In this document: one piece after another, positions 1 to 40,697 of the stretch
Position numbering within the stretch: position 1 is the stretch's first letter
Layout of the letters: the number at the start of each line of letters is the position of its first letter
From: Rhodospirillales bacterium
GTDB lineage: Bacteria > Pseudomonadota > Alphaproteobacteria > Acetobacterales > Acetobacteraceae
Direction of reading: 5' to 3'
DNA: 40,697 bases
Assembly: GCA_025352665.1 (NCBI GenBank)
Contig: JANXSM010000136.1
Coordinates: 1 to 40,697, forward strand
Program-made: the position numbers and the translations under genes
The notes under the pieces: generated by a model
The model's input: the letters and a program-made list of their open reading frames with translations, nothing else
What the model was told of the DNA's origin: nothing
Databases searched by the model: none

Positions 1-27
1 AAGCCACATCGAAGTAACGGATCGCAA

Positions 28-828
28 ATGACCGAAACCACCATCGTGCCGACGCCCCCTTATCTCGCGGGGCACGGGCTGCTGACCGGGCGTTCCGTGC
101 TGATCACCGCCGCCGCCGGGGTCGGCATCGGCTTCGCCACGGCGAAGAAGGCGGTCGAGGAGGGCTGTCGGGCGATCATGATCTCCGACATCCATCCGCG
201 CCGACTGGATGAGGCGGCAGAGCGCCTGCGCCAGTTGCGCGCGGATGTGCAGGTCTCAGCCCAGATCTGCGATGTGACCAAGGAGGACGACGTCGTCGCC
301 CTGGTGGAGGCAGCCGAGGACAGGCTTGGCGGGATCGATGTGCTCATCAACAATGCCGGTCTTGGCGGGTTGAAGCCGCTGGTCGAAATGACCGACCAGG
401 AGTGGAACCTGGTGCTGGACGTCACGCTGACCGGCACCATGCGCATGACGCGTGCGGTGCTCAAGAAGATGATCCCGCGACGGCGCGGCGCCATCGTCAA
501 CAACGCGTCTGTGCTCGGTTGGCGGGCCCAGAAGGGACAGGCGCATTACGCCGCCGCCAAGGCCGGCGTGATGGCGCTGACACGGTGCAGCGGCGTGGAG
601 GCCGCGGAACATGGCATCCGCATCAACGCCGTCTCGCCTTCGATCGCCATGCATGATTTTCTACGCCGCGCAGTACCCCAGGAGGCGCTGGATGCGTTGG
701 CCAGCCAGGAAGCCTTCGGCCGCGCCGCCGAGGTATGGGAAATCGCCAATGTCATCATGTTCCTGGCCAGCGACTACGCCGGCTACATGGTCGGCGAAGT
801 GGTTTCCGTCTCCAGCCAGCACGCGTAG
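28..828 (+). CDS. SDR-family oxidoreductase
   Basis: A 266-residue NAD(P)-dependent short-chain dehydrogenase/reductase. The nucleotide-binding loop is the unusual TAAAGVGIG (residues 27-35). NNAG is at 108-111, and the catalytic triad is S161, Y174 and K178 (YAAAK), with the usual 13-residue S-Y spacing. The modified TAAAGxGIG loop recalls the steroid-catabolism reductase IpdF of actinobacteria; that resemblance is from memory and does not prove function. It probably oxidises a hydroxyacyl-CoA or reduces a ketoacyl-CoA in the pathway encoded downstream. The gene ends 8 bp before the stop of the convergent LuxR gene, so the regulator separates it from the crotonase operon. Only 27 bp lie upstream in the window, with no strong ribosome binding site, and it may be the last gene of an operon that starts outside. 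Confidence 0.88.
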   Translation: MTETTIVPTPPYLAGHGLLTGRSVLITAAAGVGIGFATAKKAVEEGCRAIMISDIHPRRLDEAAERLRQLRADVQVSAQICDVTKEDDVVALVEAAEDRLGGIDVLINNAGLGGLKPLVEMTDQEWNLVLDVTLTGTMRMTRAVLKKMIPRRRGAIVNNASVLGWRAQKGQAHYAAAKAGVMALTRCSGVEAAEHGIRINAVSPSIAMHDFLRRAVPQEALDALASQEAFGRAAEVWEIANVIMFLASDYAGYMVGEVVSVSSQHA

Positions 829-836
829 CCGCGCGG

Positions 837-1901
837 TCAAATGGCCGGACGCGGTCGGCCACCCAGGATGACGGCGCTGTTCAGAACCAGCCGCACCAGC
901 TCCGTTTGTCGGGTGATCCCGCTTTTGGAGAAAATCGACCGCAGATGTGCCCGCGCCGTATTGCGGCTGATATCGAGCGCCGTTGCGGTATCCTCCAGCG
1001 AAAGCCCCGCAGTGAGACGGCGCGTGACCGCGGCCTCGGCCGGCGTCAGGTCGAAGATCTGGCGCACGAATTCGCTTTCCACCTCCGGTGCCGCGCCGCA
1101 GTCGCGGATATAGATCGCCACGGAAGTGGCCTTCGCACCGGAGACGACGGGGCGGATCATCACCCCAAGCGTGCGTGCGCCAGAGCGTTTGGTGAGGGAC
1201 AGGCCGCGTGCACTCTCCGGCGCGTCGGAGCTTGCCCGCTGCAGGGCGCCGCGGAAGGCCGCCTGGAATTCCTTGTCCTCGCAACCGCTTTCCGCCCGCA
1301 GCCGGCCGTTTTGCAACAGGAGGCCGTCCCGGGCCGAGAGCAGCCGTTCCGCGGCGGCGGAGATGCTGGTTGCCTTGCCCGTCGCGTCGGCGATGACCAC
1401 ACCGACATGAAGCCTGTCGAGCACATCGGAATACAGCATCCGCTGAACCTCGCTGCTGTCTATCCGGCTGGCGACCTCCATGCTGCGCCCGAGCTGGGCC
1501 AGCAGGATTTCTGCGAGAGCTGCGTCATCGGGGTCGAAAATGGCACCGCCGCGGTCGCGGCAGATCGAAAGGCTGTAGCAGATCTTGGCGTTGGACGCGG
1601 TCTGCGAGGCAGACAGGCAATGATATCGCTCCATCAGTTCGGCAAGTTCGGTGCGCTGGTCGGCCGGGCGGATTTCGGCGTCGTCCGGTGGGGATGATTG
1701 CCGGTCCGGTGTTTTGGCGATGCAGACAACCGGCTCGCCTGATCGGCCACGGGGTTCGATGCTGAGCGCCACGGCATGTGCTTCGAACTGCTTGCGGATG
1801 ATTTCGAGCGTGCCGGCGAGAGGTGCGCCGCTCAGCATGTTGTTGTGCATGTTGGTGAACAGCACGCCCAATTCAGCGATCGATCCGGGATAAACGCTCA
1901 C
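837..1901 (-). CDS. LuxR-family transcriptional regulator
   Basis: A single-domain-type LuxR regulator of about 354 residues. The C-terminal 70 residues carry the LuxR/FixJ helix-turn-helix (LTPAEAAVTRRLTAGLS, then ISRNTARAHLRSIFSKSG). The N-terminal part is an unassigned sensory region, and the middle (about 160-260, RLHVGVVIADATG) resembles a PAS-like domain as found in alphaproteobacterial regulators of this architecture. I chose the GTG at 1901 because GGGAGG (plus-strand 1907-1912) sits 5 nt upstream. An ATG at 1943 extends the frame by 14 residues but has no ribosome binding site and falls inside a possible promoter spacer. It is divergent from the crotonase operon and convergent with the SDR, so it is the likely local regulator of the CoA-ester pathway. 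Confidence 0.88.
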   Translation of the reverse strand: MSVYPGSIAELGVLFTNMHNNMLSGAPLAGTLEIIRKQFEAHAVALSIEPRGRSGEPVVCIAKTPDRQSSPPDDAEIRPADQRTELAELMERYHCLSASQTASNAKICYSLSICRDRGGAIFDPDDAALAEILLAQLGRSMEVASRIDSSEVQRMLYSDVLDRLHVGVVIADATGKATSISAAAERLLSARDGLLLQNGRLRAESGCEDKEFQAAFRGALQRASSDAPESARGLSLTKRSGARTLGVMIRPVVSGAKATSVAIYIRDCGAAPEVESEFVRQIFDLTPAEAAVTRRLTAGLSLEDTATALDISRNTARAHLRSIFSKSGITRQTELVRLVLNSAVILGGRPRPAI

Positions 1902-1933
1902 GAGGACCTCCCTACGATTATTCTTTTTCACCA

Positions 1934-1962
1934 TACCAGTCATTAATTCGACAGTGCGTCAA
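1934..1962 (-). promoter_or_regulatory. Possible promoter of the LuxR gene
   Basis: On the minus strand TTGACG (1962-1957) is followed after 17-18 nt by a weak -10 (CTGGTA/TGGTAT, about 1939-1933). It would start transcription about 25-30 nt before the GTG at 1901. This is a consensus-match inference only. Confidence 0.3.
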
Positions 1963-2068
1963 GCATCCCATCGGGCGCGGTGCGCAGAAAGATCGTTAGT
2001 CTCTTTGGACGATGGCCGGCTGGGTCCCCGATCCTAGCTTCACGTCATACCAATCGACGGAAGCCCCT

Positions 2069-2962
2069 ATGACGGATGCAGCGGCTGGCCAGACGACCTA
2101 TGAGACGGACGAACCCGTGCTGTATCGGGTTGCCGACGGGGTGGCCTGGATCAGCATGAATCGGCCGCAGTTCAACAACGCGCAGAACTCCCAGATGACC
2201 TACGCGCTGGATGATGCGTTCAGAATGGCGGTCGAGGATGATGCTGTGAAAGTCATCGTGCTGATGGGCGAGGGCAAGCATTTCTCGGCCGGGCACGACA
2301 TCGGCACCCCGGGGCGCGATGTGCAGACATCATTTCCCCGCCGATTGCTCTGGGCCGACCACGTCAACAAGCCGGGCGCCGAATTTCTCTACACGCGGGA
2401 ACAGGAAGTCTATCTCGGCATGTGCCGGCGCTGGCGCGACGTGCAGAAGCCGACGATTGCCATGGTGCAGGGGGCCTGCATCGCCGGGGGACTGATGTTG
2501 GCCTGGGTCTGCGACCTGATCGTCGCATCCGATGACGCGTTCTTCCAGGATCCCGTTGTGCGCATGGGTTTTCCGGGGGTGGAGTATTCCGCGCATGCCT
2601 TCGAACTGCCGCCACGTGTCGCCAAGGAGTTCCTGCTGCTGGGCGAGCGGATGAGCGCCGAACGGGCGGAACGCTTCGGCATGGTCAACAAAATGGTGCC
2701 GCGCGGCGAACTGGAGGCGACGGTGAGGGCGATGGCCGCAAAGCTTGTTGCGCAGCCCGCTCTGGGCATGTGGCTGACCAAGCAGGCGGTCAATCATGTC
2801 GAGGACCTGCGCGGCAAGCGCAGTTCGATGGATGCTGTGTTCCACATGCATCATTTCGCCCATGCGCAAAATCTCCTGGTGACCGGCAACACCCTGGCGG
2901 GCCAGGACGGGCGTTCGATGGCATCGGCCAACAGGTCCGCGGCCGAACCGCGACAAGCGTAG
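2069..2962 (+). CDS. Crotonase (enoyl-CoA hydratase/isomerase superfamily) protein
   Basis: About 297 residues from the ATG at 2069 (GGAAG about 6 nt upstream); an earlier in-frame ATG at 2012 lacks a ribosome binding site. The oxyanion-hole segments are HFSAGHDIG (71-79) and GACIAGG (135-141), followed by the family's CDLIVAS. The two catalytic glutamates of classical enoyl-CoA hydratase appear replaced: the GGGCEL position reads GGLML (Met143) and the QPEI position reads DPVV (Val163). A classical hydratase mechanism is therefore unlikely, and an isomerase, hydrolase, decarboxylase or ring-cleaving crotonase should be considered. It is the first gene of the operon that diverges from luxR; the acyl-CoA dehydrogenase gene follows after 14 bp. 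Confidence 0.9.
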   Translation: MTDAAAGQTTYETDEPVLYRVADGVAWISMNRPQFNNAQNSQMTYALDDAFRMAVEDDAVKVIVLMGEGKHFSAGHDIGTPGRDVQTSFPRRLLWADHVNKPGAEFLYTREQEVYLGMCRRWRDVQKPTIAMVQGACIAGGLMLAWVCDLIVASDDAFFQDPVVRMGFPGVEYSAHAFELPPRVAKEFLLLGERMSAERAERFGMVNKMVPRGELEATVRAMAAKLVAQPALGMWLTKQAVNHVEDLRGKRSSMDAVFHMHHFAHAQNLLVTGNTLAGQDGRSMASANRSAAEPRQA

Positions 2963-2976
2963 CGCAGGACGGTTTC

Positions 2977-4140
2977 GTGGATTTGACCTACACGGCCGAG
3001 CAGAACGCGTTTCGCGCCGAGATCCGGGCCTGGCTGGCCGCCAATGTGCCGGCCACAAGGCTGCCTTCCTTCGATGCAACGCCGGCCGGGTTCGAGGCGC
3101 ATCGAGACTGGGAGCGCAAGCTCAACGCAGGACGCTGGGGCATGGTGACATGGCCGGTGGAATACGGCGGGCGCGGACTGGATCTCATCCAGTGGCTGAT
3201 TTTCGAGGAGGAATACTACGACGCCGGCGCGCCGTTGCGCGTCAATCAGAACGGCATCTTCCTGCTGGGGCCAACGCTGATGGAATACGGCACGCCCGCG
3301 CAGAAGGCGCGGTTTCTGCCGGCGATGGCCAATGGCGACGAGATCTGGGCGCAGGCCTGGTCCGAACCGCAGGCCGGCAGCGATCTGGCGGCTGTACGGG
3401 CGAAGGCCGTGCGCGATGGCGACGAATACGTGCTGTCCGGCCACAAGATCTGGTCGTCCCGTGCCGCCATGGCGGATTGGGGTTTCGGCCTGTTCCGCAC
3501 AGACCCCGACTCGCAACGGCACAAGGGCCTGTCGCTGGTGCTGTTTCCGCTGGATGCGCCTGGGGTGCGGCGGCAGCCGATCGCGCAGATCAACGGCGAG
3601 ATTGGCTTTGCCGAATTGTTTCTCGACGAGGTGCGCGTGCCCGCCTGCAACCGGCTGGGCCAGGAAGGCGAAGGCTGGGCCGTCTGCATGGCAACCGCGG
3701 GTTTCGAACGCGGCCTCATGCTGCGCAGTCCGGCGCGGTTTCAGGTCGCCGCGCGCCGGCTGCTGGAACTCTATCGCCGCCACGAGGCCGAGCTCGACGC
3801 CACCGTGCGGGCTGCGGTGATCCAGGCGTGGATGGATGCGGATGCCTATGCTCTCTCGATCTATGCCACCGCCTCGCGCCTGGTCGCAGGCGGGCAGATC
3901 GGTTCGGAAGCCAGCATCAACAAAATATTCTGGTCGGAAATGGACATCGCCATGCAGCGCACGGCGCTTTCGATTCTCGGCGCCCGGGCGGAGCTGACGC
4001 GCCTCGCGCCTGACGCGATCGAGGAAGGTGTGTGGCTCGACAGCTACTTCTTCTCGCTGGCAGGGCCGATCTACGCGGGCTCCAACGAGATCCAACGCAA
4101 CATCATTGCCGAGCGCATGCTCGGCCTGCCGCGGGCATGA
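2977..4140 (+). CDS. Acyl-CoA dehydrogenase, catalytic-type subunit
   Basis: 387 residues from a GTG at 2977; the frame stays open upstream, but the family N-terminus (DLTYTAEQNAFRAEIRAWL) starts here. Flavin and substrate segments are at about 125-137 (AQAWSEPQAGSDL) and at the C-terminus (IYAGSNEIQRNIIAERMLG). The position of the medium-chain dehydrogenase catalytic glutamate is Ala367 (IYAGS). A glutamate in GFERGLM (E244) matches the isovaleryl-CoA-dehydrogenase-type position and is the likely base. The immediate neighbour is a shorter dehydrogenase, 10 bp downstream, as in the heteromeric alpha2beta2 dehydrogenases of steroid side-chain and ring catabolism. Together they probably introduce a double bond into a branched or cyclic acyl-CoA. 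Confidence 0.92.
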   Translation: MDLTYTAEQNAFRAEIRAWLAANVPATRLPSFDATPAGFEAHRDWERKLNAGRWGMVTWPVEYGGRGLDLIQWLIFEEEYYDAGAPLRVNQNGIFLLGPTLMEYGTPAQKARFLPAMANGDEIWAQAWSEPQAGSDLAAVRAKAVRDGDEYVLSGHKIWSSRAAMADWGFGLFRTDPDSQRHKGLSLVLFPLDAPGVRRQPIAQINGEIGFAELFLDEVRVPACNRLGQEGEGWAVCMATAGFERGLMLRSPARFQVAARRLLELYRRHEAELDATVRAAVIQAWMDADAYALSIYATASRLVAGGQIGSEASINKIFWSEMDIAMQRTALSILGARAELTRLAPDAIEEGVWLDSYFFSLAGPIYAGSNEIQRNIIAERMLGLPRA

Positions 4141-4150
4141 GGATCGCGGC

Positions 4151-5215
4151 ATGAATTTCACCTTCACCGACGAGCAGGCGATGATCGGCGAGACGGTGCG
4201 CAGCCTGCTCGCCGCGGAATGCCAGGGCAGCCATTTGCGGGCGCTCATGCGGGCCGGCGCGACGCACGATGCGGGGCGCTGGCGCAAGATCGTCGCGCTT
4301 GGGCTGCTTGGCTCCCTGGTGCCCGAGACCGTCGGTGGCCTTGGCCTGTCCGCGTGCGATTTGATTCTGGTTGCCGAGGCTTGCGGTCATGCGGGCCTGC
4401 CGGAGCCGCTCGTCGAAACTGCCGGCATCGCGCTGCCGCTGCTGGCGGCGTTGCCCGATAGTTCGCGGGCGGCCGCCTGGCTGGCGCGGGCGATGTCCGG
4501 TGACGTCACCATCGCCCTCGGTCATCCCGTCAACCCGTTCGTTCTGGACGCCGATGTTGCGGGTGCGATTGTATTGGTGGTGGACGGCGCGCTGCATCTC
4601 GTCGAATCGGCCGAGGCAACGCTCATCGCGCAGCCGAGCGTCGACCCGTTCCGCCGTTTGTTCTCGGTGTCTGCGCCCACCTCGGCTGCGACGATGATCG
4701 CCACGGCCAAGGCTGCGGCGCCGGTGCTCGCGGCGGCGGTGAACCGCGGTGCGCTGTTCACCGCGGCACAACTTCTCGGGCTGGCACAACGCTGCAACGA
4801 TCTGGCCGTGGCCTATGCCAAGGAGCGGCAGCAGTTCGGCGAGCCGATCGGCTCGTACCAGGCGATCAAACATCATCTGGCAACGGCGCAGGTGCGCATC
4901 GAGTTCTGCAGACCCGTGGTCTATGCCGCTGCGGCGATGCCGCCAGATGGAGGCATGCACGCGAAAGCCCGGATCTCGCACGCAAAGCTGGCGGCGACAG
5001 AGGCGGCGGACCTGGCTGCCCGCACCGCCGTTCAAGTGCATGGCGCAATGGGCTATTCGTGGGAGGTGGATGTGCACCTGTTTCTCAAGCGCAGCCTGGC
5101 GCTGGCCAATGCCTGGGGAACGCCGCTCTATCACCGCGAACGCTGCGCGATGCGGGTGTTCGGGGCACCGGTGGGGCCGGCCCATACGTTCGCCCAGGAG
5201 CTCCGACATGACTGA
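4151..5215 (+). CDS. Acyl-CoA dehydrogenase, partner-type subunit
   Basis: 354 residues from the ATG at 4151, with GAGGAT just upstream. It has the acyl-CoA dehydrogenase fold: N-terminal helix (FTFTDEQAMIGETVRSLL), the FAD/dimer motif ERQQFGEPIGSYQAIKH (about 225-241) and the C-terminal QVHGAMGYSWE (295-305). It is shorter and more divergent in the middle domain than its neighbour. The helix-G segment (about 198-210, NRGALFTAAQLLG) has no glutamate, and neither does the C-terminal position. This suggests a structural, FAD-contributing partner of the preceding subunit rather than an independent enzyme. Its stop overlaps the next start by 8 bp, which indicates translational coupling. Confidence 0.9.
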   Translation: MNFTFTDEQAMIGETVRSLLAAECQGSHLRALMRAGATHDAGRWRKIVALGLLGSLVPETVGGLGLSACDLILVAEACGHAGLPEPLVETAGIALPLLAALPDSSRAAAWLARAMSGDVTIALGHPVNPFVLDADVAGAIVLVVDGALHLVESAEATLIAQPSVDPFRRLFSVSAPTSAATMIATAKAAAPVLAAAVNRGALFTAAQLLGLAQRCNDLAVAYAKERQQFGEPIGSYQAIKHHLATAQVRIEFCRPVVYAAAAMPPDGGMHAKARISHAKLAATEAADLAARTAVQVHGAMGYSWEVDVHLFLKRSLALANAWGTPLYHRERCAMRVFGAPVGPAHTFAQELRHD

Positions 5216-6653
5216 TCCGGGTCGCGCGAACCCGGCGGACGAGCCGGACATTCCCTATTACTGGCAATCTGTCGATTGGCCGAAGCTGATGGCCGATTAT
5301 CCGCCGCCGCCACATTTCGCGCGCACCACCGGCAGGCTTTCGGCAGAGGCGCTGCGGGAATTGCAGAACAAACGTTTTCTGGCCCGCGTGGGTGAGGCCT
5401 GGGCGGTGCCGTTCTATCGGGATCGCTGGCATGCAGCGGGGTTGCAGCCAGGCGATATCCGATCGCTCGATGACATCGATCGCATCCCGATTTTCAACAG
5501 CGACGATCTGAAGGAGGCGATCGCGGTGGCGCCGCCGTTCGGCAACCATCACCCGATCGGCCGCGCGGATTTCGGCCGCGTGCCGTTGAAGATCCAGACC
5601 AGCGGCGGCACCACGGGCCTGCCGCGCATCACCCTGTTCGATCCGATCGCCTGGGAGGTCCAAGGCATCCAGGTCGCCCGCGCGCTGTATGCCCAAGGCG
5701 CACGGCCCGGGGACATCATCCAGATCCCATATACCAACTCGCTGGCGAATGCGGCCTGGTGCGCCTACACGGCCGCGCATCATTGGCTGGGCTGCGTTGC
5801 CGCCACCACAGGCTCCGGGCTGGTCACGCCGACGGAGCGGCAAATTGACTACGCCAGGGCGTGGGGCACCAATCTTTGGTTCGCCCGCGGCGAATATCTT
5901 GGCCGGATCGCCGAGGTCGCGGCGGAAATCGGTTTCGATCTGCGCGAGCTGCCGACCAAGTTTCTCCACTCCTATCTGGGCCCCGATGTCGATGGCGTCG
6001 TGCGCAAGCGCCTGGAGGCGGCCTGGGGTGTGCCGGTCTATGACAACTACGGTTCGCACGAGGTGGGCCTGATCGCCTGGGAATGTCAGGCGTGCGAGCA
6101 CAAGCATATCAGCGAGGACACGGTGTTCTGCCAGCTGGTCGGCGTCGACGATGGTCTCGCCTTGCCCGAAGGCGACGTCGGCAACCTGGTGGTCACCAGC
6201 CTGCATCGCAGCGTGCCGCCGTTCATCCGCTACAATCTGCGGGACCTGATGACGCTGTTTCCGCATGCCACCTGCAGCTGCGGGCTTGCCACGCGCAAGC
6301 TGTCCACCTTCCTTGGGCGCAGCGATGAGATGGTTAAGTTGCGCGGGACCAACGTCTATCCGCTCGCCTGTCAGACCACGATTGTCAGCGACTCGCGCAC
6401 CACCGGCGATTTTCTGTGCGTGGCCGCGTATCGCGGCGAAGGTTTGGGACGGCGGGAGAATTTGACCGTGCGCATCGAGCGGCGAAGCGCGGAAATCGAT
6501 GGCGCGATCCTCGCCGAAGACATGCGCCGCGCCCTGCACCGCGACCTCGGCGCCAAGGTCGATGTCGAGATCGTCGAGGCCGGCACGCTCGCGCCGATCA
6601 CGCGCATGGGTGGCGAAGGCAAGGTGCGGCGGTTGCTCGATCTCAGAAAATAG
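5208..6653 (+). CDS. Phenylacetate-CoA-ligase-like AMP-dependent acyl-CoA ligase
   Basis: 481 residues from the ATG at 5208, inside the end of the preceding gene; AGGAG lies 7 nt upstream. It is an ANL-superfamily adenylate-forming enzyme of the PaaK branch: P-loop TSGGTTGLPR (131-140), A5 motif YDNYGSHEVG (278-287), RYNLRD (341-346) and hinge GRSDEMVKLRG (370-380). Extra cysteines (CQAC at 293-296, CSC at 356-358) may bind a metal, as in some PaaK-like enzymes. It should activate a carboxylic acid with ATP and CoA, providing the substrate for the dehydrogenases encoded just upstream. The substrate is not predictable from sequence; the context favours an acid brought in by the HAAT importer that follows. 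Confidence 0.9.
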   Translation: MTDPGRANPADEPDIPYYWQSVDWPKLMADYPPPPHFARTTGRLSAEALRELQNKRFLARVGEAWAVPFYRDRWHAAGLQPGDIRSLDDIDRIPIFNSDDLKEAIAVAPPFGNHHPIGRADFGRVPLKIQTSGGTTGLPRITLFDPIAWEVQGIQVARALYAQGARPGDIIQIPYTNSLANAAWCAYTAAHHWLGCVAATTGSGLVTPTERQIDYARAWGTNLWFARGEYLGRIAEVAAEIGFDLRELPTKFLHSYLGPDVDGVVRKRLEAAWGVPVYDNYGSHEVGLIAWECQACEHKHISEDTVFCQLVGVDDGLALPEGDVGNLVVTSLHRSVPPFIRYNLRDLMTLFPHATCSCGLATRKLSTFLGRSDEMVKLRGTNVYPLACQTTIVSDSRTTGDFLCVAAYRGEGLGRRENLTVRIERRSAEIDGAILAEDMRRALHRDLGAKVDVEIVEAGTLAPITRMGGEGKVRRLLDLRK

Positions 6654-6720
6654 TCTCGATGGGAAACGCGTTGCCGCGGCACTGATCAACCATAAAAATC
6701 GAATGCCAGGGAGAACGGAC

Positions 6721-7926
6721 ATGAAGCTGCGATGGCCCACCGCGACGATCACGGCTTGCTGGCTGGCGCTCACCGGCATCGCCCAGGCGGCGCCCCCGGC
6801 GGGCGATCCGATCACGATCGGGGTCATCGAGGACCGCTCGGGGGCTGCGACATTTTATTCGTCGGAATCGGTGAAGGGCATCCGCCTGTTTGTGGACATG
6901 ATCAATCGGGGCGAGTTCCTGTTCGCTGCGGGTGCGGTCGGCACGGCGCCGGGCATCGCTGGCCGGCCGGTCAGGGCGATCTTCGAGGATGACGAGAACA
7001 ACCCGAACCTGACCGTGGTAAAGACCCGCCGCCTGATCGAGAACGGCGCGCAGATCATTTTCTTTGTTTCCGGCTCCGGCTCGACACTGCAGGGACGCAT
7101 CGTCTGCACCGAACAGAAGATCCTGTGTATGGCGCCGACCAATGTCAGTGCGCGCATCGTCCAGCCGCCCAACAACGAGTATGTGTTCACCATCACGCCG
7201 CAAAGCGAGACGGCATCGAGTGTCTATATCGAGGCATTCAGGAGGCTGGGCTACCACAGGCTGGCGTTCATCGTGGACGAGTCGGCCACCGCCAAGACGG
7301 TGGCCGATGCGTATCGCAAAGCGTTCGCCGCGGCCGGCCTGACGAGTGTGGCGGATGAACAAGTCGAGGCGGGTGCGCGGGACACCAACGCACAGCTGTT
7401 GCGGATCCGCGCGGCTGGGGGGGATGTGATGTTCGATCTGATCCAGTCGGCGCCGGCCAGCGCCAACCTGTATCGCAGTGTCGCGAAGCTGAACCTGAAG
7501 ATCCCCCGCTGGGGCACCAACACGATCACGGCGCAACCCAAGATCTGGCAGCTCGCGGGTGCCGCCATCGACGGCCTGCTGGTCGTGGACAATCTGGCGC
7601 CCGACAATCCCAACACGAACGAGCTCAAAGCCGCCTATCGAAAGCAATACGGTGCCGACGCCCCGTTTGTCTTTCTGCAGAGCGTGGTTTGGGATGCGCT
7701 GATGTTGATCAAGAAGGCGGCCGAGACGGCCGGTTCCACCGACGGCGCCAGGTTGCGGGCTGCCATCGAAGCCACGACTGATTTCCCATCGTCCTATGGC
7801 CAGAAGGGTAACGCGCTCAGCTTTGCCAAGGATCGGCATAGCGGTGCGGGGAGCAAAGGCAACGTCATCGTCCAGTTTGCCCATGGTACGCCGTCTGTCG
7901 TCTGGGATGTGTACCAACCGAATTGA
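6721..7926 (+). CDS. HAAT-type ABC transporter periplasmic binding protein
   Basis: 401 residues from the ATG at 6721 (GGGAG about 8 nt upstream). There is a Sec signal peptide of about 21 residues with an AQA|AP cleavage site. The mature part is a type-I periplasmic binding fold of the Leu/Ile/Val-receptor kind: PITIGVIEDRSG, then KGIRLFVDMINRG and GRPVRAIFEDDENNP. Binding proteins of this family in CoA-ligase operons often bind aromatic or alicyclic carboxylates rather than amino acids, and that is the preferred reading here. It follows the ligase after 67 bp and precedes the permease gene after 12 bp. Confidence 0.92.
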   Translation: MKLRWPTATITACWLALTGIAQAAPPAGDPITIGVIEDRSGAATFYSSESVKGIRLFVDMINRGEFLFAAGAVGTAPGIAGRPVRAIFEDDENNPNLTVVKTRRLIENGAQIIFFVSGSGSTLQGRIVCTEQKILCMAPTNVSARIVQPPNNEYVFTITPQSETASSVYIEAFRRLGYHRLAFIVDESATAKTVADAYRKAFAAAGLTSVADEQVEAGARDTNAQLLRIRAAGGDVMFDLIQSAPASANLYRSVAKLNLKIPRWGTNTITAQPKIWQLAGAAIDGLLVVDNLAPDNPNTNELKAAYRKQYGADAPFVFLQSVVWDALMLIKKAAETAGSTDGARLRAAIEATTDFPSSYGQKGNALSFAKDRHSGAGSKGNVIVQFAHGTPSVVWDVYQPN

Positions 7927-7938
7927 GGGTGTTCCTGC

Positions 7939-8805
7939 ATGGAACTCAGTCTGCTGGTGTCTTGCATAGAAACCGGAGCGTTTTACGGCCTGGTGGGGCT
8001 TGGTTATTTCCTGTTCCTGCGCGCGACCGGCGTGGTCAATTTCGCCATGGGCGCCTACGTCATGTTCGCCGGTGTCGCCTATGCCTCGTTCAGCGAGAAC
8101 CCAACCACCTCGCTGGGCCTGGCGATCATCTGCGCCGTCAGCGCCGCGGTGCTGTTCGCCTGGATTACCGAGGACGGTATCCTGCGACCGATGGCGCTGC
8201 GCGTGCATGACGAATTCGGTGCGGTGATGGCCATCGTGGCATTGATGTTCGTCATCGAGCAGCTTGCCAGCCTCGCGTTCGGAGCCCGCCCGCTGCTGGG
8301 GCGGGAACTCATCGAAGGCACCGCCGTGATCGGCGGCCTCGCCATCGATTTTCAGGATCTGCTCGCGGTCGCGGTCACGATGGCGATTTTCGCGGTGGTG
8401 GCGATATGGCTCAAGCATGGGCGCTACGGCCGAATGCTGCGTGCGGTGGGCGACAATGAACACGCCGCCCGCTCGCTGGGTCTGCCGGTTCGGCGCGTGC
8501 GCCTGGTCGCGGTTCTGGTCACGGGCCTGATTTGTGGTGTCGCGGGCCTGCTGGCGGCGCCGCAGGCGGCACTCAGCTTTCAATCGCATCTTTCCTTTGC
8601 CATCCTGGGTTTCATCGCACTCGTGCTGGGTGGAGTTGGTACGCCGTGGGCACCCCTGGTCGGTGGGATGCTGGTTTCGGCGATCGAGTCTGCATCGGCT
8701 CGCTATATCGGCGGCTTCGCCCGCGACTACGTGCTGCTCGCGCTGGCCCTGACGGTTTTTTCGCTCAGGCCTGAAGGACTGTTCACGATCCGGGTGCGGG
8801 CATGA
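7939..8805 (+). CDS. livH: LivH-type ABC permease
   Basis: 288 residues, strongly hydrophobic with about eight membrane segments. It begins MELSLLVSCIETGAFYGLVGLGYF and has the LivH-type NFAMGAYVMFAG segment near residue 35. The family's cytoplasmic loop (GRYGRMLRAVGDNEHAARSLG, about 155-175) contacts the ATPase. It is one of two different inner-membrane subunits of the importer. The last codons overlap the next start (ATGA). Confidence 0.92.
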   Translation: MELSLLVSCIETGAFYGLVGLGYFLFLRATGVVNFAMGAYVMFAGVAYASFSENPTTSLGLAIICAVSAAVLFAWITEDGILRPMALRVHDEFGAVMAIVALMFVIEQLASLAFGARPLLGRELIEGTAVIGGLAIDFQDLLAVAVTMAIFAVVAIWLKHGRYGRMLRAVGDNEHAARSLGLPVRRVRLVAVLVTGLICGVAGLLAAPQAALSFQSHLSFAILGFIALVLGGVGTPWAPLVGGMLVSAIESASARYIGGFARDYVLLALALTVFSLRPEGLFTIRVRA

Positions 8806-9770
8806 GTGCCGCGCGCGAGAGGGCGACGACCCTGGCGCTGTCCGTCGGGTTTCTTCTGTATATCGAGAGCAGCGCCTATCTCCAGGATCTGGGTACGTTG
8901 GTGATCGTCTATGCCCTGCTGGCTTTGGGCATGTATCTGCCGCTTGCATTGTGCGGCAGCCTTTCGCTCGCCTACAACGCCTATGCTGCGATCGGCGCCT
9001 ATGTCGTGGCGATCTTCTCGCGCAGCGCGCCTGATCTGCTGATGCTCGCCGTGCCGGTGGCAATTCTGATCTCGATGGTGACCGCGGCACTGCTGGGCTT
9101 CGTGACCCGCAGGCTTTCGGGTTTTCACCTCGCCGTGGCGACCATGATGTTCGGGATCGCGGTTCATACCTGGCTGCTCAACACCGATGCCGTGACCGGT
9201 GGCGCCACCGGCATCGGCGATATCCAGACGCCTGTGGTCTTCGGCTGGACACCCGATCGCAGTTCCCTGATTGGACTGGGAGTGATGCTGGTCTGGCTCA
9301 TTGCGACGGCGATCGCTGGGCTTCGCGGCTCGCTCGTCGGCATTGCCATGCGCGCCCAGCGGGAATCGGAGCTTGCCGCGGCAGCCAGCGGCGTGCCCAC
9401 GGCGGCCCTGCGCATTCTTGCTCTGGCGGCCGGTTCCGCCATCGCCACTTTGGCGGGTATGGTGCTTGCCCTCGTGAACCACTTCGTCCTGCCCGATTCC
9501 TTTACCATCAAGCTTGTATTTCTGGTGCTGTTCATGCCGGTGCTCGGCGGCCTCGCGACACCTTGGGGCGCCGTTCTTGGGGCCCTGGTCGTGGTCGCCT
9601 TCACGTTCGGTTTCGATTTCTTCCAGGGGCCTGGCGGTCTGACGTTCGGCCTGCTGACGCTGGGAGTGTTGCTGGTCGCACCGGCGGGCCTGCTGGGGGG
9701 GCTTGCTGCGCTCGGCCTGCGGCTGCGTCGGGGTTTCGCTGCAGCCCGGGTCCCGAAGGGGGCGCGATGA
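8802..9770 (+). CDS. livM: LivM-type ABC permease
   Basis: 322 residues, polytopic, with a LivM-type core (SLAYNAYAAIGAYVVAIFSRS near 60-80). The coupling loop is GSLVGIAMRAQRESELAAAASG and the C-terminal GGLATPWGAVLGALVVV is typical. It is the second transmembrane subunit, pairing with the preceding LivH-type protein. It overlaps both neighbours by 4 bp (ATGA), which is strong evidence for one coupled operon. Confidence 0.92.
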   Translation: MSAARERATTLALSVGFLLYIESSAYLQDLGTLVIVYALLALGMYLPLALCGSLSLAYNAYAAIGAYVVAIFSRSAPDLLMLAVPVAILISMVTAALLGFVTRRLSGFHLAVATMMFGIAVHTWLLNTDAVTGGATGIGDIQTPVVFGWTPDRSSLIGLGVMLVWLIATAIAGLRGSLVGIAMRAQRESELAAAASGVPTAALRILALAAGSAIATLAGMVLALVNHFVLPDSFTIKLVFLVLFMPVLGGLATPWGAVLGALVVVAFTFGFDFFQGPGGLTFGLLTLGVLLVAPAGLLGGLAALGLRLRRGFAAARVPKGAR

Positions 9771-10522
9771 CCGCGTTGCGTTGCACCGACATCCGCAAGG
9801 CCTATGGCGGCGTTGACGTTCTGCAGGGCGTTGGCTTCGCGGTCTCTGCGGGCGAGATCTTCGGTCTGTGCGGCGCCAACGGTGCCGGCAAGACGACGTT
9901 GATGGACATCATCGGCGGTCAGCAGACCCATGACACCGGTGTGATCGAACTGGATGGCCGAACCCTGGTGGGCGACGTGGCGAGCCGCGCCCACGCGGGT
10001 CTGGCGCGGACGTTTCAGCGGCCGCAGGTCGCAGCTGATCTCACCCTGCGCGAGAACATCGCTCTCGGTTTGGCGGGTGCGCGGCTCGGGTCGGTTGGCC
10101 AACTGGTGCGCGGTTTCGTCGCTGGAATGCTTGCGCGCACCACCGTGGCAATAGAACTCGTTGAGACCGCGGCGACAGATCTGTCGCTCGATCGGCTGGA
10201 TCGACGGGCCGGCGATGTAACATTCGGCGAACTGCGCCTGGTGGAACTCGCCCGGGCGCTGCTGCAGCGCCCGCGGCTGATCATGCTCGATGAGCCATTT
10301 TCCGGCGTCGGTGACAACGGCATAGAGGCGATCGTGGAGGCGTTGCGCCGGCTTCGCGCACGGGGCTGCGCAATCCTGCTGATCGACCACAATGTCGACC
10401 TGCTGACAGCCCTGGCGGATCGGATGGCCCTGCTCGCCCAGGGCGAGATCGTGGTCACGGGTACCGTCGCCGCCTGCCTGGCTGACGAGGTGTTCCGCCG
10501 CATTTATGTCGGAGCGGTCTGA
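9767..10522 (+). CDS. livG: LivG-type ABC ATPase
   Basis: 251 residues from the ATG at 9767, overlapping the permease stop. Walker A is GANGAGKT (36-43), Q-loop FQ (83-84), Walker B LIMLDEP (171-177) and the switch histidine H208 (IDHN). The signature reads VTFGELRLVELARALL (151-166), a divergent version of LSxGE as seen in LivG relatives. It energises import together with the next gene product; HAAT systems use two different ATPases. Confidence 0.92.
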   Translation: MTALRCTDIRKAYGGVDVLQGVGFAVSAGEIFGLCGANGAGKTTLMDIIGGQQTHDTGVIELDGRTLVGDVASRAHAGLARTFQRPQVAADLTLRENIALGLAGARLGSVGQLVRGFVAGMLARTTVAIELVETAATDLSLDRLDRRAGDVTFGELRLVELARALLQRPRLIMLDEPFSGVGDNGIEAIVEALRRLRARGCAILLIDHNVDLLTALADRMALLAQGEIVVTGTVAACLADEVFRRIYVGAV

Positions 10523-11259
10523 TGCTGGCAATGCAGGACGTGTCCGTGCGCTACGGTCAGGTCGAGGCAGTCAGCCATGCCAGTATCGTGGTCCCCGCAG
10601 GCGCCATCACCGCCATCGTCGGCCCCAACGGCGCCGGCAAAAGCAGCCTCATTCAGGCCGCCATGGGGTCGGTGCGCGTCACGCAGGGCTCCATCCTGTT
10701 GGGTGGGATCACGGTCGACCGGCTCGATGCGACGGCGCGGGCGCGATCCGGCATCGCGCTTGTCCCACAGGGCCGCCAGATTTTTCCGCATCTGACGGTG
10801 TGGGAGAACCTGCAGGTGATGGCGGACGCCATTGGCCTGGGCGGCGGCGCCACGGAGGCAGCGATCGAGCGCTTCCCAATCCTCAAGACCCGGCGACGTG
10901 TGCCGGCGGGCGTTCTGAGCGGAGGTGAGCAGCAGATGCTGGCGCTCGCCCGCGCGCTGATGGTCAAGCCCAAAATATTGCTGCTCGACGAGCCGTCGCT
11001 TGGTCTGGCGCCGCTCATCGTGGAGGAACTTGTCCGGACCGTCGTTGCATTTGCCAAAGCCGGCATGGCGGTGCTGATGGCCGAGCCTTCCATTCGCTTC
11101 ATCCGCGGCCATATCGACCGCGGTTACGTCATGTCCCGAGGCCATATCGTCGCCGAGGCCGCCAGCGCCCTGGCGCTCGAAGCTGCCTATGTTTCCAGCA
11201 TGAACGGAAGCCTGCCGCGCGCAACTGGATCGATGATCCGCCAACGCACAAAGCCATGA
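10522..11259 (+). CDS. livF: LivF-type ABC ATPase
   Basis: 245 residues; the start shares an A with the preceding stop (TGATG). Walker A is GPNGAGKS (34-41), signature LSGGEQQMLALARALM (132-147) and Walker B ILLLDEP (152-158). The H-loop position reads AEPS, where LivF proteins often have EQN, so the switch histidine is absent as is common in this subfamily. The 3' end overlaps an ATG that opens a short, probably broken frame. Confidence 0.92.
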   Translation: MLAMQDVSVRYGQVEAVSHASIVVPAGAITAIVGPNGAGKSSLIQAAMGSVRVTQGSILLGGITVDRLDATARARSGIALVPQGRQIFPHLTVWENLQVMADAIGLGGGATEAAIERFPILKTRRRVPAGVLSGGEQQMLALARALMVKPKILLLDEPSLGLAPLIVEELVRTVVAFAKAGMAVLMAEPSIRFIRGHIDRGYVMSRGHIVAEAASALALEAAYVSSMNGSLPRATGSMIRQRTKP

Positions 11260-11421
11260 ATGGAGGAGGCGGGCCGGTCTCGATCACGCTCGCCAAGGCG
11301 CTCCGTCGCGGTCAGTCGCAGCTGATCGGTGTCTGCGCACCCGACAATTCAACGCCTTCTTCGCGCAATTGACGCAGACAGAGGTGGCCGGCTTCGTCGA
11401 GACACCGTTTCGGTTTCTATA
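11256..11421 (+). pseudogene. Vestigial ORF after livF, unidentified
   Basis: An ATG overlapping the livF stop (ATGA) opens a 38-codon frame (MNGGGGPVSITLAKALRRGQ...) that ends at 11372. In another frame, sequence that looks coding (RQFNAFFAQLTQTEVAGFVE, then TPFRFL and TAA at 11419-11421) follows directly. The start-overlap and the plausible C-terminus suggest a sixth gene of the transporter operon that has lost its middle and its frame. I do not recognise the family. Confidence 0.3.
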
Positions 11422-11424
11422 AGT

Positions 11425-11649
11425 GGAACCTCTGCCGGTTGATGTGGTCTCCCCGGCGCCGGGCGAACCAGCGACAGGCCGTGGATGCGGGCGAGACGCC
11501 GTTCTGCAGAAGGCTTCAGGCGATGCCACCGCGCCGGACATAGAAGATAGCGTTGATGAACTTGCGCCTCTCCCACTTGCGCGGGCAGCCACCGGAACAA
11601 GGAGCAGACAGGAAGGGTGAAAGGATTTGCCACTCGCCGTCGGTCACGT
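11425..11649 (-). pseudogene. IS5-type transposase remnant (N-terminal part)
   Basis: Reading leftward from about 11649 gives VTDGEWQILSPFL, then a shortened PRKWERRKFINAIFYVRRGG and, after an in-frame TGA, ACRWFARRR. This is the N-terminal domain of IS5-family (IS1031-like) transposases, where the order is xVTDxxWxxLxPxLP, GRPRxxxxRxxxNAIFYxxRxGxxWRxLPxxFPPxxTVYxWFxRW. The catalytic DDE domain is absent. It is a dead fragment that shows past insertion next to the transporter operon. Confidence 0.7.
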
Positions 11650-11656
11650 CACTTCC

Positions 11657-11763
11657 CTAGAGCGGGATGACGTCTGATAGGCGACGTCATCCCGCTCTAG
11701 CTCTTCGTTTTATCGCGTGATTCAGACCTTTCGGTGATCCCACCTTCGGTCGTCACGCTCTAG
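11657..11763. repeat. 107-bp palindromic repeat, copy A (MITE-like)
   Basis: It begins with a perfect 18-bp inverted repeat, CTAGAGCGGGATGACGTC (11657-11674), with its complement at 11683-11700 and an 8-nt loop TGATAGGC. A third CTCTAG box ends the unit at 11763. The outer ends (CTAGAGCGGGATGACG and the complement of CGTCACGCTCTAG) are also inverted repeats. A second copy of the same length and box order lies at 11873-11979. No coding capacity. Confidence 0.75.
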
Positions 11764-11872
11764 CGTAGTCCTGCGCGGCTATGCTGCGCGCGGGTGGTCG
11801 GCGTCCACACGAGATTTCCAGAAAGGCTTCGAACACCTGCTCGAAATCGCATCTGGCTCGCCCATCCAACAC

Positions 11873-11979
11873 CTAGAGCCTGATCGCTTCTGGTAGGCGA
11901 AGCGGCCTTGCTCTAGCCCTTTGTTTTAACGAGCAATTTTATCGCACGGTTGGTTCAACCTGAGGCGATATTGCTCTAA
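11873..11979. repeat. 107-bp palindromic repeat, copy B (MITE-like)
   Basis: Same length and architecture as copy A: CTAGAGCCTGATCGCTTC, then TGGTAGGC, then GAAGCGGCCTTGCTCTAG, then TTGTTTTA... and a terminal GCTCTAA at 11973-11979. The TG(A/G)TAGGC loop and the (G/T)TTTTA stretch after the second box are shared, while the stem sequences differ but still pair. The 109 bp between the copies (11764-11872) show nothing I can name. Confidence 0.7.
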
Positions 11980-12013
11980 ACTCAACACTCCGACTGCATT
12001 CCGAAATGGTCTC

Positions 12014-13156
12014 TCAGGCGGGCGTGACGGCGCGAAGGATGGCCGGAATCCTGACCTTAACCTGGAAATAGCCGCGCGTGGCGCCTGGCCAGGTCAGCTC
12101 ATCCCACTGCCGACGTAACCGCAGACAGCCAGGCGGCAGCGCGCTGGCAGACGGACCGATGGGCGCCCAGGCCGTGACGACTGGGAGGTTGCCCTGCCAA
12201 CCTGGCACCGCTGGAGCTGCGTCGCAGCTGAACCACCGCCCGGCGCGCGCCAAGGCGTCGGCCATCGCCTCGCTATCCGCCTGCCGCACTCGTTCTGATG
12301 CGTTTGGTGCATGAACGAGCAGCCCAGCGACGCGCCCCACTTTGGCCCCGCCGATCGGCAGGCTCTCAGGATGCAGGTCTTCAAGATGCAGGAGCAGCGC
12401 CACGTTTCCAGACGGTGCGACGTCCGCAGGTGGCAGCGGGACCGCGTTGTGCTGCTCTGGCTCCTCCAGCGGCACCGGGTTCTCGTTCAATCCTTTCGGC
12501 GAGAAGCGCCCGACGGTATAGCGACGGATGTTTTCCGAGCGCGCAGCATAGCTCTTTCCCCGCGTGTGCAGCCCAGCGACCCAGCGCCACGAAAGGGTAT
12601 TGCTGGCGGGATCACCGTCGATCAGATGTTTCAGAAAAAAGTCTGCGCCAAGCGCCCAGGGGAGGCGCAGGGTGAAAATCCAGATGGACGCGAACCACAT
12701 CCTGGTGTGGTTGTGCAGCCAGCCGGTGTCGACCAACTCGCGCGCCCAATCGTCGAAGCCGTCGATGCCGGTCCGTCCTAAAACGGCGGCGTCGTAAGCT
12801 CGTTGCAGGCCGGAGTTCGCAGCCAGGCGATTCTGCTCGTGGACCACCGCCTCCTGGTAGCTGGTCCAGGTCGAGGGGTGGGTCTCGAGAAACCCCTTGA
12901 AATAGGTTCGCCAGAATACCTCCTCGACGAACTTCCCCGCCGCTTCGGGGCCGTGCGCGGCAAGTGCAGCGCCAACGACCTCCTGCTCTAGCAGCAGCCG
13001 ACGGCGCAGATAGGGTGAGAGCACGGTGGTTGCCGCCTCAACATCACGCCCGGCGTCGGTGTTGCGGTTGGCGGCGTAGGCGTGGCCTGCACGCTGAACC
13101 GTGGCAGCCAAACGGTCGAGCGCGGCGCTGCGGGTGAGGATGATGTTATGGTTCAT
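12014..13156 (-). CDS. Short photolyase/cryptochrome-like FAD-binding protein
   Basis: 380 residues. The core (about 35-215) is the helical FAD-binding domain of DNA photolyases/cryptochromes: SPYLRRRLL, FVEEVFWRTYFKGFLETHP, GWLHNHTRMWFASIWIFTL, GDPASNTLSWRWVAG and the substrate-side ARSENIRRYT. The N-terminal alpha/beta antenna-binding domain of canonical photolyases is missing. Instead, about 130 residues follow the FAD domain (about 247-375, starting GNVALLLHLEDLHPESLP) and may be an alpha/beta domain placed C-terminally. It could be a DNA repair enzyme or a light sensor; sequence alone does not decide. It stands alone between repeat debris and an enolase operon. Confidence 0.82.
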   Translation of the reverse strand: MNHNIILTRSAALDRLAATVQRAGHAYAANRNTDAGRDVEAATTVLSPYLRRRLLLEQEVVGAALAAHGPEAAGKFVEEVFWRTYFKGFLETHPSTWTSYQEAVVHEQNRLAANSGLQRAYDAAVLGRTGIDGFDDWARELVDTGWLHNHTRMWFASIWIFTLRLPWALGADFFLKHLIDGDPASNTLSWRWVAGLHTRGKSYAARSENIRRYTVGRFSPKGLNENPVPLEEPEQHNAVPLPPADVAPSGNVALLLHLEDLHPESLPIGGAKVGRVAGLLVHAPNASERVRQADSEAMADALARAGRWFSCDAAPAVPGWQGNLPVVTAWAPIGPSASALPPGCLRLRRQWDELTWPGATRGYFQVKVRIPAILRAVTPA

Positions 13157-13304
13157 TGCACCGATATGGGAGCTATTCGCTGATTGCCACGAGATTCACC
13201 TGGCGTGTGACAACCACAAATCGCGACAGCCACGTATCAAGTCTCCGCCGATACCGGACAGGCAGCTTCGGGAAAGCGAGATTGAGAAAGTGGACATGCC
13301 ACCG

Positions 13305-13322
13305 CGGCCGGTGTGCCGGCCG
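13305..13322. other. Perfect 7-bp hairpin between two minus-strand genes
   Basis: CGGCCGG-TGTG-CCGGCCG, in the 234 bp between the enolase stop (13391) and the photolyase start (13156). It could end the enolase operon transcript or regulate the photolyase gene. There is no T-run, so a canonical intrinsic terminator is not supported. Confidence 0.4.
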
Positions 13323-13390
13323 GATTCGACCTAATGTCGGCAAGTCGTGACCATCGTGTTACTAGCGATGCTTCGGCTTGCCGCCCACAC

Positions 13391-14548
13391 CTACATGTCC
13401 ACGACGCTGCCATCTTCGTGTGGGCGCATGGCGATCTTGCGCGGGCGCGGCGGGAACTTCTTCTCGATGTCGTCGACCAGTGTCAGGCCGATCCCTGGCC
13501 CGTCGGGAATGGCGATGAAGCCGTCGATCTGATCCTCGAGGCCGGTCGCCATGCCGTCGCCGAGGACAGCGGTGGAGCCGTCGATTTCGGGAGTGCGCGT
13601 GGGGTATTCCTGGATGGCGAAGTTGGGGATGCAGGCGGCGATTTGCAGGCAGGCGGCCGTGCTGACGATGGAGAGCGGGTTGTGCGGCACGATCCAGCAA
13701 TCATTCGCCTCGGCGAGGGCGGCGATCTTTTTTGCGCCGGTGATACCGCCGCAGAGGCAGACGTCGGGGCGGAGGTAGGCGACGGCGCGCCGGTTCAGCA
13801 GCGTTTGAAACTGGTAGAGGTTGATGAAGCGCTCGCCAGTGGCGATGGGGATGTGGATGTGGTCGGCGACATAGGCCATCGCGTCGGGGTCGTTGGGGCG
13901 GAGCGGGTCTTCGTAGAACATGGGTTTGTATTGTTCGATGGCGCGGGCAAGCGCGATAGCCTCGGGCGGGGTGAGGCGGCGATGGATCTCGATGCAGAGG
14001 TCAACGGAGGGTCCGACTGCCTCGCGCAGGAGGCGGACGGTCTCGGCTGCGTCCTCGATCTTCTGGGCATGCGGCTTGAAGTAGGGCGTGGTCTCGTCTT
14101 CGTCGAGCAAGGGGTTGAGGTGGCCGAGCGCGGTGAACCCGAGTTCCTTCAGGCGTATGGCTTCGGCAATCAGGCTGTCGCGCGTTCGGCCTTTGACGTG
14201 GCCATACAGGCGGGCCTTGTGGCGCATCTTGCCGCCGAGCAGTTCGTAGACGGGGACGTTGTACAGCTTGCCCTTGATGTCCCACAGCGCGATGTCGATG
14301 GCCGAGATCGCGCCGTTGATCGCCCCGCCGGTGAAGTGGTTGGCGCGGTGCATGACGTTCCAGTGGTGCTCGATCGGGCGGGGATCGCGGCCGACGAGGT
14401 ATTCGCCGTATTTGGTGATGCTGGCCGCACTGGCTTCGAGCTGTCCCCAGGTGCCAGACTCGCCGATGCCAGTGATGCCGGCGTCGGTTTCAATGCGAAC
14501 GAAGCAGAACCGATCCACCATCAGGGGTTCGACTTTGGTGATCTTCAT
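13391..14548 (-). CDS. Enolase-superfamily dehydratase (galactonate-dehydratase-like)
   Basis: 385 residues, MR/MLE branch of the enolase superfamily. The sequence looks closest to the D-galactonate/D-mannonate dehydratase type: no KxK on the second strand (YGHVKG near 115), a first metal ligand paired with histidine (E187-I-H189), then E213 (YEDPLRP), E239 (ATGER) and base H289 (VPHNPLS). In most family members the first ligand is Asp (DxH); here it is Glu. Expected reaction: Mg2+-dependent loss of water from a sugar acid to a 2-keto-3-deoxy acid. It is the last gene of the binding protein/permease/ATPase operon, 20 bp after the ATPase stop, so its substrate is probably the imported compound. 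Confidence 0.88.
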   Translation of the reverse strand: MKITKVEPLMVDRFCFVRIETDAGITGIGESGTWGQLEASAASITKYGEYLVGRDPRPIEHHWNVMHRANHFTGGAINGAISAIDIALWDIKGKLYNVPVYELLGGKMRHKARLYGHVKGRTRDSLIAEAIRLKELGFTALGHLNPLLDEDETTPYFKPHAQKIEDAAETVRLLREAVGPSVDLCIEIHRRLTPPEAIALARAIEQYKPMFYEDPLRPNDPDAMAYVADHIHIPIATGERFINLYQFQTLLNRRAVAYLRPDVCLCGGITGAKKIAALAEANDCWIVPHNPLSIVSTAACLQIAACIPNFAIQEYPTRTPEIDGSTAVLGDGMATGLEDQIDGFIAIPDGPGIGLTLVDDIEKKFPPRPRKIAMRPHEDGSVVDM

Positions 14549-14568
14549 GGCGCGGGCCTTTCAGACGG

Positions 14569-15633
14569 TCAGGTTTCGGGAACGAGGACGACGGCAGAGG
14601 CGTCGATGCGGATGTTCAACGCGGTTCCCGTTGCGACGACGTGGCGCGACGGAAGGTCGGCGCGAAGCGTGACCGCGCCGGCCTGGAGTTCAACGGTCTG
14701 CACCGGGCCGAGGTAGCTGACGCGGGTGACGGTGGCGGGGATGCCGTCTGGCGCAGGTTCGACGTTTTCGGGACGGATGCAGACGAGGACGGCGCCGCTC
14801 GGGACCCAGCCCGGTGTTGCGACATGGCCTTCCAAGGTTAGGCCACCGGGAAGGGTCACGGTGTGGCGGCCGTCGCCATGGCTTGCCGTGACGGTGGCTT
14901 CGAGCAAGTTGGCGTTGCCGATGAAGGCTGCGGCAAAGCGGTTGGCGGGGCGTTCGTAAAGGCTGCGCGGGCTGCCCTCCTGCACGATGCGGCCTTGGTG
15001 CATGAGGATGATGCGGTCGCTCATCACCATGGCCTCGGCCTGGTCATGGGTGACGTAGACGGAGGTGCGGCCGAGCCTGCGCTGCAATGCGAGAAGTTCG
15101 AAGCGCATGCGCTCGCGCAGGCCGGCGTCGAGGTTGGAAAGCGGCTCGTCGAACAGCAGCAGTCGGGGCTCCGTGATGACGGCGCGGGCGACGGCAACGC
15201 GTTGCTGCTGGCCGCCCGAGAGCTCGGTGCCGTAGCGGGCGCCGTAGCCATCGAGGCCGACAAGACGCAGTACCTCGGTCACGCGCGTTGCGATTTCGGC
15301 GGATGGGGTGTTTCGCGTGCGCAGGCCGTAGGCGACGTTGTCGAACACGCTCATGTGCGGCCAAACGGCGTAGGACTGGAACACCATATTGACGCCGCGC
15401 CGTTCGGGCGGGGTTTCGTGGCCGGGGCAGACGACGCGATCCGTGCCAATGCTGATATGGCCGGTGGTGGCGGTTTCGAGGCCGGCGATGCAGCGCAGCG
15501 TAGTGGTCTTGCCGCAGCCGGAGGGGCCGAGCAGAGAGACGAAGGCCCCCGCCTCGACGGTGAAGGAGACGTTGTCGACGGCGAGAAAATCACCGTATTT
15601 CACCACGAGGTCGCGGACGGAAAGGTCGCTCAT
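14569..15633 (-). CDS. ABC transporter ATPase (FbpC/PotA type)
   Basis: 354 residues from the ATG at 15633 (CAGGTG upstream); the frame is open further upstream but overlaps the permease. Walker A GPSGCGKT (36-43), Q-loop FQ (85-86), signature LSGGQQQR (138-145), Walker B RLLLFDEP, H196 (THDQAEA) and a C-terminal TOBE-like region (about 275-350). It energises the adjacent two-domain permease, whose stop lies 1 nt upstream of the start. ATPases with TOBE domains are sometimes shared, and this one might also serve the nearby CUT1 permeases that lack their own ATPase. Confidence 0.92.
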   Translation of the reverse strand: MSDLSVRDLVVKYGDFLAVDNVSFTVEAGAFVSLLGPSGCGKTTTLRCIAGLETATTGHISIGTDRVVCPGHETPPERRGVNMVFQSYAVWPHMSVFDNVAYGLRTRNTPSAEIATRVTEVLRLVGLDGYGARYGTELSGGQQQRVAVARAVITEPRLLLFDEPLSNLDAGLRERMRFELLALQRRLGRTSVYVTHDQAEAMVMSDRIILMHQGRIVQEGSPRSLYERPANRFAAAFIGNANLLEATVTASHGDGRHTVTLPGGLTLEGHVATPGWVPSGAVLVCIRPENVEPAPDGIPATVTRVSYLGPVQTVELQAGAVTLRADLPSRHVVATGTALNIRIDASAVVLVPET

Positions 15634-15634
15634 A

Positions 15635-17302
15635 CTACACCTGGCTCGACAGTTTGACGCGAAACACATAGCGCCCAGCGATGACGCCTGCGGCAAGGAG
15701 TGCTGTTTGCAGCAGGCCAACGACGGCAGCCTTGGGAACGTCGCCAAAGTCGAGATAGTTGAACGACAGGACAGACAGCACGACGTTGTCTGACGATGTC
15801 AGCAGGACTGCTGCGCTGATTTCCCGAACCGCGAAGATGAACACCATGATCCAAGCGGACAGCAGGGCAGGGCGCGCGAGCGGCAAGGTGATGCGCAACA
15901 AAGTGCGCCCGTTGCCCGCACCGCACAGCAGCGAGGCCTCCTCCAGCGCGCGATCGATCTGCAACAAGGCGGTGTCGCTGATGCGATAGGCGAAAGGGAC
16001 GTAGGCGGCGACAAAGGCCAGCACCAGCACGGCGATCGTGCCGTAGGCGGGGGTCAGCACATAGGTCCAGAACACGCCGGTGCCAAACACGATCCCAGGA
16101 ACCGCGATTGAGAACATCGTGATGTAGTCGATGGCGTTCGATGCCGGCACGCGCAGGCGGCGCACGGCATACGCGATCAGCAAGCCCAGGCCGACGCAGA
16201 GCGTGGGGGTGATGAGGCCAACCTCCAGCGTGTTCACGGTGGCACCTGCGACCTCGGCCGACGTAAGCACGCCCCGGGCGTTCGCCAACGTCCAGACTGG
16301 GGCGAAAATGGTTCCGCCGGCACGTGCGAAGGCCGACCAGACAAGCGCCAGATACGGCAACACGATCGAGAGCACGACATAGACGCCGACCAGGCCGGCC
16401 ATCGGCCAGCGAAGCCAGCGCAAGCGGACGAGGCGGATACGATATCCCCGTGCGGTGACGGTGACGAAGCGTCGCGCGGCGCGAGAGGCAAAGCGGTAGG
16501 CGGCAATGCCCATCACCGAAATCCAAAACAGCAGCGTGCCGATCGCCGCCGCTGTGCCGTAGTCGATCGGATAGGTGGCGCTCGCCTGGAATACGTCGAC
16601 GGCAAGGAAGCGGACCTGCGAGGCGCGGTCGAGCACGGCGGGTATGGCAAAGGTGCCGCAGGCAAGCACGAAGATGAAGAAGAACGCGCTGATCAGCGCA
16701 GGGCGAACCACCGGCAGCGTCACCTTGAGTGCCGTGCCCAATATGCCGGAGCCGTTGACGCAGGCGGCCTCCTCCATCGACGGGTCCATGTTCCGGAGGG
16801 CTGCGGCAACCGTGAGGTAGGCGTAGGGCAAGTAGTAGAGTGCCATGATCAACACGATGCCCGAGGGCGTCGCCACATTGACCACGGCACCGGTCGTGCC
16901 GAACCAGGCGCGGGCGATGACGTTGAGCAGTCCGGCTCTCGGCGAACCAAGCACAAGCCAGGCGATGGCGCCGACAAAGGGTGACAGGAACAGCGGCGCG
17001 ATAATGCAGGTTTCCATGATCGGGCGTGCCGGCAGGTCCGTCCGGCTGGTGAGCCAGGCCATGGTGACGCCACCCAGGGTCGCTGCAATCGCAACCAGAA
17101 AGGCGATGACAAGCGTCGAGCCTAGCGTGCGGAGGAAGGGCAGCGTCGTGTAGACGGCCGCAACCTTGCTCAGCGTGAGATGCGCCTCGGGATCGGCGAG
17201 TGCGCCGGACATGAAGGCACCCAGGAACATGAACCCGACCGGCACAAGGATCAGTACCGTCAGCAGCGGGATCAGCAGCCAAGGAAGGAGGGCGCGGGTC
17301 AA
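15635..17302 (-). CDS. Two-domain ABC permease (FbpB-like)
   Basis: 555 residues with two fused permease domains and about twelve membrane segments. Each half carries an EAA-type coupling loop: EEAACVNGSGILGTALKVTLP in the first half and EEASLLCGAGNGRTLLRITLP in the second. The length and doubling match ferric-iron-type (FbpB) permeases, a family that also imports phosphonates, thiamine and organic acids. The start is a TTG at 17302 that overlaps the binding-protein stop (TTGA). Confidence 0.9.
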   Translation of the reverse strand: MTRALLPWLLIPLLTVLILVPVGFMFLGAFMSGALADPEAHLTLSKVAAVYTTLPFLRTLGSTLVIAFLVAIAATLGGVTMAWLTSRTDLPARPIMETCIIAPLFLSPFVGAIAWLVLGSPRAGLLNVIARAWFGTTGAVVNVATPSGIVLIMALYYLPYAYLTVAAALRNMDPSMEEAACVNGSGILGTALKVTLPVVRPALISAFFFIFVLACGTFAIPAVLDRASQVRFLAVDVFQASATYPIDYGTAAAIGTLLFWISVMGIAAYRFASRAARRFVTVTARGYRIRLVRLRWLRWPMAGLVGVYVVLSIVLPYLALVWSAFARAGGTIFAPVWTLANARGVLTSAEVAGATVNTLEVGLITPTLCVGLGLLIAYAVRRLRVPASNAIDYITMFSIAVPGIVFGTGVFWTYVLTPAYGTIAVLVLAFVAAYVPFAYRISDTALLQIDRALEEASLLCGAGNGRTLLRITLPLARPALLSAWIMVFIFAVREISAAVLLTSSDNVVLSVLSFNYLDFGDVPKAAVVGLLQTALLAAGVIAGRYVFRVKLSSQV

Positions 17303-18417
17303 CCCTTCTTGCCGCTCTGATAATTGAAGATCTCATTCCACTCAGCAATGATGGGCTTCTTCGGATCAGCGAAGGCCTCATCCTTGAGGTAGGCGGTGTA
17401 GAACTCAGTTGGTTCGTGAAACCAAGGTTCCTTGAACCAGTCAAGCTTTCCGGCGTGGCGAGGGTCGACGACGTCGGGGCGCGTGGCACCGGCGATGGAG
17501 TATTTCAGCCACTCGGCCTGGCCTTCCGCCGTGGTGGACCATTCCTGGAACAGGCGGGCAGCCGCAGGGTGCGGCGCATTTTTCGTGATGCTTTGGGAGG
17601 TCAAAGCGATCGGCGTGGGCGCAGGGAAGGACCAGCGGATCGGCGCGCCTTTGAGATAGTAGTCGCTCAGTGTACCCGCCGAACCTTGGTCCATCAGCGT
17701 GTATTCGCCGGCAGCGAGGCGTTCGAAAAGTGGCGCCTTGCTCGCGTAGATGTCGGGTGCGTTGGCGGCGAGCTTGCTGAACCAGGGCTTGCCATACTGG
17801 GCGCGCAACGTGACCAGAAACATGTAACAGAACGCGTAGGAACTGCCGCCAGAGGCGGGGGTGGCGGTGCCGAAGCGACCCTTCCATCGCGGATCGGCGA
17901 GTGCGTTCCATCCGCCGGTCTGGATGAGTTTCTCTTCCTCGGGTGTCACGGTCTTGCTGTTGTAGCCGATGCCCATCGGGTCGGTGAACAGGCCGTACCA
18001 GATCCCCTCTTGCTTCAGGTCGCCCGGGATCATGGCGCCGCCTGCCGGCGTGTAGTCGGCGATGAAGCCGAGGCGATTGGCGTAAGCAAGCAACGTCGGA
18101 TCAGTGATCTGCACAAGGTCGGCGAGGTGGCGGCCGACGCGTGATTCGTTGAGGAACCGGTCGAACAAGGGATAGCTAGGCAGCCGCATGTTCTTCATCT
18201 GGAGGCCAAATCGCTTGGCGAACGCATCGGTCCACAGCCCGGTCGGGCCGATATCGGAGTTGTGGTAGTAGCTGAGCGTGCCGTCTTTCTGAGCGGCCTT
18301 GACCAGATCGTCGGTGATGCCCGGTTTGGACTGCGCGCGCGCGGCGATGATCGCAGGCGCGGCAAGTGCTGCGCCAAGGAGCAGACGTCGCGAAACGATG
18401 TTTCCTGAATGCGTCAT
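17299..18417 (-). CDS. ABC binding protein (iron/carboxylate/polyamine type)
   Basis: 372 residues; GGGAGA lies 6 nt before the ATG. The N-terminus (SRRLLLGAALAAPAIIAARAQ) has twin arginines and a hydrophobic stretch, so Tat export is possible. The mature part is a type-II periplasmic binding fold of the FbpA/PotD kind (DLVKAAQKDGTLSYY, GIWYGLFTDPMGIGYNSKTV, LADPRWKGRFGTA). No ferric-ligand tyrosine pair stands out. Because an enolase-type dehydratase ends the operon, a sugar acid or related carboxylate is a better guess than iron. First gene of the operon. Confidence 0.9.
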   Translation of the reverse strand: MTHSGNIVSRRLLLGAALAAPAIIAARAQSKPGITDDLVKAAQKDGTLSYYHNSDIGPTGLWTDAFAKRFGLQMKNMRLPSYPLFDRFLNESRVGRHLADLVQITDPTLLAYANRLGFIADYTPAGGAMIPGDLKQEGIWYGLFTDPMGIGYNSKTVTPEEEKLIQTGGWNALADPRWKGRFGTATPASGGSSYAFCYMFLVTLRAQYGKPWFSKLAANAPDIYASKAPLFERLAAGEYTLMDQGSAGTLSDYYLKGAPIRWSFPAPTPIALTSQSITKNAPHPAAARLFQEWSTTAEGQAEWLKYSIAGATRPDVVDPRHAGKLDWFKEPWFHEPTEFYTAYLKDEAFADPKKPIIAEWNEIFNYQSGKKG

Positions 18418-18527
18418 CGCATTTCTCCCTGTGCCATTGGCGGCTTATTGGCCACGCTCGGAGCGCTTTTTTTAAATCCTAAGTCATTTGGCGATGCGCC
18501 GAAAGGGTCGGCGTGGAAGCGACTTTT

Positions 18528-18561
18528 CTCAGGTGAGTGTGCGCAATGTCGCTTACCTGAG
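18528..18561. promoter_or_regulatory. Long inverted repeat upstream of the binding-protein operon
   Basis: CTCAGGTGAG (18528-18537) and CTTACCTGAG (18552-18561) form 10-bp arms with one mismatch around a 14-nt spacer. It lies about 110 bp upstream of the binding-protein start at 18417 and 84 bp past the CUT1 permease stop. There is no T-run on either side, so an operator is more likely than an intrinsic terminator. The rest of the 227-bp gap shows nothing else I can name. Confidence 0.4.
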
Positions 18562-18644
18562 CGCCGATGCCTTCCGCTCCAAAGCAGAGCGCTGGATTGC
18601 CACGGGGGAGGGGGCTGGCATCGCTCAATCGAAACGATGCCGCC

Positions 18645-19487
18645 TCAGCCCTTCACTGCGCCCGCGGTGAGGCCGCGCACCAGCGCCCGCTGGACGATGG
18701 CGAAGAGAATGACGACCGGCGCGATCGAGATCATGCCGCCCGCCGCGAGCTCCCCCCAAGGAAGCTGAAATTCCCCCACCATCAGCTGCAGCCCGACCGG
18801 CCAGGTGCGTGAGCCGCTTGACGACGTCACCATCAGCGCGAACAGATATTCGTTCCATGCACCGATCGCCACGAATACCGACGTGGCGACCAGCCCGCCC
18901 AGCACCAGCGGCAGGATCACCCGCACCATCGCGGTTAGACGAGATGCTCCGTCGATGCGCGCGGCCTCTTCGAGCTCAGGCGGAATGGCGTCGAAAAACC
19001 CCTTCATCATCCAGATGAACACCGGCAGCAGGAACGAGGTGTAGGCAAGCGCCAGGCCGAAACGGCTGTCGAGCAGGCCCACATTGCGGAGCGTGATGAA
19101 CAACGGAATGACGATCATGACTGCGGGAAACATCCGCACGGCGAGATACAGCAACAGGATTTTCTGCCGCCCGGCGAAACGGGTTCGCGCGACCGCGTAG
19201 GCTGCCAGTGTTCCGGCGGTGGTACAGATTGCGACCGTCACCGCCGTGGTGATGGCGGAGTTGAGGATCAGCTGCGGGAATCCCGAACGGGTCCAGATCG
19301 AGACGTAATTGTCCCAGACCGGGCGTTTCGGCAAGTAGGTGAGCGTGGCGGTGATCACCTCCTCGTCAGGCTTGATCGAGATGAGGAATGTCCACAGCAC
19401 TGGCAGTACCGACAGCGCCACGATCAAAATCACGGCGCCATAAGCCAGGAGGTTGCCGATCAACCGGCGATGCTTCGCCCCCATCAT
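18645..19487 (-). CDS. CUT1-type sugar ABC permease (MalG-like)
   Basis: 280 residues with six membrane segments; the EAA loop ELEEAARIDGASRLTAMVRVILP is near 170-192. It begins MMGAKHRRLIGNLLAYGAVILIV, and the family's GAWNEYLFALMVTSSS is near 210. It is the second of two permease genes and overlaps its partner by 4 bp. No ATPase gene follows; the operon ends here. Confidence 0.92.
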   Translation of the reverse strand: MMGAKHRRLIGNLLAYGAVILIVALSVLPVLWTFLISIKPDEEVITATLTYLPKRPVWDNYVSIWTRSGFPQLILNSAITTAVTVAICTTAGTLAAYAVARTRFAGRQKILLLYLAVRMFPAVMIVIPLFITLRNVGLLDSRFGLALAYTSFLLPVFIWMMKGFFDAIPPELEEAARIDGASRLTAMVRVILPLVLGGLVATSVFVAIGAWNEYLFALMVTSSSGSRTWPVGLQLMVGEFQLPWGELAAGGMISIAPVVILFAIVQRALVRGLTAGAVKG

Positions 19488-20380
19488 TCTTTCAGCACAT
19501 TGGACAGGCGGACATACAGATACGAGAACCCCATCAGCCCCACGAACAGCACCATCGCCAGAGCCGATCCATAACCGAAGTTGAACTCCTTGCTGACTTT
19601 GAGGAACGCATACAGCGACAGCACCTGCGACGCCCGCCCAGGCCCGCCGCCGGTGAGGATGAGGATGATGTCGGGTGCGTTCACCAAGCTGATCACCCGC
19701 AGCACAACTGTGGCCACGATGATCATCTGCAGCTGTGGCAGAATGACATGCCGAAACCGCGCAAACGGCCCCGCGCCATCTATCTCGGCCGATTCATAGA
19801 GCTCAAGCGGGACCGCCTTCAACCCGGCGAGCAGCAGCAGCGCAAAGAACGGAAACCCGTGCCATATCTCAACCACCATGGCCGCTCCCAGCGCCGTGTC
19901 GGGATTGGCGAACCAGGCGAAATAGCTGTCCAGCACCCCGATCCGGACCAGAATGTCGTTGATCACGCCAAGCCTGGGATCGAGCATCAGCGCCCAGATA
20001 TGGCCCGCCACCACATTGGGCAGGAACCACGGCAGCAGGATCAGCACCGAGGCCGCACGAAACCCTGGCAGTCCGCGATCGACCAGCAGCGCCGTCGTCA
20101 GGCCAAGCAGGAACTCGCCCATCGTGGCCCCCACGACCCAGACGAGCGTGTTGCGCAAGGATAGCCAGAACACTGGATCGTTCCAAAGCGCGACATAGTG
20201 CTTGAATCCCACGAAGCCAGTGCCGAGATCGGGCCGGTTGAGCCGCATTTCGCGAAACGACAGACTCATGCCCCAAAAGGTCGGGTACAGCACCACGGCT
20301 GCGATCAGCAGCAGGCTCGGCACCAACAGGAACCAGACCCAGCCTCGCCGTTCCGACAGCGTGCCAAGACCCATTCTCAA
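19484..20380 (-). CDS. CUT1-type sugar ABC permease (MalF-like)
   Basis: 298 residues with six membrane segments; EAA loop ELYESAEIDGAGPFARFRHVILP near 195-217 and a C-terminal RLSNVLKE. It pairs with the MalG-like permease. It overlaps the upstream enolase stop by 4 bp and the downstream permease start by 4 bp, so the genes are coupled. Confidence 0.92.
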   Translation of the reverse strand: MRMGLGTLSERRGWVWFLLVPSLLLIAAVVLYPTFWGMSLSFREMRLNRPDLGTGFVGFKHYVALWNDPVFWLSLRNTLVWVVGATMGEFLLGLTTALLVDRGLPGFRAASVLILLPWFLPNVVAGHIWALMLDPRLGVINDILVRIGVLDSYFAWFANPDTALGAAMVVEIWHGFPFFALLLLAGLKAVPLELYESAEIDGAGPFARFRHVILPQLQMIIVATVVLRVISLVNAPDIILILTGGGPGRASQVLSLYAFLKVSKEFNFGYGSALAMVLFVGLMGFSYLYVRLSNVLKE

Positions 20381-21495
20381 ACCTTCGCGACCGCGGTCCG
20401 TTCAATCGCGTCCCAGTCATAGTCAAAGCCGAGACCCGGCGTGTCGGAAACCCGCATCACACCGCCTTGGATGGAGAGCGGTCCGTTGTTGCGCAATTGA
20501 TCGATCTGCACGGTGTCGATCACCAGTTGCTCATAAAAATCGTTGTTCGGCATGGCAGCGCAAAGCTGCGCGTTGGCATGCCCCATGCCGTGTACCTGGC
20601 AGCGCATGCCGTGGCTCTCCGAGAGATGCGCGATCTTCAGCGCGCCGGTTAAGCCGCCCTTCATGTTGCAATTGGTGCGCGTCATGTCGAGTGCGCCCAT
20701 CTGGATCCAGGTTGCCATGTTCCAATGGCAGCCATCCGAAGTCTCCGCGGCCAGCACAGGGATGTCGAGCGCGTCACAAAGCTTGCGATAGCTGCCGAGC
20801 TCGAACTCGCGCATCGGTTCCTCGTACCAGAGAAAATTCTCCCCCTCGAGCACGCGGCCGAACTTCATGGAAGTCACATAATCCCAGCCCGCCGAGCCGT
20901 CGAACATCAGCTCCGCATCTGGGCCGGTCCACTTGCGCAGGTTGCGCGACAGCATCGCGTCCTCGCGCGGGTCACCCCAGGCGTGCAGCTTGAACGCGGT
21001 GAACCCAACGTCGATGCAATGTTTGATGTGGCGTTCGTACTCGCCCATCGTATTCCATGTGACGGTCGACGCGTAAACGCGCACATTGGGGTTATAGCCC
21101 CCTAGCATCTGCCAAAGCGGCATGCCGGCAAGCTTTGATTTCGCGTCCCAAGCCAGGATGTCGATCAGGCCGAGATGCGTCATCGACATCTCCTCAACTC
21201 GGTCGATCTCCCAGATCAGCTTCCAGAGCCGCTCGGTGTTGCGCGGGTCCTCGCCGATCAGGGTCTTGAGCCGCCGCTCGGTCAGGCTCAACGCCGCCCA
21301 GGCATGGCGCTGCCCGGCCTCGATCTCATAGGCACCGGTGACACCGGCATCAGTGTCCATCCGAAAGATCGCGGCGAGCGGCGTTTTGCCCGCCGGCGTG
21401 CCGTCGCCTGACCCGGCCAGACCGTTCCTCCAGCGGAACGGATGCGGCGGGTCGGGACGCTCGACGAGATAGCATCGAATATCGGTGATCTGCAC
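20377..21495 (-). CDS. Enolase-superfamily enzyme, MR-like (KxH type)
   Basis: 372 residues. Enolase-superfamily barrel with metal ligands D199 (MFDGS), E226 (YEEP) and E251 (AAETSDG). The second-strand base motif reads K169-L-H171 rather than KxK, and H302 (VHGMGH) is the likely acid/base on the other face. The N-terminal capping domain has an insertion (about 24-38, NGLAGSGDGTPAGK). It probably dehydrates or epimerises a sugar acid; the exact subgroup is unclear. It lies between the PhyH gene (2-nt gap) and the permease genes, so it should act on the same imported compound. Confidence 0.88.
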   Translation of the reverse strand: MQITDIRCYLVERPDPPHPFRWRNGLAGSGDGTPAGKTPLAAIFRMDTDAGVTGAYEIEAGQRHAWAALSLTERRLKTLIGEDPRNTERLWKLIWEIDRVEEMSMTHLGLIDILAWDAKSKLAGMPLWQMLGGYNPNVRVYASTVTWNTMGEYERHIKHCIDVGFTAFKLHAWGDPREDAMLSRNLRKWTGPDAELMFDGSAGWDYVTSMKFGRVLEGENFLWYEEPMREFELGSYRKLCDALDIPVLAAETSDGCHWNMATWIQMGALDMTRTNCNMKGGLTGALKIAHLSESHGMRCQVHGMGHANAQLCAAMPNNDFYEQLVIDTVQIDQLRNNGPLSIQGGVMRVSDTPGLGFDYDWDAIERTAVAKV

Positions 21496-21497
21496 GT

Positions 21498-22304
21498 TTA
21501 CATGCTCCGGCTGGGTGCGATGCGCGAGGCTGCGATGGAACTGGCGTGGCGGGCGATATCGGCTTCGAGGAACTCGCCCGCGGCCCCCGCCTCGGGGCCG
21601 AAATGGCCCCAGGAATCGGTACCCCGCACCAGCATCGCCACATCCGGACCGGCCGGCTTCACGTGGGCGCCGACATAGCGGATCGCGAAGCCGATGCGCC
21701 GGTGATCGGCTCGGTTGGGCTCGGAATTATGCGCGATCTTGACATGGTGCAGCGACATCTCGCCGGGCTTCAGAGCCACATCTCGCACCTGCGCCAGGTC
21801 CACCTCGACGGCGATCTCCTGGCCGCGCGAGAGCATGTTTTCGGCAGCGAATGTCTCGACATGTTCTACGATTGGCCACAGATGCGAGCCCGGCACGACG
21901 CGCATACAGCCGCTCTGAACGGTGCTCGGCGATAGCGCCACCCAGGCGGTGACGATGTCGGCTGGCTCCAGCCCCCAATAGGTGGCGTCCTGATGCCAGC
22001 CGACATAGGCAGGCGAATGTGCCTCCTTGAGGAAGAAATTCGCCCCCCACACGAGGATGTTGGGACCGATCAGCGATTCGACCCGGTCGAGGATGGCCGG
22101 ATGGGCGCAAAGATCGGCGAGGCGCCGAGACACCACGTGCGTCTTGTGGCGCAGCACCGCGGCGCGGGTTTCAGCCGGTAGCCGGTCGAGATCGGCGACC
22201 ACCGCGCGCATCGCGACCTGCTCAACCTGGGTGAGCACAGCGTAGGGGAATAGGATCCCCTCCGCCTGGTAGCGAGTGACATCCTGGGCGAGCAGTGCCT
22301 TCAT
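21498..22304 (-). CDS. PhyH-type Fe(II)/2-oxoglutarate dioxygenase
   Basis: 268 residues, phytanoyl-CoA dioxygenase family. The iron triad is visible as H104-Q-D106 (GWHQDATYW) and a distal histidine at H192 (IAHNSEPN); an arginine at about 202-203 (HRRIGFAIRY) should hold 2-oxoglutarate. It hydroxylates or oxidatively dealkylates an unactivated carbon of a small substrate. It is unusual inside a sugar-importer/enolase operon, where it is coupled to the binding protein (ATGA overlap) and the enolase. It may first modify the imported substrate, for example remove an O-alkyl group; that is inference. Confidence 0.9.
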   Translation of the reverse strand: MKALLAQDVTRYQAEGILFPYAVLTQVEQVAMRAVVADLDRLPAETRAAVLRHKTHVVSRRLADLCAHPAILDRVESLIGPNILVWGANFFLKEAHSPAYVGWHQDATYWGLEPADIVTAWVALSPSTVQSGCMRVVPGSHLWPIVEHVETFAAENMLSRGQEIAVEVDLAQVRDVALKPGEMSLHHVKIAHNSEPNRADHRRIGFAIRYVGAHVKPAGPDVAMLVRGTDSWGHFGPEAGAAGEFLEADIARHASSIAASRIAPSRSM

Positions 22305-23518
22305 AGCGTGGCCTCAAGCCCTGCAATCATGGCATCCACAGCCTGGGCAGGGGTTGAACGGCCGGTCAGCGCTTTCTGGAACTCGGGCTGCACCACGTTG
22401 TCCGACCAGCCCGCGACACCTGTGAAACCCTGAGGCAGACGACCGAACTTTGTCGTCTCGATCGCCGCGGCATACAGCGGATTGCCGGTGATGCGCGGAT
22501 CGGCGGCCACGATAGGGTTTGAGGGGAAATAGCCAGTCTCCTCAAGGAAGGCGATGCCGGCGTCGGGTTCACCCCAAAAGCCTAGCCAGTTCCAGGACGC
22601 GTCGGCCTGGGCCGGGTTTGCGATGCCGTTGAACTGGTAGGACATGCGCGCGACGCGCGCGGCGGGACCCGCGGGGATCGGGCAGGTCGCCCAAGTACCG
22701 GGCTTGAGGGCTGCGGCGATCTCGGTGAACGACCCGGTGTGGTGCCACACCATCGCGGTCTGGCCGGTTTTAAACCCATCCATGATCTGGCGGAAGCCGT
22801 CGCCCGGCGCGCTGGCGGGCACCGCCTTCTGCTTCGTCAGCAGCTCGGTATAGAAGCGCAGCGCTTCAGCAGCCTTGATGCGGTCGATGGCCGGCTTCCC
22901 GTTCACCACGATCGGTGAGCCCCAGGCCTCGAACAAATCGATGATGAACTTGTAGCCGCCAGGTCCGCCGCGCAGGCCGAAGCCGTAACGGTTCTTCGCG
23001 GGATCGGTCAGCTTCACCGCGGCGGCGGCGAAATCGGCCATCGTTGTGGGCGCCTTGAGGCCGGCCTCGTCGAACCAATCCTTTCGGTAATACATCCAGT
23101 CGACAAAGGTGAAGGCTGGCACGCCATAGATCTTGCCGCCGACGGTGCAACCGGACCAGGCCTGCGCCGGGTATTCGGTATATCGCGACCAGGACTTCAC
23201 CCGCTGGGAGAGATCGGTGAGCGTGCCCATGGCGACGAGATCGGCCACGCGCTCGGCGGTCACCATGGCCACGTTGGGCTTCGCGTTGGCCATGGTGGCA
23301 GCCGTCATCTTGGCCATGTATTCGGGGTTGGGGATGTTCTCCTGCACAAGCTTGATGGACGGATATCTCTTGGTAAACAGCGCCATCACCTTCTCCAGAC
23401 CTTGGAATTCAGTGGTGGAGGTGAAGTGGTGCCAATAGGTGATGCTGGCCGTCTGGGCTGTGGCAGGGCGGACGATCAAGGGGGCGGCGAGCAGGCCTAG
23501 GGCGGTGCGGCGGCGCAT
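22301..23518 (-). CDS. CUT1-type sugar ABC binding protein
   Basis: 405 residues; GGGAGA lies 6 nt before the ATG. A signal peptide ends near residue 21 (RPATAQ). The mature fold is a type-II sugar-binding protein: SITYWHHFTSTTEFQGLEKVM, KYPSIKL-like YPSIKLVQENIPNPEYMAKM, GKIYGVPAFTFVDWMYYRKDWF. It is the second gene of the operon, 20 bp after the first enolase. Confidence 0.92.
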   Translation of the reverse strand: MRRRTALGLLAAPLIVRPATAQTASITYWHHFTSTTEFQGLEKVMALFTKRYPSIKLVQENIPNPEYMAKMTAATMANAKPNVAMVTAERVADLVAMGTLTDLSQRVKSWSRYTEYPAQAWSGCTVGGKIYGVPAFTFVDWMYYRKDWFDEAGLKAPTTMADFAAAAVKLTDPAKNRYGFGLRGGPGGYKFIIDLFEAWGSPIVVNGKPAIDRIKAAEALRFYTELLTKQKAVPASAPGDGFRQIMDGFKTGQTAMVWHHTGSFTEIAAALKPGTWATCPIPAGPAARVARMSYQFNGIANPAQADASWNWLGFWGEPDAGIAFLEETGYFPSNPIVAADPRITGNPLYAAAIETTKFGRLPQGFTGVAGWSDNVVQPEFQKALTGRSTPAQAVDAMIAGLEATL

Positions 23519-23538
23519 GGTGGTCTCCCGGGTTGCGG

Positions 23539-24672
23539 TCAGAGCGTGATCGGAGTGCTGTTCGGGGCGGGGGGCAGCGTGTCGGGTTCGAGGACATCAG
23601 GGACGGCCATGGCGCGGGCTTCGGCGCTGAGAGTGAGTCCGTGGCCGGGCCGTTCCGGGGCGATTGCGAAGCCGGCGTCGAACACGATCGGTTGTTCGAC
23701 GAGATGCATGGTGTTCTGGAACGAATACTCGATCCAGCGCGCCTCCGGAATTGCGGCGGCCATATGGACACCAAGCTCGACCATGGTGTTGCCGAGGCTG
23801 ACCTCAACGCCGTGGTCGCCGGCCAGCCAGCCGGCGCGCATCACGTCAGAGATATGGCCGTGCACGTTGAGGATATCCGCGCCGCGCGCCTCCAGCAGCA
23901 GACGCTTGCCGTGCAGGTCGAGATATTCGCCGGAATTCACATGCACGCGCGGACAGGCCTCGCGAACTTCGCGCAGGCCCCGGAAATCATCGCGCAGGAT
24001 CGGGTCCTCGGCCCAAAATATTTCAAAGCCGGCGCGCTGGTAAATGCCGAGCCGACGGATCGCCTCCTTCGGCGTCCAGGCCTCGTTGCTGTCGACCATG
24101 ATAGTCGCGTTGCGTCCGACTGCTGTCCGCAGCAGTTCAAGCCGGTTGATGTCCCAGGCGACGTCGGGATGGCCGACCTTGATCTTGAAGGCGGAAAACC
24201 CCAGCGCCGCGGCTTGGCCGAACAGGCTCGCGTAGTCTTTGTCCGACAGGTGGTAGTCGAGCCCGCTCGCATAGGCGGGCACGCGGGCGTCGGTGCCGCC
24301 AAGCATGCGATAGAGCGGAAGGCCGGCCTGTTTCGCCGCCAAGTCCCACATCGCCTGGTTGATGGCTTCGCCGAAATTGAGGCTTGTGTTCCGCCAGTTG
24401 CCGCCGCGCGGCCGGGCAAGACGATGGATGACGCCGGCAGGGGGCGCCCCCTCGATACGCTCCCATGCCTCGAGGCGGAACAGTCGCTCGATCTCGGCCA
24501 ACGACGGCAGAACATGCGCGATGCTGCTGAAAAACCCAAGCCCCACAGTGCCGTCATCGGCGATGAGCTCAAGCGCTGCGATGTGGGCAAAGGCGAAGCG
24601 CACCTGGCTGTCGCCGATCACGCGGTCGCGCCGAAACTGAAAGCGCGTGAGACGGAAGCCGTCGACCCGCAT
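23539..24672 (-). CDS. Enolase-superfamily enzyme lacking the usual C-terminal histidine
   Basis: 377 residues, MR/MLE family. KxK is present (K163-I-K165), with ligands D194 (MVDSN), E222 (AEDP) and E249 (NSGEY). The barrel position that is His in mandelate racemase (SxH, four residues before Glu) reads N295 (VSLGNTMVE). The dyad-aspartate region reads NVHGHISD instead of QPDxxRxGG. The enzyme therefore probably relies on the lysine face, which suggests an epimerase, cycloisomerase or syn-dehydratase role. First gene of the operon; AAGGGGG precedes the start, and the divergent GntR gene begins 66 bp away. Confidence 0.88.
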   Translation of the reverse strand: MRVDGFRLTRFQFRRDRVIGDSQVRFAFAHIAALELIADDGTVGLGFFSSIAHVLPSLAEIERLFRLEAWERIEGAPPAGVIHRLARPRGGNWRNTSLNFGEAINQAMWDLAAKQAGLPLYRMLGGTDARVPAYASGLDYHLSDKDYASLFGQAAALGFSAFKIKVGHPDVAWDINRLELLRTAVGRNATIMVDSNEAWTPKEAIRRLGIYQRAGFEIFWAEDPILRDDFRGLREVREACPRVHVNSGEYLDLHGKRLLLEARGADILNVHGHISDVMRAGWLAGDHGVEVSLGNTMVELGVHMAAAIPEARWIEYSFQNTMHLVEQPIVFDAGFAIAPERPGHGLTLSAEARAMAVPDVLEPDTLPPAPNSTPITL

Positions 24673-24721
24673 ATTTCCCCCTTGTCGCCGCTGCCGCGGG
24701 CGTAGCCCCTTGTTCGAGACT

Positions 24722-24733
24722 CTGATATATCAG
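24722..24733. promoter_or_regulatory. Perfect palindrome, candidate GntR operator
   Basis: CTGATATATCAG, a 12-bp perfect palindrome in the 66-bp divergent gap between the first enolase and the GntR gene, ending 5 nt before the GntR ATG. Its size and AT-rich centre suit FCD-type GntR proteins. It could control both directions and would mask the GntR start region. Confidence 0.6.
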
Positions 24734-24738
24734 TTGTC

Positions 24739-25482
24739 ATGGATGATAGATCACATACGGCTGCGACGGCAAGTGACGCGTTGGAGGTGCTGTCCGCCCC
24801 CTACGCTCCGTTGCGGGAGACCGAGACCGGCCCGCGCAGCCTCAGCGATGTCGCCTATGCACGCTTCATTGACGCGCTGTTCGACCGTCGGATCACCCCT
24901 GGTGCCACGCTGTCGCAGGCCGATCTCGTGCGCATCCTCGATGTGCCGCTGGCCCCGTTGCGCGACGCCTTGCGCGTGTTGCAGACCGAAGGGCTGCTCA
25001 CCATCCACGCCCGCTCCGGCATCGCGCTCGCCAAGCCGGATTTTGGCATGATCCGCAATACCTACCAGCTCCGCGCGATCCTTGAACGCGCGGCCATCCG
25101 CAGCTTCGCCGAGATCGCGGAGATCGGTCTGATCGGGGAGCTCACCGACTGTGCCGAGGCCGTCATCGTGGCAGTCCAGGGTCAGGAGATTTCTGCGGCC
25201 GGTGCGCAGGCCGTCGAGCGTATCGATTTCGGCTTTCATATGCGGGTGGTCGCCTGCCTGCAGAATCCGCTGATCCAGACCACCTACCGTCAGGCGCACA
25301 GCTTCGACCGACTGATCCGCCTCGACCGTGCTTTTCGCCTGTCCGCACCGCTGGTCGTCCGGACGATGATCGAGCACCTTGATATCCTGGCCGCCTGCGC
25401 CCGCCGTGACGCCAATGTGGCAGAGGCGGCGCTGGAGGTGCATTTTGCCCGCGCCATGCAACGCGCCATGGGCTGCGCATGA
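24739..25482 (+). CDS. GntR-family (FadR/FCD) transcriptional regulator
   Basis: 247 residues. The winged helix is at about 35-100 (SDVAYARFIDALFDRRITPGA, then PLAPLRDALRVLQTEGLLTIHARSGIAL). The FCD ligand domain is at about 105-235, with metal-site residues in RIDFGFHMRVVA and histidines in MIEHLDIL and LEVHFARAM. No Shine-Dalgarno sequence precedes the ATG at 24739, so the mRNA may be leaderless. It diverges from the enolase-binding protein-PhyH operon and precedes an enolase gene by 10 bp, so it is the local regulator of the sugar-acid pathway, most likely a repressor released by an intermediate. Confidence 0.9.
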   Translation: MDDRSHTAATASDALEVLSAPYAPLRETETGPRSLSDVAYARFIDALFDRRITPGATLSQADLVRILDVPLAPLRDALRVLQTEGLLTIHARSGIALAKPDFGMIRNTYQLRAILERAAIRSFAEIAEIGLIGELTDCAEAVIVAVQGQEISAAGAQAVERIDFGFHMRVVACLQNPLIQTTYRQAHSFDRLIRLDRAFRLSAPLVVRTMIEHLDILAACARRDANVAEAALEVHFARAMQRAMGCA

Positions 25483-25492
25483 GGAGACGCCA

Positions 25493-26602
25493 ATGAGCCG
25501 GATCGACCAGGTCGAGATCTTGATGGTGGATCTACAGCCGAAAGTACGGCGAACCGACGCCATTCAATCTTTCATCTCGCAGGAGACGCCGATCGTTCGG
25601 ATCCGCACCACGGATGGGGCGATCGGCACCGGCTATAGCTACACGATCGGCACCGGCGGGCACGCGGTGGTGTCGCTGCTGGAGCGGCATCTGGCGCCGC
25701 TTCTGCTTGGGCGAGATCCAGCGATGATCGAGCAGATCTGGCGCGATTTGCAGTTCTCCACGCATGCGACCTCCGTCGGTGCGATCACCTCGTTGGCGCT
25801 GGCTGCGATCGACACGGCACTGTGGGATTTGCGCTGCCTTGGTGCCGGTCAGCCTCTGCATCGCATGGCCGGTGGCGCGCAGTCGCGCGTGCCGCTGTAC
25901 ACCACCGAGGGCGGCTGGCTGCATATCGAGACTCCAGCGCTGATCGAGGATGCGCTGCGGGCAAAGGAAGCCGGGTTCGGCGGCTGCAAGCTGAAGGTTG
26001 GCCGCCGCCCGCACGACGATGTGGCGCGGCTCTCGGCTGTGCGCGAAGCCGTCGGTCCCGATTTCGAAATCATGGTCGACGCCAACCAGGCCTTCGCGGT
26101 GGATGAGGCGATCCGTCGCGCGCGACTGTTCGAGCCGCTTGATCTCGCCTGGTTCGAGGAACCGCTGCCGGCCGATGATCTCGACGGGCATGTGCGGCTT
26201 TGCGCCGCGACCACCCTGCCTGTAGCGGTAGGTGAGTCGATCTACGGGATTGGCCATTTCCGAGACTATTTGCAGAAAGGCGCGTGCTCGGTCGTACAGG
26301 TCGATGTCGCGCGCATCGGTGGCATCACACCGTGGCTGAAGGTCGCGCATATGGCCGAGGCGTTTAACCTGCCGGTCAGCCCGCATTTCCTCATGGAGTT
26401 GCATGTATCGCTATCGGCCGCGGTGCCCAACGGGCGCTGGGTGGAATACATCCCCCAACTCGACGGCATCACGCACAGTGGCATAACAATCGAAGCAGGC
26501 TACGCGATCCCGCCGACAAGGCCTGGTCTCGGCATTTCGTGGGATTGGGAGCGGATCCAGGCACAGTCGATTGCAAATGTGGTGTTGCAGGCTCGGCTGT
26601 AG
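25493..26602 (+). CDS. Enolase-superfamily enzyme, mandelate-racemase subgroup
   Basis: 369 residues from the ATG at 25493, with GAGGAG 7 nt upstream. Complete mandelate-racemase-type active site: K166-L-K168, D196 (MVDAN), E222/E223 (FEEP), E248 (VGES), D271 and H298 (SPHFLMELH). The K168 and H298-D271 pair on opposite faces allows racemisation or dehydration. Likely an acid-sugar dehydratase or epimerase acting in the same pathway as the divergent operon. It is the second gene of the GntR transcript. Confidence 0.9.
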   Translation: MSRIDQVEILMVDLQPKVRRTDAIQSFISQETPIVRIRTTDGAIGTGYSYTIGTGGHAVVSLLERHLAPLLLGRDPAMIEQIWRDLQFSTHATSVGAITSLALAAIDTALWDLRCLGAGQPLHRMAGGAQSRVPLYTTEGGWLHIETPALIEDALRAKEAGFGGCKLKVGRRPHDDVARLSAVREAVGPDFEIMVDANQAFAVDEAIRRARLFEPLDLAWFEEPLPADDLDGHVRLCAATTLPVAVGESIYGIGHFRDYLQKGACSVVQVDVARIGGITPWLKVAHMAEAFNLPVSPHFLMELHVSLSAAVPNGRWVEYIPQLDGITHSGITIEAGYAIPPTRPGLGISWDWERIQAQSIANVVLQARL

Positions 26603-26692
26603 TCCAATGACGACCTCAGCAATTATCCACCACCTTGCGACGCGAGGTAAAGTCCGAATCCATGGGCGAATGGATCGCGATGATTTGCAGTA

Positions 26693-27615
26693 GCTCAGCA
26701 AGGAGCAATTGATCGACCTGGTGCTTCGGCTTCAGCGGACGGACAAGAATTCACACACTTCGGCAAAGCTCCCGTCGACGGACGAGAAAGAGAAGCGCGA
26801 GAACGCGAGGCCTGGCGGAGCAAAGCCCGGGCACGCGCCGCACAGCCGTCGGCTGGCGGATCATCCCGACGAATTTCACGACCATATCCCCGATTTCTGC
26901 AGGCAATGCGGCGGCGCGTTTTCCCCTGACGAGACGCTTGAACTGATGGTTGAATACGACGAGATCGAGAGACCGCCGGTCAAACCATATATCGTGCGTC
27001 ATCGCCGCGTGGCGCAGAAAGCGCTGGCGCCGACGGTCGCGATGCCCACGCCGTTTGGACCGCGCATCCATGCGCTGGCGATCTATCATAAGGGTTTCCA
27101 GGCACTGTCCTACGAGCGCTTACGCGTCCTGTTCCAGGCGCGTTCGGCCTGGCGGTGAGCGAGGGCGCGCTGATGAACATGTTCATCCGCTCGCACCCGC
27201 GGTTCAAGATCGATGCACAGAAAGCCCGGGCCACCCTTCGTGCCGCTCGGGTCGTCGCCAGCGACGAAACCGACGTTCGGATCGAGGGCACGAACGCGTA
27301 TCATTGTGTGTTCCACCGCAAGGACGCGGTCGTGCATCAGCCCGATTATTCTCGCGCCGCCCGCGTCGTGTCTGGATGTCCGATCGCTATTTAGCCCAGC
27401 AATCGCACGGCTAATGGCATCAAACCTGCCTGGCGCATCTGGCACGCGACAAGGCTTTTGCACTGGAGCAAGGCTTGGATGACCTCCCCTTCCGGTTCAA
27501 TCTCTGGCTCGGGAAAGCCTTAGATCAAGCCGAAGCCATTGCCGATTTTGCTGCGTCAACGCTTGCGCGGAAAAAACGAGATCTGGAAAAGCAGCTCGCC
27601 GTAACGGCACCCGCG
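26693..27615 (+). pseudogene. IS66-family transposase (tnpC) remnant
   Basis: Pieces of an IS66 transposase in successive frames. The first is LSKEQLIDLVLRLQRTDKNS with PSTDEKEKRENARPGGAKPGH and the metal-binding region HIPDFCRQCGG (26693-27158). The second is VSEGALMNMFIRSHPRFKID with VVASDETDVRIEG (27155-27394). The third, after a frame change, is CLAHLARDKAFALEQGLDDLPFRF and FAASTLARKKRDLEKQL (about 27418-27600). Full-length relatives have about 500 residues. The second CxxC of the zinc region and the C-terminal catalytic Glu region are missing, and no tnpA/tnpB genes or end repeats were recognised. Confidence 0.82.
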
Positions 27616-27775
27616 CCATGTGGGCGGCCGAGGCCGACGCGGACGTGCGAACCACAATCGAACCCGCGCGGCTCAAGGGCGCCAATCCCCTCGACGTCAA
27701 CGTCGGTGTTCTCGAACAACAGTGGCGCGGGCTGCAAAATCCAATCTCCTGGGGTGGGTAATTACCTGTAGGGTC
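27616..27775 (+). other. Unassigned tail between the IS66 remnant and the binding protein
   Basis: A possible leftover frame (MWAAEADADVRTTIEPARLK, then LDVNVGVLEQQWRGLQN) ends in a TAA inside a perfect 10-bp palindrome GGTAATTACC (27757-27766). I do not recognise the frame. Confidence 0.25.
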
Positions 27776-28765
27776 CTACTTCTCGACGAAAACGTTGGTG
27801 TAGAACGCCGTGGTCTGCATGTCAGTCGAGACATCCTGATACTTTTTCATCAGATCAAGCGTTCGGGCCCAATCGGACGGCGCCATATAGCCGAGCGTGT
27901 GCCCCTTGCTGTCCGGCGACTCAAGCAACGCGAGCGAGGCGAGCAGCTGCGCCTTGAGCAGATCGGCGTCAGCTTGCGGCTTTTCCGCCATTGTCGCGGC
28001 AACCGCCTTGTCCGGATTTGCACGCGACAGTTCGATGGATTTGCGCGTGGCGCGCACGAAGCGCGCGACCAGATCGGGCTTGCCGTCCAGTGTCGCCTTG
28101 CTCACCAGAATGGTCAGGCCCTCAGTGTTCAGGCCGAGTTCGGCGAATGAGAACACCTTTTGATCCAGGCCCTTCTGGTCGAGCACCACCACCTGATTCT
28201 CCAGGCCGGCGAGCAGACCGTCGACGCGCTTCTGCAGAACGGCCACGATTTTACCAGCCCCGTCGACGTTGAGCGTACGAATCTTGCCAGCATCCACGCC
28301 GGTGATCTGCCAGAGCGCCGGCAGCAGCGCAAATGAAGCCTCGCCGGCAGTGACGGCGATCAGTTTGCCCTCGACATCCTTGATCGACTTCACCCCCGCA
28401 TCGGCACGAAACGAAATGCCATAAGGCGACTTGTTCAGAATTCCCATCACTGACACAACCGCCGCACCACGCGTGGCGCCGGCGATCACGCTGCCGCCAT
28501 CTGCCAGCCCGAACGTGTCACCACCCGTTGCCACCGTCTGCACCGTGCGCACCGAGCCTTGACCCTCGCCGATATCGAGGTCGATGCCCTCGGAGGTATA
28601 GGCGCCGGCGGCCTTGCCGTAGAAGAAGATGGTGTGCACGCCTGAAAGCAAGAAGTTAAGGCGCAGGCTGGCCTTGTCGGATGCCTCGGCCGTCGCGGCG
28701 CTGGCGGTGAGACCGAACACGAAGGCCGTGGCGGCGGCGAGCAGTGATTTCCGGCCGATTTTCAT
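27776..28765 (-). CDS. NitT/TauT-type ABC binding protein (NMT1-like)
   Basis: 329 residues; AGGAA lies 7 nt before the ATG. Signal peptide of about 25 residues (LLAAATAFVFGLTASAATA). The mature fold is the SsuA/THI5-like binding domain: LRLNFLLSGVHTIFFYGKAAG, TSEGIDLDIGEGQGS, GDTFGLADGGSVIAGATRG. The family binds nitrate, sulfonates, taurine, pyrimidine precursors or aromatic acids; the ligand is not predictable. It follows the permease gene after 36 bp. Confidence 0.9.
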   Translation of the reverse strand: MKIGRKSLLAAATAFVFGLTASAATAEASDKASLRLNFLLSGVHTIFFYGKAAGAYTSEGIDLDIGEGQGSVRTVQTVATGGDTFGLADGGSVIAGATRGAAVVSVMGILNKSPYGISFRADAGVKSIKDVEGKLIAVTAGEASFALLPALWQITGVDAGKIRTLNVDGAGKIVAVLQKRVDGLLAGLENQVVVLDQKGLDQKVFSFAELGLNTEGLTILVSKATLDGKPDLVARFVRATRKSIELSRANPDKAVAATMAEKPQADADLLKAQLLASLALLESPDSKGHTLGYMAPSDWARTLDLMKKYQDVSTDMQTTAFYTNVFVEK

Positions 28766-28801
28766 TTGACGTTTCCTTTGGTTTTATGGATCGGACAATG
28801 A

Positions 28802-29599
28802 TCAGGTTGGTGTTTTGCCGAGGCTGAGCTCGTCGCGACGTTGCGAGACGTGCCAGGGGATGCAGATGCGCTCGATGGCTTCCACAGTGCCGTAAAGGGC
28901 GAGCCCGAGCACGCTCAGGACGATGATGACAGCAAACGTCATCGCCGTGTTCATGTTGCCGTTGTAGCCAAGCAGCAGATAGCCAAGTCCGTTGTCGGAG
29001 GCAACGAACTCGGCCACCACGGCGGCCGTTGCCGACAGGGCCGCGGCGACCTTGAAACCGGCGAACAGCGAGGGCAGGGCACCGGGAAGTTCGACCTGCC
29101 AAAAGATGCGCAGGCGGCTGGCGCGATAGGTGCGGGCGAGATCGAACACGTCTGGCTCGATGGACTTGAACGCGACGATCGCATTGACCACGATCGGAAA
29201 GAACGACAACAGAAACACCAGCAGGATCTTCGAGGGCAGTCCGAAGCCGACCCAAATGATGAACAGCGGTGCGATCGCGATTTTCGGGATGATCTGCAGT
29301 ACCACCAGCAGCGGGTAGAACACTGCCTCGAACGCCTTGGAATAGACCACGAGCAACGCCATCGCCACGCCGAGCAGCGCTGCCACCAGGAAGCCGAGCA
29401 CCATCGGCAGCAGCGTGTACAGAGCCGCGGGACCGACGATATAGAAATTACGAAACAACTGCGCGAGCACGTGCGATGGCGCCGGCAGGATATATTCCGG
29501 CACATGCAGGAGCCGCACCGCGATTTCCCAGACCAGCAGCGCGCCGATCAGGCTTGCTGCAACGTGCAGGCCATTGCGGGCCCGATTTGCGAGGCTCAT
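28802..29599 (-). CDS. NitT/TauT-type ABC permease (SsuC-like)
   Basis: About 265 residues from the ATG at 29599 (GGGGGAA upstream); the frame is open to 29761, but the extra N-terminus does not fit the family. Six membrane segments, with the coupling loop EPDVFDLARTYRASRLRIFWQVELPGALPS around 135-165 (EAA-like, LPGALP) and FIIWVGFGLPSKI before it. It partners the binding protein downstream and the ATPase that is encoded divergently 153 bp away. Confidence 0.9.
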   Translation of the reverse strand: MSLANRARNGLHVAASLIGALLVWEIAVRLLHVPEYILPAPSHVLAQLFRNFYIVGPAALYTLLPMVLGFLVAALLGVAMALLVVYSKAFEAVFYPLLVVLQIIPKIAIAPLFIIWVGFGLPSKILLVFLLSFFPIVVNAIVAFKSIEPDVFDLARTYRASRLRIFWQVELPGALPSLFAGFKVAAALSATAAVVAEFVASDNGLGYLLLGYNGNMNTAMTFAVIIVLSVLGLALYGTVEAIERICIPWHVSQRRDELSLGKTPT

Positions 29600-29688
29600 C
29601 CGCGTTCCCCCATCTCTGCGAAGCGGTTGACCGCTTGCGTGTTCTGCTTGGACAGCTTCGCGTCGCATTAAAGCTTGACGCGAGTTGA

Positions 29689-29703
29689 TGGAACAGTGTT
29701 CTA
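29689..29703. promoter_or_regulatory. Candidate IclR operator 1
   Basis: TGGAACAGTGTTCTA; the inner 11 bp GAACA-G-TGTTC is a perfect palindrome. It lies in the 153-bp divergent region between the permease and ATPase genes. Of 15 bp, 14 match the palindrome at 32902-32916. GGAAC/GTTCC-type half-sites are typical of IclR regulators. Confidence 0.7.
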
Positions 29704-29725
29704 AATTACCTATAAGTCGTGTCAA
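29698..29725 (-). promoter_or_regulatory. Promoter for the permease/binding protein transcript
   Basis: On the minus strand a consensus -35 TTGACA (29725-29720), 16 nt, then TAGAAC (29703-29698). The -10 falls inside the palindrome, so regulator binding would block RNA polymerase. On the plus strand TTGACG (29675-29680) could be the -35 of the ATPase transcript. Confidence 0.5.
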
Positions 29726-29752
29726 CGCCAAACTCGCAGGACGGTAACGACC

Positions 29753-30550
29753 ATGAGCCAAACCGCTGTCGGGCCGCTGTCGGGTATCCGGATCGCAGGC
29801 GTCACCAAGCGCTTCGGCCCGGTGGGCGCCGGCGTCACGGCGTTGGAGCAGGTCGATCTCGACATCGGCGATGGTGAATTCGTGGCCGTCGTTGGTCCCT
29901 CAGGCTGCGGCAAATCCACGCTGATGCGGTTGATCTCTCGCCTGGCCGAACCCAGCACCGGCAGCATCTCGGTATTCGGCGAAACGTCGAACCTGCCGCC
30001 GCCCGACATGGGGATCGTCTTTCAGGGCCATGTGCTGCTCCCGTGGCGCAGCATTCTCGACAACGTGCTGTTCCCCGCCGACATCACCGGCCGCGACCGC
30101 AACGCGCTGAAGCCGCATGCGCTGGAACTGCTGGAGAGTGTCGGGCTCAAGGATTTCGCCCAAAACTTCCCCCACGAACTCTCCGGCGGCATGAAGCAGC
30201 GCGCCTCCATTGCCCGTGCCCTGCTGATGCGCCCAAAGCTCTTGCTGATGGACGAACCGTTCGGAGCACTCGACGCGCTGACCCGCGAACAAATGCGTGT
30301 CGATCTCGAAGCGCTCTGGCTCGAACATAAGATGACCGTCGTGTTCATCACCCATTCCATCGACGAGGCCGTGCTGCTCGCCGACCGGGTGATCGTGATG
30401 ACCCCGCGTCCGGGACGGGTCGAAACGATCCTGGATATCGGCATTCCCCGCACCCGCGGACTGCACGCGCGGCGCCACCCGGAATTTTTGCGGCGCAGCG
30501 AGGAGATCACCGATATTTTTCTCTCGCGCGGCGTGTTGCAGCGGCACTGA
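29753..30550 (+). CDS. NitT/TauT-type ABC ATPase (SsuB/TauB-like)
   Basis: 265 residues. Walker A GPSGCGKS (48-55), Q-loop FQ (90-91), signature LSGGMKQR (143-150), Walker B LLLMDEP and H201 (THSIDEA). The LSGGMKQR signature and VIVMTPRPGRV are hallmarks of the nitrate/sulfonate/taurine importers. It completes the importer whose permease and binding protein are on the other strand. The IclR gene follows after 15 bp. Confidence 0.93.
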   Translation: MSQTAVGPLSGIRIAGVTKRFGPVGAGVTALEQVDLDIGDGEFVAVVGPSGCGKSTLMRLISRLAEPSTGSISVFGETSNLPPPDMGIVFQGHVLLPWRSILDNVLFPADITGRDRNALKPHALELLESVGLKDFAQNFPHELSGGMKQRASIARALLMRPKLLLMDEPFGALDALTREQMRVDLEALWLEHKMTVVFITHSIDEAVLLADRVIVMTPRPGRVETILDIGIPRTRGLHARRHPEFLRRSEEITDIFLSRGVLQRH

Positions 30551-30565
30551 AGCAATCTGAAGCAC

Positions 30566-31393
30566 ATGTCAGAGCTCGAGATTATCCCGCCCGGCAATGC
30601 CATCGAACGCGTCATCGGCGCCATCGAGATGCTGGGGATGGCGGATGCGCCTCTTCGTTTGTCTGCGATCGCCCAGCGGCTTGGTATCCCAAAGTCGGCA
30701 GTGCATCGCATTCTCACTAGCCTGGGCGATCGCGGCTGGGTCGAGCAGAGCCACAATGACAGCTACGCGCTGACGTTGCGTATGCCGCTGCTGGGGCAAC
30801 GGATGCTGGCGCTGCTCGACCTCACGAACCTGCGGCAACCGGTTCTGGAACGGCTGGCCGGACGCACACGTGAACTCGTGCGGCTGACCGAGTTGCGCCG
30901 AGACGAACTGATCTGGATCGGCTCCGCCCGTGGCCGGCGCTCTGGCCTGGTCTACGAGGCCGACATGACAGAGCGCATCGTGCCGTTCGCCACCGCCAAC
31001 GGCCGCGCATGGTTGGCGACGCTGCCGGTCGACCGCGCCATTCGCATTGCGAAGGAGGCCGGTCTCGGCGCGCGGGCTGATCTTCCCAAGGCGGTGCAGA
31101 CCGTAGCGGCCTTGCGCGCCGAGCTGGTGGCGACACGCCAGCGCGGCTTCGGCCTGACACTCGAGGAAGCCGAGGATGGCGTTGCCGCGATCGCGGTCAC
31201 CATTGGCAAAAGCAGTGAGGTAGTCGGAACTATGAGCGTCGCCGCCCCGGTCAGCCGCCTCGGCCCTGCCAGGATCGCGGAAATCCTGCCGGAACTGCAA
31301 CGCGCCGCACAGTCGATGATGCTGATCTGGAACACCTCAAGGCTTGATGCTGCGGCCATGACCGCCGAGCCGGCGGCCCGGATCGCCAGATGA
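30566..31393 (+). CDS. IclR-family transcriptional regulator
   Basis: 275 residues. N-terminal winged helix (about 10-75): NAIERVIGAIEMLG, LRLSAIAQRLGIPKSAVHRILTSL, GWVEQ. The C-terminal effector domain (about 80-260) has the family's late signature GFGLTLEEAEDGVAAIAVTIG. Usually dimeric or tetrameric, IclR proteins bind small aromatic or keto acids. It lies between two copies of the TGGAACA-N-TGTTCTA palindrome and overlaps the SDR gene by ATGA; it should control the importer, the SDR and the EthD-like gene. Confidence 0.92.
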   Translation: MSELEIIPPGNAIERVIGAIEMLGMADAPLRLSAIAQRLGIPKSAVHRILTSLGDRGWVEQSHNDSYALTLRMPLLGQRMLALLDLTNLRQPVLERLAGRTRELVRLTELRRDELIWIGSARGRRSGLVYEADMTERIVPFATANGRAWLATLPVDRAIRIAKEAGLGARADLPKAVQTVAALRAELVATRQRGFGLTLEEAEDGVAAIAVTIGKSSEVVGTMSVAAPVSRLGPARIAEILPELQRAAQSMMLIWNTSRLDAAAMTAEPAARIAR

Positions 31394-32109
31394 CATCGAA
31401 TGGAGTTGCGATCGTCACCGGCGGCGCCGGCGGGATCGGCCGTGCCATTCTCGCCCGGCTGCGTGAGGACGGTCTGCGCACCGTCTGCTGGGATTTGTCG
31501 GACGCAGCATCTGAAGCGGACCTTGCACTCTGCGTCGATGTCACCGACGACGCGGCCCTCGACCGTGCGGCACGAGAGACCATCGACCGCGCCGGGACAA
31601 TCCGCGCGCTGGTCATCAATGCGGGCATTCTGGGACCGGTCGGTCCGGTCTGGGAGGCAAGCCCGACAGATATTCGCAGGGTGTTCGACGTGAACCTGAC
31701 GTCGGCCTTCCTGACCGCCCGTGCGGTCATCCCGCATATGCGTGCCAACGCCGGTCCGGACCGGGGCCGCGTCGTCATCATGTCATCGTTGCAGGCCAAG
31801 GAGGGCACGGCGCTGGCGGGCCCATACGCTGCGGCGAAGGCAGGGTTGATCGCGCTTACCAAATGTCTCGGCAAGGAACTCGCCGCCGACGGCATTCTGG
31901 TCAATGCCGTCACCCCCACGGTGGTTCGGACGGCAATGGAGCAATCGATCACATCCGAACGCCGCGCCGATCTTCTGGCCCGAATCCCGCTTGGCCGTTT
32001 CATGGAGCCTGCGGAGGTGGCCGAGATGGTGGCTTGGCTGTGCAGCCCGCAATGCAGTTTCTCGACCGGTGCGGTGTTTGATCTCTCCGGCGGCCGTGCC
32101 ACGTCATGA
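31390..32109 (+). CDS. SDR-family oxidoreductase
   Basis: 239 residues. Rossmann loop TGGAGGIG (10-17), NAG (77-79), S133, Y146 and K150 (YAAAK), and the C-terminal LSGG. A classical SDR, FabG-like in shape; the substrate is unknown and presumably arises from the imported compound. It overlaps the IclR stop (ATGA) and the end of the convergent EthD-like gene by 6 bp. Confidence 0.9.
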   Translation: MTSNGVAIVTGGAGGIGRAILARLREDGLRTVCWDLSDAASEADLALCVDVTDDAALDRAARETIDRAGTIRALVINAGILGPVGPVWEASPTDIRRVFDVNLTSAFLTARAVIPHMRANAGPDRGRVVIMSSLQAKEGTALAGPYAAAKAGLIALTKCLGKELAADGILVNAVTPTVVRTAMEQSITSERRADLLARIPLGRFMEPAEVAEMVAWLCSPQCSFSTGAVFDLSGGRATS

Positions 32110-32805
32110 GGGGCGCGATCCGCCTGAGTCGAGCAGGTCGAACTGCAGCGAGTACACACCTCTGATCACATCGAGCAGGGAGAAGGATTCGAGGGCGCCG
32201 GCCCCGAGCGGTCCCGCCAATGCCTCACGTATCGCGTGGGCCGTGGAGCCTTCGATCATCACCACCCAGCGCGGCACCGCATTTTCGGGACGGCCGGCCT
32301 GCTCGGCGGTCTTGGTGGTGCTGACCGCAACATCGGCACGACTGACGTGACAGGCGACGACCCCGGGCGCGAGCGCCAGTTCCGCCAAGACCACCGCCAT
32401 CCGCTCCATTAGGGCCTTGTCGCGCGCTGCATCGCAATCGAACCGCAACGTGCCGAGGAACCCGCCCGACGCCGCGCCCAGCGAAATGTCGTTGCGGCAC
32501 AACGAACGGGCAACGTTGCGGAAGTAACTGACGGTATCAGTCGTCCATGGTGTCGGGCTGTTTAGCCGCGCCAGGTAAGCGGTGCCGCCAAGCACCTCTG
32601 CATTCCGCACGTCGTAGAGGGTGAAATACTGGGGTGAACCGGCCAGCTCGCCGTTTACGGCGATGTAGCGACGGCCCCGCAGAAACCCATCGATGCCGAG
32701 GCGTTCGGGCATGTGTTCGCGGTAGTGCCACTCATAGAAATTGGCGCGCCCCTCCGGCGCGATGTCGTTCCAGATTGCGACGACCGCTTGGCCTGTCAGA
32801 GCCAT
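32104..32805 (-). CDS. EthD-like (dimeric alpha/beta barrel) protein of unknown function
   Basis: 233 residues. The N-terminus NDIAPEGRANFYEWHYREHMPERLGIDGFLRGRRY is typical of ferredoxin-like dimeric alpha/beta-barrel proteins (EthD/DUF4286-like), and the second half repeats a similar pattern (VACHVSRADVAV, WVVMIEG). Such proteins sit in aromatic or ether catabolic clusters as small oxygenases, lyases or helpers; no catalytic role can be assigned. GGGGG precedes the ATG. The second copy of the IclR-type palindrome lies about 100 bp upstream, which links it to the regulator. Confidence 0.72.
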   Translation of the reverse strand: MALTGQAVVAIWNDIAPEGRANFYEWHYREHMPERLGIDGFLRGRRYIAVNGELAGSPQYFTLYDVRNAEVLGGTAYLARLNSPTPWTTDTVSYFRNVARSLCRNDISLGAASGGFLGTLRFDCDAARDKALMERMAVVLAELALAPGVVACHVSRADVAVSTTKTAEQAGRPENAVPRWVVMIEGSTAHAIREALAGPLGAGALESFSLLDVIRGVYSLQFDLLDSGGSRPS

Positions 32806-32901
32806 CAGAGAAGTCCCCCGCTTGCGAACATATTTTCGTGCCCGTTCGTGAGCATGTCGGTCATAAAGACTGGTTGCTCAATGATATGCCGCATGATTGC
32901 G

Positions 32902-32916
32902 TGGAACATTGTTCTA
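32902..32916. promoter_or_regulatory. Candidate IclR operator 2
   Basis: TGGAACATTGTTCTA; GAACA-T-TGTTC is perfectly palindromic. It overlaps the last codon of the cupin gene and lies 97 bp upstream of the EthD-like gene start. It differs from operator 1 only at the centre base. Confidence 0.7.
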
Positions 32917-33483
32917 TTCAAATAAGTGGTGCTGATCCGATTGGCAAGCTTTCGGCCATGCCCCAATCAGGCAGAACGCGACTGTTGCAGCGATTGGTCC
33001 AGTGTTTCGCCAGGCGTGTCGGGTTCCCTGCTGGATCACCACGTCGTGGGCTGCGAGGTTGCGTGTCGCGCCGTCGTCCAACTCCAGGGTAATCTCGCCT
33101 GATAGCACGATCGCGTGGTCGATTGTATCGGTCCTGTGCATTCCGGGAGCGGCGGGTTCGAAGCGGTCCGCGATGCCCGGCGACTCTGCCAGATGCTCCG
33201 CAACGGACGCAGCGACGTCGAATTCGAGCGCAGCCATCACGGAGTCCGGTGGGAACGTGACGACCAGCAGCGTCGAGCCACCAGGTGCAGGGTGCAGCGA
33301 GACCGCCCGCAGCGTTGGATTATCGTCCGTCGCTGGCGGCGCGTCCGCATCTCGCATCCAGACCGGGTTCGAGACGAAACCGGGCGTGTGCGTCATCGAC
33401 TTCGCACGAGGGCTCGGGCCATCGGACAGGAAAACAGATCGTCCAGCGGCATCATGGCCAGTGACGACGCGCCGTATGATCAT
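32914..33483 (-). CDS. Single-domain cupin protein
   Basis: 189 residues from the ATG at 33483 (GGGAAG about 8 nt upstream); an upstream in-frame ATG at 33540 lacks support and overlaps the dehydrogenase end. The cupin barrel is in the C-terminal half with likely metal ligands H116, H123 and H156 (GMHRTDTIDHAIVLSGEI, TRHAW). The N-terminal half (SMTHTPGFVSNPVWMRD) resembles the companion segment seen in cupins encoded near aromatic catabolic genes. It may be a metal-dependent oxygenase or isomerase; a storage role is unlikely. Confidence 0.8.
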   Translation of the reverse strand: MIIRRVVTGHDAAGRSVFLSDGPSPRAKSMTHTPGFVSNPVWMRDADAPPATDDNPTLRAVSLHPAPGGSTLLVVTFPPDSVMAALEFDVAASVAEHLAESPGIADRFEPAAPGMHRTDTIDHAIVLSGEITLELDDGATRNLAAHDVVIQQGTRHAWRNTGPIAATVAFCLIGAWPKACQSDQHHLFE

Positions 33484-33502
33484 CTGGCGCTTCCCCGAAG
33501 GT

Positions 33503-34303
33503 TCAAAAGAAAGCCTGCAGTCCGGTGATGGCGCGGCCAAGAATCAGCGCGTGCACATCATGCGTGCCTTCGTAGGTGTTCACCGTCTCCAGGTTCTGTG
33601 CGTGGCGCATCACCTGGTATTCGGGTGAAATGCCGTTGCCGCCGTGCATATCCCGCGCCATGCGGGCGATGTCGAGCGCCTTGCCGCAGTTGTTGCGCTT
33701 GACGATGGAGACCATCTCGGGCGCCATCTGCCCCGCATCGAACAGCCGGCCGACGCGCAGGGAAGCCTGCAGGCCAAGTGCGATCTCCGTCTGCATGTCG
33801 GCCATCTTGCGCTGCATCAGCTGGGTCGCGGCCAAAGGGCGGCCGAACTGCCGACGGTCGAGCGTGTATTGGCGGGCGCGATGGAAACAATCCTCGGCCG
33901 CCCCCAGCACGCCCCAGGAGATGCCGTAGCGCGCGGGGTTGAGGCAGCCGAATGGGCCCTTCAGCCCCGACACATTCGGCAGCGGCGCGTCTTCGCCCAC
34001 CTCAACATCCTCCATCACGATCTCGCCAGTGATCGAAGCGCGCAGCGACAGTTTGCCCATGATTTTCGGGGCGAACCGGCCCTTCATGCCCTTCTCCAGC
34101 ACGAAGCCGCGGATGGCATTGCCGTGGGCGGCTGATTTCGCCCAGACGACGAAGACATCAGCGATCGGCGAATTCAAGATCCACATCTTGGCGCCGTTGA
34201 GCAAATAGCCTCCTTTAGCCTTCTCCGCCCGTGTCTTCATGCCGGCGGGATCGGAGCCCGCATCCGGCTCGGTCAGGCCGAAGCAGCCGATCCACTCGTC
34301 GCA
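33503..34303 (-). pseudogene. gcdH: Glutaryl-CoA dehydrogenase, 5'-truncated
   Basis: The C-terminal two-thirds of a glutaryl-CoA dehydrogenase: [42 protein letters not shown], and the end [20 protein letters not shown] with the catalytic glutamate. The N-terminal 120-130 residues are gone. At about 34304 the frame runs directly into the reverse part of a LivG-type ATPase gene, so a deletion joined the two. Without the N-terminal domain the product is unlikely to fold as an enzyme. The remaining part is otherwise undamaged, which suggests that the loss is recent. Confidence 0.82.
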
Positions 34304-35702
34304 CGGCGGCCCTGGTCCAGGACAGTTACGCGGTCGGAGAGATTGACCACGACATGCATCAGGTGCTCCACGAAGACGATGGTGGTATCGCCGCCGCGGA
34401 TGTCGCGGATGAGCTCGACCGCACGGTCGGCCCCGGTCGGCATGAGGTTGCACAGCACCCCGTCGAGCAGCAGCAGGCGGGCGCGGACTGCCAGGGCGCG
34501 GGCAATGCCGCGTTGGGCGATGATGTGCGGGGCGAGGTTGCCGATCGACCCGCCGTCCAGCTCGATCGTGCCGGAAGTCAGGCGGAAGCGAGGATCTCGC
34601 CTTGATGCACGCTGAGGGTGACGCCGCGAAGTGCCTCAAGCCCACCAAAGGATTCTTCGACATTGCGGTAATCGAGCAGCACCGAACCCGGCGCGTTCGG
34701 CACGTTGACCGGTGCTGGCAACGGGATCGGTGCGGGCATCGGCGTCGGTGCCGCGCGGCCCGAAAGTCGCGCCAGCAGCGCTGGCACCACGCCCGTCGGC
34801 AACACCGGGATAACGATGACCAGTGCCAGCGCCACGCCTGCGCGGCCGAGTTCGGCCTACGACCCGCCGGTGAACGCGTGGAGCGCCAGCGTGATCAGCG
34901 CAGCACCCACCGCAGGCCCCGCCCAGTGGCGCGATCCACCCAGGATGCTCATCAGCACCAGATAGAGCGGCACGGTAATCGCGAACGTCTCGCCGACCGT
35001 GACGTAGCCGACTTAGACGGCGTGGACCGCGCCCACCGCACCTGCAATCGCGGAGGAGAGCATGAAGGCGGCGAGCTTGTAGCGCAGCGTCGGCACGCCC
35101 TTGACCTCGGCGGCGGCCTCGTCGTCGTGGATGGCGGCGAGCCCCATGCCCAGCGCGGAATGGCGCACCAGGAACGAGATCAGCATGGCGCCGAAGGCGA
35201 GTCCGAGCCCGAGCGTGTACAGCGTCGCCGGAACCGAGCCTGCGATGTCTGAGAGGCGGATATCAGCCAAATTCACGCCGGCGCCGTTGTCGAGAGGCGT
35301 GTTGGACACGATCGTCGCGATCACGAACGTCATCGACAGGGTCAGGAGCGCGAAGAACTTGCCGCGCAGCCGCGGATTGCGGAACGCAACCAGCCCGATG
35401 CCCAGCGCCAGCAGGGCGGCGAGGGCGGCCGCAATCGGAATGGTCAGCAGGAACGGCACATGCAGCCGCGTCGTCAACGTTCCGGTGGCATAGACGCCCA
35501 CGCCGTAGAACGCCGCATGACCGAAGCTCCAATAGCCGGCATAGCCGCTCAAAAGGCCCCAGGAGGTCGACAACGCCACCCAGAAGAACACCAGATACAT
35601 CAGCGACAGGGCGTAATCGGGCAGCCCAAGTCTGGGCAGCACCGCGCAGGCCGCCGCCGCCGTCACGATTCCGGCAGCACTCTGGTTACGGGTCAAAGCC
35701 AT
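34304..35702 (-). pseudogene. LivM-LivG fused permease/ATPase, broken
   Basis: The LivM part starts at ATG 35702 (MALTRNQSAAGIVTAAAACA) and reads in one frame through a TAA at 35013-35015 and a TAG at 34857-34859 into the LivG part ([22 protein letters not shown]), so the ancestor was probably a LivM-LivG fusion. LivG then loses its Walker A: the frame ends at GEILASA, and coding sequence resumes in another frame at [14 protein letters not shown] second deletion joins [10 protein letters not shown] to [13 protein letters not shown], removing the Q-loop to signature region. The end [14 protein letters not shown]...DRVTVLDQG is preserved. About 464 codons remain of roughly 590. Not functional as an ATPase. 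Confidence 0.85.
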
Positions 35703-36093
35703 TTCGGATTTCCGATCAGAATGACGATTAGCAGCGTGAACCACTCCAGTGGTGCCCAGGCCGGGCTGAACGCGGCCATGGCGACCGATTCGGTGACACC
35801 GATCAGCACCCCCGCCCCCAATGCGCCCAGCGGATTGCCCAGTCCGCCGATGATCACGATGGCGAAGATCACGCCAATCCAGGAGCTGATCTTGGACGGC
35901 GCCAGCGTGCGATATGATTGGTCATGCCCAGCTGGTACACGAGAAAGGCGCCGAAGAACGCCAGCGCGAAATGGCTGATGTTGACCAGCCGAAGCAGTCC
36001 CCAGCTGAGACTGAGACCGAGCGCCATCAGCCCATAGATGCCCCGGATCAGGATGCCGCCGATGACCGACTGGCCGAACAGCGTGGCGCTCAC
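35693..36093 (-). pseudogene. LivH-type permease with internal deletion
   Basis: N-terminus SATLFGQSVIGGILIRGIYG (GTG at 36093), with WGLLRLVNISHFALAFFGAF, runs to about 35910. The C-terminus (FAIVIIGGLGNPLGALGAGVLIG, then PAWAPLEWFTLLIVILIGNP, TGA at 35693-35695) follows directly in another frame. About half of the usual 290 residues are missing. The GTGA overlap with the binding-protein stop and the overlap with the LivM start show that it was the second gene of an importer operon. Confidence 0.85.
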
Positions 36094-37259
36094 GGGATGA
36101 TCCGCGTCACGGGGGTGTGTAACACGATGCCGGGAAGGCGCAGGCTGGCGGGCCATACCGCCGTCCAGCCGAATTTCTGTATCTGCTTGAGCGCGGTGCC
36201 GACGGGGCCTGAATTGTTCGGGCCGGTGAAGGTCTGCTGGCCCATCATTGTATCGACCTTGTTGGCCTTCAGCCAGGCGCCCATGACTTTGTCGTCCAGC
36301 CCCTTGGTGTCAATGGCGGCCGCCTCCAAGATCTGCCAGGCGGCGAATTCGACTACAAACGCAGGCGCGTCCTTGTTGGACAGGTATGGCGCCTGCTCCT
36401 CGAACAACGTCAGGCTGGTCGTCCCCTCGGCGGCTGGGTTGGCGGCCATCGGGCCCGGGGCGGGGGAAAGACAGAAATGCCGCGGCGGCACATAGGCGAT
36501 CTTGCGGCTGGCATCGAGGAAGGCGCTACCCTCGAGGCCGAGCGCCCCCATCCACAGCAGGTCGGTAGCAGCATCCTTCACCCGGGCGGCGATCGGGCCG
36601 TAATCCTTAGTGCCAAACTCGTATTCCAGATACAGCGCCAGCTTCAACCCGCGCTGCTCGGTGATCTCCTTGGCCCCGGTGGCAAGATCGAGGGCGCCGG
36701 GGAACTTGCTGGTGACGATGGCGATGGACTTGGGTGGCGTTTTGGTTGCGGCATAGGCATCGAACACGATCTGAGCATCGGCCATACGCGGGTCGGGGCT
36801 CAGCGGCAGTGCGGGGAACTGCAGATCGTAATTGCCCAGGCTGGGGTTGCCCAGGCTGCTCTGGATGAACAGCTTGCCGTAGCGCTGCGACACACCCATC
36901 GCGGCCAGGATCGAAGACGTGCCGTACGGCCCCATCAGCAGATCCACCTTTTCGGATGTGATCAGCCGCTCGTACTGGGTGCGCGTGTTGGCGGGCTGGG
37001 ACTGGTCGTCGAGCAACACCCATGCCACCGGGCGGCCGAGCAGACCGCCGCGCCGGTGGATCATGTCAACGAAGATCTCGCCGGCGATCTTGTGGGTCTG
37101 ACCCACCGAGGCGAGTGGACCGCTGAGCGGCAAGGTGCCGCCGACGCGGATTGGCGCGCCGGAGGGCGCTGCGGACTGCGCATGCACCGAACATTCACCG
37201 AGCGCCAGGACCGACATGGCCTGCAGCAGCGTTCGCCGTCCGATCGAATGATTGGCCAT
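36090..37259 (-). CDS. HAAT-type ABC binding protein, probably orphaned
   Basis: 389 residues from the ATG at 37259 (AAGGA 6 nt upstream). Signal-like N-terminus with RR and TLLQAMSVLALGECSVHAQ. Type-I binding fold: PIRVGGTLPLSGPLASVGQTH, GEIFVDMIHRRGGLLGRPVAW, EKVDLLMGPYGTSSILAA. The frame is open. The stretch APAFVVEFAAWQILEAA seems to lack about 20 residues compared with relatives, so an in-frame deletion is possible. All its partner permease and ATPase genes are broken, so it can no longer work in transport even if it is made. Confidence 0.75.
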   Translation of the reverse strand: MANHSIGRRTLLQAMSVLALGECSVHAQSAAPSGAPIRVGGTLPLSGPLASVGQTHKIAGEIFVDMIHRRGGLLGRPVAWVLLDDQSQPANTRTQYERLITSEKVDLLMGPYGTSSILAAMGVSQRYGKLFIQSSLGNPSLGNYDLQFPALPLSPDPRMADAQIVFDAYAATKTPPKSIAIVTSKFPGALDLATGAKEITEQRGLKLALYLEYEFGTKDYGPIAARVKDAATDLLWMGALGLEGSAFLDASRKIAYVPPRHFCLSPAPGPMAANPAAEGTTSLTLFEEQAPYLSNKDAPAFVVEFAAWQILEAAAIDTKGLDDKVMGAWLKANKVDTMMGQQTFTGPNNSGPVGTALKQIQKFGWTAVWPASLRLPGIVLHTPVTRIIP

Positions 37260-37374
37260 CGCCATCCTTTGGGAATTGCGGCGCCCTTTGTCGGCGGAGC
37301 AGCCTTGGATGAAGACAAAGGATTTGGGTTCACGGCGGTAAATCGAAAATCACGAAAGTTACGCGATTGACCAA

Positions 37375-37386
37375 ATTTTCGAAAAT
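37375..37386. promoter_or_regulatory. Perfect palindrome, candidate operator
   Basis: ATTTTCGAAAAT, in the 166-bp divergent region between the binding protein and the alcohol dehydrogenase remnant. A second TCGAAAAT half-site lies at 37343-37350, 36 bp away. TTGACC (37367-37372) could be the -35 of the rightward transcript, with the palindrome in its spacer. The GntR protein encoded downstream is the most likely partner. Confidence 0.5.
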
Positions 37387-37425
37387 GCTCTGATGCTGTC
37401 CGAGAAATGCTGGGGAGGCACGCCG

Positions 37426-37791
37426 ATGGGCAGAACCATGAAGGCCGCGCATCTGCACGTCATCAGCGCGCTGGGCAGAGGGGCTGCCATTGAGACGATG
37501 CACCAATCGTTGAAGTCGCTGCGTCGGGGCGGCAAGTTCGTGAATGTCGGCGCAGTGTCCGAGGCGCGGGCGATCAACATGAAATGGCTGATGGACGAGC
37601 AGACCCAGGTGATCGGGTCCAACTGGTTCACCCCCGCCCAGGGTCGCGATCTGGCGGCGATGGCGGGCAGCGGCGTGCTCGACCTACCGGTGCTGCAGCA
37701 TCATCGCTTTCCGCTCGCCAATGTGAACGAGCCGATCTCCGGCCTGAAGGACCGCAACGGCGGGTTCGGCAACTACGTTGTCATGCCGTGA
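37426..37791 (+). pseudogene. Zinc-type alcohol dehydrogenase (MDR) reduced to its two ends
   Basis: From the ATG at 37426 (GGGGAGG 7 nt upstream) a 121-codon frame reads MGRTMKAAHLH, a medium-chain dehydrogenase N-terminus, and then VISALGRGAAIETMHQSLKSL...GGKFVNVG to the C-terminus NGGFGNYVVMP. About 220-230 residues with the zinc and most of the NAD site are missing, and the frame is maintained. Start, ribosome binding site and stop are intact and coupled to the GntR gene (GTGA overlap). The remaining peptide cannot be an active dehydrogenase. Confidence 0.78.
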
Positions 37792-38498
37792 GCAACGATG
37801 CCCCAACCAGCGCCCCTGGAAATGGATCGGGTCAGGCGGTTGCCGGGTTCGAATTGGTGAGTGGGATCCGAGAGGCGATTGTCTCCGGCACGTTCGACCC
37901 CAGACAGAAGCTGAAATTCGAAGAGTTGCGGGCCCGCTTCGGCGGCAGCATGGGCTCGCTGCGCGAGGCATTGCTGCAACTGGTCAGCGAAGGGCTTGTG
38001 CGCACCGAGGCCAATCGCAGCTTTACCGTTGCCCCGGCCTCGGTGGCGGACCTGAATGATATCACCGAACTTCGGCTCCAATTTGAGCGCCAGACGGTGA
38101 CGGACGCCATCCAGCGCGTCGGCGATACCTGGGAGGCCGAGATCGTCGCGTCTCTGCATTTGCTGGTGAAGCAGGCTAGTGCCGCCGATGGCGGCACACG
38201 CTCGCAGGCCCGGCCCGTGCGCCATCGCAGGTTCCACCACGCGCTGGTGGCAGCCTGCGGCTCGCCATGGCTGCTGCATTTCCGCGGCGTGCTGTTCGAC
38301 CAGGCGGAACGCTACCGCAGCCTCGGGAGGCTCTACCGGCGCGAGCCGCGTGACGTGGTGGTGGGGCATCGCGCCCTGGCGGATGCGGTGCTGGCCCGCG
38401 ATGTTGCGCTCGCCTGCGAACTTTCCGAACTGCACATTCGCGGAACGGTGCGTAACGTCATGGCCAATGTGCCGGAACTGAAGGCCGCGGTTTCGTGA
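37788..38498 (+). CDS. GntR-family (FCD) transcriptional regulator
   Basis: 236 residues from a GTG at 37788 overlapping the preceding stop. Winged helix at about 20-85: GIREAIVSGTFDPRQKLKFEELRARF, GSMGSLREALLQLVSEGLVRTEANRSFTV. FCD domain after residue 90, with histidines in RFHHALVAACGS and SELHIRG. Its frame is undamaged inside a block of broken genes. It overlaps the next SDR by ATG within the last codons and probably controlled the block. Confidence 0.85.
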   Translation: MSNDAPTSAPGNGSGQAVAGFELVSGIREAIVSGTFDPRQKLKFEELRARFGGSMGSLREALLQLVSEGLVRTEANRSFTVAPASVADLNDITELRLQFERQTVTDAIQRVGDTWEAEIVASLHLLVKQASAADGGTRSQARPVRHRRFHHALVAACGSPWLLHFRGVLFDQAERYRSLGRLYRREPRDVVVGHRALADAVLARDVALACELSELHIRGTVRNVMANVPELKAAVS

Positions 38499-39202
38499 AT
38501 CTCGGCATCGAAGGCCGCACGGCGTTGGTCTGCGCCTCCAGCCGCGGGCTGGGACGGGCCTGTGCGACGGCGCTTGCCCAGGAAGGCGTCATCGTGTTCG
38601 TCAACGGGCGCCAGGAGAACGTCGTCGCGCGGGCCGCTGCTGAGATCCGTGCTGAAACGGGTGGTGTCGTGCATGCCATCGCGGCCGACGTGGCCTCGCT
38701 CGATGGGCAGCAGACCTTGCTCGCGGTATGTCCCCAGCCTGACATCCTGGCCGCCAACATGATAGCTCCGCTCACGCTGATCCGCGCGGTGCTGCCGGCG
38801 ATGGTGGCACGGATGTTCGGCCGCATCGTCTACATCACCTCGGCCATGGTCGCCACGCCACGCCCACATATGACGCTGTCAGCGGGCAGCCGCGCGGGGC
38901 TCACGGCCGTGCTGAAAGGCGTGTCGCTGGACGTGGCACGCCATAACGTGACCATCAACAACATGCTGCCCGAGCGCTTCGACACCGCGCGCCAGGAGCA
39001 GATGGCCCAGTTGGCGATGAAGCGGGATGGCATCAGCTACCATTAGGCCCGCGCGCTGCAGGTCGCATCGATCGCCGCCCGCAGGCTGGGCGACTCACGC
39101 GAATTCGGCGCCACGTGCGCCTTCCTGTGCAGCGACCTCGCCGGCTTCATGTCCGGCCAGAACCTGCATCTGGACGGCGGCTCCTATCCCGGACTGATCT
39201 GA
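38495..39202 (+). pseudogene. SDR-family gene with deletion and nonsense mutation
   Basis: Reads GRTALVCASSRGLGRACATAL (cofactor loop) to DGISYH, stops at TAG (39044-39046) and continues in the same frame ARALQVASIAARRLGDSREFG to LHLDGGSYPGLI (TGA 39200-39202). The usual NNAG segment and following helix are missing: PDIL joins directly to AANMIAPLTLIRAV, a deletion of about 25-30 residues. The active-site segment SAMVATPRPHMTLSAGSRAG belongs to the SDR branch without YxxxK. Start overlaps the GntR stop. Confidence 0.82.
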
Positions 39203-39215
39203 AGGAAAGCGTGGC

Positions 39216-40211
39216 GTGAGCATACCCCAGACCGCCTTTCCCGCTCCGTTCAAGGTCACTCGCGCGAGCCATGTGGTGCTTGATGTCACCGACCTCGACC
39301 GCAGCCGCCGGTTCTATGCCGACGCGTTGGGCCTGGTGGTGACGCAGGCGTCGGCCGACGCGGTCTGGCTGCGCGGCATGGAGGAGGCGTGTCACCACAG
39401 TCGCGTGCTCCACAAGGCCAGCACTCCGAGCTGTGTCCGCATCGGTATGCGTGTTTATACCGAGACGGATCTCGACCACGCTTATGCTTGGTTCACTGCA
39501 GCCGGCTAACCCGCGGCATTCGTCACCCTCGCACACCAGGGCCGCACGCTGCAGGTCGACGACGCTGTCGGCACCCGGCTGGAATTCTGCGCCACCATGC
39601 GTGTTCAACCGCGCATGCTCGGCAAATTCGAACAGCATCGCGGGCTGCTGCCGCTGCGCCTCGATCATTTTCAGCTGTTCACGCCGAACGTTCCCGATGC
39701 AGTGCGGTTCTACATGGACATGGGATTCCGGCTGTCGGAATACATGGCTGTCGACGGCACCGACACGCCGGTGTTCGGGTTCCTGCAACGCAAGGGCAAC
39801 CCGCACGATATCGTGTTCGCGAATGGCACTGGCCCGCGCCTGCACCATTTCGCGTTCGTAGTGCCGGATGCGGCATATCTGCTGTACGCGTGCGATGTGG
39901 CGGGCAGTCATGGCTTCAGCGATGCCTTGGAACACGGCCCCGGCCGGCATGGACCGGGGCACGCGATGTTTGTCTATTTGCGGGACCCAGATGGCCATCG
40001 GATCGAGTTGTTCGCCACGCATTACCAGGTAATGGACATCAAGAACGAGCCGGTGCGCTGGGAGGCGAGCTAGCTGCGCAATCGCCCCTGGGGCCTGCCG
40101 CCGCGGCAGGCTTGGTATAGCGAGGCGTCGCTATTTCAGGATGTTGCGCCTGTGCCATCGGCAGTCACACCGCAGCCGTTCACGTGGGAGAAAGTGCTCA
40201 AGATACTCTGA
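39216..40211 (+). pseudogene. Extradiol dioxygenase (VOC, homoprotocatechuate 2,3-dioxygenase-like) with two stops
   Basis: GTG at 39216 with AGGAAAG upstream. One frame reads the N-terminal domain (ASHVVLDVTDLDRSRRFYADA), a TAA at 39507-39509, then GRTLQVDDAVGTRLEFCATM and the catalytic domain, where the metal ligands survive: His in LRLDHFQLF, His in GPRLHHFAFVV and Glu in DPDGHRIELF. A TAG follows at 40071-40073, and the family C-terminus (NRPWGLPPRQAWYSEASLF) ends at TGA 40209-40211. Relatives open the ring of homoprotocatechuate or similar catechols. Only single-base nonsense changes are seen, so decay is recent. Confidence 0.85.
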
Positions 40212-40426
40212 GGGATTTGATATTTACAAACACTTTGACCTCAAAATAGCTCCAAGCTCTTCTAGTTAAACGTGTGCGGTTTTTTGATGATGCCATGAAA
40301 AGCCGCGAGCAGATCTGCGGATGGATAGTAGTAACCGCCGCAACTCCTGACTCATGAAGATTCCCAAAGCGTTGAGAGCCTGATTCTCTGAGCGCGTGCG
40401 GTCGTTTCGACGCATTGGAGGATCAG
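40212..40426. other. AT-richer intergenic stretch
   Basis: No gene or RNA is recognised here. The stretch GAGAGCCTGATTCTCTGAG (about 40377-40395) shares the AGAGCCTGAT core with repeat copy B at 11873, so it may be a fragment of the same repeat family; this is weak. Confidence 0.25.
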
Positions 40427-40537
40427 ATGGCTGCGGTGGTTAACATCAGTGCGCTTCCTCAGCGACCAGACGAAATGGCGCATATCCGACAGGCCCTGAT
40501 CGAAACCGCCCGCGCCATCTCGGCCGAGCTTCGCTGA
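40427..40537 (+). CDS. Small 36-residue protein, unknown
   Basis: An ATG-started frame of 36 codons (MAAVVNISALPQRPDEMAHI, then RQALIETARAISAELR) with an excellent ribosome binding site (GGAGG, 6-7 nt upstream, TTGGAGGATCAG). The second half is a likely amphipathic helix. I recognise no family. It stands alone before a hairpin array, so either a real small protein or the start of a gene removed by rearrangement is possible. Confidence 0.4.
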   Translation: MAAVVNISALPQRPDEMAHIRQALIETARAISAELR

Positions 40538-40563
40538 GGCGAGGGTGCAACCCGAAAGCCAAT

Positions 40564-40634
40564 TCCGGCTCCGCCGGATGGCCTTCGGCCCGACCAGGGC
40601 TCTGCCCTGGACCTGCCAGAGGCAGGGCCTCTGG
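40564..40634. repeat. Array of four 3-nt-loop hairpins
   Basis: Four adjacent perfect hairpins, each with a 3-nt loop: TCCGGC-TCC-GCCGGA (40564-40578), GGCC-TTC-GGCC (about 40580-40590), CCAGGGC-TCT-GCCCTGG (40594-40610), CCAGAGGC-AGG-GCCTCTGG (40616-40634). CCAGGGC/GCCCTGG modules recur in genomes of Acetobacteraceae and related orders. They lie downstream of the small ORF and could stabilise or end its transcript. Confidence 0.65.
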
Positions 40635-40697
40635 ACGCCATTCGTTAAGGCATGTCTCTGAGTGATGAGTGGTGCTTCCCCCGGGGGGGTGGTTCCC

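Follow-up and report, generated by a model that had tools for sequence, protein, structure and literature searches.

Organization of the gene run

The window, by which we mean the whole stretch of 40,697 nucleotides that was analysed, contains a run of six genes on the reverse strand. The first, enoB (23539-24672), encodes a KxK enzyme of the enolase superfamily without the strand-7 His, which matches PF13378 and is without a PF02746 match. It is followed by genes for the solute-binding protein of a CUT1 importer (SBP, 22301-23518; PF01547), a PhyH-family Fe(II)/2-oxoglutarate oxygenase (PhyH, 21498-22304; PF05721, 104 bits), a KxH enolase-superfamily enzyme with the strand-7 His and an Asp to Asn change (enoA, 20377-21495; PF13378 and PF02746) and the two importer permeases, perm1 (19484-20380) and perm2 (18645-19487), which both match PF00528 and are 60-76% and 60-72% identical, respectively, in relatives with the core described below. 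The successive junctions consist of a 20-nt gap, a 4-nt overlap, a 2-nt gap and two further 4-nt overlaps. Divergent from this run, on the forward strand, are gntR (24739-25482; PF00392 and PF07729), coding for a GntR/FCD regulator of the unit, and behind it enoC (25493-26602; PF13378), a third enolase with a complete KxK/Asp-His set. The sequence-only reading had described six tightly spaced genes diverging from gntR and another enolase, and the coordinates and families are as it claimed, with two of the three enolases of the window inside the run and enoC outside it. No importer ATPase gene is present in the operon, and scans for promoters and terminators gave no excess over shuffled sequence.

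An operator-like palindrome, TGATATATCA, is located at 24723-24732 within a 12-bp palindrome (24722-24733), and a second one, TGATAGATCA, at 24744-24753 overlaps the start of gntR. All 11 loci with gntR at this position have a site of the type TGATNNATCA in the interval from gntR to enoB, and none of the 9 loci without it does. In L056 the sequence before enoB extends for only 362 nt, which makes the lack of gntR there a weak observation. The two palindromes are the only such sites in the whole window; shuffled sequences contained a mean of 0.43 sites, and two were reached in 11 of 100 shuffles. The regulator itself is 60%, 53%, 65% (partial) and 42% identical in loci L034, L055, L072 and L076, and 39-47% identical in the rhizobial units described below.

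Conservation of the core

We found the full core, enoB-SBP-enoA-perm1-perm2, in 12 genomes and saw part of it in 4 more; the gene order is kept. The searches for SQase, SmoF-type proteins and SQ dehydrogenase described below covered 18 genome handles that represent 17 distinct genomes (G862 is G612), namely the 16 with core genes and G861, which has enoB alone. The solute-binding protein is 54-68% identical in 13 relatives and EnoB 54-69% identical in 12 proteobacterial relatives. The comparison supports a separately regulated, conserved unit for import plus enolase reactions. The search for the gene set in other genomes, which the sequence-only reading had suggested, recovered the core, while enoC did not recur and PhyH proved optional. 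Since no enoC-best match was found in any other core locus examined, we dropped the three-enolase system; the three enolases that had been read as one system are not conserved together with the unit.

Rhizobial plasmids carry a unit of GntR, importer and enoB, without enoA or PhyH and without adjoining sulfoquinovose genes. This unit is older, and enoB has been associated with the importer and GntR the longest. G003, from the same genus as the window, has an SBP-PhyH-enoA run without enoB or gntR in front, and with stops inside PhyH and enoA. In searches of one open-access library we found no prior characterisation of the gene set, no functional paper on mll7089/2OZ8 (see below) and no paper that pairs an enolase with PhyH.

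Active sites of the enolases

A check against the mandelate-racemase subgroup pattern showed that the three metal ligands are intact in all three enolases. The full mandelate-racemase set, KxK plus a His-Asp dyad, is complete in EnoC (KxK, D, E, E, Asp and His), whereas EnoA and EnoB each deviate from it. EnoB has KxK (K163/K165), D194/E222/E249, Asn295 in place of the strand-7 His and His271 on strand 6, while EnoA has KxH (K169/H171), D199/E225/E251 and His302, with Asn as the partner of the His instead of Asp; strands are numbered according to the superfamily pattern. These residues agree with the earlier description of three distinct active sites, "KxK without His", "KxH" and "full set".

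The best solved relative of EnoB is the close homologue Mll7089 (2oz8, E = 2e-133), which we take to be from Mesorhizobium loti. EnoA is nearest to 1rvk, 4mmw and 4hcd (E about 3e-50), which likewise have KxH and are presumably aldarate-type enzymes. For EnoC the nearest solved structures are 5xd7, 2og9 and 2pp0 (talarate/galactarate dehydratase). EnoA-like enzymes (37-45%) are also encoded on plasmids of Streptomyces, Embleya and Paenibacillus, with no clear gene context in the two loci inspected.

An optional oxygenase

The PhyH protein has the HxD...H metal triad and the 2-oxoglutarate oxygenase fold, and H104-x-D106, H192 and R203 are kept in 25 of 25 aligned family members. Since the Asp of the HxD motif is kept, we rejected a halogenase identity; the score against the NCBIfam chlorinating-enzyme model was 71 bits, compared to a cut-off of 226. 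Among the closest known systems is ThoJ (PDB 6zyk/6zyl), a non-heme monooxygenase of peptide natural-product biosynthesis.

PhyH joined the core at two positions, in two clades, as seen in a tree that excludes the G003 copy with its in-frame stop. The oxygenase is an optional part and no fixed middle step. It is even conceivable, if rather unlikely, that PhyH takes no part in the pathway and is a passenger drawn from the family's large pool of PhyH genes. PhyH homologues occur in 34 of 147 genomes at E ≤ 1e-40 (the window's own genome included), the core exists without PhyH in cis in g20, g52, g5 and G144, and the G003 copy is interrupted, all of which would suit a passenger. Such a status is harder to reconcile with the association in two clades at two positions, with the 4-nt overlap and 2-nt gap that join the gene to its neighbours in the window, and with the pairing of PhyH genes and other enolases that is also seen in L120 of G058 and on a plasmid of Halomontanus.

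Association with sulfoquinovose genes

Sulfoquinovose (SQ) is the sugar of plant sulfolipids and a very abundant compound. We surveyed a family sample of 397 genomes, including the window's own, for enoA and for sulfoquinovosidase (SQase), taking the two surveys as one identical set because totals and handles agree. SQase, called with NF007746 at E ≤ 1e-100 (22 of the 24 calls pass the curated cut-off), was present in 9 of 13 genomes with enoA versus 15 of 384 without (Fisher p = 1.3e-9). Counted per genus, all five genera with enoA were among the 11 of 102 genera with SQase (p = 5.5e-6). At the same threshold, SQase was not found in G476, G497, G577, G612, G319, G144, G860 and G861, and no SQ dehydrogenase was found at E ≤ 1e-60 in G497, G549 and G591.

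An SQase, mutarotase or SQ-dehydrogenase gene adjoins the core in 9 of the 10 family genomes with visible flanks, the exception being the window; in the remaining three of the 13 (G003, G490 and G497) the contig stops within the operon or shortly after it. In loci L036, L039, L041 and L076, perm2 is followed on the same strand by mutarotase and SQase genes, with overlapping ends in L076. The SQase of L041 matches the A. tumefaciens enzyme 5ohy with E = 6e-292, and the RLFW motif, which has an Arg/Trp role in SQases, is kept in 8 of 8 aligned sequences. In the window's own genome, genes for an SQ 1-dehydrogenase (E = 1e-85 to 9gwu), an SQase (832 bits) and a mutarotase, the match to which covers only the last two thirds of the gene, are located outside the operon on contig C49. 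Outside the family, SQ genes were found beside the core in none of three loci (G319, G144 and G860).

The main rival of an SQ-related function is an ordinary acid-sugar unit, in which an aldarate, aldonate or aldonate glycoside is imported, EnoB and EnoA serve as dehydratase or epimerase, and the SQ adjacency in some Acetobacteraceae results from a single insertion, in an ancestor, into a carbohydrate island. We regard this as quite possible, though short of probable. It is in line with the rhizobial units of GntR, importer and enoB alone, with the presumed aldarate specificity of the nearest solved relatives of EnoA, and with the unit having its own regulator and an operator that is mostly missing from SQ modules: TGATNNATCA was not found in the SQ stretches L054 and L106 of the window's own genome, and 12 of the 13 further SQ stretches that were scanned lack it as well; the only site (L101:12710) is in a genome without the core. 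The loci in which the core is linked to SQ genes may also reflect one shared event, so that the linkage in cis would have a single origin. This reading is opposed by the SQase association spanning all five genera and extending to G000, G003 and G490, where adjacency is not visible (G003 and G490 have contig ends), and, for G058 and three g20 genomes, by SQ genes and operon running in the same direction.

The substrate could instead be a different charged lipid head group; glucuronosyl-glycerol, for example, is found alongside sulfoquinovosyl lipids, and EnoA would then act on glucarate derived from it. This would fit both the SQ neighbourhood and an aldarate-like enolase, but in the part of the flanks that was scanned the glycosidases above the curated cut-off were sulfoquinovosidase and one GH71 (L037), with no glucuronidase, and we consider it very unlikely.

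Sugar uptake

The solute-binding protein of the window is only weakly similar to SmoF (E = 3.5e-12) and scores better with GacH (1e-17), and we rejected it as a SmoF orthologue; a profile comparison (Prob 99, 20% identity) showed no more than membership of one family. A SmoF-type protein is instead encoded on contig C49 of the same genome (E = 3e-151). Since such proteins were detected in only 2 of the 17 distinct genomes searched, the 8 other core genomes with SQase may take up SQ through the core importer. This is not the sole candidate, since other importers are located near SQ genes, namely a CUT1 set in L092 (G490) and peptide-type binding proteins in L091 (G003) and L041.

A proposed role and known sulfosugar pathways

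Our favoured explanation, which we put forward tentatively and hold to be about as likely as the ordinary acid-sugar unit, is that this GntR-controlled catabolic unit of a probable member of the Acetobacteraceae takes up an anionic, sulfoquinovose-type sugar, the acid of which is dehydrated or epimerised by the enolases. The best-supported class of candidate substrates comprises 6-deoxy-6-sulfo-glucose, its glycerol glycoside and the 6-sulfo-aldonate from SQ dehydrogenase, a likely case of which, and hence a potential maker of this acid, is encoded in the window's own genome. We favour this class because the 6-sulfo-aldonate is charged at both ends like aldarates and the nearest solved relatives of EnoA are aldarate-type. 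The modified sugar or sugar acid of the sequence-only reading was a reasonable class, but its O-alkylated and deoxy examples lack support; the gene neighbourhoods suggest 6-deoxy-6-sulfo sugars instead.

We infer the substrate, the order of reactions, GntR binding and any role of PhyH as follows. The CUT1 ABC importer would take up the anionic sugar or glycoside, presumably running on a shared ATPase, since the operon has no ATPase gene. EnoB, aided by EnoA, would then abstract the alpha-proton of the derived sugar acid, leading to dehydration or epimerisation, and PhyH, where present, might hydroxylate an intermediate. GntR is predicted to bind the TGATNNATCA sites that separate the two divergent units, from which a compound of the pathway would release it. 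If the unit is part of SQ breakdown, it would represent a route or branch outside the six pathways named in one abstract, one that employs enolases and might include a new desulfonating oxygenase. Even with a different substrate, the importer-regulator-operator-enolase unit (EnoB/Mll7089) common to rhizobia and Acetobacteraceae gains a short ligand list.

The window's own genome resembles those with the sulfo-Entner-Doudoroff pathway (P. putida SQ1; L108 is a Rhizobium example) in having SQase, SQ dehydrogenase and a SmoF-type importer, and the importers share the CUT1 class. It differs in that the ILVD/EDD dehydratase and PF03328 aldolase, which are clustered in that pathway, are either lacking from the family core genomes or encoded at a distance and without linkage. 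We found no close KDSG aldolase and no linked ILVD/EDD sulfogluconate dehydratase in these genomes; the best ILVD/EDD match in the window's own genome (60%) is on another contig (C35), compared to 71% for the linked one of G571, and the PF03328 KDSG aldolase had no match at E ≤ 1e-40 in G000, as opposed to 64% in G571. However, this aldolase is also missing from four genomes with an SQ module and no core (G002, G005, G007 and G535), which rules out the core as a simple stand-in for missing sulfo-Entner-Doudoroff enzymes in every SQ genome. A review on sulfoquinovose never mentions an enolase.

The sulfofucose Entner-Doudoroff pathway (sfc genes) of Paracoccus wurundjeri has a proven enolase-type sulfo-aldonate dehydratase and ABC importer, and some sfc clusters carry an aldose epimerase (PMC12421959). 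The sfc enolase, of PF13378/PF02746, dehydrates a 6-sulfo-aldonate, and the window enolases belong to those Pfam families, SfcF being compared by its description. The sfc cluster as described there has one enolase with a dehydrogenase, a lactonase and a PF03328 aldolase, none of which is among the genes of the window operon, whereas the latter has two enolases, a GntR regulator and the optional PhyH.

In the sulfo-ASDO/SDO pathway, SqoD, a sulfite-releasing dioxygenase, acts on SQ itself together with the reductase SquF (PMC12890257). The window operon differs from it in having no reductase gene, and shares with it, as far as SqoD is known by description, an Fe(II)/2-oxoglutarate oxygenase in an SQ context. 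One may picture, as a long shot, a route in which SQ is oxidised to 6-deoxy-6-sulfogluconate, the ILVD/EDD dehydratase gives way to the two enolases (of which one might epimerise and the other dehydrate), and PhyH hydroxylates the carbon next to sulfur to yield sulfite and a uronate-type sugar acid (L-guluronate if acting on sulfogluconate itself), such that carbon and sulfur would be fully used without an aldolase that yields sulfolactaldehyde.

Operon organization and enolase active sites

The six genes of the minus-strand run (24672->18645) encode, in order, EnoB, the CUT1 solute-binding protein (SBP), the PhyH oxygenase, EnoA and the permeases Perm1 and Perm2. Three of the five junctions are 4-nt overlaps and the other two are gaps of 20 nt and 2 nt; gntR and enoC are divergent from the run. 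Domain searches gave clear assignments for the proteins. EnoB has KxK and three metal ligands, with His271 on strand 6 and Asn295 at strand 7, the usual site of the base in the enolase superfamily. EnoA has KxH and His302, with the partner Asp replaced by Asn, and the catalytic set of EnoC is complete. Gene coordinates and residue alignment thus bear out the sequence-only reading of a tightly packed run divergent from gntR and an enolase, and of three enolases with different catalytic sets. EnoB is close to Mll7089 (PDB 2oz8, E 2e-133), for which a literature search found no functional paper, and the best alignments of EnoA were to 1rvk, 4mmw and 4hcd, KxH being common to all.

A same-strand run adjoining the operon (13391-18417) contains the window's fourth enolase, which is galactonate-dehydratase-like (310.7 bits to that model, cut-off 311), an SBP_bac_6/11-type binding protein, and an ATPase and long permease assigned by reading only. 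The 380-aa protein at 12014-13156 has the FAD-binding domain of DNA photolyase as its sole detected domain, and the front part of the acyl-CoA dehydrogenase gene at 33503-34835 is apparently out of frame, judging from ORFs and a partial domain match.

Conservation of the core and a likely operator

The same gene set was sought in other genomes, as proposed earlier, by an EnoB scan of named genomes, which yielded 10 loci, and by searches of other relatives, which added further loci. The core enoB-SBP-enoA-perm1-perm2 was complete and in conserved order in 12 genomes (window, L034, L036, L037, L038, L039, L040, L041, L055, L056, L072, L076) and partly seen in four more: L043, where a contig end cuts enoB; G612, where it is split across L042 and L078; G476 (L080), where the contig begins after enoB; and G003 (C73, L057). 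The last, from the same genus as the window, has SBP-PhyH-enoA preceded by neither enoB nor gntR, and its PhyH and enoA each carry a single in-frame stop, reflecting either decay or assembly error. L035 contains enoB alone. The claim of a new pathway holds in part: the import and enolase unit is conserved, but no core locus other than the window contains an enoC-best match. Sugar-acid import with enolase catabolism is a known kind of system, of which this is a new variant; searches confined to one open-access library found no account of the gene set.

Plasmids of Rhizobium, Neorhizobium and Microvirga carry an orthologous unit of GntR (39-47% identity), SBP (55-57%), both permeases (55-63%) and EnoB (56-62%) that lacks EnoA and PhyH, while a Martelella plasmid has GntR and EnoB in common beside a different importer. 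The ten-base palindrome TGATNNATCA lies between gntR and enoB in 11/11 loci having gntR there (window, L034, L055, L072, L076, L049, L050, L051, L053, L116, L117), a count that represents fewer than 11 independent events since several rhizobial loci are near copies. It was absent from 9/9 loci having enoB without gntR (L035-L042, L056). The window contains two sites in 40.7 kb, both at the gntR-enoB region (shuffles: mean 0.43, two reached in 11/100). The palindrome is likely an operator, as suggested by its conservation across loci more than by the window count. A TGATCGATCA site directly upstream of a mutarotase gene in a sulfoquinovose (SQ) module (L101:12710), in a genome without the core (G005), may be chance.

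PhyH was modelled with confidence as an oxygenase fold (mean pLDDT 92.7) and is nearest to ThoJ; it carries HxD, not the halogenase variant. In the window, G003, L034 and G319 (L055) the gene is flanked by SBP and enoA, and in G577 (L038/L081) and L042 it is found upstream of enoB. A tree of 33 PhyH rows requires a minimum of two changes among the core-linked copies, and these are forced by supported branches. Since PhyH occupies two positions in two clades, it most simply joined the core in two separate events, which argues for a role of PhyH. PhyH genes also occur with an enolase, a 2-hydroxyacid dehydrogenase and an alanine-dehydrogenase-like gene (L120:7437-11750, G058), alongside two EnoB-like enolases on a haloarchaeal Halomontanus plasmid (L052:3615-11065), and, in the case of the sister of the second core-linked clade (L118:7941-9657, G084), at a distance of 13 nt from the gene for a luciferase-like monooxygenase.

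Association with sulfoquinovose genes

Genes for an aldose epimerase and a GH31 enzyme come after the permeases, in the same orientation, in L036, L039 and L041 (all of genus g20) and in L076 (g52). All four GH31 enzymes scored above the NF007746 cut-off, and that of L041 matched the A. tumefaciens sulfoquinovosidase (SQase) over its full length (E 6e-292). A third genus (g362; L078, L080, L081) has an aldose epimerase and an SDR beside the core on the opposite strand, L043 part of a GH31 enzyme where the contig stops, and L037 the epimerase only. The SDR family corresponds to sulfoquinovose 1-dehydrogenase by the best match of the window genome's own member (9gwu, E 1e-85), and the epimerase-SDR-SQase module is recurrent in Acetobacteraceae. 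SQase genes are reported in PMC10755693 to be diagnostic of SQ-using clusters and helpful in finding new pathways. Among 397 family genomes, SQase was present in 24, enoA in 13 and both in 9 (Fisher p 1.3e-9); by genus, SQase occurred in 5/5 enoA genera versus 11/102 overall (p 5.5e-6), both p-values being too small owing to relatedness and the genus count the fairer one. The cis linkage may have a single origin, which is compatible with the enoA tree.

These associations suggest, tentatively, a sulfoquinovose-derived substrate. An ordinary sugar acid, equally tentative, is given marginally more weight, and the remaining probability goes to other options. In the window's own genome (G000), contig C49 (L054:753-7021) encodes a SmoF-type binding protein with permeases, SQ dehydrogenase, SQase and a short mutarotase matching only the last two thirds of relatives, and contig C40 (L106:8607-11997) a second pair (78% identical) of epimerase and SQ-dehydrogenase-like genes, adjoining one for a gamma-glutamyltranspeptidase; the enolase operon is thus separate from these genes here, with a regulator of its own. 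No SQ gene adjoins the core in G319, G144 and G860, all outside the family, and none of the three has an SQase at E<=1e-100. Other importers lie near SQ genes in L041, L091 and L092, which makes the core importer just one of several candidates. SmoF-type binding proteins (E<=1e-60, 17 genomes searched) were found only in G000 and G860; in G319, a contig end carries part of a SmoH-type permease. On either reading, the unit would import and process an anionic sugar; the sulfosugar connection is testable and possibly important.

With the dehydratase and aldolase of a canonical sulfo-ED cluster (L108) as the reference, the core genomes of Acetobacteraceae gave no aldolase match at E<=1e-40, except one of 38% with a stop in G623, and dehydratase matches of <=61%, on other contigs. 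Aldolase matches of 44-48% occur in G319, G860 and G861. Among genomes lacking the core, G571 has both enzymes (64-71%) beside its SQase, and the aldolase is also absent from G002, G005, G007 and G535, which have the SQ module. SfcF of the sulfofucose pathway is a proven enolase dehydrating a 6-sulfo-aldonate (PMC12421959); the word enolase is absent from the accessible portions of a 2026 review of sulfoquinovose pathways, PMC12133307 and PMC10755693.

Penicillin-amidase-family hydrolases, which perhaps deacylate a sulfolipid, occur in SQ modules (L092:3672-5918, L103:209-2521) and, in one genus, upstream of the core (L036:4990-7305, L039:5564-9927, L041:7633-9927); the L036, L092 and L103 proteins and the first L039 copy share 63-78% identity, and those of L041 and L039 (second copy) are of another type. 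A PcaB-like Lyase_1 protein follows SQase (L041:18313-19653, L036:18335-19672, L093:349-1689), scoring 382 bits to the sulfonate-enzyme model XcbD, under its cut-off; the two are separated by a luciferase-like monooxygenase in L093. In the Alsobacter MAG G860, L104:6152-16175 encodes a SmoFGH-like importer, a DeoC/LacD aldolase, a fucose-isomerase-C protein and a distant GH31 enzyme, and looks like another putative sulfosugar cluster.
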